Shown here: positions 1 through 64,000 of the stretch, piece after piece | How the letters are laid out: each line of letters begins with the position of its first letter | Numbering within the stretch: position 1 is the first letter of the stretch | NCBI GenBank assembly: GCA_002723275.1 | Contig: PBNZ01000035.1 | Span: 20,184 to 84,183 of the forward strand | From: Planctomycetaceae bacterium | GTDB taxonomy: Bacteria > Planctomycetota > Planctomycetia > Pirellulales > Pirellulaceae | Length of the DNA: 64,000 nt | Direction of reading: 5' to 3' | Position numbers and translations under genes: made by a program | Notes under the pieces: model-generated | The model's database searches: none | What the model was told of the DNA's origin: nothing | What the model saw: the letters and a program-made list of their open reading frames with translations, nothing else

Positions 1-261
1 CTGCTTGCCAGCCAAAGTATTGCCGAAATTGGTAGAAATCAGATCGGTTTGCTGATCATCACACATCACGACAAACTACTCGAGCACAACCGCCCTGAAT
101 TTACCCACGTCATGCTGGGGGGCAGAATTGTGGAAACGGGTGGAGTTGAACTAGCAGCCGAGCTGTATTCTAAGGGTTATGACCGCATTAGGAATAAATA
201 TCCCGACGCGGATGCAGCTAATCAAGCAATGCTAACTGAAGACTTGGAAGCGACCTCCTGA
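1..261 (+). CDS. sufC: SufC Fe-S assembly ATPase, C-terminal fragment
   Basis: The reading frame is open from the first base, so only the last 86 residues are present. The fragment holds the ABC ATPase H-loop (ITHHDK) and the usual SufC tail with GGRIVETGG and a Tyr-rich end (SKGYDRIR). SufC powers the SufBCD scaffold that builds Fe-S clusters in the cytoplasm. The next gene is sufB after about 70 bases, then sufD, which is the expected operon order and makes the call safe despite the missing Walker motifs. Confidence 0.9.
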   Translation: MLASQSIAEIGRNQIGLLIITHHDKLLEHNRPEFTHVMLGGRIVETGGVELAAELYSKGYDRIRNKYPDADAANQAMLTEDLEATS

Positions 262-334
262 GGTACGCAAAACCCGGCAAAATCTTACAACCTCGAAAAC
301 TTTCGAATAACGCCTAGGCGACAGGATTCAATCG

Positions 335-1747
335 ATGGCAACTGATGTCTCTTCGAAATCGAATGAACAGATCGGCGAAATCAACAAGTACGATTTTAAA
401 ACCGAATCCAAGGCGGTCTTCAAGGCTCGCAAGGGAATCGACGCAGAAATCGTAGGCCAGATCTCGGAGATGAAGAATGAGCCTGAATGGATGCGAGACT
501 TCCGGCTAAAGAGTCTCAAGATTTTCGAATCCAAACCGAATCCCGAATGGGGTGGCGACATCGCCATCGATTTTCAGGATATCTACTACTACCTCAAGCC
601 TACCGATCAACAAGGGCGTAGCTGGGACGATGTTCCGCAGGAAATCAAAGACACGTTCGATAAACTAGGAATCCCGGAAGCGGAGAAAAAGTTCCTAGCA
701 GGTGTGAAGGCTCAGTTTGAGAGCGAAGTCGTCTACGGATCGCTCAAGGACGATCTGGCGGAAAAAGGGGTTATCTTTACGGACACGGATACCGCACTCA
801 AAGAGCATCCAGATCTTCTCAAAGAGTACTTCGGCAAGATCATTCCGCCAGCGGATAACAAGTTTGCTGCATTGAACTCAGCGGTATGGTCGGGAGGCTC
901 CTTCATTTATATTCCAAAGGGTGTCTCGATCGATTTCCCGTTGCAAGCCTACTTCCGGATCAATGCGGAAAACATGGGTCAATTCGAACGGACATTGATC
1001 ATCGTCGACGAGGGCGCACAGATCCACTACGTCGAAGGGTGCACCGCCCCCATGTACAGCACTGAGAGCCTGCACTCGGCTGTTGTAGAAGTCGTCGTCA
1101 AACGAGGTGCTCGTTGTCGCTACACGACGATCCAAAACTGGGCCAACAATATCTACAACCTTGTGACTAAGCGAGCCGTTGCATACGAAGATGCCACTAT
1201 GGAATGGATTGACGGCAATCTCGGCAGCCAACTAACGATGAAATACCCAGCCGTCTGGATGATGGAACCAGGTGCTCGAGGGGAGATTCTATCAATTGCG
1301 TTCTCATCGGCCGGGCAGCACCAGGATGCAGGAGCTAAACTAGTCCACGCTGCTCCCAACACGACAGGGCAGATTATTTCAAAATCGATTTCGAAAAACG
1401 GGGGGCGCAGCAGCTACCGTGGTCTGGTCAAAGTGAAGAGGGGAGCTCACGGGTCACGATCCAACGTCGTTTGTGACGCATTGATTCTGGATCCTCAAAG
1501 CCGCAGCGACACCTATCCTTACATTGAGATCGCCGAACAAGACGTCTCGATCGGTCATGAAGCCAGCGTTTCTCGAATTGGCGAGGAGCAGCTGTTTTAC
1601 TTGATGAGCCGAGGACTCAGCGAGGCCGAAGCCAGCACAATGATCGTCAACGGTTTTATTGAACCGCTGGTCAAAGAGCTTCCGATGGAATACGCCGTTG
1701 AGATGAACCGATTGATCCAACTCCAAATGGAAGGTTCCGTTGGCTAA
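335..1747 (+). CDS. sufB: SufB, Fe-S cluster assembly scaffold
   Basis: The 470-residue product has the normal SufB length and signature stretches, including the beta-helix core ([20 protein letters not shown]) and the C-terminal region with a conserved Cys ([10 protein letters not shown]) and Glu/His segment ([20 protein letters not shown]). SufB forms the SufBC2D complex on which clusters are made before transfer to apoproteins. It sits between sufC and sufD with all three on the plus strand. The ATG at 335 fits the family N-terminus. No upstream regulator such as SufR is visible because the operon start lies outside the window. Confidence 0.96.
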
Positions 1748-1852
1748 CTTCCACCGTCTAGGCAGATTTAGCGCCACGTCATGGTAGAACGTGGTCGGGT
1801 TCCAACACACGGCCGCCTTGACCCGAAGCGTTCTGATAAAGAGTAAAATTCA

Positions 1853-3166
1853 ATGAGTCAATCGACTGCCGATACGACATCTTTTACACCCGAAGCTTTT
1901 GAAGCCTTCTTAGATTCACGGGACGAGCCAGGCTGGCTCTCCGATCAGCGCCGCCAGGCATGGCGTACTTATTGCGAGCGAGATTTACCGCACCGACGCG
2001 AAGAGGAATGGATGCGGACCAGTATCCGGCAGTTCAAGCTGGAAGAATACGGCATTCCCTCCGATGACGGTGGCGGCGACGCTGCCGCACCGCTACTCAC
2101 CGAAGGCGTGAAGCTCGGCGGGCAAAACTCGTCCATCAACGGTGTGTCTACGCCGTCGAAAGTCCAGGAACAATGGACGGAAAAAGGGGTAATTTTTGGC
2201 AACCTCGCTGAAGTGGCGCGCGAGCACAGCGATCTTGTACAAAAATATCTATTTCAAGGAGTAGTGGATCCTCACTTTGATAAGTTTTCGGCATTACATG
2301 CGTCCTGTTGGACGTCCGGCACATTCCTCTACGTTCCTCGAGGTGTAAGTGTTGATCTTCCGTTTCATTCATTGTCCACAATCAGTCAAAACGGAGTTGA
2401 TCTCGGGCACACCTTAGTTGTCGTTGAGGAAGGCGCTGAGGTCACATTTCTCAACGAGATGCGCTGCCCTCGTGAGGAAGATGCGGGTCTGTACTGTGGC
2501 GCTACCGAACTTATTATTCAAAACAATGCACGACTCCGTTTTGTCAACCTTCAAGACTGGTCTCAAAATGTTTGGCACTTCGCCCACCAGAGTGCGAAAG
2601 TGGGTCGGGATGCTTCTCTCCAATGGACCGTCGGGGCGCTCGGTAGTCGGCTCGCTAAGGTAAACCAAAAAGTATCTCTCGATGGAGTGGGAGCTGAATG
2701 CCAGGTCAACGGCGTCATGTTTACCGAAAACACGCAGCACCTTTCATACCACACGTTGCAACATCACGTTGCACCACACTGCCGCAGTGACTTTCTGTAC
2801 AAGGCGGCCCTTCAGGACACATCCCGTACCGTTTGGCGGGGCATGATCAAAGTTGATGAACAAGCCCAAAAAACAGACGGCTATCAGCGCAATGACAACA
2901 TGTTGTTATCACAACGTGCTCGAGCTGATGCAATTCCTGGCCTGGAAATCGAGGCTGATGACGTTCGGTGCACTCACGGTGCGACGACAGGACGCGTCGA
3001 TGAAGAGTTGATTTTTTACGCTCAGTCTCGGGGCTTCACACGACGCGAAGCAATTCGACTGGTGGTAACAGGCTTCTTCCAACAGGTCTTTGATCGCATT
3101 ACCATTGAGAGCGTTCGCGAAGCACTTGGACAAGCGATTGCGAGACGAGTTCGAGACTACGAATAA
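1853..3166 (+). CDS. sufD: SufD, Fe-S cluster assembly protein
   Basis: The 437-residue product has the helical SufD N-terminus (PGWLSDQRRQAWRTY) followed by the right-handed beta-helix shared with SufB. The C-terminal motif CTHGATTGRVDEELIFYAQS contains the His at the SufB-SufD interface that is important in E. coli SufD. It lies 105 bases after sufB and 15 bases before the fusion protein gene. The role is as partner of SufB in the SufBC2D scaffold. Confidence 0.95.
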   Translation: MSQSTADTTSFTPEAFEAFLDSRDEPGWLSDQRRQAWRTYCERDLPHRREEEWMRTSIRQFKLEEYGIPSDDGGGDAAAPLLTEGVKLGGQNSSINGVSTPSKVQEQWTEKGVIFGNLAEVAREHSDLVQKYLFQGVVDPHFDKFSALHASCWTSGTFLYVPRGVSVDLPFHSLSTISQNGVDLGHTLVVVEEGAEVTFLNEMRCPREEDAGLYCGATELIIQNNARLRFVNLQDWSQNVWHFAHQSAKVGRDASLQWTVGALGSRLAKVNQKVSLDGVGAECQVNGVMFTENTQHLSYHTLQHHVAPHCRSDFLYKAALQDTSRTVWRGMIKVDEQAQKTDGYQRNDNMLLSQRARADAIPGLEIEADDVRCTHGATTGRVDEELIFYAQSRGFTRREAIRLVVTGFFQQVFDRITIESVREALGQAIARRVRDYE

Positions 3167-3181
3167 AGGATTACGACGATC

Positions 3182-3943
3182 ATGAGCGAATTCACCAAAG
3201 TAGCCGAAACAAATGAGATTGCCGACCCTGATAAAATTGCAATCAAGCTCGCAGATCGTTCCCTTGTTCTCATTCACGCCGATGGTAAGTACCGTTGCCT
3301 AGAGGAAATCCAAACGGATGACGGAGGGACTCTCGCGGACGGCAAACTTGCTGGAAATTTTATCACCTGCTCAAAGGACAAGGTTCAGTTCGATATCCGC
3401 AACGGTAGGATGACCTCCAGGCCGAAATCGAGAGATACTCAAGTTCACTCTGTCGAAGTTCGGGACGACGGTGTTTATGTCCAAATCAGCTCCGACGTAA
3501 CTAATGCATTAAACAGTTCAACAGCAATGTTGCCTGACACACCCGATCAAGGGAAGCCTGCCGAACTAAATCCGGCTTCAGAGGTGGTCAATCCCATGAC
3601 GAACTCGGCTGAACCGCTAGACTTTACCTCCTTGAGCGAGGATGTCATCCGAGAACAGCTTAAAAAAGTCATCGACCCAGAGCTGTTCGTAAATATCGTT
3701 GATTTGGGTCTGATCTACGCCGTCGAACTCCAGGAAATCGAAGACGAACAAACGAACGTGACCATTGAAATGACGATGACCAGTCCCGCTTGCCCGGCAG
3801 GCCCACAGCTAGTCGCTAACAGCAAGCAGGTCATCAGTCAACTCAAGGGTGTCGGTGACGTCGAAGTCAAGATTGTCATGGAGCCGCCTTGGAGTCCGGA
3901 TAAGATGACCGACGACGCCAAGGATCAGCTCGGGATCTTTTAG
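3182..3943 (+). CDS. Rieske-like (ligand-poor) plus MIP18/SufT-type fusion protein
   Basis: The 253-residue product has two parts. Residues 1-105 follow the Rieske ferredoxin fold seen in NirD/HcaC-type proteins, but the two Cys-X-His and Cys-X2-His ligand motifs are broken: the first reads IQTDDGG and the second CSKDKVQFDIRNG, so only one Cys remains. After a linker, residues about 150-253 form a MIP18/DUF59 (SufT/PaaD-like) domain with DPELFVNIVDLGLIY and the conserved TSPACPAGPQL Cys motif. DUF59 proteins help Fe-S cluster maturation, and the 15-base gap after sufD supports that role. The Rieske-like part probably cannot hold a [2Fe-2S] cluster and may act as a binding surface; that is inference. 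Confidence 0.85.
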   Translation: MSEFTKVAETNEIADPDKIAIKLADRSLVLIHADGKYRCLEEIQTDDGGTLADGKLAGNFITCSKDKVQFDIRNGRMTSRPKSRDTQVHSVEVRDDGVYVQISSDVTNALNSSTAMLPDTPDQGKPAELNPASEVVNPMTNSAEPLDFTSLSEDVIREQLKKVIDPELFVNIVDLGLIYAVELQEIEDEQTNVTIEMTMTSPACPAGPQLVANSKQVISQLKGVGDVEVKIVMEPPWSPDKMTDDAKDQLGIF

Positions 3944-4285
3944 CATTCCACTGCGATGTTAGTAAAGCAGCAGGGAATTGTGCATCTGCGCCGCAAAAAC
4001 TGCGACGAGGCGATCAAGTCCATTCACATGAGGCGGACATACCTCTCAAAGTCGCCTGATTTGGCTTTTCCCTGAAGACGAAAATCGCCACAATATTCTC
4101 ATTGGTGATCCCAAACAAGCTAGCGGCAACCCAAGCCTGGTATCATATGATCGATCAAGACTTGGCAATCGTGTTCGGACTGGCGACGTTCGCAGTTAAT
4201 GAAAAATTTCAATTCTAAATTAACCAGCACCGACGTTCACCATCGAATCATGTCGTAAACCAATTGCATCAGGGATTGGGTTTCC
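3944..4285. other. Intergenic gap after the suf operon
   Basis: There is no convincing gene in these 342 bases on either strand. No clear intrinsic terminator follows the suf operon. The promoter of the downstream membrane protein gene presumably lies here, but I cannot pick a convincing -35/-10 pair. Confidence 0.5.
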
Positions 4286-6388
4286 GTGATCAAAACACCT
4301 CTCCTACATCCAGTTTCACTTTTTCTAGTGGGACTTGCTTTATCGATCGGCTGGGGGATTCGCGGCAACTACGGACATGAGACGGGTGCGATGTTCCCTG
4401 GAGCTCTCGCAGCGATCTCGATATGCCTGTTATCAGGCAGACCAGATTGGCACCCAAGAGTGGGCTACTTCGCTCTGTTTGGCATGCTGGGATGGGCAGT
4501 TGGCGGATCCATCAGCTACATGATGATCATCGGCTACACGCAGTCCGGACACGCGGAAACCCAATTATTCGGATACTTTGGCTTGTTCGTGGTGGGCTTT
4601 CTTTGGGCGGGTTTTGGCGGCGCCGCCACTGCATTACCGGCGGTGATGCGTGAGCCCCAACTAAAAGCTTATTTCTACCCCCTAGCAACCATTTTAGCGG
4701 TGTGGACGGGTCTGTATTTCACGCAGGACTGGCTGATGAACGCCATCCAGGTCCAACTCGAATTGGATGGCATTGAAAGCCCCATGCGTCGCCAAGAGCG
4801 TGCGTTATATTGGTTAGACAGTGATTGGTTCCAGGTCTCGATTGTACTGACGTCGCTACTGATTTTTGATTTGATTCAGCGGCGTTTTGAAAAAGTCTGG
4901 CTGCTGTTCGGTTATGCGGCCTGCGGCGGACTCGCGTTATATTCGATCATCCTGGCTCTGCACTATACGACGGGCACCAATTGGCTAAGTGAAATATTGG
5001 TACAACCTCAGGGTCGCTTTGAAGATCGATTTAGTGATGATCAACTTGCGGTAACAAACTGGCCGAAGCTATTTCTTTACTTTGGATCTCGACCTGGTTT
5101 GATTTATCAGGGTGAAGTCTTGGCTTTGGGAGCGGGTGTGATTGCGGGAATTAGCCTTTACTTCCTGCGTCACGGGAAATTCGCTCTCGGCAGCGGTCTC
5201 TTCGTCTGGATGATGGTGGGTTGGCTCATCGCTTTTGTAACGCTCCCAGTCTTGGGTAGCCTGGCGCTGCCGCAAATCGGCGGACTACGAATGACTCCAC
5301 CTCGCGGCGACAACTGGGCAGGGGCCCTGGGAGCGTTAGTGGCTGGTTTCATTTATTGCTGGCGACATCATTTGCGACTTGTGGTTATCGCCGGGGTCAT
5401 CTCTGGCAGCCTGGGTGGCCTTGCCTTCTCGGCTGCGGCCTGGATCGAATCCCTGCTAGTTTCCTTTGGCAATCGCAACCGGTTAGCTTCGCCTGAACAA
5501 TGGACAAACTGGCAGCAAACAACCTGGGAACCCACAAACTGGACAAGCGGCGAGCGCATGCCTGGCCCAGACTTCCTTTCTGATCTGCCATCCATGACGG
5601 AATGGAACGCATGGCAGGGCCAAAATTGGCACAGTGTGCTCGAACAAAACTATGGCTTCATGAATGGCTTGGCCGTCGCGGTCGCGCTCGGGGTTTTGGC
5701 AACGCGTGTCCCGCAGCGGGAGGTCGTCCGTTCGGGTGCGCGTTGGATGATGGGTACGGCTCTCATTTTCGTCTTACCGGTTCTCACCTACGTCAATCTT
5801 GTCAAAAATCTCGGCCCGTGGAGCGAATCGTTTGGCGGTCACCAAAGCATGCCGGACACCATGACCATCCCGTGGACAACCATCGAACTCTCCCAACGCA
5901 TGTGGTTCGACATCGTCTATATGGTGGGTTTAATTTCGTTCATTCTGGTGCTGTTCATCCATTGGCGTCGAGGCATCGCCATTTTAAAGACAGGCTGGAT
6001 CGGTCGAGGGCAGATGCTGTTCCTCGTCTTGCTCTGGACGATGGTGGTTGGCAACTTCACACGCGCACTGCCGACGTTCACCTCGAGTCGCATTGTGACC
6101 GAAGGCATGGTCTACCTGAATGCGTTGCTCGCATCGATCTTAATTCTGGCGTTGCCGACCCAGGAGATGATCGTCAAAGGAATCAAGAGTTTTCGAATTC
6201 GTCGTCTCCTCTTGATCAGCCTAGGACTCCTGATATTTTGCATCGCAGTCTTTCCTGCGACGGAATGGTGGACAGCGCGCCGAATTTACGGCGATGCTTA
6301 CTATGGAAAACGGGGATTAGACTTTCGCTTAGGGCCAAATGCGAATTGGAAAAGAGACCCGCTCTTGAAGGATCAACTCCATCGCTGA
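4286..6388 (+). CDS. Large polytopic membrane protein of unknown function
   Basis: The 700-residue product has about 16 hydrophobic helices spread along its length and is rich in Trp and Gly. The N-terminal segment SIGWGIRGNYGHETGAM looks like a conserved functional motif between the first two helices. A hydrophilic Trp-rich loop lies near residues 395-450. I do not recognise a characterised transporter or enzyme family. The start is GTG. Its TGA stop overlaps the ATG of the next gene by one base (TGATG), so it is probably co-transcribed and translationally coupled with the methanofuran-type genes. A role in C1 metabolism or cofactor handling is only guilt by association. Confidence 0.8.
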   Translation: MIKTPLLHPVSLFLVGLALSIGWGIRGNYGHETGAMFPGALAAISICLLSGRPDWHPRVGYFALFGMLGWAVGGSISYMMIIGYTQSGHAETQLFGYFGLFVVGFLWAGFGGAATALPAVMREPQLKAYFYPLATILAVWTGLYFTQDWLMNAIQVQLELDGIESPMRRQERALYWLDSDWFQVSIVLTSLLIFDLIQRRFEKVWLLFGYAACGGLALYSIILALHYTTGTNWLSEILVQPQGRFEDRFSDDQLAVTNWPKLFLYFGSRPGLIYQGEVLALGAGVIAGISLYFLRHGKFALGSGLFVWMMVGWLIAFVTLPVLGSLALPQIGGLRMTPPRGDNWAGALGALVAGFIYCWRHHLRLVVIAGVISGSLGGLAFSAAAWIESLLVSFGNRNRLASPEQWTNWQQTTWEPTNWTSGERMPGPDFLSDLPSMTEWNAWQGQNWHSVLEQNYGFMNGLAVAVALGVLATRVPQREVVRSGARWMMGTALIFVLPVLTYVNLVKNLGPWSESFGGHQSMPDTMTIPWTTIELSQRMWFDIVYMVGLISFILVLFIHWRRGIAILKTGWIGRGQMLFLVLLWTMVVGNFTRALPTFTSSRIVTEGMVYLNALLASILILALPTQEMIVKGIKSFRIRRLLLISLGLLIFCIAVFPATEWWTARRIYGDAYYGKRGLDFRLGPNANWKRDPLLKDQLHR

Positions 6389-7443
6389 TGTCATTCCAAC
6401 AGGTGTTCATCTACGAATTCGTCACAGGTGGAGGCCTCTTCCATTGGCAGGCACGCTCTCTAGATTCTTCTCTGGCGACAGAAGGAATGGCAATGCTGCG
6501 TTCTATTGCCATGGACTTTTTAAGACTCTCCGACGTCCGTGTCGTTGTGATGCGAGATTCTCGGCTTCAATTTGACTTGCCCGAGGACATCACAGTCCAG
6601 CCCATCGAGGATGCGACTCAGGAATCGGCGCAATACACTCGATTGATTAATCGTTCCGACTATGTCCTGGTCATTGCGCCGGAACTCGACGATTGGTTGG
6701 CTCGGAAAACCGCGAGCGTGCCAGCATCGAAACTCCTCAGCCCTCATCTGGATTTCGTCCAAGCCTGCAGTAACAAACGCGACTGTCACTTCCTCTTGCA
6801 GGCGGCGCGGGTCCCAGTTCCAGAGATTCTGGATGCGGGCCAATCGGCGGGGGCACCCGAGCAGAGCTATTTGGTCAAACCGATCGACGGCGCTGGATCG
6901 CAAGGAATCAGACGATTGCATTCCAGGGACGAAAAGGACAACGAACAGACGAGTCGCGCGTTCAGAGATGGGACGGTGATCGTGCAAGAAGAGTGTGAGG
7001 GCAGGGCGGCCAGCATCGCCGCGATCGGCAATGGCGATGGCTACCAATGGATGCCCGCATGCTGGCAACACATCCAGGACGACTTCTGTTATCGGGGAGG
7101 CAGCCTCATTACCAATACTCATGACCAGCGTCGAGCGTCTCGTTTGGGACAACGAGCATTAGCTGCATTGCCGCAAACGCAAGGCTATGTCGGCATCGAT
7201 TTAATCCTCGGACCATCGCTCGATGGCAAAGACGATCGGGTGATTGAGATCAATCCGCGCCTAACCACCTCCTACATTGGTCTTCGCGCAGCGACGGATG
7301 ATAATCTTGCGGAGGCGATGTTGCCGGCGGTTCCCAATGAGAGAACACGTATCGCCTTTCGTTCCAATCCAGTAGAATTCCAAGCATCGGGTGAAGTCCA
7401 GGTTAAACCTGCCAGAGGGCACGAGCATAGACAGGGCGCGTAA
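6388..7443 (+). CDS. ATP-grasp ligase, MfnD-like (tyramine-glutamate ligase type)
   Basis: The open frame extends upstream to 5602, but that part only shadows the preceding gene. The ATG at 6388, which overlaps the previous stop, gives a 351-residue protein starting MSFQQVFIYEFVTGGG, a typical start for the family linked to H4MPT/methanofuran clusters. ATP-grasp features are present: the nucleotide-binding segment SYLVKPIDGAGSQGIR and the metal-binding motif EINPRLTTSYIGLR near the C-terminus. In methanogens MfnD joins glutamate to tyramine in methanofuran synthesis. The two following genes match MfnF and MfnE, which supports the same pathway. The exact substrate in this organism is unproven. 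Confidence 0.82.
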   Translation: MSFQQVFIYEFVTGGGLFHWQARSLDSSLATEGMAMLRSIAMDFLRLSDVRVVVMRDSRLQFDLPEDITVQPIEDATQESAQYTRLINRSDYVLVIAPELDDWLARKTASVPASKLLSPHLDFVQACSNKRDCHFLLQAARVPVPEILDAGQSAGAPEQSYLVKPIDGAGSQGIRRLHSRDEKDNEQTSRAFRDGTVIVQEECEGRAASIAAIGNGDGYQWMPACWQHIQDDFCYRGGSLITNTHDQRRASRLGQRALAALPQTQGYVGIDLILGPSLDGKDDRVIEINPRLTTSYIGLRAATDDNLAEAMLPAVPNERTRIAFRSNPVEFQASGEVQVKPARGHEHRQGA

Positions 7444-7448
7444 GGTCA

Positions 7449-8462
7449 ATGAATTGGTTGTCAATTGACATCGGTGGCGCGAACATCAAGGTAGCCGACG
7501 GCAAAGGCTTCGCCGCCGCTTACCCTTTCCCATTGTGGAAGCAAGCCAGTTCCTTAACGCACGAACTCAGACGGGTCATCTCCGAGTCACCTCCGAGCGA
7601 CCATCTGGTCGCAACCATGACGGGTGAGCTCGCCGATTGCTTTACTACCAAGGAGGAAGGAGTTTTAGCAATTCTTGACGCCTTGCAGGAGGCCGCAGAC
7701 GGCCGACACACTCGCATCTATGTCAATGACGGAACGATGGTGACTCCGTTGGTCGCCGGACGAAGACATTCCGAAGTCGCGGCAGCAAATTGGCACGCTC
7801 TGGCTCGATTTGCAGGACGCTTCATGGAATTAGGTGCAGCTCTTTTGGTCGACGTAGGATCGACAACATGCGACATCATTCCCTTCCGGGATGGCCTACC
7901 GATCCACGTTGGAATGACAGACACCCAAAGGCTCATTACCGGTGAACTCCTTTATACGGGAATTGAACGTAGCCCACTCTGTGCCATCACCCACCACGTT
8001 CCGTATCGAGATCACATTTGCCCGCTGGCTCAGGAGTTCTTTGCGACGACACTGGATGCCTATGTTCTGCTTGGCGAAATTCCTGAAGCATCTGCCAATG
8101 AATGTACCGCGGACGGTCGCCCTGCCACCAAGGCACATGCTCGCAGTCGACTGGCTCGTTCGATTTGCGCGGACAGTGAACACTTCAATCACCGTGACGC
8201 CGTCGCGATGGCTCAATCGGTTGCGGAATCGCAAGCAGAATTATTGACCACGGCAATGGAGCGCGTGTTGCAACGGATTGACGAAAGCCCTCGTTCGGTC
8301 GTAGTCAGCGGTCATGGCGAGTTTCTCGCTCGACGATCGTTCCAGAACTATGGACTGGATTGCCCGATCATCAGTTTGCGAGAGCAATTAGGACCGTCGA
8401 TCTCCCGTTGCGCGACGGCACACGCATTGGCGTCGATTGCTCAAGAGTCAGCCGGACCATGA
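7449..8462 (+). CDS. MfnF-like, H4MPT-linked C1 transfer pathway protein
   Basis: The 337-residue product starts with an actin/hydantoinase-like nucleotide fold (SIDIGGANIKVADG) and carries ATMTGELADCF and the phosphate loop VDVGSTTCDIIPF. These mark the family long annotated as H4MPT-linked C1 transfer pathway protein, whose methanogen member MfnF couples the aminomethylfuran phosphate to glutamyl-tyramine. It begins five bases after the MfnD-like gene, and its stop overlaps the next start (ATGA). Archaeal family members and aerobic methylotrophs share this gene. It is the firmest sign of a methanofuran-type cofactor here. Confidence 0.87.
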   Translation: MNWLSIDIGGANIKVADGKGFAAAYPFPLWKQASSLTHELRRVISESPPSDHLVATMTGELADCFTTKEEGVLAILDALQEAADGRHTRIYVNDGTMVTPLVAGRRHSEVAAANWHALARFAGRFMELGAALLVDVGSTTCDIIPFRDGLPIHVGMTDTQRLITGELLYTGIERSPLCAITHHVPYRDHICPLAQEFFATTLDAYVLLGEIPEASANECTADGRPATKAHARSRLARSICADSEHFNHRDAVAMAQSVAESQAELLTTAMERVLQRIDESPRSVVVSGHGEFLARRSFQNYGLDCPIISLREQLGPSISRCATAHALASIAQESAGP

Positions 8463-9064
8463 CCCCCGAACGCATTGTGAAAGTGGGCGGCAGCCTTTTT
8501 CATTCGGATCATGTTGGAAACCATGTCAACCGTTGGCTGGCGTCGCAGCCGACCAAGAAAACCGTTTTGATTGCAGGCGGAGGTGTTTGGGCCGATCAAG
8601 TACGTAAGCTCTATGCGCGTGGCGGAATTTCTACTGACGATGCACACTGGCATGCCATTCGCTCCATGCGACTCACGTCGTTCCTGTTAAGTCGGGTTAC
8701 GGGCTGGGCGTGGCATGACAATCACGAACGCTTATTGAGTGCCATTCGGCAGAACCAGGATAACCCCATCACCTATGACGCCGAAGATTTCCTCCGCACC
8801 CATGAGCCTTACGCGAGTGGTACGAAACTGCCTCACTCCTGGGAGGTCACAAGCGACTCAATCGCCGCACGTCTGGCCCAGGTCTGTCAAGCGAGTGAGC
8901 TGGTGCTTCTCAAATCGGTAGCTGCGGATTCCAGCGACCTCGACGCGATCGCACAACAAAACGTCGTGGACGATTTCTTCCCACAGATCGGCAAGGCACT
9001 TCGTCGCAATGGCGTTGCCATTCGCCTTGAGCCCCTCGTCTCAGACGCATCGTCAGACCATTGA
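8459..9064 (+). CDS. MfnE-like amino-acid-kinase-fold protein
   Basis: The frame opens at 8360, but the ATG at 8459, overlapping the MfnF-like stop by four bases (ATGA), gives a 201-residue protein starting MTPERIVKVGGSLF. This is the amino acid kinase (UMP/aspartate kinase) fold: the N-terminal KVGGS loop and the VLIAGGGVWAD Gly-rich motif are clear, as is a kinase-like LVLLKSVAAD stretch. In methanogens MfnE phosphorylates the aminomethylfuran intermediate of methanofuran. Gene order D-F-E with coupled starts suggests one pathway. Function is inferred from family and context. Confidence 0.8.
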   Translation: MTPERIVKVGGSLFHSDHVGNHVNRWLASQPTKKTVLIAGGGVWADQVRKLYARGGISTDDAHWHAIRSMRLTSFLLSRVTGWAWHDNHERLLSAIRQNQDNPITYDAEDFLRTHEPYASGTKLPHSWEVTSDSIAARLAQVCQASELVLLKSVAADSSDLDAIAQQNVVDDFFPQIGKALRRNGVAIRLEPLVSDASSDH

Positions 9065-9088
9065 GGATGAGCCCGCCACCCTACAAAA

Positions 9089-9113
9089 AAAGGGACGCGG
9101 AATGCGTCCCTTT
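9089..9113. terminator. Bidirectional hairpin terminator
   Basis: A perfect 10-base stem (AAAGGGACGC paired with GCGTCCCTTT, loop GGAAT) is preceded by an A-run and followed by T's. It lies between two convergent genes, so it can end transcription from both sides. Confidence 0.85.
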
Positions 9114-9136
9114 GGGTTCGACGGGGTAACTTAGAT

Positions 9137-10492
9137 TTAGTTCCACCACCAATTGTCGTCGACGTGTTTTTGCTCGGACTTGAGCTGTCCGACGGCCTTA
9201 CTTTCCTGTGAACGCGAGGCGTACTTCCAGGAATTGATCAAGACGCCGCCAGAAGCGGTGATCAGATACTCCCGACCCCTCTTGATGAAGCTGCATTCGG
9301 AGGCAACTGTTTTAGGCGGATTCCACGACTCCATCGCAAAGTCACCATTCTCGCCAGTCAGAATCGGCAGGTGGCAATTTGCCAGTTCAAGCAAGCCTTC
9401 CTTTTGAACCAAAGCAGCAATCACGCTCAGATCCATCAGGTTACGTAGCTGACCAAAGACAGGCTCTTCCCGTGATAGTTCCCCGTAGTGTTGCGTCATC
9501 TGGTCGGCCCATTTGACGGCGATGGGATTCTGCTTACCGGTGGGAGTAAACGAACCGTCTGCTTCCACGAGAGAATCCTCGGTCATGACTTTGACGCCAC
9601 GACCTCGTAGTTCCCACGAGAGGCCATCATCACTACGCGCCAAGGGTTCGTAGTCGCAAGCCAACCACCAGCGAGGCATCATATTGGTAACCTTCACACG
9701 GCTGTCCGATAGCATCTGCAAAAAGCTTGGCAATTCAGCGAGGGGTGATTCCTCGAGTTGCATCGCGATGCGTTTCATTCGATAGTCAGCGGACACGAGT
9801 GTTCGTGCAAAATGGCTGGTGTCGGGTACACCTGCGATCGTGATGCGTTGCGGTCCCAGACTTTCAGCAATGCCCTTCAAAACACCCGGAGTAAATCGTT
9901 GTTGCCGAGCAACGTAGCGTTGCATTGCCTGCGTTCCTTCTTCAGTCGGATCGATCGAGCAGGAGATGCCCGAAGTCCGTGCGATGGAGGCAGTCTGAAA
10001 GGCAACGAGCAGATCTTCAATCGTCATGACGGGCTGTCCAGTCGTTTTTCCGACAACCTGCCCACGATCATTCACAACCCAACCTTCACCGGGTCCGGCA
10101 AACACCACATCCTGCTGTTCCGGATAGACGAAAACATATTGAATACGTTGGATACCGGCGAGATAACGGACGTTATCGGGCAATTTCCCCAGATCGTTGT
10201 CGACGGAGTTTTGCAAAGCAGCCTCAAGCTGACGCAAGGAAATCTTCCGCAGCGCGACCTTCGCATCCATTTCATCAGGAACATCCTGCAATCGCTCGGC
10301 GACAAACTGTCTAAGACCATTCGTCGCAGCAACGGTCGGCTCACTCAGGACACCTTCAGCGTTAATGGAAACGCCACCCACGGCTCCATTGCGAAAAAAT
10401 CGACCACCCGCCCAGACATCGGCCGTCACAATAATCAGCCCGATGACTGAAACGGCTCCAATCAGTGCGTAGAATCTAGAGGACACGCGCAT
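9137..10492 (-). CDS. DUF1598-family exported protein
   Basis: The frame extends to 10684, but an ATG at 10492 has a GGAG ribosome site about eight bases upstream and is followed at once by an N-terminal hydrophobic helix (FYALIGAVSVIGLIIVTADVWA), so I take it as the start (451 residues). The rest resembles the planctomycete-specific DUF1598 family, with a repeated-looking domain in the first half and a segment MPRWWLACDYEPLARSDDG in the middle. The function is unknown. The signal sequence points to the cell envelope. It stands alone on the minus strand. Confidence 0.75.
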   Translation of the reverse strand: MRVSSRFYALIGAVSVIGLIIVTADVWAGGRFFRNGAVGGVSINAEGVLSEPTVAATNGLRQFVAERLQDVPDEMDAKVALRKISLRQLEAALQNSVDNDLGKLPDNVRYLAGIQRIQYVFVYPEQQDVVFAGPGEGWVVNDRGQVVGKTTGQPVMTIEDLLVAFQTASIARTSGISCSIDPTEEGTQAMQRYVARQQRFTPGVLKGIAESLGPQRITIAGVPDTSHFARTLVSADYRMKRIAMQLEESPLAELPSFLQMLSDSRVKVTNMMPRWWLACDYEPLARSDDGLSWELRGRGVKVMTEDSLVEADGSFTPTGKQNPIAVKWADQMTQHYGELSREEPVFGQLRNLMDLSVIAALVQKEGLLELANCHLPILTGENGDFAMESWNPPKTVASECSFIKRGREYLITASGGVLINSWKYASRSQESKAVGQLKSEQKHVDDNWWWN

Positions 10493-10983
10493 TACACTGC
10501 TCCGGTTTATTCTTTTGACCCAAATCTTGAAGATGCCGGCGTGTCGAGCCAGCACTCTTCTCTGTTCCAAAAAGTAAGAGGCGCGAGGAGATGACAGGCG
10601 TCGCCCCAATTCACGCCATATGTACTTCCCTGCAATAGGTTTAGGATAACTAGGAAAGCCTGAGGAATCAAGGAAACCCTTCAAGCGTCAATAAATTGAG
10701 TCACTAATGCGAATAAACGGCCCTGAAGAGCGACCAATCTTCCGGGCAAAGGCCGCCGCAGCTTGCGTATTTACCTGCACAGCGACTAAGTTAAGGGATG
10801 GGGATTCGCGACGGCAAGGGCCCGTCCGCCATTCAGCATTTTTAATGCCCCGCAAGCCGCTCCTGCGATCCGCCGATTAGTGGCCGCTCACGCTCCGACC
10901 TCGCTCATTTCCGAGATTTGTGGCGTGGCACAACGATTCGCTTCGATCGGATCGTCCTTGTTTGATACATCTGATAGGCACGC
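10493..10983. other. Intergenic region between divergent genes
   Basis: This 491-base stretch separates the DUF1598 gene (minus) from the sigma54 activator (plus) and must hold both promoters. No small gene or stable repeat was found. A TGGCAC at 10926 looks like half of a sigma54 promoter, but its spacing to the next GC is one base too long. Confidence 0.5.
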
Positions 10984-12996
10984 ATGCTCGCTTACCTCGT
11001 AATTCGAGAAGGTTCGAAATGGACCGACGTCTTTCGCCTGGTCGAAGGTCGAACGGTTACGATCGGCCGGGCGCCGACGAACCAGATCGTTATCAAAGAC
11101 GAGCGATGCAGCCGCCATCACGCCGAAATATTCCTTTCCGAAAGAGAATGGATCTTACGCGACCTGGATAGTCGCAACGGGACTCTCGTCGGCGAGCAAC
11201 GCGTCATTGGAGACCATACTCTCTCTGCCGGAGAAATCGTTCGAATCGCCCATGCACAAATGGCCTTCGTGCACGATTTGTCGGAGGCATTTCCGGACAC
11301 ACCCGCCGATCAGAAGCAGGAAGAGACGGTTCTCGGCGAGGCCGATGACGATGATGACGTTCTTGAGTCTCATGAACCGACGACCATCACCCACCGCAAG
11401 GGTCAAACCCGTTTCCTGGAACGTCGAAGCGGAGACGACGAGGGTTCAACTCCGAAAGTCGGTCAAGCTGCAACCAAGTTATGTCGGATTGCGTTTGAAT
11501 TAGCTAATGAGCCCGACACAATCTCAGTTGCCAATCGCGCGTTGGAAGGGCTCCTCGATGGAACTCACGTGAATGCGGGAGCAGTGTTGTTGGTGCCCCG
11601 AGATTTCCACGGCGTACCGGCCGGTAACGATCTGGAGGTCATCGCTTCACTTTCCAAAGACGACGTCAAATACCACCGCGTCTCTAACTTTCTCGCGATG
11701 ATGGTGATGCGCGAGGGCGAGGCGGTTTTGGCAAGAAACGTGGAAGGCGACAGCACACTTGGCAGTCGAGATAGCCAAGGAGAGATCCACGCGACGAGCG
11801 TACTCTGTGCTCCCATTCGCCAGGACGGGAAAGTGGTGGGCCTGGTCCACATGTACTCCACCAAAACGGAACTCGTCCCCGATCCAGACGATTTGGAATT
11901 CTCACTGGCGGTGGCCGACAACGTCGCACTCGCATTGAAGACGTTGGAACGTCAACAAGAGCTGGCAGAAAACCTGAACGTCACGCAAGGCGAAGTCAAA
12001 CAGTTGCGTCGGCAACTGGGCGCCGCCAGCGAGATTGTTGGCACCAGTCCGTTGATGTTCCAAGTGCAACAGGAGGTATCGCGTGCGGCACCCAGTCGAG
12101 CGACCATCCTGATTCGCGGCGAAAGCGGCGTCGGCAAGGAGCTGGTCGCTCGTTCGGTCCACTATGCAAGCCCACGCAAAAAGGGGCCCTTCGTCTGCCT
12201 TAACTGTGCCGCACTTTCAGAAACGTTGCTGGAAAGCGAATTGTTCGGACATGAACGCGGTGCGTTCACCGGTGCCACCGATCGCAAGATCGGAAAGTTT
12301 GAAGCCGCCGACCAAGGCACATTGATGCTTGACGAAATTGGCGAAATGAGTCCGACGATTCAAGCCAAATTCCTGCGGGTGCTCGAGGGGCATCCTTTTG
12401 AGCGAGTCGGAGGCAGCAATGCAATCAAGGTTGACGTGCGAGTGATTGCAGCAACAAACCGCGATCTTGAGAAAGCCGTCGCTGAGGGTACTTTTCGTCG
12501 CGACCTCTATTTCCGATTGCGGGTTGTCGAAATTACAGTACCACCGCTCCGAAAGCGACCGGAGGACATCATCGAGATCGCTCAGCACTTCCTCCAAAGC
12601 TACATGGCCGACTCAGGCCGCAAGTTGCTCGGCTTCACCGCCGAAGCAAGAGACCAGTTACAGCAGTATCGCTGGCCAGGAAACGTCCGAGAATTGAAGA
12701 ATGTCGTCGAACGTGCAGTTGTCCTCGCCCGCGCAGACTACGTGGACGTCGACGATCTCAACCTGTCGAATCTGGCAACTGCCGGAGACAGTGCAATCAT
12801 CCCAGCAACCTTGAACACTTATGAGCCGATGACTTTGGCCGAAGTGGAGCGGCGTCACATCCTGGCGACTCTTCGTCAAACAAGCTGGAACAAAAGTCGT
12901 ACCGCCCGAACGCTTGGCATCGAAAGATCCACACTGGACCGAAAAATTCGCCGGTATGGGCTCGTCCCAGACGTCGATACCGTTCGCGAATCTTAA
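10984..12996 (+). CDS. FHA-GAF-sigma54 interaction transcriptional activator
   Basis: The 670-residue product has four regions. Residues 1-100 are an FHA phosphothreonine-binding domain ([25 protein letters not shown]). Residues about 150-320 look like a GAF sensor domain. Residues about 340-580 are an AAA+ sigma54-activating domain with Walker A GESGVGKE (about 379), the sigma54 contact loop GAFTGA (about 426) and the arginine-finger region ([11 protein letters not shown]). Residues about 620-660 are a Fis-type helix-turn-helix ([20 protein letters not shown]). There is no response-regulator receiver domain, so input is probably a Ser/Thr kinase via the FHA domain. The target genes are not evident from neighbours. 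Confidence 0.93.
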
Positions 12997-13697
12997 TCCG
13001 ACGACTTTGAGTCTGTATCGTGCCTTGGGTAGAACTGCACGAGCTTCTTGGGTGAAACGCCCAGCTGGAAAGCGGCGAGCATACACCAATTCCGCAACGT
13101 TTGAGTTACAATTCCACGACTTTGCCAACGACGAGCATCGACTTTCAAGGGCCCGGTCAGCAGGGCAGGGCGGCCGTTTTCGCGAAGTCGCTTCATCAAA
13201 ACCACCTCTTCCATGAGCGGCTCGAACGGAAATCCACCCACCTGCTGAAAGAGCTCTCTTTTCACGAAGATCCCCTGATCGCCGTAAGCCAGTCCCAAAT
13301 AGCGGACCCGTGCAGCATTCCCAGCACTCAAACAACGGTAGCCCCATCCTGGCGCATCGATTTCTTGCTGAAACGCCCCGAAAGAAACCTGACCTTCCGC
13401 GATCAAGTTAGCGATCTGTTGCACCGCATCCGCGGGTAACTGGCAGTCGGCATGTAAGAAGAGCAGGATTTCTCCATGGGCCTCTGCTGCTCCTGCATTC
13501 TGCTGAATCGCTCGTCCCGGATCCGACAAAATCACCTGAGCCCCATGCTTTCTAGCAATTTCGACCGTGTCATCCTGACTCCCGCCGTCACTCACGATCA
13601 CTTGTTCGACGCCAGCATTCCGAGCACTCTCGACCGCGACCGCAATGTTGGCGGATTCGTTCAAAGCAGGAATGATGACCGATACCGTGCAATTCAT
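12993..13697 (-). CDS. TIGR04283-type family 2 glycosyltransferase
   Basis: The frame opens at a TTG (13715), but the ATG at 13697 gives [14 protein letters not shown], the standard start of a GT-A family 2 enzyme (234 residues). [21 protein letters not shown] and FLHADCQLP are the nucleotide-sugar and metal-binding motifs typical of the TIGR04283 subgroup, which is often found near envelope or pigment genes. There is no transmembrane helix. Its TAA stop overlaps the TAA of the convergent activator gene within a TTAA palindrome. The sugar and acceptor are unknown. Confidence 0.88.
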
Positions 13698-13974
13698 GGG
13701 TCGCCGGCAGATCAAACGTCTGCAGCCTCCGAACGAGAGTCCCTGGCAGCTCTCCCCTCCGTCCTAACCCGCTGAACCCCGGAAAGACGATGGAAGCAGA
13801 TAATGGATGAGGTATGCAACATAACAATCTAACGAATTAAGGGAGACCAACCTAGTACGATTGAGATTTGGCCCGAAGCCGGATTATAATCGCTCGTTTG
13901 TCCGAAAGATCAGATCGACGGCGTGGCAACCAGCAAAGCCAACGTCGATCACCGCCAGGAAGCGATTAACCTTT

Positions 13975-14985
13975 ATGAAGCTACGCGTGGGTCTCGTTGG
14001 CTTAGGAGATGCGTGGGAAGTACGACATCGTCCAGCCTTACGCGCGATGAACGATCGCTTTGAGGTACGTGCGGTTTGTGCTCAAGTCGCATTACGTGCC
14101 GAGCGTGCGGCCGAGGAATTTCAAGCAGAAGCCGTAGATGGCTATCGAGCCTTGACCGCCCGAGAAGACATCGACGCCATTCTCATGCTGTCTCCGCAAT
14201 GGTTCGGTCCGTTGCCCATCTTTGCGGCTTGCGATTCGGGCAAAGCCGTTTACTGTGCGGCGGCGCTCGACCTTGATTTCGAACAGGCTCATGAAGTCCG
14301 GAGACGCGTTGAGGAAGCGGGAATTGCCTTCATGGCGGAACTGCCACGCCGTCACGCAGCGGCCACTCTACGACTGAAGGAGCTGATCGCAACGCGCCTC
14401 GGAAAACCCAAAATCCTCTTTTGCCACCAACGAAAGTCGTTGACCGCATCGAGTGACTCTTCGCCAGGACCTCACTTGAGTCCGATCATGAATCGTGACT
14501 TGATCGAGCTTGTTGATTGGTGCCGTTATGTGATCGATGCCGAACCAACATCGGTGGTAGGTGTCAGACACGGCTTAGGCGAAAGTGACGAGGAAGGGCT
14601 CTATCGCATGATGAGCCTAGACTTTTCCCAGGAGGGGAAAACGGGCGAAGGCCCGATGGCACAAATCAGCTGCGGTCACTACATGCCCGAGGCGTGGACT
14701 GAGGCAATTTCATTCCGACCGCCTGCCGGACTCCAGATTTGCTGTGAAAACGGCGTGGCCTTTGTCGATCTTCCCTCGACTCTTGTGTGGTTCGACGAGG
14801 CTGGGCGGCATATGGAATCGCTCGACATGGAAAGACCTGTGGGGGAACAATTATTGGGACTGTTCCATCGATCGATCACGAGTCTGGTTCGAAAAACAAA
14901 CGACCTCGAAGACGCCTATCGCGCCCTGTCGATTGTGATTAACGCTGAAAAGAGTTTCCAAGACGGCCAGCGAGTCCAACTCTAA
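13975..14985 (+). CDS. Gfo/Idh/MocA-family oxidoreductase (divergent)
   Basis: The frame opens at 13861, but the ATG at 13975 leads directly into the Rossmann start KLRVGLVGLGDAWEVRHRPAL (336 residues). The family's catalytic EKP motif is replaced by a CAAALDLDFEQA region, so enzymatic activity of the usual type is doubtful. The C-terminal half keeps the alpha/beta dimerisation fold. It lies convergent to a second, more standard family member. A sugar or inositol dehydrogenase-like role is possible but not supported by motifs. Confidence 0.75.
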   Translation: MKLRVGLVGLGDAWEVRHRPALRAMNDRFEVRAVCAQVALRAERAAEEFQAEAVDGYRALTAREDIDAILMLSPQWFGPLPIFAACDSGKAVYCAAALDLDFEQAHEVRRRVEEAGIAFMAELPRRHAAATLRLKELIATRLGKPKILFCHQRKSLTASSDSSPGPHLSPIMNRDLIELVDWCRYVIDAEPTSVVGVRHGLGESDEEGLYRMMSLDFSQEGKTGEGPMAQISCGHYMPEAWTEAISFRPPAGLQICCENGVAFVDLPSTLVWFDEAGRHMESLDMERPVGEQLLGLFHRSITSLVRKTNDLEDAYRALSIVINAEKSFQDGQRVQL

Positions 14986-15073
14986 GCGACCCTGGCGATC
15001 AATGACCAGGCTTTCCCGCCGCCGATTCGACGGGAGTCATTCCCTGCTCTTGGCAATTCAATGCGACGACGAA

Positions 15074-16072
15074 TTAGAGTTCAACGGGCCGCCCCGCCTG
15101 GCCGCTTTCCTTGATGGCCTCAATCACCCGCATATTCGCCACCGCATCGGTCAGGGGAGTGGGCACGAGCGTATCATTGAGAATCGCTAACGACATCAGT
15201 TCGCCCTGAACGGTGTACTGATCGGTCGTATCGAGCGTGATCTCGGCAACATCCGACCCCTGCTGCAGCCACATGCGACAGGGACGATCGGGTGGTGCAT
15301 TAAAGGGGATTTCAATTTCAACTCGACCATCGATTCCAAATAAATTCACACGCTGATACGGCGTCAACTGGGTCGAGCAAGTAAAGGTCGACGTCCCTCC
15401 CTCGAAAACCATGACCCCGGATGCCATTCGATCCGTCTCGAACTGCGGATCCGTTTCAACGACGCCCATCACACTCTTCGGCTCATCGCCGAAAATAAAT
15501 CGGGAAAGTGAAATGTTGTAGCAACCAATGTCCATCAGGCCTCCGCCTCCGATATCAGCCTGATTGCGAATATTATTGGGATCGTCATTGTAGTAGGAAA
15601 AGAAAGATTGGATCGTCCGCAATGCTCCAATCTCGCCTGCCTGAATCAGCTCCTTCGCTCGTTGCCATTGCGGGTGATGCCGATACATAAAGGCTTCCAT
15701 GATCTTGAGCTCTGGAAACTGTTGAGCGTAATCGACAAGTTCTTGACCTTCATCCGCCGTCAATCCAATCGGCTTTTCGCAAAGCACATGTTTCCCCGCA
15801 GCCAAAGCCTGCTTTGACCAAGAAACGTGAAGATGATTTGGAAGTGGATTGTAAATCGCATCGACCTCACCTGCGGCCAACAAATCCTCATAGGACCCGA
15901 ACGCTTGCGAGATCCCCAATTCCTGTGCCACCTCTTCGGCCCGCTGCGTATTCCGAGAGGCAATGGCCACAACTTCCGCATGGTCACACTGCTGCATCGC
16001 AGGAATCACTTTTTCTGTTCCGATCTTGGCGGTGCTCAAAATCCCCCAGCGTACCTTCGACATCCGAATCAT
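15074..16072 (-). CDS. Gfo/Idh/MocA-family NAD(P)-dependent oxidoreductase
   Basis: The 332-residue product begins with a Rossmann fold (WGILSTAKIGTEKVIPAM) and has the family signature AGKHVLCEKPIG, whose Lys is catalytic. GGGGLMDIGCYNISLSRFIFG is the usual substrate-pocket segment of the trans-1,2-dihydrobenzenediol/glucose-fructose oxidoreductase branch. The product is cytoplasmic, with no signal peptide. It is convergent with the divergent paralogue at 13975-14985. The substrate cannot be read from the sequence. Confidence 0.9.
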   Translation of the reverse strand: MIRMSKVRWGILSTAKIGTEKVIPAMQQCDHAEVVAIASRNTQRAEEVAQELGISQAFGSYEDLLAAGEVDAIYNPLPNHLHVSWSKQALAAGKHVLCEKPIGLTADEGQELVDYAQQFPELKIMEAFMYRHHPQWQRAKELIQAGEIGALRTIQSFFSYYNDDPNNIRNQADIGGGGLMDIGCYNISLSRFIFGDEPKSVMGVVETDPQFETDRMASGVMVFEGGTSTFTCSTQLTPYQRVNLFGIDGRVEIEIPFNAPPDRPCRMWLQQGSDVAEITLDTTDQYTVQGELMSLAILNDTLVPTPLTDAVANMRVIEAIKESGQAGRPVEL

Positions 16073-16656
16073 CTCCCTTCATGCTCAAAACAATCAAACA
16101 GGTGGGCCCACCGTACAACGGTTGTGCTTGTGTTTCAACATGGCCTCTTCCATTTGACGATACTTATCGCTCGGTGCTCGCTTCATTCGAACGCAGTCCT
16201 CCATCGGCACCCGAGCAGATCACAACAAGCCTCATAACCCCATGGCCGATCACGCAGCACAAACCATCGATGTCGCTCCCGCCATTCTTTTTCAGAATCA
16301 ATCCCGGAGTCCCGATGATCCACGGGTTCTCTTCTAAGATCAGCGGCTCTGGATCGGCGGCTCCGAATTCCTGGGGGTAAGAGAGATCCAAATAAGAATG
16401 GTTTTAGACAGTTTCCTCTCGCTTCGACGGCACTTCGCGGAGCCGGAAGTCAACGCAACCCGCAGCTTCACCGTTAAAATCCAGGAAAAACCGAAATCCG
16501 GTGCTTCTCCGCCCGGTCTGCGGCAGACGAAACCGACCGAGGTGTGATACCATCACTCTTGGTGAAACTGCAGGATCGTGCTGCGGCGTTTCAACGGACT
16601 TCACGATGATCCACGCCAACGGTGATTTCGGGGCTGGAAATTATCCAGCAGGACTT
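16073..16656. other. Intergenic region between divergent genes
   Basis: This 584-base region separates the oxidoreductase (minus) from the anchored protein gene (plus). A minus-strand 75-codon frame at 16164-16391 has no recognisable motif and I do not call it. I see no repeat or RNA. A ribosome site (AGCAGGA) just before 16657 supports the downstream start. Confidence 0.45.
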
Positions 16657-17946
16657 ATGAATCAACTCCGTTTCGCAACCATATTCTTTATCTTTGGCAT
16701 CGCTGTTCAAACGGTGAATGCTTGCAACATTCCGGTGTTTCGATATGCGTTGGAGAATTGGCAGCCCGACAATTACATCACCGTGATTCTGCACAACGGA
16801 AACCTAAGTGCTGAACAGCAATCCTTGCTTGAGCAGATCAAGGCTAAGTCGCTTCCTCAGCAAGAGGTCACGAATGTCGATTTCTATGAGATCGACCAAC
16901 GGAACGTTGACGAAACCAACCTGCCGCCGGGTGTCGCAACCTACATCAAGCGATGGGCTGACTATGCGTCTCCCACAGCACCTACCATGGTGGTCCTCTA
17001 TCCCGAACAACTACCGACGACGCTGCCTGCATGGTCAGGACCGTTCTCACGTGAAAATGCCGATCGCATCTTGGACTCACCGATCCGTCAAGAGATCGCG
17101 CGTCGCGTCCTGGAAGGCGAGTCGGCAGTCTGGGTCTTAATCGAGAGTGGGAACAAAGAGGTGGATGATGCCGCCTTTGCACGACTCGGTGACCTGTTGA
17201 AGGATGCTCCTAATCACGTCGCATTGCCGGACCAGGATTTGATTGAAACGGATGACGAGTACAATCCTTCCAACAAGATCGAGCTCAAGGTGGAATTCTC
17301 GGCATTGAGAATTTCGCGAGACGCCTTGGATGAAGCACCGTTCATCTCAATGCTGCTCGGCAGTGAAGAGGACTTGCAAACCTTCAACGAACCGATCGCA
17401 ATTCCTATCTTCGCACGAGGTCGGACTTATTTTGCCCTGGTGGGCCGCGGCATCAATGAAACCAATGTGCACGAAAACTGCCAATTCCTTTGCGGAGCCT
17501 GCTCCTGCCAAGTGAAACAGGACAATCCGGGAATCGATCTTCCGATCGCCATGAATTGGAACGAACACATTACGGAATCAGCCATGGACGACGTCGCATT
17601 GCCAGAACTGACAGGTATTGGCGGCTTCGAAGTCGACATCGTCAGCGACGATGATCTGGCCACATCTGACGAGACCACCGACCAGATCCTTGCTTCTGCA
17701 CAAGATAACAACGGCGGCAAAATTGAAAACTCAACCGAAGTAGCCTCGGTTCCGCAGACCCAAAACAACACCGCTCCGACGAATTCGAACGACGCTAAAA
17801 CGGCGACCGATACAGCTCCAGGAGTGGATAGCGAACCGGCTTTTGAGCGCCGACTCGGTTATTGGCTTGTTGGCTTAATCGGAGCCGGTCTCGTGTTCGC
17901 AATCGGCTCAACTCTCCTCCTGAAACGATCCAATTCAACGGAATAG
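16657..17946 (+). CDS. Cys-rich membrane-anchored envelope protein, ABC-linked
   Basis: The frame opens at 16501, but the ATG at 16657 has AGGA upstream and starts a signal peptide (FATIFFIFGIAVQTVNA), giving 429 residues. The mature part starts CNIPVFRYALENW, which resembles but does not clearly meet a lipobox. A cysteine cluster NCQFLCGACSCQVKQDNPG lies in the second half, then a low-complexity acidic/Asn-Thr linker and a C-terminal transmembrane helix (YWLVGLIGAGLVFAIGSTLLL). I do not recognise a characterised family. The next gene starts two bases after its stop and encodes an ABC permease, so the protein is likely the extracytoplasmic partner of that transporter. Confidence 0.75.
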   Translation: MNQLRFATIFFIFGIAVQTVNACNIPVFRYALENWQPDNYITVILHNGNLSAEQQSLLEQIKAKSLPQQEVTNVDFYEIDQRNVDETNLPPGVATYIKRWADYASPTAPTMVVLYPEQLPTTLPAWSGPFSRENADRILDSPIRQEIARRVLEGESAVWVLIESGNKEVDDAAFARLGDLLKDAPNHVALPDQDLIETDDEYNPSNKIELKVEFSALRISRDALDEAPFISMLLGSEEDLQTFNEPIAIPIFARGRTYFALVGRGINETNVHENCQFLCGACSCQVKQDNPGIDLPIAMNWNEHITESAMDDVALPELTGIGGFEVDIVSDDDLATSDETTDQILASAQDNNGGKIENSTEVASVPQTQNNTAPTNSNDAKTATDTAPGVDSEPAFERRLGYWLVGLIGAGLVFAIGSTLLLKRSNSTE

Positions 17947-17948
17947 TC

Positions 17949-19172
17949 ATGAACGTCTTGCGTCTTGTCTGCCGGGAAATCTGGCATCGCAAGTTAAATT
18001 TCCTAGTCAGTCTTCTGGCAATCATCGTACTCGTCGGCTATGCCGTCGGTGCGCTTACGCTGATTCGTGCTCAACGCGAGCGAACAGAGCAACGAGTCGC
18101 GGCCCTGGATGACGAAATTCGCAAGATCACGAAATCCCTGGGCTTCAACATCAACATTTTGCCCGCCGACCAGAATCTTGCTGACTTCCACGCAAATGAC
18201 TTTGGCGAGAAAACCATGCCGTTTGAATATGTTCAACGGCTGGCGGAAAGCCCTGACATCGTGACCATTAATCATCTGCGTCCGGCATTGATCCGCAAAA
18301 TCGAGTGGCAGGAACAACAACGGCAGATTGTGCTGATGGGCGTGGCGGGTGTCATCCCTTGGACCCACCGCAGCAACCCCAAGAAACCCATGACAGAAGC
18401 CGTCCCGACAGGCACCTTGAATATCGGAAGTGTGCTGGCAGAACAATTGCAACTCCAAGAAGGCGATACCACGCAATTAAATGGGCTTGAGTTGAAGGTA
18501 AACAAGATCTACCCCGAGCGAGGCACGAAAGACGACATTACCGTCTGGATTGATTTGCAAGCCGCTCAGAACATGCTTGAGCTTCCCGACCAGATCAACT
18601 TGATCCAGGCACTCGAATGCAACTGTGCCTCTGTGGATCGACTGGCAGAAATCGAGGGCGAGATCAGTCAGGTTCTAGGCAGTGACGTCCAGGTCATCGA
18701 ACTTGCGACCAAGGCAATCGCACGGGCTCGCGCACGAGTCGACGTACAAGCCGAAGGCCAGATCACGGTCGCGAGAATGCAAGATCGAGCCACGCTGCTG
18801 CTGGTGCTACTTGTTTTGGCCAGTTCGATTCTGGTCGGCTTATTGGCGTTACTGAATGTCTGGGAACGCCAACAGGAAATTGGTATTCTACGGGCCATCG
18901 GGACTTCCACGGGTTCGATCATGTGGATGTTTTTACTCAAAGCACTTTTCGTGGGCCTAATCGGAGCGATCATCGGTTACCTGATTGGCTTCGGAATTGC
19001 CGTGCGACTCGACGAACAGTCCGCGAACGGCTTGATCGTTGAATCCCTGTTCGATTTCCGCATGATGGTGTTTGCGATTCTGCTCGCTCCCATCATCACA
19101 ATTATCGCCAGCTGGGTTCCGGCCGTTTTCGCATCCAACCAAGACCCTGCAACCGTTCTATCGATGGAGTAA
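17949..19172 (+). CDS. FtsX/MacB-type ABC transporter permease
   Basis: The ATG at 17949 (the frame opens at 17862) gives 407 residues. The topology is typical of the MacB/LolC/FtsX class: an N-terminal helix (FLVSLLAIIVLVGYAVGALTL), a large periplasmic domain to about residue 270, then three helices with the conserved ERQQEIGILRAIGTS loop. These transporters move lipoproteins, lipids or peptides or exert force across the envelope. The gene lies in a tight unit with the anchored protein upstream and the ATPase eight bases downstream. The substrate is unknown. Confidence 0.88.
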   Translation: MNVLRLVCREIWHRKLNFLVSLLAIIVLVGYAVGALTLIRAQRERTEQRVAALDDEIRKITKSLGFNINILPADQNLADFHANDFGEKTMPFEYVQRLAESPDIVTINHLRPALIRKIEWQEQQRQIVLMGVAGVIPWTHRSNPKKPMTEAVPTGTLNIGSVLAEQLQLQEGDTTQLNGLELKVNKIYPERGTKDDITVWIDLQAAQNMLELPDQINLIQALECNCASVDRLAEIEGEISQVLGSDVQVIELATKAIARARARVDVQAEGQITVARMQDRATLLLVLLVLASSILVGLLALLNVWERQQEIGILRAIGTSTGSIMWMFLLKALFVGLIGAIIGYLIGFGIAVRLDEQSANGLIVESLFDFRMMVFAILLAPIITIIASWVPAVFASNQDPATVLSME

Positions 19173-19180
19173 CGAGCCTC

Positions 19181-19864
19181 ATGGTGGCCGAAGTCCATGG
19201 CGTTTCGAAGACCTATCGCGACCATTCAGTGGCCGCGCTGCGCGATGTATCCCTGCAACTCGACTCCGGACAATTCGTAGCGGTTTGCGGGCCCAGCGGT
19301 TGCGGCAAGTCCACGCTGCTTTTGACACTAGGAGGGCTGTTGCGTCCGGATACTGGACGAGTCGTTGTCAACGAAACGGATGTTTACGGGTTAAGCCCAA
19401 ATGAACGAGCGGCGTTCCGAGCAAAATGGATTGGATTCGTCTTTCAACAATTCCACCTCGTCCCCTATCTGAATGTCTTAGAGAATGTCCTGGCAGCCGA
19501 ACTAGGCATGCGAGGGTCGCCTCCAACCCCCGACCGGGCGGCAACCCTGCTGGAACAGTTCGGACTTGCTGATCGACTGCAGCATCGCCCGGGACAACTC
19601 TCCACCGGTGAGCGGCAACGAGTTGCGATGGCACGGGCCTTGTTGAACGAGCCTTGCCTGCTTCTAGCCGACGAACCGACAGGCAATCTGGACGAAGAAA
19701 ATGCCGATCGCGTGCTCGATGAGTTATCTAACTTTGCCGATCGAGGTGGCGCTGTGATGCTAGTAACGCATGATCCACGCGCCGCTTCCAGAGCCCAACA
19801 ACAGATAAATCTCCTGGAAGGTCAGATCGCATCAGACCTTACAACGGCAACTCGGCTAGAATAA
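19181..19864 (+). CDS. LolD/MacB-type ABC transporter ATPase
   Basis: The 227-residue product has Walker A GPSGCGKST, the family Q-loop (FVFQQFHLVPYLNVLENV), the signature LSTGERQRVAMARALL and Walker B LLLADEPTGNLD. The extended Q-loop region and the DEPTGNLD form are typical of the LolD/FtsE/MacB subgroup and match the FtsX-type permease just upstream. It completes a three-gene export-type unit. The next gene follows after 56 bases and starts a different, molybdate-type system. Confidence 0.92.
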   Translation: MVAEVHGVSKTYRDHSVAALRDVSLQLDSGQFVAVCGPSGCGKSTLLLTLGGLLRPDTGRVVVNETDVYGLSPNERAAFRAKWIGFVFQQFHLVPYLNVLENVLAAELGMRGSPPTPDRAATLLEQFGLADRLQHRPGQLSTGERQRVAMARALLNEPCLLLADEPTGNLDEENADRVLDELSNFADRGGAVMLVTHDPRAASRAQQQINLLEGQIASDLTTATRLE

Positions 19865-19920
19865 AATCAAAGATCGTTCCAAACGGTCGTGGTCGGCCTC
19901 TCGAATCGGATAACCACATC

Positions 19921-21435
19921 ATGAAATTTCGCTTCGCCTGGATCCCCATCGTTTCTCTGCTGCTCCTCGTCGGGTTGATTTTCGCCGTGCAATATGGGTC
20001 GAGATCGAAAACCGAAATGGGCAATGAAAACCTGCGTTTATTCTGTGCAGCCGGACTACGTGTTCCCGTCCAGGAGATCATCAAGGATTACGAACAAGAA
20101 TATAATGTTACGGTCGAGACATCCTTCGACGGATCCGGACGATTACTGAGTGAGATTCGGGCGGTGGATGCTGGTGACATCTACATCGCGGCCGACCTGA
20201 CCTACGTCGATGATGCCCGCAAAATGGGGCTCGTCGAAGAGGTAGCTGCCGTCGCTTCACAACACCCCTGTCTAGCCGTGGCGAAATCGAGCGACCTCCA
20301 GAATCTGACACTGGAAGAACTGGCTTCAAGTGATCTCCGCGTCAGCCTCGCGGATTCCAAGAGTGCCGCTGTCAGCCGCGTCGCCAAAAAGCTCCTGGCA
20401 GACACCCGTTTCGAGACCGAACCAATCTGGGACCATCTTGAATCGAATGCGACAATCATTCGACACACCGTGAATGAAGTCGCCAACGACGTTAAGTCAG
20501 GCGCCGCTGATGTGGGCATTATCTGGGATGCAACAGCTGACCAATACGACGATCTGGACGCGATTGCGGTCCCTCAATTCCAAGCTGACCCCAAGCAGAT
20601 TGTGGCCTCGGTCCTGACCGCTTCCCAACAGCCAACACGCGCGCTGCACTTCCTGCGTTACCTCAGTAGCCGCGATCGGGGTCTGAAGGCATTTGATCGT
20701 TACGGATACCAGATCGTTGAGGGAGATTCCTGGGCGGAGGTACCAGAGATTCGGCTGTTCACTGGGGGGCTGATGCATCCAGCGATTCAGGAGACGATTC
20801 AGAATTTTGAAAAACGAGAGGGCGTGCAGGTTTTGCAAACTCCTAACGGCTGCGGCATTCTCGTAAGTCAGATTCGAGCTGGGGAACATCCCGATGTTTA
20901 TTTCGCTTGCGACACCTCCTTCATGACGGCCGTCGAAGAGATTTTCTCGGAATCGCAAGATTTGTCTGGAACGGAAATGGTGGTGGTGGTTTCACCGGAC
21001 AAGGCCGCCGAACTCAACGTCACTTCACTGGATGACCTGGGCACCAAGCAACTCAAAATCGGATTGTGCGACCCAGAGCACAGCGCGCTGGGAGATCTCT
21101 CCAAACGCCTACTACAACGCCGGGGTTTGTGGGAGGCCGTGCAACCCAAGGTTCTTGATTGGCCAAGCACGGCGGATCGATTGGTGGAAAGCGTCGTCAT
21201 CAGCGGCCTCGATGCGGCCATCGTCTATCGTGCCAATACGACTCGCCAACGGGACAAACTCACCATCCTCGAAATTGAAAGTCCAGATGCCAAAGCAGTG
21301 CAGCCGATTGCCGTCGCAAAGGACAGCGAATATCGTCATTTGACGCAGCGGCTTATCGACCAGCTTCACTCAACAACCTCGCGTGATGCATTCATCGCGT
21401 TAGGCTTTCGCTGGCTCGGAGACTCAGCACCGTGA
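19921..21435 (+). CDS. Tandem ModA-like solute-binding protein
   Basis: The 504-residue product has an N-terminal hydrophobic helix (signal or anchor) and two successive type II periplasmic binding domains. Copy one (about 38-265) contains FCAAGLRVPVQEI and DIYIAADLTYVDDA; copy two (about 275-500) repeats the layout with LFTGGLMHPAIQE and PDVYFACDTSFM. These are ModA/WtpA-like features for oxyanions such as molybdate or tungstate. A normal ModA has one domain of about 250 residues, so this is an internal duplication or fusion. It overlaps the permease gene by four bases. Metal choice and whether both sites bind are unknown. Confidence 0.85.
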   Translation: MKFRFAWIPIVSLLLLVGLIFAVQYGSRSKTEMGNENLRLFCAAGLRVPVQEIIKDYEQEYNVTVETSFDGSGRLLSEIRAVDAGDIYIAADLTYVDDARKMGLVEEVAAVASQHPCLAVAKSSDLQNLTLEELASSDLRVSLADSKSAAVSRVAKKLLADTRFETEPIWDHLESNATIIRHTVNEVANDVKSGAADVGIIWDATADQYDDLDAIAVPQFQADPKQIVASVLTASQQPTRALHFLRYLSSRDRGLKAFDRYGYQIVEGDSWAEVPEIRLFTGGLMHPAIQETIQNFEKREGVQVLQTPNGCGILVSQIRAGEHPDVYFACDTSFMTAVEEIFSESQDLSGTEMVVVVSPDKAAELNVTSLDDLGTKQLKIGLCDPEHSALGDLSKRLLQRRGLWEAVQPKVLDWPSTADRLVESVVISGLDAAIVYRANTTRQRDKLTILEIESPDAKAVQPIAVAKDSEYRHLTQRLIDQLHSTTSRDAFIALGFRWLGDSAP

Positions 21436-22292
21436 ACGAAGCAGCAGAGACGGACACCTCGGTTCCCAATGCTGTTTCTGCAACAGCACCTCTCGCTCGT
21501 CAGGGCTCGGATACTGCTTTCTGGGCAGGACTTTGGATCCTTGCATCGTTTTATGTGCTGCTGATTGCTGCCATGCTGGCCGCCGATATTTTCTTTGCCA
21601 GCCTTCGGCCCAACGTGGTCATTGAAACTCTACGAACCCCAGAAATTCGATACGCAGTGTGGTTGAGTCTGATGTCCTGTTCAATCACAGCGATCCTATC
21701 TCTCTGGGTGGCAGTACCGATCGGCTATCTGATGTCGCGTATAGATTTCCCTGGCAAGGCATTACTGGATTCGATCCTCGACATTCCCATTTTCCTTCCG
21801 CCGCTGGTGATTGGCTTAAGCTTATTGATTCTGTTTCGACAAACGCCATTGCGAGCCGTAGATGATACATTCGGCATTGCATTTCACGTCCCGGCAGTGA
21901 TTATCGCTCAATTTGCCGTAGCGAGTGCGTTTGCCGTACGAACATTACGCGCCACATTTGACTCCGTTTCACCACGAGTTGAACAAGTCGCGTTGACGCT
22001 CGGCTGCAGTCGTGCTCAGGCATTCTTCGGAGTCGTCATTCCACAATGTTGGCGCGGCATCATGACAGCTGGCATTCTCGCCTGGGCTCGTGCATTAGGT
22101 GAGTTCGGACCGATCCTCGTGTTTGCGGGTTCCACACGTCGCCGCACCGAAGTGCTTCCGGTCAGTGTGCACATGGAATTGAGCATTGGCAACATCGAGG
22201 GAGCGGTCGGTGTTTCACTTCTCATGGTCGTCATTGCACTTTCGGTCCTGGTACTTGTTCGTTTATTGGGTCGACAACAACGTATTTGGTAA
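21432..22292 (+). CDS. ModB-like molybdate/tungstate ABC permease
   Basis: The GTG start at 21432 overlaps the stop of the binding-protein gene (GTGA), showing translational coupling. The 286-residue product has about six helices and the binding-protein-dependent permease EAA-type loop (ALTLGCSRAQAFFGVVIPQC) followed by ALGEFGPILVFAGSTRRRTEVLP, a ModB/CysW-type stretch. The partner ATPase is not next in the operon; a ModC-like ATPase is on the opposite strand at 24133-24837 and is the likely partner. Confidence 0.88.
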   Translation: MNEAAETDTSVPNAVSATAPLARQGSDTAFWAGLWILASFYVLLIAAMLAADIFFASLRPNVVIETLRTPEIRYAVWLSLMSCSITAILSLWVAVPIGYLMSRIDFPGKALLDSILDIPIFLPPLVIGLSLLILFRQTPLRAVDDTFGIAFHVPAVIIAQFAVASAFAVRTLRATFDSVSPRVEQVALTLGCSRAQAFFGVVIPQCWRGIMTAGILAWARALGEFGPILVFAGSTRRRTEVLPVSVHMELSIGNIEGAVGVSLLMVVIALSVLVLVRLLGRQQRIW

Positions 22293-22315
22293 ACCTTAAG
22301 GAAAGGTGAATTGGC

Positions 22316-23086
22316 ATGAGCGAATCCTGTGTCGCACTTGTTACCGGGGCAAGTAAGGGCGTCGGCCGAGGCATTGCAATTCGTTTAGCGGAAGCTGGCT
22401 GGGATGTCGCAATCAACTTCAATAGCGACCAGGCCGGCGCGGAAGAAACCGCCGAACGCATCCGAGCTCACGGTCAGGAGGCCATACTGCTCCAAGGTGA
22501 CGTCGGCTATTCCGACCAGGTCAATGCGATGTTCGAGACACTGGGCTCCAAGCGAGATCGCCTGCGTCTCTTGGTGAACAACGCTGGCGTACAAACCTGG
22601 GCTTCGCTTCTAGATCTCAAAGAAGAAGATTGGGATCGTGTGCTGCGCACCAACCTTAAAGGAACCTTTCTTTGCACTCAAGCTGCAGCAAGGTTGATGA
22701 CTCAGGGCGACGGAGGCAGCATTATCAATATCGGCTCCGGCGCAAACAAACGTCCCTTCCCGAACCTGATCGATTACGGTTCCTCCAAGGGCGGTATTGA
22801 GCGACTGACTCAAGTCGCCGCCGTTGAACTTGGCCCCCAAGGCATTCGCGTGAACTGCGTTGCTCCCGGCGCCATTGAAATCGAACGAACGAAACTGGAA
22901 TCAGATGATTATGCAGGTACGTGGGGTCCGATTACCCCCGTGCGAAGAATTGGCGTTCCCAAAGATGTTGGAGATGCAGTGGTTTTCCTGGCAAGCGAAG
23001 CGGCCAGCTTCATTACAGGACAGACCATTTATGTCGACGGCGGTCTCTTTACTCAGGCTCCCTGGCCCTACAACCCTTCGACCTGA
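22316..23086 (+). CDS. Short-chain dehydrogenase/reductase
   Basis: The 256-residue product is a classical SDR: the TGASKGVGRG cofactor motif, NNAG, and the catalytic YGSSK with a Ser in the preceding IINIGSG region. The C-terminal TGQTIYVDGG is the usual ending of FabG/glucose-dehydrogenase-like members. The ribosome site AAGGAAAGG precedes the ATG. It follows the permease by 23 bases, so it may be transcribed with it, but no role in metal uptake is implied. The substrate is unknown. Confidence 0.93.
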   Translation: MSESCVALVTGASKGVGRGIAIRLAEAGWDVAINFNSDQAGAEETAERIRAHGQEAILLQGDVGYSDQVNAMFETLGSKRDRLRLLVNNAGVQTWASLLDLKEEDWDRVLRTNLKGTFLCTQAAARLMTQGDGGSIINIGSGANKRPFPNLIDYGSSKGGIERLTQVAAVELGPQGIRVNCVAPGAIEIERTKLESDDYAGTWGPITPVRRIGVPKDVGDAVVFLASEAASFITGQTIYVDGGLFTQAPWPYNPST

Positions 23087-23103
23087 AGCGAATCACGCTT
23101 CAG
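23083..23103. terminator. Hairpin spanning both convergent stop codons
   Basis: A perfect 8-base stem CTGAAGCG/CGCTTCAG with loop AATCA contains the SDR stop (TGA 23084-23086) and, in its loop, the stop of the opposite gene (23093-23095). There is no T-run, so it may act as an RNA-end structure rather than a classical terminator. Confidence 0.5.
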
Positions 23104-23848
23104 CGGCACCACATTCGCAACCGGAGCGCGGCTGCAATTGAACTTGCCGGAACTGCATCGTGCGCAGATCGGCAACAAGCAGACGTCCGGCCAGCGTATC
23201 GCCAAGTCCGGCGATCAACTTAATCGCCTCGACCGCGCCCAAACAAGCGACGGCTCCGGAGACGGCACCGAACACCGGAAACTGACGTCGCCAGTGCGGG
23301 GGTCGCTCTGGAAACAAGCAACGCACGCACGTAGTACGACCAGGAATCACAGTAAACAACTGAAACTCCATGTCGTACATCGCGCATTCGACCAACGGGA
23401 CACCATGACGAAGTGAGGCTGCGTTCATCGCAAACCGTTCTTCGAATAGCGGAGCACAATCAACGACGACGTCACATTCGGCAACCAATGCGTCCGCGTT
23501 TTTGTCACTGATATTCTCTGGCACTGCAACGATATCAAGGCGTGGGTTCAATTCCAACAATCGTCGTTTCGCAGATTCGATACGTGGTTTCCCGAGCCAG
23601 TCATGCGTCATTAACAACTGCCGATTCAGATCGCTCGGCTTCACGTTACCAGCATGAGCCAGAATTAGTCGCCCCACGCCGGCCGCAGCGAGCTCATAGG
23701 CAACGACTCCGCCTAATCCACCAAGCCGGGAGACTAGAACGGTCGCGTCCTTGAGACACTGCTGGCCCTCCAGACCGAATCCAGGCACCCAAGTCTGCCA
23801 CTCGTAAACAGCCTTTTCGTGCTCGGTTAATGGAGGTCGTTGTTCCAT
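23093..23848 (-). CDS. MoeB/ThiF/HesA-family adenylyltransferase
   Basis: The 251-residue product has the E1-like Rossmann nucleotide loop (SRLGGLGGVVAYELAAAGVG, residues 41-60), the SDLNRQLL segment and a zinc site formed by CVRC and a C-terminal CECG. These enzymes activate the C-terminal Gly-Gly of a ubiquitin-like sulfur carrier by adenylation. A carrier of exactly that type is encoded 16 bases upstream in the same operon. The gene could serve molybdopterin, thiamine or another sulfur-transfer route; the adjacent ModC-like gene favours molybdopterin. There is no rhodanese domain. Confidence 0.92.
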   Translation of the reverse strand: MEQRPPLTEHEKAVYEWQTWVPGFGLEGQQCLKDATVLVSRLGGLGGVVAYELAAAGVGRLILAHAGNVKPSDLNRQLLMTHDWLGKPRIESAKRRLLELNPRLDIVAVPENISDKNADALVAECDVVVDCAPLFEERFAMNAASLRHGVPLVECAMYDMEFQLFTVIPGRTTCVRCLFPERPPHWRRQFPVFGAVSGAVACLGAVEAIKLIAGLGDTLAGRLLVADLRTMQFRQVQLQPRSGCECGAAEA

Positions 23849-23864
23849 CGCCTCAACCCTTTAT

Positions 23865-24143
23865 TCATCCACCGCTAATCGCCGTCAAAAACATGACGGA
23901 GGCTCCTTCGGTCAAAGGAGCATTATCACCGAGCGACACTTGTTCGTCATTCAGACAAATCACAACTGCGGGAAGCAAATTCCCTTGTTCATCGAGCACG
24001 TACTTCGAGAAGGCTTCACCATGCCTCTGGGTTAAGTCGTCGACCAGGTCTTTGAGTCGTTTCCCCTGCGACATTTCAATCTCTTCTTCAGCAGCGCCAA
24101 CTGAGGATTTGAGCTGCGCCGTGTAATGCACATTAATTATCAA
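23865..24143 (-). CDS. MoaD/ThiS-type sulfur carrier protein
   Basis: A longer frame opens upstream inside the ModC-like gene, but a TTG at 24143 with GGGAG seven bases before it gives a 92-residue protein that begins IINVHYTAQLKSSVG, the beta-grasp start of MoaD. It ends in ISGG, the required Gly-Gly tail for adenylation and thiocarboxylation. The start overlaps the ModC-like end by 11 bases. The MoeB/ThiF-type activating enzyme follows directly. MoaD fits better than ThiS from length and from the molybdate transporter context. Confidence 0.88.
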   Translation of the reverse strand: MIINVHYTAQLKSSVGAAEEEIEMSQGKRLKDLVDDLTQRHGEAFSKYVLDEQGNLLPAVVICLNDEQVSLGDNAPLTEGASVMFLTAISGG

Positions 24144-24837
24144 GACTGGGCTCCCGTTCCTTTTGTCCCAACTGAGGCAGTTTGGCAACATCCGTGAAGG
24201 TGACGGCTTTTCCGTCTTCAATGCGAATGACCCGATCCGCTAATTCTCGTGCTTCCTCTCGACTGTGGGTCACGTGCAACGCGGTGACCTCAAAATGGGC
24301 ACGAATTCTCTGTAGCACCTCATAAAGATGATGCCGAGTCTCATCGTCCAAGGCACTTAACGGTTCATCTAACAGCAAGACCTTGGGATGAAATGCCAAA
24401 GCTCGTCCCAATGCGACTCTTTGACGCTCACCTCCACTGAGAAATTTCGGATAGCGATTGAGCAATGGTTCGATTTCAAGCAATCGAGCCAGTTCTTGCA
24501 CACGAGCTCGAATTGTTTCGGCATCGACCCGCCGAACGTCCAAAGCAAACCCCAGATTCTGCTCGACCGTCATCGTCTCAAACAATGCACCATCCTGCGG
24601 CACATAACCAATTCCCCGAGCGGCCGGCTTCAGTTGAGTTACCTCCTGATCGGCCAAATGGATACTTCCAGAAACAATCGGACGCAAGCCGCAAATCGCT
24701 TCGAGAATAGAAGTCTTGCCGCAGCCCGTTTTGCCCATCAATACGGCATAGCAGCCCGTGGGCACCTCGAAGCTCACCTGCTCGAGCGCAAAATCGCCCA
24801 ATCTAAGCGTCAAATTGGAAACAGCAATCACCAGCAA
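24133..24837 (-). CDS. ModC-like ABC transporter ATPase
   Basis: The 234-residue product has Walker A GKTGCGKTS, Q-loop YVPQDGALFETMTVEQNL, signature LSGGERQRVALGRAL, Walker B LLLDEPLSALD and H-loop THSREEA. The Q-loop layout resembles importer ATPases of the ModC/CysA/PotA class. It lacks the C-terminal MOP/TOBE domain that ModC often carries. The operon continues with MoaD- and MoeB-like genes. Its probable partners are the tandem ModA and ModB genes at 19921-22292 on the other strand. Confidence 0.9.
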   Translation of the reverse strand: MLVIAVSNLTLRLGDFALEQVSFEVPTGCYAVLMGKTGCGKTSILEAICGLRPIVSGSIHLADQEVTQLKPAARGIGYVPQDGALFETMTVEQNLGFALDVRRVDAETIRARVQELARLLEIEPLLNRYPKFLSGGERQRVALGRALAFHPKVLLLDEPLSALDDETRHHLYEVLQRIRAHFEVTALHVTHSREEARELADRVIRIEDGKAVTFTDVAKLPQLGQKEREPSLDN

Positions 24838-24929
24838 ACTCTCTTATCGGGAAGACCGCATAAAACGTCGGATCCGCCAGTGTACTACAGAGCCGATTGC
24901 GAGGGCAAACCGGCGGACTAAGACTGCCC

Positions 24930-25676
24930 TTATTCGAGCCATTCAAACCAACGGTAAAAGCCAACGGCCAGTGCTGCCAAGATATTGACCAGGATGGCAC
25001 CATAAAAGCGGCGAGTTATTTTGGGGGACGCCTTCACCCTCGAAAATCCAACCCGAATTAGAAGGTACATCGAATACGTATTTAGCAAGGGAGGGAAGAT
25101 AAAGAGCCCCATGATGGCCGTCCGCCAAGCCCGCATCACCAACTCGTCTGTGTCGACCTGCGGTGCAATAACGATGGGTGCAGGCTTATACGAAGTGAGC
25201 GAGTCGTTGCTTGGGAGCGAGGCAATCTGCTCTTCCCCTTGGGAGTCCGACGAACGGCGAGTCAATTTCAAAATTGGGGCGTGTCCGGAAGCGACCTTTT
25301 CCTCCGAAAGCTCGACGACATTAGCCAGAGTTGGCTCGAAACTCCGATCCTCAATCTCCTTACGCGGGCGGGAGCAACTCCAGCACACATGGAAACTTGG
25401 CTCCACAATTTCGTCGCAACTGCCACATCTCCAAAACTTCGGGACGTCCTCATCGGACTGTCGAGAAACAAAACCCAACAACACAGCTCGCGCTCTCTCG
25501 ACATCCTCCTCATCAACTTGAAGGCTCGCTCCGATGCCTCCCATTTTGAAGAGATTGGCTGCGATCATCGCATCGACCACGACAGCCGAAATCCCTCGTC
25601 GTTCAAGTTCGCTTCGCCCAGCATAAGCATCCTCTGCGTGATCGAAACTCGCGATAGTGACAAGGCTTTGTGACAT
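24930..25676 (-). CDS. DUF2007-like, zinc-ribbon, membrane protein
   Basis: The 248-residue product has three parts. Residues 1-70 are a DUF2007-type signal-transducing domain (LVTIASFDHAEDAYAGRSEL and VDAMIAANLFKMGGIGASLQV). Residues 84-101 are a four-Cys zinc ribbon (CGSC...CWSC). Two transmembrane helices close the protein (AIMGLFIFPPLLNTYSMYLLI and FYGAILVNILAALAVGFY). The combination suggests a membrane-bound regulatory or scaffold protein. No partner is evident from neighbours. Confidence 0.82.
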   Translation of the reverse strand: MSQSLVTIASFDHAEDAYAGRSELERRGISAVVVDAMIAANLFKMGGIGASLQVDEEDVERARAVLLGFVSRQSDEDVPKFWRCGSCDEIVEPSFHVCWSCSRPRKEIEDRSFEPTLANVVELSEEKVASGHAPILKLTRRSSDSQGEEQIASLPSNDSLTSYKPAPIVIAPQVDTDELVMRAWRTAIMGLFIFPPLLNTYSMYLLIRVGFSRVKASPKITRRFYGAILVNILAALAVGFYRWFEWLE

Positions 25677-25716
25677 AAACCCAAACTAACTTTTTTCCAA
25701 GAGGCAACGTAAATGC

Positions 25717-26718
25717 CTAATTACCTCGTAATCGCTTTCGACCTTCGGCAATCCGCTCTTCATTACTCTGGATTGTCGGAGGTTCAGCACACGACGCATG
25801 GGGAAAAATCGGATGCTGGTATCCCGTGTACGTTTCGTTTCTCAAATGCGACAGCATGTGATGGCCACGTCGACGCTCTCTTTCGTATCTCAGCGCGGCA
25901 AGATCAATCGGCCCGACAACAATTTGCTCACCGGATCCGGGATCCGCTTGGCTCATGATCCGACCGTCGTAATCTACAATCATACTCCCTCCGGGCCAGC
26001 TAAACGGAGGATAATGGCTGAGACTTGACGCCTGATTACAGGCAACCACATAGGCCATGTTCTCTAACGCTCGGACTCGATTCACCGAAGTCCACCAATC
26101 AAGTGGCTGAGCAGTGCCCCAGGGATCCATATACGCGGATACTCTTATCATCACTTCGGCATCCTGTAACGCCAGCTGTCGAATCGCCTCTGGGAAAAGC
26201 CAGTCATAGCAAATGGCAGCGCCAATCCGACCGATTTCAGTCTCCGCAACAGGGAACAGAGGTGCGTCGTAATCGGCCAAATCACCTGGACTCGAATGCA
26301 CCTCCCATGGAATCCAGGGATGCACTTTCCGGTATTTGGCCAGAATTCCATCCGGGCCGATCAAACAAGTCGTATTGAAAAGGTGCCCCGGCCAACGATC
26401 GTCCATTTCAATGAACGATCCTGTTTGCAGAAAAATCCCTAGTTGACGACACCGTTTCTGGTAGCGATCGGTATGTTCATTAGGAATCGGCAAAGCCAGT
26501 TTGTCGGTTAACTCCTCGACCGTAGGGTAGATGGGCGCGGCATGGGCAAATTCAGGGAAGACCACAAGGCGAACTGCAAAGAAAGGTTCGTAACCGATCA
26601 CGGCATGATCGATCATTTCAAGCATCCGATCGACGCGCGTTTTGATCTGCTCTCGATCGGTTGGATTTGGCGAATCCAGCTGGCAACAGGCGGCATAATA
26701 ACGTTCAGTAACCGTCAT
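25717..26718 (-). CDS. Nitrilase-superfamily carbon-nitrogen hydrolase
   Basis: The frame opens at 26799, but the ATG at 26718 gives a 333-residue protein beginning just before the family core. The Glu-Lys-Cys triad is intact: E56 in VVFPEFA, K131 in AKYRKVHPW and C170 in GAAICYDWLFPEA. These enzymes cleave amides, ureas or nitriles. The family often deals with N-carbamoyl or aliphatic amide compounds, but the substrate cannot be chosen here. It is cytoplasmic, and divergent from the cytochrome gene at 27071. Confidence 0.9.
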   Translation of the reverse strand: MTVTERYYAACCQLDSPNPTDREQIKTRVDRMLEMIDHAVIGYEPFFAVRLVVFPEFAHAAPIYPTVEELTDKLALPIPNEHTDRYQKRCRQLGIFLQTGSFIEMDDRWPGHLFNTTCLIGPDGILAKYRKVHPWIPWEVHSSPGDLADYDAPLFPVAETEIGRIGAAICYDWLFPEAIRQLALQDAEVMIRVSAYMDPWGTAQPLDWWTSVNRVRALENMAYVVACNQASSLSHYPPFSWPGGSMIVDYDGRIMSQADPGSGEQIVVGPIDLAALRYERERRRGHHMLSHLRNETYTGYQHPIFPHASCAEPPTIQSNEERIAEGRKRLRGN

Positions 26719-27070
26719 AACTTCAAATCCTAAGAGTCCGTTTGGCAGATGAAGGGATCCTATCCAAATCACTAACTTGCTGACCAGTCGAAAACCCAAA
26801 AGGCCAATCCCAGCGGATTTTAGGAGTAACCGTCATTTTCGGCGATCCCCACGTGGCAGTTCCTGCCGGAACCATCTTGACTTTCCAGCACGCCATAGCT
26901 CCTGTTTGACACATTGAACGCTCTACAATACTCTGAATTTAAGGGATTCGCCGCTACGAGTCCCATTGCTTTGCCAGCGAGTCGCGACCCGAAACTGCTT
27001 CAAACCTGCCCGTTCAATTCGTCATGGCTCGCTGCTCGCCGCCCGATCGAGGATCCGGTTCACATCGTCT
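26719..27070. other. Intergenic region upstream of the cytochrome gene
   Basis: This 352-base gap holds the promoters for both divergent genes. A TTGACA at 26906 has no good -10 at the normal distance (TACTCT after 17 bases). No gene or RNA is evident. Confidence 0.4.
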
Positions 27071-29905
27071 ATGGCTAACTCCGGGAACAAGCAAGCTGCT
27101 CCATCCCCACGATCGGCGTACAAACCCGCCGTGACGCCTGAGCTGCGCCGTCTGCTTGTCATCGTGCTGATCCTGGTGGCTTTGCTCGGAGCCAATTCGT
27201 TTTACCTGGTAACCGTGACGGCGATAGAGGCCTTCACGGGACAAGCGTATCAGAACTTTTTCTATCAATACATGTTCTTGGCACACTTGGTGCTGGGCTT
27301 ATTGCTGATCGCGCCTTTTCTCGTCTTCTCGATCTGTCACATGCGCAACACTTGGCGACGCAAGAATCGCCGAGCCGTCCGAATGGGTTATGGCCTGTTT
27401 GCGATGAGTCTGGTGTTGATCATCACCGGACTTTTGTTGACGCGCGCGGGCCCCCTTGAAATTCGCTCCCCCGCAGCACGGCAAGTCTTTTACTGGCTTC
27501 ACCTGGCATCACCGCTGTTCATCATATGGTTCTATTGGCTCCACCGTCTGGCAGGGCCACGCATCCAATGGCGAATTGGCGTCGGTTATCTTGCGGGCGC
27601 TGCGGCTGTCTGCCTGATCATGGTGTGGCTACACAGCTCCGATCCGCGCAGCTGGTATCAAATCGGCTCATCGGCGGGCGAAGAGTATTTCGAGCCATCG
27701 CTTGCCCGCACTCACAACGGTAAATTCATTCCGCAACAAACGTTAATGAATGACCAATATTGCAAGGAATGCCACGCCGATGCGCACGCAGACTGGGCGC
27801 ACAGTGCACACCGATTCAGCTCATTCAACAATCCCGCCTACCTTACCAGCGTGCGTGAAACACGAGAGGTCTCTCTCGCACGCGATGGAGATCCCAAGCG
27901 CGTACGTTGGTGTGCTGGCTGCCATGATCCCGTACCATTCTTTTCGGGTCAGCTGGACAATCCCCATTTCAATGATGTAACCGACCCGACGGCACACGCT
28001 GGCATCACATGTACTGTCTGTCACGCGATCACCCACATCAACAGCGTGCGGGGCAATGCGGACTTCACCATCGAAGAACCGCTGCACTATCCATTCGCCT
28101 TTAGCGAGAACCCGATGCTCCAGTGGATTAATCGGCAACTCGTCAAGGCAAAGCCCGCCTTCCACAAGAAGACCTTCCTGAAACCGTTCCATTCGGAAGC
28201 CGACTTTTGTTCGGTATGCCATAAAGTGCACCTTCCCGAGACGGTGAATGACTACAAATTTCTGCGAGGCCAGAACCACCATGATTCGTTTATGTTGAGC
28301 GGCGTCTCCGGTCATGGTGCAAGAAGTTTCTACTACCCGGAAAAAGCACAGGCGAACTGTAATGGCTGCCACATGCCGCTCCAGCCGTCCAATGACTTCG
28401 GGGCAAAGCCCTACGCCGGAGTCGATGAACCGAGCATCCACGGCCATTTATTCCTGGGCGCTAATACGGCATTACCGTTCTGGCATGGCCATACCCAGGT
28501 TCTCGAAACACACCAACGATTTCTCAAAGACTGTGTGCGAGTCGACCTCTTTGGGATTCGTGAAGAGGGACGCATTGATGGAAAGCTAACGGCACCGCTA
28601 CGGCCAACCTTGCCAGTCTTACAACCCGGCAATCGTTATTTACTGGACATTGTCATCCGCACCTTGACGTTAGGCCATCACTTTACCCAAGGCACGGCAG
28701 ACTCAAACGAAGTCTGGCTAGACGTCATCGTCCGACAGGATGGAAAGATTGTTGGTCGCAGTGGGGCACGGGATGAGCGCGGGGAAGTTGATCGCTGGAG
28801 CCACTTTGTCAACGTTTTCATGTTGGATCGAGACGGCAATCGAATCAACCGCCGAAACGCGCAGGACATCTTCGTTCCACTTTACAACCATCAGATTCCA
28901 CCCGGCGCCGCACAGACCGTGCACTATGCCCTGGACGTGCCGCCCAACAGCAACAGTCCACTTGAAATTGAGGTTAAACTTCAATACCGAAAATTCGACT
29001 ATGAATACGTAAATCTGATTGCAAAAGAGCTGACCGATACCCCACTCTCGCTGGGCAGTACGACCGCCGACCACAACGACCTGCCCATCACAACGCTGGC
29101 CGAAGATTGGATCGTTTTGCCCGTCGGCGAGGATTTTGCTTCGGATTCAAACACGGTACCAACCTCGAAGATTCCAACCTGGCAACGTTGGAATGACTAT
29201 GGCATTGGCCTGTTTCTGAAAGGCAAAGCCGAGCTTCGGCAGGCCGCTGAGGCTTTCACCGAGGTGGCTGATTTGAATCGATACGATGGCGCCCTCAACC
29301 TGGCACGCGTTTATTTTCGCGAGGGACGACTCGACGACGCGACCGCGGCCATTCAGACAGCTGCCACCCATCAAGATCCAGCTCCACCACCCTGGACGCT
29401 TGCCTGGCTCAGCGGAGTCGTGAATCGCCAGCAGGGCAGGCTGCAAGAGGCAGAGGAAAACTTCCGCAGCATCCTGGAAAAACGCACTCAAGAACAGATC
29501 GACCGAGGGTTTGATTTCAGCCGCGACTACGAAATCATCAACCTGTTAGGTCAAACCCTCTTCGAACAATCGCGAGCGATACGCGGGAAGTCTCGTGCAG
29601 CCGAGCGACAACAACTGCAACTGGAAGCCATTGAATGGTTCCAAAAGACGCTGAGCCTCGACCCCGAGAACGTCACAGCACATTACAATTTACAGTTATT
29701 GCATGCTGCCATGGATGATGACGAACAGGCCTCGCACCACCAAGAATTGCATTTGCGATACAAACCGGATGACAATGCCCGCGATCGGGCTGTCGCTGCT
29801 GCTCGAAAACGCTATCCGGCCGCCAACCACGCTGCCGAAGCCGTCGTGATTTACGACCTGAGCCGCACGGTCCCGTCGACCGATGAACAATCCCCCGAGC
29901 CCTAG
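27071..29905 (+). CDS. Transmembrane pentaheme cytochrome c with TPR repeats
   Basis: The frame opens with TTG at 26966, but the ATG at 27071 is the better start (944 residues; positions below use it). Residues about 25-190 hold about five transmembrane helices. Helix two region carries H72 and H90, and helix four carries H144 and H158, spaced 14 apart as in b-type heme proteins. Five CxxCH motifs follow at 231-235, 281-285, 314-318, 380-384 and 430-434, a c554-like multiheme arrangement. A beta-rich region and TPR repeats (about 700-920) complete the protein. This could carry electrons from membrane to envelope; b-heme binding is inference. It leads the CRTAC1 cluster, 39 bases before the next gene. 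Confidence 0.85.
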   Translation: MANSGNKQAAPSPRSAYKPAVTPELRRLLVIVLILVALLGANSFYLVTVTAIEAFTGQAYQNFFYQYMFLAHLVLGLLLIAPFLVFSICHMRNTWRRKNRRAVRMGYGLFAMSLVLIITGLLLTRAGPLEIRSPAARQVFYWLHLASPLFIIWFYWLHRLAGPRIQWRIGVGYLAGAAAVCLIMVWLHSSDPRSWYQIGSSAGEEYFEPSLARTHNGKFIPQQTLMNDQYCKECHADAHADWAHSAHRFSSFNNPAYLTSVRETREVSLARDGDPKRVRWCAGCHDPVPFFSGQLDNPHFNDVTDPTAHAGITCTVCHAITHINSVRGNADFTIEEPLHYPFAFSENPMLQWINRQLVKAKPAFHKKTFLKPFHSEADFCSVCHKVHLPETVNDYKFLRGQNHHDSFMLSGVSGHGARSFYYPEKAQANCNGCHMPLQPSNDFGAKPYAGVDEPSIHGHLFLGANTALPFWHGHTQVLETHQRFLKDCVRVDLFGIREEGRIDGKLTAPLRPTLPVLQPGNRYLLDIVIRTLTLGHHFTQGTADSNEVWLDVIVRQDGKIVGRSGARDERGEVDRWSHFVNVFMLDRDGNRINRRNAQDIFVPLYNHQIPPGAAQTVHYALDVPPNSNSPLEIEVKLQYRKFDYEYVNLIAKELTDTPLSLGSTTADHNDLPITTLAEDWIVLPVGEDFASDSNTVPTSKIPTWQRWNDYGIGLFLKGKAELRQAAEAFTEVADLNRYDGALNLARVYFREGRLDDATAAIQTAATHQDPAPPPWTLAWLSGVVNRQQGRLQEAEENFRSILEKRTQEQIDRGFDFSRDYEIINLLGQTLFEQSRAIRGKSRAAERQQLQLEAIEWFQKTLSLDPENVTAHYNLQLLHAAMDDDEQASHHQELHLRYKPDDNARDRAVAAARKRYPAANHAAEAVVIYDLSRTVPSTDEQSPEP

Positions 29906-29944
29906 GATTCCCCTCACGCTCCTCGGCCTCAAAGCGAAACTTAC

Positions 29945-31822
29945 GTGCCCAAGCCTCCTGAAATCCACCGTTCCGATAGCGAACCTGCTTCGCCCGACGA
30001 AATGCGACATGACGATGACGCGGTGATTGGCCGCGCCTTCCGGATTTCGATTATCGTCATTGTCCTGCTCGCAGTTATCGGAGGAGGGCTTGCCTGGTAT
30101 TTAACCCGCAGCGATGAGACAGTTGCCGATCAACAGGAGCAGATCATACTACCGCAAAATCGCAATGTCTCCGCAGTCACGCTACCTCACATCCCGTTCA
30201 CCGATATCACACAGAATGCGGGTCTGAATTTCACTCATGAGAATGGTGCAACCGGAGAAAAGCTCCTTCCTGAAACAATGGGAGCGGGCTGTGCCTTTCT
30301 CGACTATGACAATGACGGCGATCAGGACATCTTCCTGGTCGACTCACAGCGATGGCCTTGGGACGAGCAACCGGAAACCGAACAGCCCACGGCTCTTCTT
30401 TATGAGAACGATGGCCAGGGAAACTTCACGGACGTCACCGAAGAGAAGGGCATTGACGTGGCCGCCTATGGCATGGGCGTCGCGGCAGCTGACTATGACA
30501 ACGATGGCTTGATCGACTTATTCATTTCAGCGGTTGGCTCAAATCGACTTTTGAAAAACGAAGACGGTGTGTTCACCGATGTCACCGATCAACTAGGAGT
30601 GGCCGGAGAAGCTGATCGCTGGAGCACAAGTGCGTGCTGGTTTGACTTTGATAACGATGGTGACTTAGATCTTTTTGTCTGCAACTACGTGACCTGGTCA
30701 AGGGATATCGATCTCGCTCAAAACTTCCAGCTGACCGGAATCGGCCGTGCTTATGGTCCGCCAACGGCGTTCGAAGGAGCACAACCCTATCTCTATCGCA
30801 ATGACGGTGACGTCTTTCGCGACGTATCGACAACGAGCGGTGTCCAGCAAGTCAACGTCAACACGGGCGTTGCGCTGGCCAAGAGCCTCGGCGTCATCCC
30901 AGTGGATCTGGATGAGGATGGCTGGCTGGACCTGGTGGTCGCCAACGATACGGTTCGGAACCTCTTATTCCGCAATCAAGCGGACGGAACGTTTGAGGAA
31001 ATCGCGATCAATTCCGGAATGGCATTCGACGCTCAAGGCAAAGCGCGCGGTGCGATGGGAATCGACGTTGCTCATTTCCGCAATGACGAGTGCATTGGGA
31101 TTGCCATTGCAAACTTCGCTAATGAAATGACGGGGCTTTACGTTTGCGAAGACAGCTCTCTACTGTTCACGGACGACGCGATCCCCACCGGCCTTGGCCC
31201 TCCTACTCGAATGGACCTTTCCTTCGGCTTATGCTTTGTCGACATCGACCTGGACGGCCGCTTGGATCTCTTGGCAGCCAACGGGCATCTCGAATCCGAG
31301 ATCAACACGGTTCAATCGAGCCAGCATTACCAACAACCCACCCGACTCTTTTGGAACGCCGGTCTTGAAGGACAAACGGAATTCGTTGCGATGAATCGTG
31401 AACAGCTTGGGGATGATTTCGAAACTCCTCTGGTTGGCCGAGGCGCTTCCTATGGGGACATTGATGGTGACGGCGACCTGGACGTGCTGCTCACGCAAAA
31501 TGGAGGCCCGCCTCTTTTGCTAAGAAATGACCAGCAACTCGAACACAACTTTCTCCGGTTCAAACTAACAGGAACGCAAAGCAATCGGGATGCGATCGGA
31601 GCCAAGGTCATCGTACAGCTCAGTCCTGATCAAAAACTGACACGCATGGTGATCCCTGCAGGTAGCTATCTCTCGCAGAAGGAATTCCCGGTCACGATCG
31701 GCCTGGGAACAGAGACGAATATCGAGTCAGTGACGGTGATCTGGCCAGACGGAACAGCACAGGCAGTGAATGACTGGAACTTAAACAGTGTCACGACGGT
31801 CACTCAAGATGCCAAGCCATGA
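29945..31822 (+). CDS. CRTAC1-type FG-GAP/ASPIC protein, membrane-anchored
   Basis: The GTG start gives 625 residues with an acidic N-terminus and a single transmembrane helix (ISIIVIVLLAVIGGGLAWYL). At least six calcium-binding FG-GAP/VCBS repeats follow (DYDNDGDQDIF, DYDNDGLIDLF, DFDNDGDLDLF, DLDEDGWLDLV, DIDLDGRLDLL, DIDGDGDLDVL). The end is a UnbV/ASPIC domain (SVTVIWPDGTAQ). Such proteins form beta-propellers on the outside of the membrane. It belongs to a different subgroup from the two CRTAC1 lipoproteins downstream (it has YGPP where they have FCGP). The next gene overlaps its end. Confidence 0.9.
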   Translation: MPKPPEIHRSDSEPASPDEMRHDDDAVIGRAFRISIIVIVLLAVIGGGLAWYLTRSDETVADQQEQIILPQNRNVSAVTLPHIPFTDITQNAGLNFTHENGATGEKLLPETMGAGCAFLDYDNDGDQDIFLVDSQRWPWDEQPETEQPTALLYENDGQGNFTDVTEEKGIDVAAYGMGVAAADYDNDGLIDLFISAVGSNRLLKNEDGVFTDVTDQLGVAGEADRWSTSACWFDFDNDGDLDLFVCNYVTWSRDIDLAQNFQLTGIGRAYGPPTAFEGAQPYLYRNDGDVFRDVSTTSGVQQVNVNTGVALAKSLGVIPVDLDEDGWLDLVVANDTVRNLLFRNQADGTFEEIAINSGMAFDAQGKARGAMGIDVAHFRNDECIGIAIANFANEMTGLYVCEDSSLLFTDDAIPTGLGPPTRMDLSFGLCFVDIDLDGRLDLLAANGHLESEINTVQSSQHYQQPTRLFWNAGLEGQTEFVAMNREQLGDDFETPLVGRGASYGDIDGDGDLDVLLTQNGGPPLLLRNDQQLEHNFLRFKLTGTQSNRDAIGAKVIVQLSPDQKLTRMVIPAGSYLSQKEFPVTIGLGTETNIESVTVIWPDGTAQAVNDWNLNSVTTVTQDAKP

Positions 31823-33569
31823 AACTTCCTTCATCGCGAGAGTCGACTTCTGGCGTCGCTCCCGTTGTGCAACGATCTTGCTGCTGCTGATGATGACCGG
31901 ATGTCGGCCTACATCATCCCAACCGGATCCAACGACCTCACGGAACACTGAATCCAAACAGGAACAGTTTCGCGACGTCACTCATGAAAGCGGCATTTCC
32001 TTCACTCAGGTTGCGGGCGGAGACGACTACTTCGTGCCACGCAGCATAGGGTCCGGCGTAGCGATCTTCGATGCCAACGGCGACAACCGATTGGATCTCT
32101 ACATAATTCAAAATGCGGGCCCGGATGGGGCTGCTTCGAACCAATTTTACCTCCAGTTGCCGGATGGCTCATTCGACGATGCCACGGACGCCGCTGGACT
32201 TCGCCACAGCGGGTGGGGCATGGGCGCCATCGCAGGAGACATCAACAACGACGGCTTGATCGACCTGCTGATTACGGAATATGGCGGAATCCGGTGTTAC
32301 CTCAATCGCAGCTCAGAGAACAACGTCCGATTTGTCGACATCACCGAACAGTCAGGACTCCAAAATCCAGCTTGGGGAACCTCAGCATCCCTCTTTGATT
32401 ACGACCGAGATGGTTGGCTGGATCTGGTCGTTGTGAACTACCTGGAATACGACCCATCCAGGCGTTGCACAGATGCAAGCGGTCGACAGGACTTCTGTGG
32501 CCCGCAATCATTCCCCCCCACGGTAGCTCGACTATTTCGAAACCTTGGAAGCAACCAGGATGCTCAATTCGAAGATGTCACCATCACCGCGGGCCTGGCA
32601 ACAAGCCTCGGAGCCGGACTAGGTGTGATCTGCTCCGATTTTGATGGCAATCAATGGCCCGATATTTTCGTGGCGAATGACGGTATTGCCAATACGCTCT
32701 GGATGAATCAGGGAGATGGCACCTTTGTCGAAGAAGCCACTCAACGGGGTGTCGCGTACAACGCATTGGGCCAGGCCGAGGCAGATATGGGAATCGCCTT
32801 CGGTGACGTAAACCAGGATGGCCTCTTTGATCTCTTCGTGACTCATCGCGCCACAGAAACTCACACTTTATGGCTGCAGGGACCTCGAGGAATCTTCGCC
32901 GATCAAACGGCAACCTCGGGCATTCCGCGCACGGCCTGGAGAGGCACAGGATTTGGAACGGCCTTCGCCGATTTTGACAACGACGGGGATCTTGATCTGT
33001 CACTCGTCAATGGCCGAGTCTTGCGTACACTCGGTCCGGTCGAACATCTGGCAGACGGACTTCCCGAATTCTGGCACGCCTACGCTCAACAGGATCAACT
33101 GCTTCGCAACGATGGCCAGGGAAACTTCGACGACATTTCGACAGAGAATCCGTCCTTCAGTCAGGCAGCTGCGGTATCCCGCGGTTTGGCATGTGGCGAT
33201 CTGAACAACGACGGCTCTTTGGATTTTGTCGTGACAACGATTGCCGGCCCCACTCATGTCTTCCAAAACACCGGCTTAAATACAGGCAACTGGTTAAATG
33301 TCAGAGCCTGGGACCCTCGCTTAAAACGCGACGCATACGGAGCTCGTCTCGAACTGCGCATTGGCGACAAATTCTATCAACGTGAAATTAATCCGGGCTA
33401 CAGTTACCTATCCAGCAATGATGTGCGTGCTCATTTCGGCGTGGCAGCAGCTCAATCGTACGATGACCTGGTGGTCGTCTGGCCCGACGGTTTGCGTGAA
33501 AGCTTTGGGGCGGGCACGACCAACCAATTCCTAACCGTTCGCCGTGGCGATCAAGGCGGTTCAAATTGA
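31809..33569 (+). CDS. CRTAC1-type FG-GAP/ASPIC lipoprotein (copy 1)
   Basis: The frame opens at 31788; the ATG at 31809 overlaps the previous gene by 14 bases and gives 586 residues. A lipobox (LLLLMMTGC) predicts lipid attachment. VCBS/FG-GAP repeats such as DANGDNRLDLY, DINNDGLIDLL, DYDRDGWLDLV, DFDNDGDLDLS and DLNNDGSLDFV run through the protein, with an ASPIC end (YDDLVVVWPDG). It is paralogous to the protein at 37666-39450, with shared landmarks DYFVPRS/DYFMPRC and YDPSRRC...FCGP. Its stop overlaps a possible TTG start of the following TPR lipoprotein gene. Confidence 0.92.
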   Translation: MPSHETSFIARVDFWRRSRCATILLLLMMTGCRPTSSQPDPTTSRNTESKQEQFRDVTHESGISFTQVAGGDDYFVPRSIGSGVAIFDANGDNRLDLYIIQNAGPDGAASNQFYLQLPDGSFDDATDAAGLRHSGWGMGAIAGDINNDGLIDLLITEYGGIRCYLNRSSENNVRFVDITEQSGLQNPAWGTSASLFDYDRDGWLDLVVVNYLEYDPSRRCTDASGRQDFCGPQSFPPTVARLFRNLGSNQDAQFEDVTITAGLATSLGAGLGVICSDFDGNQWPDIFVANDGIANTLWMNQGDGTFVEEATQRGVAYNALGQAEADMGIAFGDVNQDGLFDLFVTHRATETHTLWLQGPRGIFADQTATSGIPRTAWRGTGFGTAFADFDNDGDLDLSLVNGRVLRTLGPVEHLADGLPEFWHAYAQQDQLLRNDGQGNFDDISTENPSFSQAAAVSRGLACGDLNNDGSLDFVVTTIAGPTHVFQNTGLNTGNWLNVRAWDPRLKRDAYGARLELRIGDKFYQREINPGYSYLSSNDVRAHFGVAAAQSYDDLVVVWPDGLRESFGAGTTNQFLTVRRGDQGGSN

Positions 33570-33574
33570 GTCGG

Positions 33575-34924
33575 ATGCTGAACTTTGCAAAACCCTCCAA
33601 CACACACTTCACCAGCCTGCTGGTCGGTGTCGCTGTCGTCATGTCGTTGATGGGCTGCGGAGGCGATTCCGAAAAGCCATTGCCGAGCGAAGCAACCACA
33701 ACAAACCAACCTGTTCAACTCCAGCTACCGAACCTCGTCGCCGACGAAACCGATCCAGCGGTCGCGAAGGCGATTCGAGAACGCCACCAGTTACTCGAAT
33801 CCAGCCCAACGTCTGCGGAACGTTGGGGCGAACTCGGAATGACGCTGTTGGCGCACGATTATTTTGCCACAGCGGCTTCCTGTTTCACCAAAGCAGCAGA
33901 ACTCAACCCGACCGTTGCTCGCTGGCCGTATTACGAGGCGATCGCCCTTCAGCATGATCAACCGCGACAGTCCATCAATCGACTACGACGGGCCGTCGAA
34001 CTTTTCCCAGACGAGGAACAGGCGGCCAAACTACGTTTAGCCAAAGCGTTGATTCAACACGGCGACTCGACTGAAGCTGCTGAACTGCTCCGAAAAGTCC
34101 TGGCCGCAGACTCCGAACACATCACCGCCCGGATCAACCTGGCCAAAACGGAGTTACTCCAGGATCGTCCTCAGGGTTGTCTCGACGAACTCGCTCAACT
34201 ACCGCGTGGAGATGCGACTCGGACTGAACTATTACTCTCAGCAGAGGCCCTGCGGCGCCTCGGGCAAATTGAAGAAGCGACACGAGTATCACGCGAGGCG
34301 CCATCCGCTATCGATACTCCAACGGTTGACCCGCACTTTCTCCCAGTCATCCGGCTCAAGACAGGGCTAAAGGCCGGCTTGGATACCGCGACTCAACTTT
34401 TAACAGCAGGGAGAACACAGGAGTCGATTAAACTTGCCGAACAACTGGTCATTCATTACCCGAAATCGGAATGGGCTCATATCACACTGGGCCGCGGACT
34501 CATTCGAATTCGTCGACTGGCCGACGCTGAAAGGGCTCTCAATAAGGCTTTGGAGATCAACGGCAATTCCTATGAAGCCTTGTTTCGAATGGCAGTCGCC
34601 AAACAATTGCAACAGCAGCACGAACAAGCCGCAAGTTGGTATCTCAAGACAGTTGAACGTCACCCCAATGCAGCCATCGCTCATAAAAACCTGGGCCAGT
34701 GCCTGATTGCTCTGGGCGACTTGCAAAGTGCAGAGAGTTCCTTTCAGGATTCCGTGATCGCTCAACCCAATTACATCGACGGTCATCTTGCGTTGGCAAG
34801 TCTCTATGCCAAACAACAGCGTACCAATCTCGCCCTGGCTGCCTTGAGGGATGCACAACGACTGAAACCTAACGACGCCGCCATCAAAGCAGCCATCGAG
34901 CGTTTGGAACGATCTCTCCGCTGA
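33575..34924 (+). CDS. TPR-repeat lipoprotein (copy 1)
   Basis: I prefer the ATG at 33575, five bases after the previous stop, over the overlapping TTG at 33566. The 449-residue product has a lipobox (VMSLMGC) and about eight tetratricopeptide repeats in the form ...A...G....A...L..A..L.P. It is clearly paralogous to the protein at 39461-40909 (RWGELGMTLLAHDY versus HWGELGMVFFAHDF). TPRs bind other proteins, so a scaffold for its CRTAC1 neighbour is likely. Confidence 0.9.
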   Translation: MLNFAKPSNTHFTSLLVGVAVVMSLMGCGGDSEKPLPSEATTTNQPVQLQLPNLVADETDPAVAKAIRERHQLLESSPTSAERWGELGMTLLAHDYFATAASCFTKAAELNPTVARWPYYEAIALQHDQPRQSINRLRRAVELFPDEEQAAKLRLAKALIQHGDSTEAAELLRKVLAADSEHITARINLAKTELLQDRPQGCLDELAQLPRGDATRTELLLSAEALRRLGQIEEATRVSREAPSAIDTPTVDPHFLPVIRLKTGLKAGLDTATQLLTAGRTQESIKLAEQLVIHYPKSEWAHITLGRGLIRIRRLADAERALNKALEINGNSYEALFRMAVAKQLQQQHEQAASWYLKTVERHPNAAIAHKNLGQCLIALGDLQSAESSFQDSVIAQPNYIDGHLALASLYAKQQRTNLALAALRDAQRLKPNDAAIKAAIERLERSLR

Positions 34925-35309
34925 TCATCACGGCGCTAACAGAACGCATCAACAACTTCTGATGCATCTCCCCCCTGAACGCACTCCCCCCCTCGTTGGA
35001 GTATCCAAACGGATCAAAACGGGGAAGTTCATGGTTTCTCTGCGATCGGCTGCTTGACACTTGATGTTGGCCTATTTACCGTCGTCAATAACAGAAAATC
35101 CAGAACGACTGTAACGAGGCTGCGCGCCAACTCGAATGATGGTGTTCAGCCCGTGAAGCGTCCTTGATCTGAATTTGTTTTGAAGGCGGGTGCGTCGACA
35201 TAGTCGTCATTTCGTGCCGCTTTGTCTGCTCCGTCATTGAATGGAGAACGTGTAGTACCTAGCGCATCTTGAGTGAGTCACGCAAACTTGTACAAAGAGG
35301 GATTTTACA
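34925..35309. other. Intergenic region before the lectin-like gene
   Basis: These 385 bases contain no gene that I can support. A good ribosome site (AAAGAGGG) precedes the ATG at 35310, so the promoter of a separate transcript probably lies here. A TTGACA around 35054 lacks a clear -10 partner. No hairpin terminator of the upstream operon is obvious. Confidence 0.45.
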
Positions 35310-37307
35310 ATGAAAGTATTTGGTGCTTTATTCACTGCTGTGTTTGCTGCGGCGACCTTGACGTCGGTCGCCAGCGGGCAACTCTACAAGCAGGACTTTA
35401 CAGCCGACTTTCCGACGCCAGCCGACCCCGGACTGGTAACCGTCCTGTTAGAAAGCCCTGACGGTGACGTCATTGCACCGTTCGTTGATTTTCCGGTCAT
35501 GGGTTTGACGATGTACAACGGTCGTCATCAGGTCGCTGCCCGAACAGGTGGTGCCAATGCAAACCAGGAAGTCTCGGAAATCACCAGCGTGTACGAACGG
35601 GATGGCGCCTCGACAACCGTGACCTACGGTGAAAACGACGATTGGCAAACGGGTGGAGCGAACTATGAACCCGAGTGGGGTTGGTTGCAAGACGGATTTG
35701 TCACGCTGTCAGAAGACGGCATTGGCGGCGTTCAATCGGCTCTTGCCTGGGATCAGAAGTATGACAATGCTTACGATCAGATCACGCATACGTTTGCGTT
35801 TCAGATCAGTGGCGTTGGTGATCCCAATAACGACCAGGCAGACGGTATTGGCTGGTCTTACCTGAACAGCGATGACAACGACATTACGGGCATCGTTGGT
35901 CCTGGCATTTCAGAGGAGCCTAGCTACAACGGTTCGCTCGGTGTTGGCTTTGACATTTGGAACAATGGCAGCGAAGGCGGAAACTCAATCTCCCTTCATT
36001 ACAACGGTTTGGTTCTAAAAAGTTATGCTATCGACGAAGGTGAAACGGATCCGAACACCGGTGACGACTGGGCCTTCAACTCGTTTGAGATTGACGACAT
36101 TTTCACGGCAACGATTATCCAGAAGCCTGGTACCGACGAATTGAGCGAACCCGTACTCAGCGGCGGATCGGCTTACCAATCCTGGAATCGAAGTGGTGCA
36201 GGCCCTGAGCTTGTCCAAGGTGGCGATGCTCCCAGCACGGACGGTTTCCTCCGCGTCGTTCCCGAAGCAGGCGGTAGCGCCAACGTGGTCGCCTTTGATT
36301 ACGCAGGTAGTGATCCCGACGGCGATTTCTCGACAAGCTTTGAATTCCGTGGTTTGGACGAGGCTGGAACTCGTGCTGACGGCATGGCATTCCTGCTCGT
36401 GCCGACCGAACTCTACGACGAAGAAGGCGCTGAACTAATCGAATTTGGTCCTCACGAAGAACCCAATTTGGCAGGCGCATTAGGCATTGGTTTTGATACG
36501 TTCAACAATGACAATGCCGCTCAAGATGATCCGGAAGAAATGCCCAATGTGGGCAACCACATTTCGGTCCACTTCGATGGAGAAAAGTTGCTTCAATACA
36601 ACCTCGACATTGAGGAAGAAATCGACCTCGTCACCGATGATGCAAATCTCTGGCACACCGCCGAAGCATTCATCTCGGGTGACAACCTGACGCTCATCGT
36701 GACTGATGGTGCGGATGACAGTGAACACGTCATCTTTGACGAAGAGATTGACGGTCTTGGAGAGATCGGTTCCTTCCGTCCGGCTTTCGCGGCACGTACG
36801 GGCGGTGCCTTTGATCACTATGATGTTGATAACTTCGTTCTCGGCTCGGGCGATCCTTCGGTGCCCGGCGATTACAACGCAGATGGTAGCGTCGACGTCC
36901 AAGACATCGACCTTCAGGCCATCGCAATGAACGACGCGAATCCTGATCTCGGCATTTACGACGAGAACAATGATGGCGCCGTCAACATTGCAGATCGCAA
37001 CATCTGGGTGTCAACTCACGCGAGCACCTGGATGGGCGACTCGAACTTTGATGGAGCGTTCGGCAGTAGCGACCTCGTTGTCGTTTTCACCGCCGGCAAA
37101 TACGAGGCTGACACGGCAGCCGGCTGGGCCGAAGGCGACTGGAATGGCGACCTGAAGTTCAGCAGTAGCGATCTCGTGACGGCCTTCACCGATGGCGGTT
37201 ACGAAGCCGGTCCTCGTGCCGCAGTCGCAGCTGTACCCGAACCCTCCAGCATCGTCTTGCTGATGATCGGTTCTCTGCTGATGTTGCGAGTTCGTCGTAA
37301 GTCGTAG
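35310..37307 (+). CDS. Lectin-like, dockerin-like, PEP-CTERM surface protein
   Basis: The 665-residue product has a signal peptide (ALFTAVFAAATLTSVASG). Two L-type-lectin-like beta-sandwich segments follow, about 60-270 and 290-510, each with ADG(I/M)..., a GxxFDxxNN strand and a NxISxHxNG/DG motif. Residues about 518-635 hold four EF-hand-like loops (DYNADGSVDVQD, DENNDGAVNIAD, DSNFDGAFGSSD, DWNGDLKFSSSD). The end is a PEP-CTERM tail (PEPSSIVLLMIGSLLMLRVRR), which directs sorting to the cell envelope. A strong terminator follows. It lies between two paralogous CRTAC1/TPR pairs. Confidence 0.88.
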   Translation: MKVFGALFTAVFAAATLTSVASGQLYKQDFTADFPTPADPGLVTVLLESPDGDVIAPFVDFPVMGLTMYNGRHQVAARTGGANANQEVSEITSVYERDGASTTVTYGENDDWQTGGANYEPEWGWLQDGFVTLSEDGIGGVQSALAWDQKYDNAYDQITHTFAFQISGVGDPNNDQADGIGWSYLNSDDNDITGIVGPGISEEPSYNGSLGVGFDIWNNGSEGGNSISLHYNGLVLKSYAIDEGETDPNTGDDWAFNSFEIDDIFTATIIQKPGTDELSEPVLSGGSAYQSWNRSGAGPELVQGGDAPSTDGFLRVVPEAGGSANVVAFDYAGSDPDGDFSTSFEFRGLDEAGTRADGMAFLLVPTELYDEEGAELIEFGPHEEPNLAGALGIGFDTFNNDNAAQDDPEEMPNVGNHISVHFDGEKLLQYNLDIEEEIDLVTDDANLWHTAEAFISGDNLTLIVTDGADDSEHVIFDEEIDGLGEIGSFRPAFAARTGGAFDHYDVDNFVLGSGDPSVPGDYNADGSVDVQDIDLQAIAMNDANPDLGIYDENNDGAVNIADRNIWVSTHASTWMGDSNFDGAFGSSDLVVVFTAGKYEADTAAGWAEGDWNGDLKFSSSDLVTAFTDGGYEAGPRAAVAAVPEPSSIVLLMIGSLLMLRVRRKS

Positions 37308-37665
37308 TTCGACTTCTGAAAAACCTTCTAAGCGAGGGCACCTCAACAGGTGCCCTCGCTTTTTTCTTGGGGGTAACACAATTGGCTTCCAGGGGCAGAT
37401 CCAGGCCATCTCGGGCGATACTCGCCGGCAATACCGGGTCTCCATCCCACAGGCCCCGTATTCCGCCGGAATGAGCTATGATGAAGATATCGGTTGCGAT
37501 CCCCTGACTGGGCAACCTAGACCGGCAGTGGAGTTTCTCGGTTGCGCGAACCGGAAGGCTCTTGGGATCGTTTCAATACCAGGAACCGATCGGTCCCATG
37601 TTTTTCCTGCGGCGTGCCAACCACTCCCAGCCGAGTTCTTCTCACCTTTGGATCTGACATTGAAA
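37308..37665. other. Intergenic region with terminator
   Basis: These 358 bases hold the terminator at 37331-37365 and then the leader of the next gene. The frame of that gene stays open from 37471, but the region before 37666 is not protein-like for this family, because the lipoprotein signal starts at 37666. Confidence 0.5.
37331..37365 (+). terminator. Rho-independent terminator
   Basis: A perfect 13-base GC-rich stem (AGCGAGGGCACCT with its complement, loop CAAC) is followed by a run of T's. It ends the transcript of the PEP-CTERM protein gene 23 bases after its stop. Confidence 0.93.
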
Positions 37666-39450
37666 ATGACTGCGACTTGCCGACTCAACTTTTCGGCGTT
37701 GATCTGCTCGGCATTGATCTACCTGACACTGATCAGCTTGGCGGGTTGCCAAGACAGAGACTCAGAAAACAACGCCCCGGAAGGCAACGGTCAGCAAACG
37801 TCATCTGGAAATCCGAACGAATTCGCAGTGGCTCCCTTGCTGGAAGATGTCACTTCATCCACGGGCATCGACTTTCGCCACCAACCGGTTGATCATGAAC
37901 AAGACTATTTCATGCCGCGTTGTGTCGGTTCAGGCGGAGGCTTCCTGGATTTTGACAACGACGGTCGCCTGGATATTTACCTGCTCCAAAACACCGGTCC
38001 GGATTCAGGCATCACCAACCGGATTTACCGACAAACCGATGCAGGCTTTGTTGATGTGAGCAGTGGCTCCGGACTCGATGTCGATGGCTTTGGCATGGGA
38101 CTCGCTTGCGGCGACGTGAACAATGATGGCCGCATTGATGTTTTGCTCAACGAATACGGTCGGGCGCGGCTGTTCTTGAATCAAACCGAAGGGACACAGC
38201 CCCGCTTTACCGACGTGACCGCCGCAAGCGGCCTGGAAAATCGGATGTGGGGAACTTCAACCTGTTTCTTCGACTTTGACCGAGATGGCCTGCTCGACTT
38301 GTTATTGGTGAATTACGTCAACTACGATCCTTCTCGCTGGTGTGCTGAGGGCGGAGGACAACAAGAGTTTTGCGGACCGGATGCATTTCCAGGTCGCGTT
38401 ACCAAGCTTTTCCACAATGACGGCATGGACGAGGCAGGTAATCCTCGTTTCACGGATGTCACCATCAGCGCAGGACTCGGCGAACACCCCGGTCCGGGAC
38501 TTGGCGTGTTCTGCGCCGATTTCGACGGTGATCGCTGGCCTGACATTTTCATTGCGAACGATGGAAAACCGAACCATCTTTGGATCAATCAACAAGATGG
38601 GACGTTTCGGGAAGAGGCGATTACGCGTGGCCTTGGCTATAACAGCATGGGGAAGAGTGAAGCCGACATGGGAATCGCCATCGGTGACGTGAATAGCGAT
38701 GGTCAATTCGACATCTTTGTCACTCACTTGACCTCAGAAACCCATACCCTGTGGAGTCAGGGACCTCGTGGGATCTTCATTGACCGGACCGCAACATCCG
38801 GCTTAACCGCAACGGACTGGCGAGGCACTGGTTTCGGGACGGGGATGGCGGACTTGGATAACGACGGCGACCTTGATCTGCTCATTGCAAATGGTCGAGT
38901 CACACGTCTACAGGGCGCAGAACTCGCGATCTCAGACGAGCTTCCTGAATTCTGGCGTCCCTACGGGGAGCGAGACCAGGTCATGTTGAATGACGGGCAG
39001 GGGAGCTTCATGGACGCCTCGGAATCGAACCCGGCATTGAGCGGGGTTGGAAATGTCTCACGAGGCCTTGCTTGCGCCGACTTTGACAATGACGGCCGGC
39101 TTGACGTGCTGATCACCCGCATCGCAGAGGCTCCCAGCCTGCTGCGCAACGTCGCGCCCCAGCAAAACCATTGGCTCATTGTCCGCGCCATTGATCCAGA
39201 CCTCAATCGCGACGCCTATGGGGCGGAGATTTATGTCCAACAGGGTGATAACCGTTTGATGCGATGGATCAACCCCGGATACAGTTATCTTTCCAGCAAC
39301 GATCCGCGCGCCCATTTCGGTCTCGGAAAAGCGTCAACGATTGATCATATTGAGGTTTTCTGGCCCGACGGCAATGCAGAACGATTTACCGTGACCGAGG
39401 TCGACCGACAGATAACGCTTCGTAAGGGGGAAGGATCCGCGATCCAATAA
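37666..39450 (+). CDS. CRTAC1-type FG-GAP/ASPIC lipoprotein (copy 2)
   Basis: The frame opens at 37471, but the ATG at 37666 starts a clear lipoprotein signal (ALICSALIYLTLISLAGC), giving 594 residues. FG-GAP/VCBS repeats (DFDNDGRLDIY, DVNNDGRIDVL, DFDRDGLLDLL, DLDNDGDLDLL, DFDNDGRLDVL) and an ASPIC tail (DHIEVFWPDG) are as in copy 1. Conserved shared segments (YDPSRWC...FCGPD, ETHTLWSQGPRGIF) show it to be a duplication of the gene at 31809. Ten bases separate it from the paired TPR lipoprotein gene. Confidence 0.92.
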   Translation: MTATCRLNFSALICSALIYLTLISLAGCQDRDSENNAPEGNGQQTSSGNPNEFAVAPLLEDVTSSTGIDFRHQPVDHEQDYFMPRCVGSGGGFLDFDNDGRLDIYLLQNTGPDSGITNRIYRQTDAGFVDVSSGSGLDVDGFGMGLACGDVNNDGRIDVLLNEYGRARLFLNQTEGTQPRFTDVTAASGLENRMWGTSTCFFDFDRDGLLDLLLVNYVNYDPSRWCAEGGGQQEFCGPDAFPGRVTKLFHNDGMDEAGNPRFTDVTISAGLGEHPGPGLGVFCADFDGDRWPDIFIANDGKPNHLWINQQDGTFREEAITRGLGYNSMGKSEADMGIAIGDVNSDGQFDIFVTHLTSETHTLWSQGPRGIFIDRTATSGLTATDWRGTGFGTGMADLDNDGDLDLLIANGRVTRLQGAELAISDELPEFWRPYGERDQVMLNDGQGSFMDASESNPALSGVGNVSRGLACADFDNDGRLDVLITRIAEAPSLLRNVAPQQNHWLIVRAIDPDLNRDAYGAEIYVQQGDNRLMRWINPGYSYLSSNDPRAHFGLGKASTIDHIEVFWPDGNAERFTVTEVDRQITLRKGEGSAIQ

Positions 39451-39460
39451 CTGAAGTTCG

Positions 39461-40909
39461 ATGCCGCAGTATCCCTTTCACGTAACCGGTCGACCGCTCC
39501 CCGTTTGCGATCATGCCAGGCGGTCCCGATACCGAGCGATCCTGTTGTCGTTAGGGCTCATCCTCGGCAGCCTGACTAATGTCGGCTGCAATCACAGTGA
39601 GACAGCATCTCCACCGCCTCCAACCAACATTGATCCTCCCACGGTGGATGGAGACACGATCGACCCTGAGGTTGCAGCCGCCATCGAGTCGGCCAGCAAG
39701 TCAATTCAGGCAAACCCCACAGAAGGACGCCACTGGGGAGAACTCGGAATGGTTTTCTTCGCGCATGACTTCAAGGGTCAGGCCATCAAGTGCTTTCAGC
39801 AAGCCGCCGTGCACTCGCCAGAAGAAGGACGTTGGCCTTATCTCGAAGCACGGTGTATCGCAGCTATCCGCCCCAAAGAGGCTGAACAACTTCTCAGCCA
39901 AGCTGTTTCACTCTGCGGAAACGATCCGCCGTCTGTAAGACTGTTTCGTGTTGAGCTGCTCCTGGAGCTCATGCAACTTGACGAAGCCGAAGCAGAGCTC
40001 AACCTATCTCTTGACCATGACCCGAACAACGGTCGCGGCCAACTTGCGTTGGCAAGGTTGCTCTTCATGAAAGAGCAACACCAGGACTGCATGGATGTCC
40101 TACAGAAACTCGACGCGAACCTGAATTCAGCGAACGAACAATCTGGGCGTCGACAACCTCTTTATTTACTGGGGGCGGAATCTCTCCGACGACTAGGCAA
40201 ACCTGAACAGGCGGAGCAATTACGAAAGCAGGCGATGACCCAGGTTGAATTCGCATGGCCCGATGAATACATGAGCGAAGTCAGCAGTCGCAAAACAGGC
40301 CTGAAGACCTATTTGGTCAAAGCGGACCGCCTCTACAACCGCGGACAGTATGAACCATCTATTGCTTTACTTCGGAACACGGTCGCCGGCTACCCGGATT
40401 CGTTGTGGGGAAAGATTCTACTGGGTCGTGCTCTGATCCGAACCGGAGGCCCGAGCAGCTCCTATCCCCAGGACGAAAAACAAAAGAGGCTGCTTGAAGC
40501 AGTCCAGATCCTGGAAGAAACGCTCCAGACGGACCCGAACGCGGTCGAAGCTTATTTCCGACTTGCCGTTGCCAAAGACTATCTGCAAGACCTGGATTCA
40601 GCCATCGACCTCTACCAACAGGCGATCAAGTTAAAATCCGATTTCACAATGGCTCACTACAATCTCGCCAGTTGCCTCAATCGCAAGCGTGATATGGACG
40701 GGGCCATTCAAGCTCTTGAGGCATCCGTGCAGGCCGAACCCGAATTTGTCGACGGGCACCACATGCTCGGGCGGCTACTTATTGCTCAACGCCGTTATCC
40801 TGAAGCGGCCAAACATCTTGGGATTGCCAGTCAATTAGCCCCCAGCAATCAGCAAATTGCAGAACGATATCGGGCAACCATGGAAAAAGCCCAGGTTCTT
40901 GATGACTAA
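39461..40909 (+). CDS. TPR-repeat lipoprotein (copy 2)
   Basis: The 482-residue product has an N-terminal hydrophobic helix ending in a lipobox (LTNVGC). TPR units run from about residue 85 to the end (for example YLQDLDSAIDLYQQAIKLKSD). It is a paralogue of the protein at 33575-34924 and the pairing with a CRTAC1 lipoprotein is repeated, so the unit CRTAC1 plus TPR has been duplicated as a whole. Predicted location is the outer side of a membrane. Confidence 0.9.
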   Translation: MPQYPFHVTGRPLPVCDHARRSRYRAILLSLGLILGSLTNVGCNHSETASPPPPTNIDPPTVDGDTIDPEVAAAIESASKSIQANPTEGRHWGELGMVFFAHDFKGQAIKCFQQAAVHSPEEGRWPYLEARCIAAIRPKEAEQLLSQAVSLCGNDPPSVRLFRVELLLELMQLDEAEAELNLSLDHDPNNGRGQLALARLLFMKEQHQDCMDVLQKLDANLNSANEQSGRRQPLYLLGAESLRRLGKPEQAEQLRKQAMTQVEFAWPDEYMSEVSSRKTGLKTYLVKADRLYNRGQYEPSIALLRNTVAGYPDSLWGKILLGRALIRTGGPSSSYPQDEKQKRLLEAVQILEETLQTDPNAVEAYFRLAVAKDYLQDLDSAIDLYQQAIKLKSDFTMAHYNLASCLNRKRDMDGAIQALEASVQAEPEFVDGHHMLGRLLIAQRRYPEAAKHLGIASQLAPSNQQIAERYRATMEKAQVLDD

Positions 40910-41107
40910 AATCATGAACCTTTTTTCATAACCGATCGTTCCGGTTGACGTTTCCTTGCGGCATTTTTCGTCATCAACTACCATCGGGGTACAAACCCGA
41001 TGGGATTCCCCATCCGCAGGGACATCGCAGGCGATTCAATTTCTTGACTTCTCGCATCAAGCACGATTGCGGGCGATTCTGGCACGCGACGAGACGGAAC
41101 AAAACTG

Positions 41108-44100
41108 ATGAAGCGACATAATCCCCAGGCTAACCGCATGTTCACTTCAAACACAATCCGACGTTCAAGGCTGAAGAGCCGGAAGACAAAACTTGAGGCT
41201 CTCGAACCTCGTGTTGTCTTGGACGCCAGTTTGATCATCTCTGAATTAATGGCCTCGAATGATACCGTCTTGCTGGATGAAGATGGTGAATCAAGTGACT
41301 GGCTAGAGATCTCAAACCCATCGGCCTATACGGTCGAACTGGAGGGATGGTATCTAACCGACAACATTGATCGGCCCACAAAATGGGAGTTCCCCGAATC
41401 AAGCCTGGAACCTGGTGAGGCGATTGTCGTCTTTGCTTCGGGCAAGGATCGTGATCGCTCAGAGACAAACCTTCACACCAACTTCAAGTTAAGCGGAAGC
41501 GGTGAGTATCTAGCCCTGGTTGCTCCGGATGGCTTTACTGTCGTGGATCAATACTCGCCGTACCCTGAACAATACACAGACATCTCCTATGGCCCGGAAC
41601 AATCGACTGAAGATCGGACGCTGATTTCAACCGACGCGCCGGCACGAATTTATCTCCCCACATCGGCTGCGAATGACATCCCAACGGCCACATGGACGGA
41701 TATTGGATTCAACGATTCCCAATGGACATCTGCCTCAGGCGGCGTGGGCTATGACACCAACTCCGTCGACGGAGATTTCAACTCGTTAATCGCAGCTGAC
41801 AGTCGGCTGGACTCCATGCGCGATACGACGGCCTCGGCTTATTACCGTTCGACGTTCCAAATCGATGGAACCGTACCGGCCTTTACCAGCCTGGGTCTGG
41901 AATTGAATTACGACGATGGCTTTGTCGCCTACTTGAACGGCACCGAGGTTGCAAGAAACCTGGCTCCGGCATCCCTCGGCTGGAATTCAACGGCAACCGG
42001 CGAGCGAGGTGGAGAAACATCAGCGATCGTTTACTCGGATTTCTCTGACGAGGATGACCGTGACACGTTCACGCTTCTTGGAAATGCCACCTGGGAAGGC
42101 GATCGATTGCGACTCACCACTAACGACCTCCTCCAAACGGGCGCTGCCTGGGTTACCGAACCGATGGTGCTCGGACCGGATTACTCGTTCACCGCAACGA
42201 TGCGCATCAACGCTCACTCGCCCAACGGAATCATCGACAACGACGGTCGTGGCGGTGACGGCATGACGTTCGTCCTGCAGAGTGGTGGCAACAATCGCCT
42301 GGGGGGCGGCGGCGGACAACTGGGACTCGACGGTTCCGGGATGACCTTTATTGCCGTCGAATTTGACACTTTCAACAGTGGATCCTTCGATCCGGATGAA
42401 TCGCTCGGCACGCATGTCGGCATTAACACCAGCGTGGACGGCAATGTCGCTCGTGCTGCTGTGCCTCGTTTCAATGGTAGTCCCGCCGAGTTGAACGTCC
42501 CTGGCCCCGGCGTTGACGATCGGTTTGTATGGGTGGACTACATCGGAGGCCTCAATCTCCTGAACGTCTACTTTTCCGAAACCGAATCCAAACCGGCCGA
42601 ACCGACGGTTACCGCTGAAGTTGACCTGGAACAACTGTTTGGCGGCGTCAAGGAATTGTGGACCGGTTTCACAGGCGCGACAGGTATCGGGACGAACCAA
42701 CATGACGTTCAAAGTTTTTCGTTCACCGCGGGAGACGGAGAGCTTGGGCTACAACCAAGCGTGATCAACATTTCGTCGGCGGCGAATCAAATTCGCAGTG
42801 GTGAAAATGTCCTCGCCATCCACGGATTGAATATCGATGCGAGCGACGACGACTTCCTGATCCGCCCCCAACTTGTGAGCACCGTCAACGGCATCGGCGA
42901 CCCGAAGTATTTCGGCACCCCAACGCCAGGCGAAACCAACGGCACGGGAAGCGAAACACCTCCGACAGGAGAAGTATCCTACTCATCAACAACGCGCACC
43001 TTCGTATCCTCATTCGACCTGGAACTCACGGCACCTTCCCCCGACGCCGTCATTCGTTACACGACGAACGGCAGTATCCCGACGGCAAGTTCGACGCGAT
43101 ACACAAGTCCAATCCGCATTTCGTCTTCCACTCGAATTCGCGCACGCGCTTTTGAGCCAGGTCTCAGCGATGGCCCTGTCCGCAGCGAAAGCTTCGTACG
43201 CATATCATCGAGCCTCTCATCCTTTGAAGATGGCAAACCGTTTGAGTCGAATCTTCCGATCATGATTTTCGAATCATACGGAAAGAACGTCGACGGCCAG
43301 GATCGCCTGATGCAGCCGGTCACCGGTATCTTCATCAACCCAGGTGAAGACGGTGTAGCTACCATCCTGGATGAACCTGAATTCGGTGGCCGAGCGGGAA
43401 TGCGAATCCGTGGCCAGACTTCGCAGGGCTTTGCGAAAAAACAATATGCCGTGGAACTGTGGGACGAAACGAGTCAGGACACACGCGCGATAGACGCATC
43501 GCAAGCGGCGGATCAGGCCGCTGGCTTCTTCGGATTACCCGAGGAATCCGACTGGGTACTCAACGGACCCTATTCCGATAAAACGCAGCTCAACAACTAC
43601 CTGACTTTCCTTTGGAGCAACAAAGCAGGGCTTTACGCACCTCGAGCGCGCTTAGTCGAAGTATTCCTCAACCAGGGCGGTGGGAGTGTCAGTTCAGGCA
43701 GTGATTATCGCGGCACATACGTTCTGCTCGAAAAAATCAAGCTTGACGACAATCGCGTTGACCTCGAACGACTGACTCCTCAAGACCGTGAAGAACCTGC
43801 GATCACAGGTGGTTACATCTGGAAGAAGGACAAAGCCGGAGCGGGTGACCAGCCTTTCAGCACGAGTCGTGGCCAAGAACTTCGGATGGTCGAACCCGAC
43901 GATCGCGAAATCACGAACACCCAAAAGAATTGGCTCCGCAGCCATCTCAATGAATTTGAGGCGGCACTTTACGGTCCTGATTTCACCGACCCTGAAACGG
44001 GCTATGCGGCGTACATTGACGTAGCCTCGTGGGTTGATACCTGGCTACTCGTCGAAATGACAAAGAACATCGACGGCTTCCGGCTCAGCACCTATTATCA

Positions 44101-47100
44101 CAAGGATCGCGGGGGCAAGATTCAACAGGGGCCCGCCTGGGACTACAACCTTTCACTCGGTAACGGAAATTATCTACGCGGTGCCTACCCGGACGGTTGG
44201 TATCACGACGGCATCAGCAGCAGCCAATATCCGTACTGGGATCGTCTCTTCGATGACCCAAATTTCGAGCAGCAGGTCATCGATCGATGGAATGAGCTAC
44301 GCTCATCGATCTGGAGCACCGAATCACTGATCGCTGATATCGATACTGCCGTGGACGCGTTATCGAACGGCAACCCTCGCCTCGACCGTCCTCTTTCCAG
44401 CCAACCATCGAACCCTATCTCGCGAAACTTCGATCGCTGGAACAACATTGCCTCCTATCAGTGGCCTAACTGTTTCTTTGGCCAGGGCAGTTGCCCACCA
44501 TCGCCGCTTCCGGGAGGTGGAAGGCCGAATGACTACGGTGATTACATTTACATCATGAAGGACTTTGTGGAACGTCGCACCGCATGGATCGACACCCAGT
44601 TCCCAACAGGCCCCACAATCTCACCGGCAGGCGGATCCTTTAATGAGTCGGTGACGGTCTCGCTTGATGTCCCCAACGGCTCCGAAGGGTTCTACACGAT
44701 TGACGGGAGTGACCCCCGACAAACGACCACCGTTGGCGCAGAATCAAAGCTGCTCACCGCTGGCAGCACAGCTCATGTGCTGGTACCGACGAACAACAAC
44801 TTGATCAATGAGTGCGATGAGCTGCTGCTCGATACGCCAGAACGATGCTTCATGAGCCCGTCGTACGAACTCGGAACGCTGGGCGAATCCTGGACGACCG
44901 GCCGAATGGGCGTCGGCTATGACGAAAACACAAATTACCGACCCTTTATTCGAACGGATGTCGAAGACGAAATGAACAACGGCAATACATCCGTCTACCT
45001 TCGTATCCCGTTCAATGTGACCGAGGAGCAGGCGGAGGCAAATTCTGTTCGGCTCAAGATGCGATACGACGACGGCTTTGTTGCTTATCTGTGGCAATCG
45101 TCTTTGAAGACGCCGGTTGAGGTCGCTCGGGCAAACGCGCCTGGAACCGTCCGCAAGTTCCCCATTAATCCGTTGGACTACAACGAACAGGCGACGGGAA
45201 CTCACGATGACAATGCGGCCGTTGTGTTCTCCGATTTCGATATTAGCTCGTCGGCCACTTACATTCGCGAGGGCGAAAACTTTTTGATTATCCAAGGGCT
45301 AAATCGCGGCTCGAGCAGCAGCGACTTCTTGATCGACGCAGAAATCGTCGCCGCGACGACCTCGGTCGATCTCCCCAACAATGTCCTGCCCTACGAATCA
45401 CCCTTCACCCTGACCGATAACACGCAGGTAACCGCTCGACTCTATCGCCCCGGAGAGGGCACATGGTCGGCACCGAGCTCGGAAATTTTCATAGCCGAGG
45501 CGCCTCGTGTCGCGATTACTGAAATCAATTACAACCCGGGTGATCCCACAACGGCTGAACTGGCTTCGATACCAGACCTCAACAACGACGACTTTGAATT
45601 CATTGAGATTCGCAATGTCGGCGCTGAACCAGCGGCGTTAATCGGCTCCAGCTTCACATCAGGAATCGAATACGTATTCCCATCCACGACTCTCGCCGCA
45701 GGAGAGCAGGGGGTCTTGGTCAAGAATGAAGCGGCCTTCCGTTTGCGATACGAAGACAACGCAAGGGTCCTGGGTGAATTCGCCGATGGCAGCCTGAATA
45801 ACGGCGGGGAACGCATCGTCTTGAACGACGTCAGCGGAAACCCAATTCTCGACTTCGAATATGCCGACAACGCTCTCTGGCCTCAAACGGCAGATGGCCG
45901 CGGCGCCACCCTGCAATTGGTCAACGAGTTGAGTACACCGGCGGATGCCCAAGGCAAGTACTACAGCTGGCGAGGCAGCACTGAATACGGCGGATCGCCT
46001 GGAGCGGAAGGAGCAGCACCGATCGGAATCGTCATCAACGAAGTGCTCAGCCACACCGATCCTCCGATCACTGAGCCAGATTCGATCGAACTCTACAATA
46101 CGACAACCAATACGATTGATCTGAGCGGTTGGTACCTGAGCGATGCAGCCGGCAATTTCCTCAAGTATCAAATCCCAGCCGGAACACAACTGGCACCGAA
46201 TTCCTATCGCGTCTTCAACGAAGCCGATTTCAATCCCAACCCGCTGAACCAGGGCCCCAACGACTTTTCCTTGAGCGGGGCTAACGGCGATGATGTCTGG
46301 CTCACCATTGCAGACACGAATGGACAGGTCACTCAATTCGTTGACGACGTCCATTTCTGGGCGACCCCGAATGGCGAATCCCTGGGGCGTTTCCCCAATG
46401 GCACCGGCCTGTTAACTCGCATGTCGACCACGACTCTGGGACAGACAAACAGTGAACCCCGCGTGGGTCCGATTGTGATCAGCGAGGTCCACCATACTCC
46501 CGCTGAACCCAGCTTTAACGCGTTGATCCTGGACCCATCCATGACTTCCCAACAGCTGGAATTCGTGGAAATCAGCAACACGACGGGGACTTTCCTCGAC
46601 CTGACCAACTGGAGAATTCGTGGCGGCATCGATTTTGAATTCACGCCGTCAACGACCTTGGCTCCTCAACAGTCGATCTTGATCGTCTCCTGGGACCCCA
46701 AAACCGAGGACAATGCCAATCGCCTTGCAGCGTTTCGTGCCCATCACCAAATCAACAACAACGTTCCGATCGTCGGTGGTTACCGCGGTCGCCTGAGCGA
46801 CTTTGGAGAGCGAGTTGCGTTGCAGCGTCCTGACGATCCGCCGATGGACAGCCCTAATACAATTCCTCACATGCTTGAGGACGAGGTGATCTATGACAAC
46901 CGTGCACCTTGGCCCGGCGACACCGCAGGCACGGGAAAATCGCTACAAAGAAGCACAACCTTAGGCTACGGAAATTTTTCCGCGTCATGGCTTAGCGCTA
47001 ACGCCAACCCTGGCGAGTTTGACGGTGAAGTCGTCGTTCGCGGTGATTTCAGTGGCGACGGTGTGGTCGACGTCCAAGACATCAATCTTCTCTGCACAGC

Positions 47101-47614
47101 CATCAATGGAGGCGGTGATTTAAGCTTTGATCTGACCGGCGACGGAACGGTCAACCACAAGGACCACTTCGAATTAATCGAAGTCGTCCTCAACACGAGC
47201 TACGGTGACGCCAATCTCGACGGCATCTTCGACTCGACCGACCTGATCCAGGTTTTCCAGGCAGGGCTCTACGAGATTTCGGTCGCGAACAATGCGACGT
47301 GGACTGAAGGCGATTGGAATTGCGACAGCGAATTCAATTCGAGCGATTTGATTCTCGCCTTCCAGCGAGGTAATTACGCACCAGCCATCGCCGGTGCGAC
47401 GCAGATGCCCATCCGGCCTGCCGCAGCTGACGTTATCCACCAGGATCGAGAAACGCCTTTACTAGACGAAGCGTTGACACCATCCTTCGAGATTGAATCC
47501 GTCGATGCACGTCCCACGGATCTCACTCTGACAGCCGTTGAGACAACGGCGGATGAGCGAGATCGCGCCCTCAATCAGCTCAGCGAAGAAGATTGGAAAG
47601 AACTCGAGATTTAA
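41108..47614 (+). CDS. Giant LEPR / LTD / lectin-like / CotH / dockerin-like protein
   Basis: The 2168-residue product starts with the planctomycete export signal of LEPR type (EALEPRVVLDAS, about 31-42). Regions in order: a lamin-tail domain (about 42-160), an L-type-lectin-like domain (about 306-540), a chitobiase-C-like repeat (about 630-695), a CotH kinase-like domain (about 735-1080; YVLLEKIKLDDNRVDLERL), another chitobiase-like repeat (about 1175), three more lamin-tail domains (about 1467, 1640 and 1787 on) and a four-loop EF-hand module (about 1979-2100). That last module matches the one in the protein at 35310, but there is no PEP-CTERM tail. The protein is predicted to be on the surface or secreted. 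Confidence 0.9.
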   Translation: MKRHNPQANRMFTSNTIRRSRLKSRKTKLEALEPRVVLDASLIISELMASNDTVLLDEDGESSDWLEISNPSAYTVELEGWYLTDNIDRPTKWEFPESSLEPGEAIVVFASGKDRDRSETNLHTNFKLSGSGEYLALVAPDGFTVVDQYSPYPEQYTDISYGPEQSTEDRTLISTDAPARIYLPTSAANDIPTATWTDIGFNDSQWTSASGGVGYDTNSVDGDFNSLIAADSRLDSMRDTTASAYYRSTFQIDGTVPAFTSLGLELNYDDGFVAYLNGTEVARNLAPASLGWNSTATGERGGETSAIVYSDFSDEDDRDTFTLLGNATWEGDRLRLTTNDLLQTGAAWVTEPMVLGPDYSFTATMRINAHSPNGIIDNDGRGGDGMTFVLQSGGNNRLGGGGGQLGLDGSGMTFIAVEFDTFNSGSFDPDESLGTHVGINTSVDGNVARAAVPRFNGSPAELNVPGPGVDDRFVWVDYIGGLNLLNVYFSETESKPAEPTVTAEVDLEQLFGGVKELWTGFTGATGIGTNQHDVQSFSFTAGDGELGLQPSVINISSAANQIRSGENVLAIHGLNIDASDDDFLIRPQLVSTVNGIGDPKYFGTPTPGETNGTGSETPPTGEVSYSSTTRTFVSSFDLELTAPSPDAVIRYTTNGSIPTASSTRYTSPIRISSSTRIRARAFEPGLSDGPVRSESFVRISSSLSSFEDGKPFESNLPIMIFESYGKNVDGQDRLMQPVTGIFINPGEDGVATILDEPEFGGRAGMRIRGQTSQGFAKKQYAVELWDETSQDTRAIDASQAADQAAGFFGLPEESDWVLNGPYSDKTQLNNYLTFLWSNKAGLYAPRARLVEVFLNQGGGSVSSGSDYRGTYVLLEKIKLDDNRVDLERLTPQDREEPAITGGYIWKKDKAGAGDQPFSTSRGQELRMVEPDDREITNTQKNWLRSHLNEFEAALYGPDFTDPETGYAAYIDVASWVDTWLLVEMTKNIDGFRLSTYYHKDRGGKIQQGPAWDYNLSLGNGNYLRGAYPDGWYHDGISSSQYPYWDRLFDDPNFEQQVIDRWNELRSSIWSTESLIADIDTAVDALSNGNPRLDRPLSSQPSNPISRNFDRWNNIASYQWPNCFFGQGSCPPSPLPGGGRPNDYGDYIYIMKDFVERRTAWIDTQFPTGPTISPAGGSFNESVTVSLDVPNGSEGFYTIDGSDPRQTTTVGAESKLLTAGSTAHVLVPTNNNLINECDELLLDTPERCFMSPSYELGTLGESWTTGRMGVGYDENTNYRPFIRTDVEDEMNNGNTSVYLRIPFNVTEEQAEANSVRLKMRYDDGFVAYLWQSSLKTPVEVARANAPGTVRKFPINPLDYNEQATGTHDDNAAVVFSDFDISSSATYIREGENFLIIQGLNRGSSSSDFLIDAEIVAATTSVDLPNNVLPYESPFTLTDNTQVTARLYRPGEGTWSAPSSEIFIAEAPRVAITEINYNPGDPTTAELASIPDLNNDDFEFIEIRNVGAEPAALIGSSFTSGIEYVFPSTTLAAGEQGVLVKNEAAFRLRYEDNARVLGEFADGSLNNGGERIVLNDVSGNPILDFEYADNALWPQTADGRGATLQLVNELSTPADAQGKYYSWRGSTEYGGSPGAEGAAPIGIVINEVLSHTDPPITEPDSIELYNTTTNTIDLSGWYLSDAAGNFLKYQIPAGTQLAPNSYRVFNEADFNPNPLNQGPNDFSLSGANGDDVWLTIADTNGQVTQFVDDVHFWATPNGESLGRFPNGTGLLTRMSTTTLGQTNSEPRVGPIVISEVHHTPAEPSFNALILDPSMTSQQLEFVEISNTTGTFLDLTNWRIRGGIDFEFTPSTTLAPQQSILIVSWDPKTEDNANRLAAFRAHHQINNNVPIVGGYRGRLSDFGERVALQRPDDPPMDSPNTIPHMLEDEVIYDNRAPWPGDTAGTGKSLQRSTTLGYGNFSASWLSANANPGEFDGEVVVRGDFSGDGVVDVQDINLLCTAINGGGDLSFDLTGDGTVNHKDHFELIEVVLNTSYGDANLDGIFDSTDLIQVFQAGLYEISVANNATWTEGDWNCDSEFNSSDLILAFQRGNYAPAIAGATQMPIRPAAADVIHQDRETPLLDEALTPSFEIESVDARPTDLTLTAVETTADERDRALNQLSEEDWKELEI

Positions 47615-47618
47615 TCGT

Positions 47619-47648
47619 TCGCGACTCGTTCAAATCGAGTCGCGATTT
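47619..47648. terminator. Hairpin terminator
   Basis: A perfect 10-base stem (TCGCGACTCG/CGAGTCGCGA) with loop TTCAAAT is followed by TTT. It lies between the convergent giant-protein gene and the RraA-family gene. Confidence 0.75.
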
Positions 47649-47657
47649 CCATCTCGA

Positions 47658-48386
47658 CTACGCTTGGCGGGAAACGCGATCCCGAAGCGCGGCCATGGCT
47701 GCTGACATCCCTTCAGCCCGCTCCGTAAACTCAGCAATCTTCTTTGGCACATCACTCTGAACGTAATCCAAAACAATGCGTTCAGCAGCAATAAACTCGT
47801 CGCCAATGTCAGCAACTTCAGCTGCGATATCAATCGGGATATTGGTCACACCGTTGGCATCCGCGTGCAGCAAATCTCCCGTCCTGACGGTGAGCCCACC
47901 AACGCGAACCGGCAATCCAACATGCAGGGTATGACAGTCCGCATGCGAACTGATGGTGGAACCGGTGAACACGGGAAACCCGAGGGCCCGGACCTGCTCT
48001 AGATCGCGACCACCGCCACTGGTAATCAAACCGGTGGATCCAAACGCCTGATAGGTAGAACACATCACTTCGCCGAAGGTGGCACCGACCGGCGGATCAT
48101 CGATATCCTGGAAAACCACCATCGCCGGTCCCGGCAAGGCTTCAAATGTTTCCAGCTGAGCTTGCAAACTCCCGTAAACGTTTCCACCTCCCGGCGGCTC
48201 GTCAGAACGAAACGACGCGGTCGAGGCAAAACCAACGGCTGGCTCAAATTCGGGATAAGCAGCCTGGATCCGATGATCCATGAACCCTTGGTTCCGTGGA
48301 CGGACTTCGAACAACTCAATCACGTTACAAATGGTTGGCGTGTCAAATTCACGAAGTTTCTTAAATAGTGCTGTTATGTCTTCCAT
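47658..48386 (-). CDS. RraA/HMG-aldolase-like family protein
   Basis: The 242-residue product has the RraA-like alpha/beta fold with the signature GGGRDLEQVRALGFPVF, where the Arg-Asp pair binds the substrate in HMG/CHA aldolases. ADANGVTNIPIDIAAEV is the other conserved segment. Members include RNase E inhibitors, hydroxymethylglutarate aldolases and enzymes still misnamed demethylmenaquinone methyltransferase; an aldolase or decarboxylase is the more likely role given a substrate site. It is on the minus strand between plus-strand surface genes and shows no operon partner. Confidence 0.88.
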   Translation of the reverse strand: MEDITALFKKLREFDTPTICNVIELFEVRPRNQGFMDHRIQAAYPEFEPAVGFASTASFRSDEPPGGGNVYGSLQAQLETFEALPGPAMVVFQDIDDPPVGATFGEVMCSTYQAFGSTGLITSGGGRDLEQVRALGFPVFTGSTISSHADCHTLHVGLPVRVGGLTVRTGDLLHADANGVTNIPIDIAAEVADIGDEFIAAERIVLDYVQSDVPKKIAEFTERAEGMSAAMAALRDRVSRQA

Positions 48387-48550
48387 TGCCGCAGACTCTC
48401 ATTCGAACGTGAAATTCTCCAGAAAATAACGGGCACCAACCTATCACTGTTGAATGCGACCTTCAAGGATAGAGAGGTAACTGGACCAGTATTCTGTTAG
48501 GATAGTCAGACCCTGTTAATTTCGGGTCCCCTGAACATGCTGGGAACGAC

Positions 48551-51280
48551 GTGGTGCGGCATTTGATCAATCGCCTGTTAGCAATCTTCGCAGCCTTGGC
48601 GATCTTCTGCACTTTGACGGTCTGCCCGATGACGGTCTGTCCCGTAAAGGCCGAGCCGACCGATCTATCCCGCTCACGTGCCGCCCATCGACTTCTTGCA
48701 GCCAAATGTTTTACCTGCCATGGCCCCGATGAAGAAGTGAGAGAAGCGGAACTTCGGCTAGACACCTTTGAGGGAAGCACCGAAGAGCTTCCCTCTGGAT
48801 TTGCTGCCGTTGTTCCAGGAACTCCAGAAGCAAGCGAATTACTGAGACGCATTGAATCAGATGATGAAGATATGCGGATGCCACCTGCTAATGCGGGCGA
48901 AGCATTGACGGCCGCCGAAAAGTCGTTGCTTCGTGAATGGATTAAAAGTGGCGCAACTTATCCACCGCACTGGGCGTTCGCCCCCTTGGATACAACCATT
49001 CCCGGCGAACCATCAGACCACTCGGATTGGAATCGCACTTCCGTCGACCGCTATGTGAGTGCACAACTTGCAGCGAACGGGCTAGACGCTCCTCCAGTCG
49101 CCGACCGCTACACGCTGATTCGGCGATTGTACTTCGATCTGCTTGGCCTTCCGCCATCCCCAGTGGCCGTTGAACAATTCGTAACTGACGATTCCCCTGA
49201 CGCCTGGGCAAGACTTGTCGACTCCCTGTTGGCCTCCCCGCACTATGGTGAACGATGGGGCCGACATTGGCTGGATGTCGCCCGCTACGGCGATTCTAAT
49301 GGCGGTGACGAAAACCATGCCTATCCCCATGCTTATCACTACCGCGACTATGTCATCCAAACCTTCAATGCTGACGTCTCCTATGATCGCTTTCTGCTAG
49401 AGCAACTCGCCGGAGACCTGATCTCAAACGACGCTGACAGCGAAGCGGCCACGGCAGCCACTGGCTTTCTCGCCATCGGCATGAAGATCCTTGCAGAACA
49501 GGATCCGATCAAAAAGCAGGCCGACATGATTGACGAACAAATCGACACCATGGGACGCTCGTTATTGGGACTAACTCTTGGCTGCGCTCGATGTCATGAC
49601 CACAAATTCGATCCAGTTTCCACCGAAGACTACTATGCACTCTTTGGCATCTTCCAGAGCACTGTCGTGGAAGATCGAGAGGTCAATTCGTCCGATCTCC
49701 AGGAAAGGCTGGCAAAGTATGAACGCAAAATAAATGAGCTAAAGCAGTCCAGAGAGAAGGCGACTAAGAAACTCAATTCGTTGTCTTCGATCATCAGTCG
49801 ACAGGCGGAGTCATTTGACCGAGGAAACGTCATTAAGGACGACGATCAGTACGGCGCAGGAATCGGTATCATCTCTGACCCCGGGGGCCAGGACAATTTC
49901 GTCGAGTATGATCTCGCAATTCAGCAGCCCGGCAAGTATCGACTTCAATTACGCTATGCCGCGAATGTGGCCAGACCGGGCCAGATCCTCTGGAATGGAG
50001 AAATTGTCGCCGAAAACGCAATCAGCGAGGCCACCGGGGGCTGGACTCCGGAATTTCAACAGTGGCACTCTGAGGCGGACATCGAGCTTGCAGCAGGCGA
50101 GCATATTCTCCGCATGCAGTCACGACCGCTCATGTCTCATATCGACCAGTTTCGTCTAATCCCTGTCGCATCGACGGATACGGCCTCCGCACTGGTTGCA
50201 AGACTCGATGAAATCGCCGAACAAATATCCGAACTCACCGGTGCGCGGCCGCAGGGCGTCCAGGTGATGGCCGTACGCGAGGGTGAAGCTGCCAACGCGA
50301 AGGTCCATCTGCGAGGCAGTCACCTCTCCAAAGGAGACGAGGTGCCACGTCGTTTCCTGGAAGTCTTGAGCAGGGACGAGCAGATAGCAATCCCTCCCGA
50401 ACAGAGTGGCCGTCGGCAATTGGCCGAATGGCTGACGACACCGGAGAGCTTGGCCACTCGACTGACCGCCAGAGTCATGGCCAACCGAATTTGGCATTGG
50501 CACTTTGGCCGAGGCCTGGTCGCGACCCCCGATCAATTTGGGATTAAAAGCTCGCCGCCAACCCATCCGCAACTACTCGATCACCTGGCTGACACATTCG
50601 TTCGCAACCAATGGTCGATCAAATCGCTCCACCGAGAGATTCTGCTTTCAAGCACCTATCGAAGCAGCAGCCAGGTCGACAACGCGAATGCCATGAAGGC
50701 CGACCCAGAGAACCGTTGGTATTGGCGAGCCAATCGCAGAAGGCTCGAGGCAGAATTGATTCGAGATTCAATCCTGTACCACGCCGACCGACTCGACTAT
50801 CGTCAGTTCGGAGCTCCAGTCCAGGTTCAATCGCAGGACCCGTCGCCGGACGATCTTCGCAACAACCGACGAACCTATTATGCCGCTCGCCGCCGGTCGG
50901 TCTACCTTCCCGTCGTTCGAACGAACGTCTTTAAGTTCTTCACACTTTTCGATTTCCCCAACGCCGCGTCGCCGGTCGGTCGCCGCTCGCGAACCACAGT
51001 TCCAACCCAATCACTCTGGCTCATGAATAGCCCCTTCATCATGGAGCACGCGTCAGAGGTCGAGAGCAGAATCGCAGATTCGGCAAACAAGCGGGAGCGA
51101 CTTGAAGAGCTGTACTGGCACCTGTTTGGGAGACCGATTGACGACGCTACCCGCGTTCGGTTGGAACGATTCCTCGAGCAGGCATCGGCAGCCTCCAGAT
51201 CAGACGCCGACGGACCATCCGCCTGGACGCTCCTTTGCCATTCGCTGTTGATGTCAGACCGCTACATATATATCGATTAG
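48551..51280 (+). CDS. PSCyt1-DUF1549-DUF1553 planctomycete cytochrome protein
   Basis: The GTG start gives 909 residues with a signal peptide (LLAIFAALAIFCTLTVC). A c-type heme motif CFTCH lies at 53-57 in a PSCyt1 domain. DUF1549 (about 150-360; LRR-free, with HWLDVARYGDSNG) follows, then a short coiled segment, a beta-rich carbohydrate-binding-like insert (about 425-510; GKYRLQLRYAANVARPGQIL) and DUF1553 (about 620-880; MANRIWHWHFGRGLVATPDQFG). The three-domain set is typical of planctomycetes and always travels with DUF1501 proteins. The biochemical role is unknown; an envelope redox or polysaccharide role is often suggested. The next gene starts four bases after it. Confidence 0.93.
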   Translation: MVRHLINRLLAIFAALAIFCTLTVCPMTVCPVKAEPTDLSRSRAAHRLLAAKCFTCHGPDEEVREAELRLDTFEGSTEELPSGFAAVVPGTPEASELLRRIESDDEDMRMPPANAGEALTAAEKSLLREWIKSGATYPPHWAFAPLDTTIPGEPSDHSDWNRTSVDRYVSAQLAANGLDAPPVADRYTLIRRLYFDLLGLPPSPVAVEQFVTDDSPDAWARLVDSLLASPHYGERWGRHWLDVARYGDSNGGDENHAYPHAYHYRDYVIQTFNADVSYDRFLLEQLAGDLISNDADSEAATAATGFLAIGMKILAEQDPIKKQADMIDEQIDTMGRSLLGLTLGCARCHDHKFDPVSTEDYYALFGIFQSTVVEDREVNSSDLQERLAKYERKINELKQSREKATKKLNSLSSIISRQAESFDRGNVIKDDDQYGAGIGIISDPGGQDNFVEYDLAIQQPGKYRLQLRYAANVARPGQILWNGEIVAENAISEATGGWTPEFQQWHSEADIELAAGEHILRMQSRPLMSHIDQFRLIPVASTDTASALVARLDEIAEQISELTGARPQGVQVMAVREGEAANAKVHLRGSHLSKGDEVPRRFLEVLSRDEQIAIPPEQSGRRQLAEWLTTPESLATRLTARVMANRIWHWHFGRGLVATPDQFGIKSSPPTHPQLLDHLADTFVRNQWSIKSLHREILLSSTYRSSSQVDNANAMKADPENRWYWRANRRRLEAELIRDSILYHADRLDYRQFGAPVQVQSQDPSPDDLRNNRRTYYAARRRSVYLPVVRTNVFKFFTLFDFPNAASPVGRRSRTTVPTQSLWLMNSPFIMEHASEVESRIADSANKRERLEELYWHLFGRPIDDATRVRLERFLEQASAASRSDADGPSAWTLLCHSLLMSDRYIYID

Positions 51281-51284
51281 AGCC

Positions 51285-52712
51285 ATGTCCGTATTCTCTA
51301 TTTCACGCCGCAAGATGCTCCAGCGAATCGCAACCGGATTCGGGGGACTCGCTCTAGACACACTCCTGCACACAACGGCAACTCAAACGGCAGCGGCATC
51401 TCCCTTGATGCCACAGCCCTCCCATCATGCGGCGCGAGCGAAACGGGTTATTTTCCTCTTCATGCATGGTGGCCCGTCACATATTGACCTCTTTGACCCG
51501 AAACCCCAATTAGCCCTGAACGACGGCAAACCGTTGCCGTTCGCAGGCTCCCGAGTCACCTTTGCCGAACGCGGCAGCCTGATGAAGTCGCCATGGAAGT
51601 TCCGTTCGTGTGGCGAAAGCGGAATCCCTATGAGCGAACTATGGCAACATCTGCCATCGGTTGCCGACGAACTTTGCATGCTGCACTCGGTTTGCGAAAC
51701 CAACGTCGCGCACGGCGGGGCCTGCATGAAACTCCACACGGGCGCTGAGGCCCATGTCCGACCGAGCATGGGATCGTGGATCAGCTACGGACTGGGTACC
51801 GAAAACCAGAACCTGCCGAGCTTCATCACAATTTGCCCCACCTCTTTACACGGCGGCGTCAACAATTTCGGTGCGAGCTTTTTGCCAGCCATTCACCAAG
51901 GCGTTCCGCTCGGAGCCCCCGGCTATCCCAACACTCTCGCCAGGAACGCACAGTTTGATTCGATGACAAATGATTCCGTCACGCTCGAACAACAAAAAAT
52001 ACAGCTGAGATTATTGAAGGATCTGAACGAACAGGACTCTGCTCCTAATTCCGAAATTGAAGCTCGCATGCTGTCATTTGAATTAGCCTTTCGAATGCAA
52101 ATGGCAGCACCCGAAGCCTTGGACACCTCGCGCGAGTCGGCGGCCACGCGTAAACTCTACGGCCTGGACGATCAACCGACTGCCAACTTCGGACTTCAAT
52201 GCCTCTTGGCGCGTCGCCTCGCAGAACGGGGAGTGCGTTTCATTCAAGTGAGCCATGCCCATTCGTTGCCATTCAACAATGAGCAATGGGATCAGCACAG
52301 CCACCTTGAGAAGGGCCACACCATCAATGTGGCACAGATCGATCAACCTATTACGGCGCTGATCAAGGATCTCAAATCACGAGGACTGCTGGATGATACA
52401 CTCGTCATCTGGGGAGGCGAGTTTGGACGGACCCCCACCGTTCAAAAGGGCACAGGCGAAGTAGGCCGAGACCACCATCCGGAGGGCTTTACGATGTGGA
52501 TGGCAGGGGGAGGTGTACGAGGCGGCCTCCGTTATGGCAAAACGGACGAGTATGGCTATTACGCGATCGAGAATCGCTGCACGATCCATGACCTCCATGC
52601 GACCATCCTGCATCTACTGGGCATGAATCACGAGCGACTTACCTTTGCTCATGCGGGCCGTGATTTCCGCCTGACGGACGTGCACGGCGAGGTTGCTCCT
52701 ATCCTGGCCTAG
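51285..52712 (+). CDS. DUF1501 (sulfatase-fold) protein
   Basis: The 475-residue product begins with a twin-arginine-like stretch (SISRRKMLQRIATGFGGLAL), so export by Tat is likely. The DUF1501 core is present: KRVIFLFMHGGPSHIDLFDPKP near the start and TLVIWGGEFGRTP...RDHHPEGFTMWMAGGGV in the second half, which looks like an alkaline-phosphatase/sulfatase-type metal site. The usual formylglycine Cys-X-Pro-X-Arg motif of sulfatases is absent. It forms an operon with the PSCyt1/DUF1549/DUF1553 gene, four bases upstream. Confidence 0.93.
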   Translation: MSVFSISRRKMLQRIATGFGGLALDTLLHTTATQTAAASPLMPQPSHHAARAKRVIFLFMHGGPSHIDLFDPKPQLALNDGKPLPFAGSRVTFAERGSLMKSPWKFRSCGESGIPMSELWQHLPSVADELCMLHSVCETNVAHGGACMKLHTGAEAHVRPSMGSWISYGLGTENQNLPSFITICPTSLHGGVNNFGASFLPAIHQGVPLGAPGYPNTLARNAQFDSMTNDSVTLEQQKIQLRLLKDLNEQDSAPNSEIEARMLSFELAFRMQMAAPEALDTSRESAATRKLYGLDDQPTANFGLQCLLARRLAERGVRFIQVSHAHSLPFNNEQWDQHSHLEKGHTINVAQIDQPITALIKDLKSRGLLDDTLVIWGGEFGRTPTVQKGTGEVGRDHHPEGFTMWMAGGGVRGGLRYGKTDEYGYYAIENRCTIHDLHATILHLLGMNHERLTFAHAGRDFRLTDVHGEVAPILA

Positions 52713-52731
52713 GCTCTGAGGCGTCCCTGGG

Positions 52732-53733
52732 TCAAGGCGATGTTTCGAGCGGTTGCAGAAACTGCAAGGAGTAGGATTGGTCTGGCGAAAGATCCTTCGA
52801 GACGAGCTCGATCTCGGTCAACTGTTGCTTCAAGTCGTCCCAACGAGCATCAGTCATTGTGCCAATTTCAGCCTTAGCCAAGCCGGCGGGCAGACAAAGA
52901 TCGGCAATCGCCTTGGCTCCATAGCTGAGAGCCTCTAGATTCATCTCAGGGTTATCCTTCTGAATCTTTTGATTCACGGGCTCTGGATCATTGAGATAAG
53001 CGAGCCAACCACGTCGCACGGCCCTCACGATTTTCGCGACGACCTCAGGCTTTTCCTGGAGCAGCTCTTCATTCGTGAAAAGGATGCTCGAATAGGGGTT
53101 AAAGCCAAGATCCGACACCATCAAGCAAACGGGGTGAGCCCCACGCTGCTCAACAACATACGGCTCACTGAATACATAGGCTTGCTGCCCAAACTGCGTA
53201 TCCGCCAAAAAGGGAGCCACACTTCCCGTGTAGGGAACAACCTGAACGTCCTTCAGCACACCATCCTGACTCAAGAACTTGGCGAAGGACTTCCCGGCCC
53301 CCAAGGCTAATTTAATCCCCTTGAGCTGTTCGAAGCTGGTAATTCCAGATTCCTGATGGACCATCAGGCAACGAGGGCTGTTTTGCATCGATGCCATCAA
53401 CGCCACCAACGGAATTTGCTGCTCCCTTGCCAACAAGATTTGATCGGCATTTCCAACGCCAAACGCAACGCGGCCCAAAGCGACATTTTGCACAACCGGC
53501 GCACCGGGCCCACCGGGCTCAATCTGCACCTGCAGACCTTCGTCCTGAAAGAATCCAAAATGTTCGGCGGCGTAAAAACCGCCATGCTGCGAATCAGGAT
53601 ACCAATTCAAGGCCAACGTAATCGTTTCATCGGTGAGGTCGTCCGGAACCTCTGTTCCAGTACATCCCAGCAACAACGGGACCACCATCAGGCCAAGAAA
53701 CAATTTACGAGCGAGAATACTCGAACAAAACAT
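52732..53733 (-). CDS. NMT1/THI5-like ABC transporter substrate-binding lipoprotein
   Basis: A longer frame opens at 53790 inside the permease gene, but the ATG at 53733 has a GAAGGTG ribosome site and starts a lipoprotein signal (FLGLMVVPLLLGC), giving 333 residues. The fold is NMT1/THI5/SsuA-like, with ALNWYPDSQHGGFYAA near the start, a motif shared with thiamine-pyrimidine (HMP) binding proteins of ThiY type. It is the last gene of an operon that starts with bioB, so the ligand may be an HMP-like or biotin-related compound. The sequence cannot decide between them. Confidence 0.85.
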   Translation of the reverse strand: MFCSSILARKLFLGLMVVPLLLGCTGTEVPDDLTDETITLALNWYPDSQHGGFYAAEHFGFFQDEGLQVQIEPGGPGAPVVQNVALGRVAFGVGNADQILLAREQQIPLVALMASMQNSPRCLMVHQESGITSFEQLKGIKLALGAGKSFAKFLSQDGVLKDVQVVPYTGSVAPFLADTQFGQQAYVFSEPYVVEQRGAHPVCLMVSDLGFNPYSSILFTNEELLQEKPEVVAKIVRAVRRGWLAYLNDPEPVNQKIQKDNPEMNLEALSYGAKAIADLCLPAGLAKAEIGTMTDARWDDLKQQLTEIELVSKDLSPDQSYSLQFLQPLETSP

Positions 53734-53762
53734 TGCGTTCACCTTCAACGATGAAGTCACCT

Positions 53763-54542
53763 CTAAATGGCGCGAAATCGCGACAGACACTTTTCAGCGA
53801 CAAAACTGACAACGGCAAAGATCATGACACCGAGCAACGTTGACAGAATCACGGCTGCAAACAACTGGTCGGTCTGAAATCGCTCCGCGGTAACGCGGAT
53901 GAGATATCCTAAGCCAAAACCATCTCCGCCGTAACCAACGAAGAATTCGCCCACGATCGCTCCGATCACGGACAAACCACTTGAGGTGCGTACCCCCGTC
54001 ACTAAATACGGCAGCGAATGCGGTACCTGCAGCTTGGTAAAGCGTTGCCATCGCGAGGCACGATTCAAATCAAATAGCTCGTGAAGCGAACGGGGTACAG
54101 AGGTCATCCCTTCCGTCACATTCGCAATGATCGGAAACACACTGAGAATAAAGGCTACGGCAATCACCCCTGAGCCACCATAGCCGAACCACATGACCAA
54201 CAGCGGGGCGATGGCAACAATCGGAACGGTCTGCAAGAAGATGGCATAGGGATAGAGGCTGTATCGCACGATTTTGGACTGAGAAAACACGGCGGCAACC
54301 ACGAACCCGCAAACCACACTCAGCAACAATCCCAACACCGCGGCTTGCCCCGTAAGCCAGCAGGCATGCCACAGACTCTCTCGCTCCCGCACCAAAACTC
54401 GCCAGACGTCCCCTGGCATTGGCGCCAAAAAGCTCTTTACCTGGAACAACTGAATAACAACTGCCCACAGACCGACGAAAAGCGCCGAAGCAATCAGAGG
54501 CGGAGCAACGCGTGTTAAGACAACCCTGACAAACTGTTTCAC
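53763..54542 (-). CDS. ABC transporter permease (SsuC/ThiX-like)
   Basis: The 259-residue product has about six helices and the permease motif (NRASRWQRFTKLQVPHSLPYL) ahead of GVRTSSGLSVIGAIVGEFF, typical of the nitrate/sulfonate/thiamine-precursor permease group. Its start overlaps the ATPase stop by four bases (ATGA). It works with the ATPase upstream and the binding lipoprotein downstream. Confidence 0.92.
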   Translation of the reverse strand: MKQFVRVVLTRVAPPLIASALFVGLWAVVIQLFQVKSFLAPMPGDVWRVLVRERESLWHACWLTGQAAVLGLLLSVVCGFVVAAVFSQSKIVRYSLYPYAIFLQTVPIVAIAPLLVMWFGYGGSGVIAVAFILSVFPIIANVTEGMTSVPRSLHELFDLNRASRWQRFTKLQVPHSLPYLVTGVRTSSGLSVIGAIVGEFFVGYGGDGFGLGYLIRVTAERFQTDQLFAAVILSTLLGVMIFAVVSFVAEKCLSRFRAI

Positions 54543-55300
54543 GACATGGCACCTCGCAAAGCTGCGGAGACACGTCGCGTCGTTTCCGCGAATGCCGGTG
54601 TTCCTCGCAATTCGGCGTCGCGAGGTTGGTCAAAGTCGATTGCAAACTCGTCGATGATCGTCGCGGGCCGTCGAGACATCACGATAACTCGCTGACTCAG
54701 GAACACAGCTTCAGTCACATTGTGAGTCACAAACAAGGTAGTCCAACCTTGCTGCTGCCACAGTCGCAACAATTCCTCGTTCAACATTTGCCGAGAGATT
54801 TCGTCGAGTGCGGCAAAAGGCTCATCCAACAACAGGACGTGCGGATCGGTGACCAAGGCTCGTGCCAGGGAAACCCGCATCCGCATGCCTCCCGAAAGCA
54901 TATGGGGAAGCTTGGACGAATCATTCTGTTCCAGACCAACGAGCTGAATTGCGTCGCTTGCTCGAACGGCGATTTGCTCACTCGATTGTCGCTCCAACTC
55001 TAATGGCAGCCCAACGTTCTGATGTACATTTCGCCACGGCAGTAGATTCGGATCCTGAAATACAAAGGCGATCCGAGACGCCGCTGCCTCATCATCTTCG
55101 CAGAGCAGGGTACCGGTCGTAGGCTCTTGCAAACCCGCGACACATCTCAAGAAGGTTGATTTCCCACAACCACTCGGGCCCAAGATCGAAACAAACTCGC
55201 CAGGCTCACCGCGAAAATCGAGTTCGCTCAGCGTCGTCTGCCCATCGGGAAACGTAACTCCGAGCCGCTGTGCGATGATACGACGGGATGTGGACGTCAT
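54539..55300 (-). CDS. ABC transporter ATPase (SsuB/ThiZ-like)
   Basis: The 253-residue product has Walker A GPSGCGKST, Q-loop FQDPNLLPWRNVHQNV, signature MLSGGMRMRVSLARAL and Walker B VLLLDEPFAALDE, which places it with nitrate/sulfonate/taurine/HMP importer ATPases. It follows bioB by 27 bases and overlaps the permease gene. The signature motif has GGMRMRV, as in SsuB-like proteins. The imported compound is unknown. Confidence 0.92.
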   Translation of the reverse strand: MTSTSRRIIAQRLGVTFPDGQTTLSELDFRGEPGEFVSILGPSGCGKSTFLRCVAGLQEPTTGTLLCEDDEAAASRIAFVFQDPNLLPWRNVHQNVGLPLELERQSSEQIAVRASDAIQLVGLEQNDSSKLPHMLSGGMRMRVSLARALVTDPHVLLLDEPFAALDEISRQMLNEELLRLWQQQGWTTLFVTHNVTEAVFLSQRVIVMSRRPATIIDEFAIDFDQPRDAELRGTPAFAETTRRVSAALRGAMS

Positions 55301-55327
55301 GAGGGAATTCTCGCTGCACGAACTCCC

Positions 55328-56368
55328 TTAGTTCGGCAAACAAGTTGCGGGCTCTTCAGATTTCGTCACCGTGAACCCCATCTCCTCTACCATCCGATAA
55401 TCGCTTTCGGGTGCCTGACCTTGGGTGGTCAAGTAATCTCCCACAAAGATCGAGTTCGCCGCATACAGCCCCAATGCTTGCAAACTTCCCAGATGAATTT
55501 CACGGCCGCCCGCAATACGAATTTCACGATCAGGATTAACGAAGCGGAACATGGCCAGCGTCTTCAAACAATAGCGAGGATCAAGCTGATTGACTTGCTG
55601 CAGCGGAGTTCCATCGATGGAATTGAGGAAATTCACGGGAATTGATTCGACTCTCAGCTCCCGCAATTCAATCGCCATGCGAACAACATCTATGTCTTGT
55701 TCGCCCATGCCAATGATGCCACCGCTACAAAGTTCCATTCCCGCATTCCGTACCGCATTCAAGGTTTCTACACGATCGTCATAGCTGTGAGTCGTGCAGA
55801 TTTCGGAGTAGAAATCAGAGCTCGTATTCACATTGTGATTCACGCGATCCACACCACATTCTTTCAATCGCTGAGCCTGTTCGGGAGTTAACAATCCCAA
55901 GCAAGCGCAGATTTTCAAGTCATACTTGGCTTTGATCTGCGGAACGATCGTAGTTACCGCGTTAATCTCTCGTTCACTGGGCCCGCGAGCCGAAATCACA
56001 ATGCAATAGGTTTTCGAATCCCGCTCGTGCGCGATACGAGCTCCTTCGAGCAGCTTTCCGGCACTCAAAATGTTGTAACGAGGGATTTCGGAATCGGAGA
56101 CCTTCGACTGAGAACAATAGGAGCAATCTTCTGGACACAGACCGCTCTTGGCATTCATCAGAAAATAAAGTTGAACCGAATTAGAAAAATACTGCCGGCG
56201 GATTCGATAAGCGGCCGCCATCAGATCCAGGACTTCCTCGTCTGGAGCCTGCAGGATGGACAAGGCTTCTTCGGTAGAGACCGGCTGGCCCTCCAACACC
56301 GATGAGGCAAGGCGATCCCACTTAATCGCCGCGGATTCCGTATAGTTATGCTGATTTACTTGCGTCAT
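55328..56368 (-). CDS. bioB: Biotin synthase
   Basis: The frame opens at 56494, but the ATG at 56368 gives 346 residues, the normal BioB length. The radical-SAM cluster CPEDCSYC has Cys at 78, 82 and 85, and the sequence continues with the BioB-specific NHNVNTSSDFYSEICTTHSY and PVNFLNSIDGTPL, plus the conserved Arg in FRFVNPDREIRIAGGRE, which holds the second [2Fe-2S] cluster. BioB inserts sulfur into dethiobiotin, the final step in biotin synthesis. It heads a minus-strand operon with a complete ABC transporter. No bioA, bioD or bioF is in the window. Confidence 0.96.
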   Translation of the reverse strand: MTQVNQHNYTESAAIKWDRLASSVLEGQPVSTEEALSILQAPDEEVLDLMAAAYRIRRQYFSNSVQLYFLMNAKSGLCPEDCSYCSQSKVSDSEIPRYNILSAGKLLEGARIAHERDSKTYCIVISARGPSEREINAVTTIVPQIKAKYDLKICACLGLLTPEQAQRLKECGVDRVNHNVNTSSDFYSEICTTHSYDDRVETLNAVRNAGMELCSGGIIGMGEQDIDVVRMAIELRELRVESIPVNFLNSIDGTPLQQVNQLDPRYCLKTLAMFRFVNPDREIRIAGGREIHLGSLQALGLYAANSIFVGDYLTTQGQAPESDYRMVEEMGFTVTKSEEPATCLPN

Positions 56369-56646
56369 GCGTCCGCTCACAGGTCTATTTTCCACCGCCG
56401 ATTGGGCGTTTACCCCAGTAAGTATCACCCAAAAGTACCGCCATTGACAGTCGCGTCTGACACGAAGGTAACAATAGTAAGGGCGGGTGAGCAACCCGGT
56501 TCAGCCTGCGAAACACTACGAGCTTGGCAAAGGGGATCTTCTGGTCGACAATAGGGAGGTATGAGGCGGATCGTCGATCCACCACCGTTTTAAGAAAAAT
56601 CCCCGCTAGCTACGTGGATTTCCACTCAAAAACACCAGGAGCCATC

Positions 56647-57183
56647 GTGCCGGCTACCCATTTTCTTCGCGTCGGTGTTCTGGGGCATGTTGGCCGATTT
56701 ACGGCTACAGACCACCAATTATTCGACCATGGGCGTCGAGTTATCTGTCGCACGTCCCGCGGTCTGGAAATCGGTGAAGTACTGAGCCATTCGGAAAACC
56801 AGGGCGGAGCTGATGGCACGCTGTTGAGATTGGTAACTCCCGAGGACGATTTACTGCTCGCTCGCCAGGAAAAGCACAAAGAAGAGGCCTTTCAAGCCTG
56901 CGTCGATCTGCTTGGAAAACGTCAAATTCCAGCCACGCTAATGGACGTCGAACACCTCTTTGACGGTGCATCCCTCTATTTTTATTTTCTCGGCGAAGTC
57001 ACACCTCAGATCGAAGCTATCACCCGTGAACTAGCCGACGCCTACGACTCAAAAGTACAATTCCGCGAATTCGCAGATGCGGTTGAGCGAGGCTGTGGGC
57101 CTGACTGCGGCACTGAGGCCGCAAAGGGGCGTGGTACGGGCTGTGGCGCATGCGCCATCGCATCCGCCTGTCAGACTCGCTAG
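56647..57183 (+). CDS. PSP1 (YaaT-like) domain protein with Cys-rich tail
   Basis: The frame opens at 56524, but the GTG at 56647 has AGGAG five bases upstream, the best ribosome site in the area, so I take this start (178 residues). The PSP1 C-terminal domain is recognisable from RGLEIGEVL near the start and the charged helix and strand that follow. The tail has a cysteine-rich cluster (GCGPDCG...GCGAC) not found in plain PSP1 domains and possibly metal-binding. PSP1/YaaT proteins take part in signalling or RNA-processing complexes in Firmicutes. The function here is unknown. It converges on a TPR gene with one base between stops. Confidence 0.8.
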   Translation: MPATHFLRVGVLGHVGRFTATDHQLFDHGRRVICRTSRGLEIGEVLSHSENQGGADGTLLRLVTPEDDLLLARQEKHKEEAFQACVDLLGKRQIPATLMDVEHLFDGASLYFYFLGEVTPQIEAITRELADAYDSKVQFREFADAVERGCGPDCGTEAAKGRGTGCGACAIASACQTR

Positions 57184-57184
57184 A

Positions 57185-57508
57185 TCAATCGTTCGCGACT
57201 CCCAGCGACGCCAGAAACTCGCTCATCTCACCTGCAGCATGAGAATTCCCTTGCTGCCGGGCAACCTCGATGCCCTCCCTCAGCTTCTCTCGAGCTTCCG
57301 AAACGCGTGATAGGCCAGCTAATTGCTGCGCTGCCATGAAAAAGGCGGGCACATACGGAGGATCCTCGCTGGCTAATTCCTTTAAACCACTCAGACTCGA
57401 ATCGTGATCGCCCTCCTTGAAAAGCTCAAGGGCCAAACTGTAACGCAAAAAGACGTCTTTGGGATCATCGGCCAACATGGCCTCAATTTTTTCTTTTCGA
57501 GAACTCAT
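57185..57508 (-). CDS. Small TPR-repeat protein
   Basis: The 107-residue product has no signal peptide and about two to three TPR-like helical pairs (LRYSLALELFKEGDHDSSLSGL, VPAFFMAAQQLAGLSRVSEA). It is probably a cytoplasmic adaptor. The partner is unknown. The start at 57508 fits the first helix. Confidence 0.8.
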   Translation of the reverse strand: MSSRKEKIEAMLADDPKDVFLRYSLALELFKEGDHDSSLSGLKELASEDPPYVPAFFMAAQQLAGLSRVSEAREKLREGIEVARQQGNSHAAGEMSEFLASLGVAND

Positions 57509-57665
57509 CGACGCTCCTCCAACACAAGCACTAGCGCCGGCACTGCATGCAAGCCGGCGTCAAAAATGGCCTAATCCGAAAATCTTATTTAATCCGCGCC
57601 GCCCATCTAACCGATAAGAAACACGCGCCAAAAATCCAACTCTTTGTTTTGACGGGAAAAGAGCG

Positions 57666-59777
57666 ATGCAAGTAAAACATCTATTCTTAGCGACCGCCCT
57701 TACCAGCTTACTGGTAACGGCCACGTATGCTCAGTCCCCCACGGGGACGGCGAGCACGACGGAAACCTCCAGTCGCCGAGTCCAAACGACGGCTCCGATC
57801 CTTGATGGCCAGGCAAATCTGTCAGCCACCAAGGTCGATGAGGGTACCAAATCAGGCAAGTTGAGCGAAACTCCTCCGGCTGAGGCGAAAGCGGCGACGC
57901 ATTTTGACACCTCCGGTGGAGAAAGCGACTCGAATGGCGTCACCAATCGACTTCGCCAGATCCGAACGGCCAAGGTGTATGAAGAGCTAAAGCCTATCGA
58001 AAAGCCGGAAACGCAGACTTCACGACGAACGAAAACGGTTGCAAAACCGAGTGAAAGCGTCGCGACCGAGACGGATTCGGACACCGGCAGCCCTGTCCAA
58101 AATCTTCCCTCGGTCATGAAAAAGCCCACGGTTCGCCAAGATGTGCCCAAGGCCGCCGCGCCACGCGTCACGACTCGTGAATCGAACGACAGCAAGTCAG
58201 CTTCTCCCAAGGATGGTTTTTCGGAAAACCAATCATCGGATCCAACTGAAAAAGTAGCAGCGGCTCCGAAGGCAACCGCAGCTCCGAAGACACAGCCTCG
58301 TGAAACAGCCGTGGCGGCAGCTCCGTCGCAAGCCGACGCCCACGTGCTGATCACAAATCGGAGCCCCGTCCTGTCCGTTACGACACGGGGCCCTCGCACG
58401 ATCGTCGTAGGCAAAGAAGCTCTTTTCGAATTTGATCTTAAAAACGCAAGCGAAATTGCGGCGAAGAACGTTATCGTTCGAATGCATCTTCCGCATTGGA
58501 TTGAAGTCGCGAAACAAGACACCAGCGTCGGGTCGACACGCGTTGAGCCAGACCAGCAGGGTGACTCGACACTCAACTGGACCATTGCACACCTCAACGG
58601 CGAGGCTCATGAAAAGCTGAAGCTGAAGATCATCCCACGTGGAAGTCGACCACTGGACCTTGGAGTCACCTGGACATTTGTGCCCGCGAACAGCACGGCT
58701 CAAATTCAAGTGCAGGAACCGAAACTGGAAATGTCCGTAATCGGTCCTCAAGACGTGCTCTTTGGGGAAACCAAAATCTACACGATCACCATCTCGAATC
58801 CGGGAACGGGTGATGCTGAAAACGTCGTCTTGAATCTAAAGCCGCTCGTTCCTAGTGAACAGGCAGCAGGCGTACGTCAGATTGGAACGATTCGCGCGGG
58901 CACCCGACAAACGATTGAAGTCGAGCTCACCGCTAAACAGACGGGGCGCCTTCAGGTACAAGCTGAAGCGATGGCTGACAACGGCCTACGAGCTCAGGGT
59001 GCTCAAGAAGTTCGTGTGCGGCGAGCTGCTCTCGAAGTTCAAGTCAAAGCACCGTCGATGAAGTACGCGGGCACGAAGGCACGCTATACGATTCAGGTTA
59101 CGAACTCGGGTGATGCAGCGGCCCAAGACGTGGCAGCGATCGCAACCCTACCTGCTGGCGTCAAGGATATTGCCAGTTCGTCGGGCGGAAAGCTGGATAC
59201 CAAACAGGGTCAAGTCCACTGGAAACTGGGGTCGATTCGACCGGGTGCTTCGCGAGTTTTCGAACTCGAATGCACCCTGGTTTCACCGGGCAGCAACCGA
59301 TTGGACATGCAAGCCGTCGCTCATGGTGACGTTAATGCCCTGAGTTCTGCGGTAACAGCCGTTGAATCGTTAGCCGACCTCAAGATGACCGTCGACGATC
59401 CACACGGTGCAGTCGGTGTGGGAACGGACGTGATCTACGAAGTTAAGATCGAGAACCGCGGCACCAAGGCCGCTTCCAACATCCAACTCTACGGATTTTT
59501 CTCGGAAGGAATTGAACCAGCGGGCATTCGTGGCTGGCGAGGTTCAGTCAGCGAGGGAGAAGTGATCATTGAACGGATTCCACGTCTCGGCCCTGGCCAA
59601 GAAATGGTGATCAAGATCACTGCTAAAGCACACCGTTCCGGCGATCATGTTTTCCGTGCAGAACTTGAAAGCATCGACCCCGAGACCAAACTCGCGGTTG
59701 AGGAATGGACACGATTTTTTGGCGAGACGGAAACAGCTCAACAGGTCAACCGAGAAGAGCCTGCTGAACAGCGTTAG
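57666..59777 (+). CDS. Exported DUF11-type repeat envelope protein
   Basis: The 703-residue product has a signal peptide (HLFLATALTSLLVTATYA), a low-complexity Ala/Pro/Thr/Ser/Lys region to about residue 220, then four DUF11-type (conserved repeat) domains of about 110 residues. Recurrent elements are NPGTGDAENVVLNL, NSGDAAAQDVAAIATLPAGV and NRGTKAASNIQLYGFFSEG. Such repeats occur in large cell-wall and Chlamydia OmcB-like proteins and in planctomycete envelope proteins. A terminator follows. The protein is probably structural. Confidence 0.85.
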   Translation: MQVKHLFLATALTSLLVTATYAQSPTGTASTTETSSRRVQTTAPILDGQANLSATKVDEGTKSGKLSETPPAEAKAATHFDTSGGESDSNGVTNRLRQIRTAKVYEELKPIEKPETQTSRRTKTVAKPSESVATETDSDTGSPVQNLPSVMKKPTVRQDVPKAAAPRVTTRESNDSKSASPKDGFSENQSSDPTEKVAAAPKATAAPKTQPRETAVAAAPSQADAHVLITNRSPVLSVTTRGPRTIVVGKEALFEFDLKNASEIAAKNVIVRMHLPHWIEVAKQDTSVGSTRVEPDQQGDSTLNWTIAHLNGEAHEKLKLKIIPRGSRPLDLGVTWTFVPANSTAQIQVQEPKLEMSVIGPQDVLFGETKIYTITISNPGTGDAENVVLNLKPLVPSEQAAGVRQIGTIRAGTRQTIEVELTAKQTGRLQVQAEAMADNGLRAQGAQEVRVRRAALEVQVKAPSMKYAGTKARYTIQVTNSGDAAAQDVAAIATLPAGVKDIASSSGGKLDTKQGQVHWKLGSIRPGASRVFELECTLVSPGSNRLDMQAVAHGDVNALSSAVTAVESLADLKMTVDDPHGAVGVGTDVIYEVKIENRGTKAASNIQLYGFFSEGIEPAGIRGWRGSVSEGEVIIERIPRLGPGQEMVIKITAKAHRSGDHVFRAELESIDPETKLAVEEWTRFFGETETAQQVNREEPAEQR

Positions 59778-59822
59778 TCCATCAAGTCGATCCCGTCTTC
59801 CCGTCGGGAGAGAGAAAGGGCG

Positions 59823-59853
59823 AAGGCCGTCGGAATTTCCGGCGGCCTTTTTT
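59823..59853 (+). terminator. Rho-independent terminator
   Basis: A stem of about 11 bases (AAGGCCGTCGG/CCGGCGGCCTT with one T-G wobble, loop AATTT) is followed by T's. It ends the DUF11 protein transcript and lies just ahead of the convergent RNase D gene. Confidence 0.85.
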
Positions 59854-59863
59854 CATCGAACGA

Positions 59864-61042
59864 CTAGGAGATTGGCTCAAACGAAAGAGGATTGTCGGAC
59901 TTGGGGTCACGGATTCTGATCGCTGTTCGCCCCTCCAAAACGTCATCGAGTGTCCGCCCAACAACTTCAGATCGCCACCCCGTCGCCAATGCCGGCACTT
60001 CATCATCTGCGGACTGACTGAGTCGATAATCAACAAGATCGCGTACATCTTGAACTGTCCCCACGAGACTGGGGGCGAGGTTTTGCGTTCGGCAAACGGT
60101 ACTCAAGGCTGTGGCGATAAACTGCCCCACCAGGCTTGGTTGATTGGAGGTGCGACTACGTTTGATTTTAGGCCATTCGCTTTTGGGCAATTCAAGAGCG
60201 GCACGAATGGCTTCAGCAATCTCGGGAAAATGCCGCTTGGCAACCGTTCGGTCAATCCCTCGAATCGCCTGAATCTGCTTCACTTCACTCTTGCCTCGAC
60301 GAGCCAATTCGACAATCAGATCATCTCGCAGGACTCGACGGGGAGGTCGATTTTGCTGCTGCGCCTGCCGCTCGCGCCAACGCCATAATTCGCGGACAAT
60401 CACCATCGCCTTTTCGGACAAACCCGAGGTGCCCGAAACGCGACGCCAGTTTTCCCGATTCTCGAAATTCTCGAGCTCTTGCTGCCACTGCTTCATTTCG
60501 TCGTCCAGCCAGGCACGTCGATTCCACTTTTGCAGTTTTGCATCAATCGACTCGTAAAGCTCTTCCAGGTAGAGCACATCCTGCAAGGCATACTCGATCT
60601 GACGATCGGAGAGGGGTCGACGCCGCCAGTCGGTTCGTGTCTCCCCCTTGGCAAGTGAACGATCCAACAATTTCGACAGGAGCTTCCCGTAGGCGGCTGG
60701 ATATTCGAGTCCGATCAGTCCTGCAGCGATTTGAGTATCAAACAATCCCGCTGGCCATTTCCCCGTGTCGTGAAGACAAAACCGGAATTCCTCTCGCCCG
60801 GCATGCACGATCGTCTCGTGCTCGCCTCCAGCCAAGACGTCCCAAAACGGAGCCACGGAATCGACCTCTTTGGGATCGATGACGGCCAACACCCCCTCCG
60901 CGGCCACTTGAATCAGGCAAAGATCCGGTCGGTAGGTATCTTCCGACACGAATTCCGTATCAAAAGCGATGCGTGGGACGCCCTTCAACTGCTGACAGAT
61001 GCGTTCCAGATCAGATTGGGTTCGAATGTAATCGTGCTTCAC
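59864..61042 (-). CDS. rnd: Ribonuclease D
   Basis: The open frame runs on to 61375, but the family homology begins near a GTG at 61042, which gives 392 residues (E. coli RNase D has 375). The DEDDy exonuclease is complete: D28 and E30 in FDTEF, the second Asp in LFDTQIAAGL, and YALQDVLYL. A HRDC domain (about 210-290; AMVIVRELWRWRERQAQQQN) follows, then a C-terminal helical segment. RNase D trims tRNA and other structured RNA 3' ends, and a tRNA-Ser gene lies about 390 bases away on the other strand. The start position is the uncertain part. Confidence 0.85.
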   Translation of the reverse strand: MKHDYIRTQSDLERICQQLKGVPRIAFDTEFVSEDTYRPDLCLIQVAAEGVLAVIDPKEVDSVAPFWDVLAGGEHETIVHAGREEFRFCLHDTGKWPAGLFDTQIAAGLIGLEYPAAYGKLLSKLLDRSLAKGETRTDWRRRPLSDRQIEYALQDVLYLEELYESIDAKLQKWNRRAWLDDEMKQWQQELENFENRENWRRVSGTSGLSEKAMVIVRELWRWRERQAQQQNRPPRRVLRDDLIVELARRGKSEVKQIQAIRGIDRTVAKRHFPEIAEAIRAALELPKSEWPKIKRSRTSNQPSLVGQFIATALSTVCRTQNLAPSLVGTVQDVRDLVDYRLSQSADDEVPALATGWRSEVVGRTLDDVLEGRTAIRIRDPKSDNPLSFEPIS

Positions 61043-61428
61043 CAGTGCTATCTTTCCAGAGTCGCTGAGCAGGTACAGATCATGAGACAGTCGCGGCGTC
61101 GCCGGGGAGCGACAAGGTGTGACCGAAGCCTTAATCAGACAACGGCCAACTTCCGATCGCCAGAGGGGCTCTATCGATCGACAGGTGGGCTCTGCCTGTA
61201 TCGTAGTCGAGTCAGTGAGACAGAGCCAGTCGACTTTGGCAACAGAGTCACCGAGCAGGTGTGGTGCCGCCGCGCCGTCACAGCCCGCGGAATCGTCTAA
61301 ATCCGTCTTCTTGCTGATTCGATCGGAATGACTGCGACTGGACGGCTGAGTTCGCCTAGCCTTACATAGATTCATCGAGTACGATTCGGGATACCGCTCA
61401 ACCGAGCTGTTTCGGTTTGAGCCATTCG
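61043..61428. other. Region between RNase D and tRNA-Ser
   Basis: This 386-base region holds the upstream part of the open frame of RNase D (minus strand, to 61375). Its translation shows no recognisable domain, so I do not count it as coding. No other gene was seen. Confidence 0.4.
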
Positions 61429-61510
61429 GGAGGGTAAGCGAATGGCTAGCGGCCTCATTGGAAATGAGGTGCTCCGTATGGAGTTGCGGGTTCGAGTCCC
61501 GTGCCCTCCG
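61429..61510 (+). tRNA. tRNA-Ser (anticodon GGA)
   Basis: The acceptor stem GGAGGGT pairs with GCCCTCC, with discriminator G. The anticodon stem CCTCA/TGAGG carries loop TTGGAAA, giving anticodon GGA. A long variable arm (CTCC-GTAT-GGAG) marks a type II tRNA, and the T arm GCGGG-TTCGAGT-CCCGT is standard. CCA is not encoded. The D arm is irregular: position 8 is A rather than T if the acceptor stem is placed as above, and the D stem pairs poorly. Confidence 0.85.
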
Positions 61511-61800
61511 CTGCCTAATGGTGTTAAATCAACGCCTACTTCGTGAATTCTAACGTCGCGGCATGATGCCCTGAGCCGCCTGATAGGCGGCCGATTGGCG
61601 AGCGTTGCTGAAGCTCGCCATGCCTCTGCCATGCTCTGAATGCAGTTCTCCTTCCGGCAAAACAAGCACGGATCGCTCCCTCATCGAGTACCCAAAGAGA
61701 CAGCCGACAACTAGAATCGGCGGTCGAGATCCGTGCATGAACACGGAACAGGGAAGCCACCAAATGGCAGGAATTTTGAACCTCACTCAAGACGGAAGCC

Positions 61801-62277
61801 ATGAGCACATCGTTAACATTACAGGAGCTGACTCGACAAATCCGTCGTGACACGCTGAGTCTCTTGGATGCCGCGGAACCCGAGTGGCTCACCTACACGC
61901 CTCCGGGAACCTCGAATCATATCCTCTGGCATGCCGGACATATCCTCTGGCTTCTGGATGTGCTTTGCATCCAATTGCTCAACCCTGACGGCAGTGAACT
62001 GCCGGAAAACTGGGACGAACGTTTCGGCATGAACGGCGCACCGCCAGCAAGCAGAAAAGAATGGCCGTCAATTGATGAGCTCAAGGATCTCCTGCATTCT
62101 CAACTCTATTTTGTTTTGGACCTATTGGACGATGCCGACGAAGAAGTTGCGGAAGTCGCAGATTCTTCAAAAGGTTCCGCGACGATCGAAGCGAGCATTA
62201 TCCATGCCCTGCACGATGAGGCCAAACATGGCGGTGAAATCTGCTTGCTGATGAAGCTCTGTCGAAATCGCGAATAA
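61801..62277 (+). CDS. DinB-like four-helix protein
   Basis: The 158-residue product fits the DinB/YfiT superfamily in length and has the three-His metal site: H in SNHILWHAGHILW near residue 40-47 and H in LHDEAKHGGEI near the C-terminus. Members bind a divalent metal and often act as thiol-dependent transferases, but many have no known role. It has no signal peptide and stands alone on the plus strand. Confidence 0.83.
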   Translation: MSTSLTLQELTRQIRRDTLSLLDAAEPEWLTYTPPGTSNHILWHAGHILWLLDVLCIQLLNPDGSELPENWDERFGMNGAPPASRKEWPSIDELKDLLHSQLYFVLDLLDDADEEVAEVADSSKGSATIEASIIHALHDEAKHGGEICLLMKLCRNRE

Positions 62278-62470
62278 GCGAGACTGCGGTGCCAGAAGCA
62301 TTTGTCGTAAGTGTTGGAGAAGATCGGCAACTTGAAGTCGGTGAACCGAATTTAGACATTAACGCACCACAAGTTTCCATGGCAATGTCACCCAACGACA
62401 ACTTGAATCGCGATTACTTCATGTTTCTGTTGAACCATCGCACGCACCCGACATATTCGAGGGGCGGGTA

Positions 62471-62755
62471 ATGCTCATGAAAAACAGTGTTGCCGCAGCG
62501 GCTCGAGAGGCGACATTGCCCCATTCTACCGAGCAAACCGTCACTGAAATCGCCACGAACTACACGGATCAAGTATCGCCCGAGACGGCGACGATGTCCA
62601 TCTCGCCATTACTCAGCTCAATCGAAGCAGGGGATATGATTACCGTCACGGTAACCATCCCAGCAAGCGCCATTAGTCCACTCGGATCGACCTGGATGGG
62701 AGAAGACTTTCAAGTTGGTGGCAGCGCATCGATGCGACACGTAGGCTATCAATAG
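62471..62755 (+). pseudogene. TadE-like pilus protein remnant
   Basis: The 94-residue frame matches the extracellular part of planctomycete TadE-type pseudopilins: KNSVAAAAREATLP, TISP-like core, TVTVTIPASAISPLG and GGSASMRHVGYQ. The normal N-terminal transmembrane helix is missing. Upstream in the same frame, without a start codon, DIFEGRV reads on toward the expected helix end but the frame soon hits a stop at 62360. A 60-codon frame at 62289-62471 in another phase has no recognisable content. It looks like a decayed gene; no other tad gene is in the window. Confidence 0.55.
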
Positions 62756-62777
62756 CAGGCATTCTCAATATCCCCCG

Positions 62778-63164
62778 CTATCCAACCGCCTTTTCCGCTA
62801 CCTGTCCACTCTCACCGCGATAGGCATCAAGCACGGCGGTTTCAATCATCTGACGACAGACAGGATTAATGGGATGCGCCACGTCAAAATGGATTTTAGT
62901 TTCGCCCTGTCGAGTTGTATCGCTCCGATCACATTCGTGACCGCAATTCATGCAAAACTTTGCATCAATCGGATTCTTCATTCGGCAGTGGCGACACTTA
63001 ACCGTGAGTTTGCGACTCGGCATTGCAATGAGCAATCCGCCGGCCTTTTCGATGATACGGATGTTATGCACAACGAATTCGTTGTCGATAACAATCGCAC
63101 AATAGGCTCGAAGACGATCTTCGCCGCCCTCACAAAGATTCACCTGGACTTCGGTAATTCGCAC
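62778..63164 (-). CDS. spoVG: SpoVG-family protein with inserted zinc ribbon
   Basis: The 128-residue product begins with MRITEVQVNL and has LRAYCAIVIDNEFVVHNIRI and LLIAMPSRK, then DVAHPINPVCRQMIETAVLDAY, all SpoVG signature segments. Between the AMPSRK and DVAHPINP halves is an insertion with a CxxC...CxxC zinc ribbon (C57, C60, C71, C74). SpoVG of about 85-100 residues binds RNA/DNA and regulates cell division and virulence genes in Firmicutes. The ribbon probably changes nucleic-acid contact. The upstream region to 63434 contains the promoter. Confidence 0.88.
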   Translation of the reverse strand: MRITEVQVNLCEGGEDRLRAYCAIVIDNEFVVHNIRIIEKAGGLLIAMPSRKLTVKCRHCRMKNPIDAKFCMNCGHECDRSDTTRQGETKIHFDVAHPINPVCRQMIETAVLDAYRGESGQVAEKAVG

Positions 63165-63434
63165 TGTACTTCCCCCGTTGTTTACCTTTCTCGGCGTGAC
63201 CCTACTCGGTACGGACGAAAACGAATCCCCTCTTTAACAGCCTCAGTGTATGACACGATCCGAAATAATTAAAGTTTTTTGAAAGCCAATGCGCTCGAAT
63301 TTACGCGAACAAGGCTGACGGTTTACCGCCAAAACAATCAAATGCCGACTGGACGGAGGATCTCAGTCCAGTAGGCTTGTCTTCCATCGCATGAATTACC
63401 CATACAACATTGCGACTGCGAGAGGAGCTGAATA

Positions 63435-64000
63435 GTGAAAATCGTTGTCCTAGACGGATCTACTCTTAACCCAGGTGATAATCCTTGGACTGGGCTCGAA
63501 CAGTTAGGGGAGCTAATTGTCCATGAAAGAACCGAACCTGAGCGTTTACTCGAACGTTGTGAGGGTGCGGATGTTCTCGTCACCAACAAGGTTCCTCTCC
63601 GACGTGAAACGCTTGAACAGCTTCCACAGCTCAAGTTCATCACAGTAACTGCCACAGGCTTTGATTGTGTTGACGGCGAAGCAGCTCGAGAACGCCAGAT
63701 CTCGGTGGCGAATGTGCCAGTCTACGGGACGGACTCGGTTGCTCAGCACATCTTTGCGCTCTTACTCCACATCCTGCACCGAGTTGACGTGCACGATGAA
63801 GCGGTCCAAGCCGGCGAATGGGCGGAGCGAGCGAATTTCAGTTTCTGGAAAGTTCCCTTAACGGAATTGAGCGGCAAAACCTTAGGGATCATTGGTTTCG
63901 GCCGCATCGGGCGCGAGGTGGGCAACTTAGGTCACGCCTTCGGTATGCATGTCATGGCTGCTTCACGACGTCGCCAGGATCCCCCGAGTTATTCCCCCTT
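63435..64000 (+). CDS. D-2-hydroxyacid dehydrogenase, N-terminal part
   Basis: The gene runs off the end of the window. The GTG at 63435 has GAGGAG about eight bases upstream and begins KIVVLDGSTLNPGDNPW. The NAD-binding fold is clear (GIIGFGRIGREVGNLGHAFG), and TGFDCVDGEAARERQISVANVP is the usual substrate-binding segment of glycerate/hydroxypyruvate or phosphoglycerate dehydrogenases. Which substrate it uses cannot be decided from the first half. Confidence 0.9.
   Translation, partial: MKIVVLDGSTLNPGDNPWTGLEQLGELIVHERTEPERLLERCEGADVLVTNKVPLRRETLEQLPQLKFITVTATGFDCVDGEAARERQISVANVPVYGTDSVAQHIFALLLHILHRVDVHDEAVQAGEWAERANFSFWKVPLTELSGKTLGIIGFGRIGREVGNLGHAFGMHVMAASRRRQDPPSYSP

Follow-up and report, generated by a model that had tools for sequence, protein, structure and literature searches.

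A planctomycete multiheme cytochrome, CRTAC1-TPR proteins and their selenocysteine-type relatives suggest a hitherto unrecognised envelope redox group

The window, that is, the whole stretch of DNA analysed here, consists of 64,000 nt from a Planctomycetaceae bacterium (assembly GCA_002723275.1, contig PBNZ01000035.1, positions 20,184-84,183, forward strand). All the genes described below are on the plus strand, with coordinates given within the window. Two pairs, each consisting of a CRTAC1 lipoprotein and a tetratricopeptide (TPR) lipoprotein, lie on either side of a lectin-like PEP-CTERM gene, and a cytochrome and a membrane-anchored CRTAC1 protein are encoded upstream. The membrane cytochrome with C-terminal TPR (27071-29905; open frame from TTG 26966, likely start ATG 27071) is followed by CRTAC1 protein A (29945-31822), which by eye has an N-terminal hydrophobic anchor without a lipobox. 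The first pair consists of CRTAC1 lipoprotein B (31809-33569; open frame from 31788) and TPR lipoprotein T1 (33566-34924), which overlap by 4 bases, and the second of CRTAC1 lipoprotein C (37666-39450; open frame from 37471) and TPR lipoprotein T2 (39461-40909), separated by 10 bases. The lipoboxes, assigned by eye, are MMTGC in B, SLMGC in T1 and SLAGC in C, with a lipobox-like NVGC in T2. The original prediction had named this gene content and order, and every named gene was recovered with Pfam. Its description of the central protein (35310-37307) as lectin/dockerin/PEP-CTERM survives in part: the PEP-CTERM anchor is recognised by NCBIfam (24.2 vs 16; 20.2 against a cut-off of 20.7 in Pfam), the L-type lectin match is weak (31.1 bits, under the Pfam family cut-off of 78.3), and dockerin-like repeats are discernible by eye only, with no dockerin profile match in the Pfam and NCBIfam searches. 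The large surface protein downstream (41108-47614; Pfam CotH, four lamin-tail LTD domains, Lectin_legB and Dockerin_1) is probably a neighbour outside the core unit.

Proteins A, B and C belong to the CRTAC1/UnbV_ASPIC family, with FG-GAP repeats (Pfam FG-GAP_3) that bear Dx[DN]xDG motifs of the calcium type, and with UnbV_ASPIC as the C-terminal domain (64.9, 53.2 and 74.1 bits, respectively; Pfam cut-off 23.4); the Asp columns are invariant across 28 aligned CRTAC1 sequences. The AlphaFold2 model of C, the one member modelled, has a pLDDT of 88.6, and its first match among solved folds is murine CRTAC1 (9etn; TM 0.69/0.75, 22% identity, E 3.2e-34), so that C is predicted to adopt the animal CRTAC1 fold. 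We know of no established function for bacterial CRTAC1/UnbV_ASPIC proteins. The source genome contains 37 UnbV_ASPIC matches (Pfam), and across 60 genomes from the same family the count varies between 0 and 52; given that CRTAC1 genes per se are common here, gene order and pairing are the non-random part.

The cytochrome combines a Cytochrome_C554-like region (27.8 bits; Pfam cut-off 20.8) with TPR, and five CXXCH motifs are present in 34/34 aligned sequences, namely, the window protein and 33 homologs; a search of the heme part against solved structures yielded no significant sequence match. In the N-terminal hydrophobic part, which displays four hydrophobic peaks, H107 and H179 are conserved in 34/34 and H125 and H193 in 33/34 of these sequences. 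These four His probably hold two b hemes, a prediction in which H179 and H193 are placed in helices by eye, their stretch being under the hydropathy threshold. Of 146 genomes from the order, 35 encode a homolog of the cytochrome, the source genome among them, and CRTAC1-A is encoded directly downstream in 33 of the 34 testable loci; L184 has the cytochrome and lacks CRTAC1-A (in L158, L166, L169, L180, L183 and L186, one of the two genes was located by tblastn). A further CRTAC1 gene lies at most 3 genes upstream in 10 of the 33 displayed cytochrome loci. In L164 and L165, the cytochrome is directly preceded by one TPR and one CRTAC1 gene. Among 36 cytochrome loci, a 50-60% identical C gene was seen nearby only in L153 and L154, the two g67 loci. 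The best-conserved unit of the region is thus the cytochrome with the membrane CRTAC1-A, which had been taken for a mere preface to the pairs. This linkage points to redox, rather than merely an envelope scaffold.

The pairs themselves recur as well. Of 98 CRTAC1 genes for which the flanking genes could be seen on both sides, 38 adjoin a TPR gene, compared to 10 of 431 control genes. For window-type CRTAC1 (B/C) across the order, a TPR gene is adjacent in 17 of the 18 testable loci from 20 neighbourhoods, the 17th being L206, where the TPR gene is masked by a spurious ORF; this agrees with the co-occurrence that had been anticipated. The ORF picker may mask genes under longer spurious ORFs, and all adjacency counts (38/98, 17/18, the cytochrome loci and the 12/35 given below) carry such errors. 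The order of the partners is variable (CRTAC1-TPR, TPR-CRTAC1 and convergent), T1 and T2 each contain several TPRs matching many Pfam TPR families, and the source genome also encodes natural fusions, both CRTAC1-Trx-TPR and TPR-CRTAC1. On a Verrucomicrobiales contig (L053), a CRTAC1-TPR fusion directly follows a gene with 4 CXXCH motifs; its model has low confidence (pLDDT 71.7, pTM 0.62), too uncertain for assignment of an interface. Divergence of the partners is correlated (r 0.86 between the CRTAC1 and TPR distance matrices, 0/5000 permutations, 20 pairs, uncorrected for the species tree), with nearest neighbours concordant for only 6/20 pairs. Within the window, B and C are 50% identical and T1 and T2 31%; because C is closer to a protein from another locus (L029, 58%) than to B, the pair duplication must be old. 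A scan of viral contigs yielded 18 loci, every one with at most 31% identity.

A separate line of evidence comes from paralogs outside the window. The source genome encodes 15 CRTAC1-thioredoxin-like-TPR proteins whose genes contain one in-frame TGA each, at one shared position, and a same-genus genome has 24 such genes. Homology extends on both sides of the TGA in 15/15 own genes and in 67 of the 68 rows with at least 300 bits, the exception ending before the site, and the same TGA occurs at the same place in 23 genomes from 10 families of the order, which rules out sequencing error or pseudogenes. The criteria for a SECIS-like hairpin were a distance of 16-37 nt from the TGA, a stem of at least 4 pairs and a G at one of the first two positions of the loop. 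G occupies loop position 1 or 2 in 47/47 cases at a spacing of 17 nt (the register tested, at a fixed distance from the TGA), and all six pairs form in 38/47, compared to 171/9400 synonymous randomisations. Nine of the 47 hairpins are outside the six-pair register; by eye, L028, L067 and L129 reach six pairs when the loop is shortened by one base. RNAalifold detected no two-sided covariation in the gapped alignment, into which MAFFT had inserted gaps. The selenocysteine (Sec) machinery of the source genome is complete (SelA 578, SelB 386, SelD 356 and tRNA-Sec 71.3 bits, all over cut-offs), which together with the hairpin rules out general readthrough without Sec, and reassignment to Trp is ruled out as well, given that the site aligns with Cys. 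Homologs in 26 loci have Cys (13, by motif) or TGA (9) at this position, with 1 unresolved and 3 lacking the motif. On these features, the paralogs appear to carry selenocysteine. A Cys in an ERN(C) motif after Sec is a suggestive candidate for the resolving partner (C in 36/50, R/H/Q in 3, motif absent in 11; the stretches were caught by a loose pattern, and some of the 11 are false catches).

The distribution of these genes has its irregularities. Three genomes argue against a simple rule linking the machinery to Sec-type genes: G034 (72% complete) has such genes with no SelB over the cut-off, G018, with no SelB, has a SelA-like match that passes the cut-off, and G015 has SelB and tRNA-Sec with no Sec-type gene. 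One 256-bit relative (G107) contains an internal TAA, and G005 and G096 include rows with two TGA. Among the nine loci outside the six-pair register, L089 represents a second class (PDG-U-x-C), in which a conserved inverted repeat, GGCTGT..ACAGCC, may form another hairpin. The TGAs inside B/A-type CRTAC1 of G067, G115 and G127 turned out to be ordinary final stops. Where the paralogs have their redox site, proteins A, B and C of the window show LPEFW or PTRLFW, without Sec or Cys.

We propose that this region specifies a redox assembly outside the cytoplasm whose building blocks are CRTAC1-TPR units, a reading to which we assign a little better than even odds (roughly 0.55). At its core would be a quinone-facing membrane cytochrome, probably with two b hemes on the four His and five c hemes outside, that carries its own C-terminal TPR arm, with the membrane-anchored propeller A encoded immediately after. 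B with T1 and C with T2 would be paralogous units whose TPR arm is separate from the cytochrome. The arm would keep the propeller positioned, and the latter would offer a reactive or substrate-binding face; what we infer from the gene-level evidence is that TPR binds CRTAC1, that the His ligate b hemes, that there is electron flow, and that A, B and C perform related chemistry. In the paralogs, a single propeller position is occupied by Sec or Cys, which points to redox use of the fold; lacking both at that position, A-C need not share that particular chemistry. The 'envelope system' originally predicted is thus too vague a designation, given that the link to the cytochrome and the Sec/Cys paralogs alike indicate redox. 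More tentatively, and at somewhat less than even odds, the CRTAC1 propellers could comprise an unrecognised class of planctomycete extracytoplasmic redox proteins with two branches, one operating via the cytochrome (A) and the other via a propeller Sec/Cys that would be reduced by the fused TlpA-like thioredoxin and placed by TPR.

The most serious competitor, which we nevertheless regard as unlikely, at perhaps one chance in four, is surface adhesion or polysaccharide capture, whereby integrin-like propellers and lectins would bind glycans or matrix, the TPR lipoproteins would do no more than organise them, and the cytochrome would be a neighbour. After CRTAC1 itself, the solved folds nearest to the C model include PVL-type lectins and integrins; lectin-like relatives adjoin C-type CRTAC1 in L206, L208 and L209, the latter with a COTH-like gene beside lectin, CRTAC1 C and TPR; Laminin_G/CBM9 genes lie beside Sec paralogs, and a sulfatase follows the pair in L035. 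The B/C-type pairs are usually located away from the cytochrome, and the lectin, dockerin and CotH neighbours in the window would fit adhesion, both of which count against the redox assembly. However, adhesion leaves no place for the almost invariant linkage of the cytochrome to CRTAC1-A, nor for a propeller Sec or Cys in the paralogs.

It is improbable that there is no functional pair at all, the two abundant secreted families meeting by chance and through local duplication. The many UnbV matches in the genome would be in line with such encounters, and so would a set of 35 CRTAC1 loci, in which TPR is adjacent in 12 (12/14 in the first 14) and fused in 3, with neither in 20, of which some are truncated where the contig stops. 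The expectation that the pair is kept together accordingly holds as company beyond chance, not as a constant association. The excess over control genes, the fusions and the fact that the pairing recurs in altered gene order on Planctomycetota and Acidobacteriota-type contigs (L038 and L039) all argue against coincidence. Least probable of all is an aid to the maturation of cytochrome c or of envelope proteins, in which the TlpA/ResA-like thioredoxin and TPR would resemble the reductive branch of the cytochrome c maturation pathway, with CRTAC1 units assisting c-type cytochromes in folding or heme loading: the linkage to the cytochrome, the TlpA/ResA/DsbE matches (all under curated cut-offs) and TPR_CcmH_CycH (above cut-off for T1 and T2, below for the Sec paralogs) would be compatible with this role, but many other TPR families match the same proteins better, making the CcmH match unspecific, and the UnbV copy number varies more than that of a maturation factor would be expected to.

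All told, the CRTAC1-TPR proteins, the multiheme cytochrome and the Sec-type relatives point to an unrecognised envelope redox protein group, and a cytochrome partner conserved across the order, together with a Sec/Cys site in the paralogs, provides a concrete, testable chemistry for CRTAC1/UnbV_ASPIC. If real, the Sec paralogs would be a large selenoprotein family with Sec in a beta-propeller; no CRTAC1/FG-GAP/UnbV family is included in the 2026 catalogue that lists 119 families of prokaryotic selenoproteins (PMC13188914), and no NCBIfam selenoprotein model matches the paralogs over its cut-off. The Sec branch would comprise the 15 genes found here and 24 in the same-genus genome, the latter, from one family alone, equivalent to about half of the largest bacterial selenoproteome named in the literature covered (46 genes). 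The branch is easily overlooked because the standard reading splits each gene at the TGA, and annotations at such loci in many planctomycetes may then be wrong.

Among known systems, vertebrate CRTAC1 (murine 9etn) shares the family with the window proteins (profile match E 4e-51) and, by the model of C, the fold; to our knowledge, it has no tie to TPR partners or cytochromes. Membrane quinol-cytochrome c modules consist of b-type heme helices joined to multiheme c. The window cytochrome resembles this class in its hydrophobic N-terminus with two His pairs, the putative b-heme ligands, and in its multiheme c part, and differs in the C-terminal TPR arm and the CRTAC1 partner. In Planctomycetota and others, as described in the main text of PMC12758564, CRTAC1-family genes lie between those of hydrazine-synthase-like heme subunits (alpha and beta-gamma); there, too, an FG-GAP/CRTAC1 gene is found within a heme-protein gene cluster, an independent pointer towards the redox assembly, although the heme proteins are different and that main text does not mention TPR. 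With the known selenoproteins, such as TlpA/ResA-like UGC proteins and ExtKL cytochromes (PMC13188914), the paralogs, and only these, share the TGA, the SECIS-like hairpin, the Sec machinery and the Cys homologs, and differ in that their putative Sec resides in the CRTAC1 beta-propeller part.

The gene arrangement of the original prediction, two pairs of a CRTAC1 lipoprotein and a TPR lipoprotein with a lectin-like protein, preceded by a cytochrome and a membrane CRTAC1 protein, was confirmed in region 26966-47614 of the window, where all genes lie on one strand. The region opens with a multiheme membrane cytochrome that carries TPRs at its C-terminus (27071..29905), followed by the anchored CRTAC1 protein A (29945..31822), the pair of B (31809..33569) and T1 (33566..34924), a lectin-like PEP-CTERM protein, the pair of C (37666..39450) and T2 (39461..40909), and a large CotH/lamin-tail/dockerin protein (41108-47614); B, T1, C and T2 are called lipoproteins from lipoboxes read by eye. 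The genome has three sites at which a CotH/lamin-tail surface protein is encoded near CRTAC1 genes (L026:13888-18999, L009:12079-17196 and window 41108-47614). Divergently upstream of the cytochrome lies a carbon-nitrogen hydrolase (25717-26799), with a 70% identical copy in the same place in locus L154. The CRTAC1 family is abundant: the UnbV_ASPIC domain has 37 matches in the same assembly, 52 in G004, a genome of the same genus, and at least one in 52 of 60 genomes of the family. Four giant CRTAC1 proteins of this assembly, of ~1230-1360 aa, have two such matches each (C18:50154-54014, C5:97999-101706, C24:212672-216754 and C37:21240-24935).

Homologs of the cytochrome (query residues 36-750) are present in 35 of the 146 genomes of the order, this one included. 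Among 36 cytochrome loci fetched from other genomes, 34 are testable, L182 and L185 ending at a contig edge; in 33 of these, with L184 as the exception, an A-type CRTAC1 gene (44-61% identical) adjoins the cytochrome downstream on the same strand, six of these neighbours having been found by tblastn, with no stops inside the six matches. A further CRTAC1 gene lies within three genes upstream of the cytochrome in 10 of the 33 displayed loci, and in L164 and L165 a TPR gene is also found upstream. The cytochrome and its CRTAC1 neighbour form the best-conserved unit of the region. All 34 aligned cytochromes (the window protein and 33 others) have exactly five CXXCH motifs. Their N-terminal membrane part has four conserved histidines, H107, H125, H179 and H193, each present in 33 or 34 of the sequences; H179 and H193 fall in a stretch that scored under the hydropathy threshold. 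A sequence search against solved structures gave no significant match to the heme part. The conserved residues suggest a pair of membrane-embedded b hemes connected to five c hemes on the outside, an arrangement that would make a conduit from quinone to the periplasm. 'Envelope system', as originally proposed, is too vague a label; a probable redox system, built on a conserved core of cytochrome and CRTAC1, is the more precise reading.

The pairing of CRTAC1 with TPR proteins had been expected to recur in relatives, and it does so in part. The fetched neighbourhoods were chosen by CRTAC1 or cytochrome queries and not by TPR. Of 98 CRTAC1 genes in them whose flanking genes could both be seen, 38 adjoin a TPR gene, compared with 10 of 431 control genes lying three or more genes from the nearest CRTAC1 (assignments are by our own profiles, and one genome, G084, is counted three times under different locus ids). 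For B/C-type CRTAC1 across the order, a TPR gene adjoins in 17 of 18 testable neighbourhoods, L218 being the miss; 20 were taken, and L208 and L223 were left out at contig ends. However, a search of 84,980 species genomes with window C gave 35 loci, 12 with an adjoining TPR gene, three with a CRTAC1-TPR fusion and 20 with neither, some of the latter truncated at contig ends; among the first 14 listed, 12 have a TPR partner. The CRTAC1 and TPR distance matrices of 20 pairs correlate at r 0.86, a value that includes the shared species tree and was reached in none of 5000 permutations, but in no more than 6 of the 20 pairs do the two proteins have the same nearest neighbour. The pair stands in tandem in L030, and nearly so in the window; in L209, CotH-like, lectin-like, CRTAC1-C and TPR genes are consecutive, and the TPR gene beside CRTAC1 in L206 encodes a protein 62% identical to that of L029.

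Natural fusions point the same way by the 'Rosetta stone' argument, which speaks for partnership and not for binding as such. One polypeptide of this genome (C35:11240-14641) carries TPR and then FG-GAP and matches our CRTAC1 profile, with no UnbV_ASPIC match reported by Pfam; others join CRTAC1, a thioredoxin-like domain and TPR. In L053, a Verrucomicrobiales contig, a CRTAC1-TPR fusion directly follows a four-CXXCH cytochrome; its structural model is too uncertain to show an interface. CRTAC1 and TPR proteins are likely partners, as proposed. The C35 fusion (L069) has a twin at C47:45963-49364 (L068), both of 1133 aa with same-sized upstream neighbours, the two being either a recent duplication or redundant contigs.

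While neighbours were being counted, CRTAC1 genes outside the window were noticed to be broken at one place into two halves that share a reading frame. In all 15 such genes of this genome the single inner stop is TGA and homology runs on for ~400-800 residues; one copy (C21:2-2527) ends at a contig edge, and three lie inside 15 kb of contig C24. The 15 are CRTAC1-thioredoxin-like-TPR genes with a SECIS-like hairpin, for example L010:5356-9477 and 10798-14880, L017:6805-10716 and 12588-16955, and L018:4122-8027. In four such proteins Pfam finds FG-GAP/UnbV (4/4), AhpC-TSA, a thioredoxin-like domain (4/4, over the cut-off in one), and TPR (3/4), and our profile assigns TPR to 11 of the 15 second halves. 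Among the matches listed from 14 genomes, 67 of the 68 with at least 300 bits have exactly one TGA, the 68th stopping short of the site; counts among the matches listed are 15 in this genome, at least 24 in G004, at least 10 in G034 and at least 8 in G050. Order-wide, with up to 10 candidates scored per genome, 24 of 146 genomes gave a match at 1e-60; a TGA-containing match occurs in 23 of the 24, spanning 10 families.

We put the probability that these paralogs contain selenocysteine at about 0.95. A six-pair hairpin is complete at 38 of 47 distinct TGA sites versus 171 of 9400 synonymous randomisations, with a mean folding energy of -9.6 versus -6.1 kcal/mol; its loop begins 17 bases after the TGA, a G stands within the first two loop positions at all 47 sites, and in single sequences both bases of a pair have changed, for example from A-U to G-C. 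Loop and spacing agree with those given for bSECIS in the part of PMC13188914 consulted. The genome encodes the machinery (SelA 578 bits, SelB 386, SelD 356, tRNA-Sec 71.3), and SelD (L227, C44:1006-1932) itself contains an in-frame TGA. In G003 and G018, with SelB and tRNA-Sec not over the cut-offs, no Sec-type CRTAC1 gene is among the matches listed; a relative, G015, has both but lacks any UnbV_ASPIC match, and the matches listed include no Sec-type CRTAC1 from it. Of 26 further loci read at the TGA site, 13 show cysteine in D-[HY]-C-[TS]-x-x-W, 9 show TGA as PDG-U-x-C, three (L234, L238, L241) gave no motif, and L091, which carries two TGA, was assigned to neither form. PDG-U-x-C at the same propeller site marks a second class (L089, L090, L130, L242-L247), with a different conserved inverted repeat, GGCTGT..ACAGCC, after the TGA.

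Window A, B and C have neither selenocysteine nor cysteine at this site. What they have in common with the paralogs is partnership with TPR, which takes four layouts: the TPRs form part of the cytochrome beside A, are separate lipoproteins (T1, T2), follow the thioredoxin-like domain in the Sec class, or come first (C35:11240). CRTAC1 would be the part that does the work, and TPR the arm by which it docks, in units whose chemistry may be redox; the odds that the window proteins share this role are about even.

We found no literature linking bacterial CRTAC1 with tetratricopeptide proteins, or, among the matches listed, CRTAC1/UnbV/FG-GAP with bacterial selenoproteins, in a scope with subscription journals mostly outside it. 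The family is absent from the examined portion of Table 1 of PMC13188914, which has 119 selenoprotein families, and from the words of its main text; 'ASPIC' is absent from the main text, candidate table aside, of PMC4807772, which describes selenoproteins from planctomycetes among its results. Such silence is not proof of novelty. In the portions consulted, PMC5029168 gives 39 selenoprotein genes and PMC12013277 a record of at least 46, and PMC3909097 describes UnbV domains in Poribacteria. Among known structures, murine CRTAC1 (9etn) is closest to the model of window C (pLDDT 88.6; E 3.2e-34, TM 0.69/0.75), and a sequence profile also places C with it (E 4e-51). An independent hint of a redox role comes from the part of PMC12758564 consulted, where genes of the CRTAC1 family are flanked by those for hydrazine-synthase-like heme subunits.
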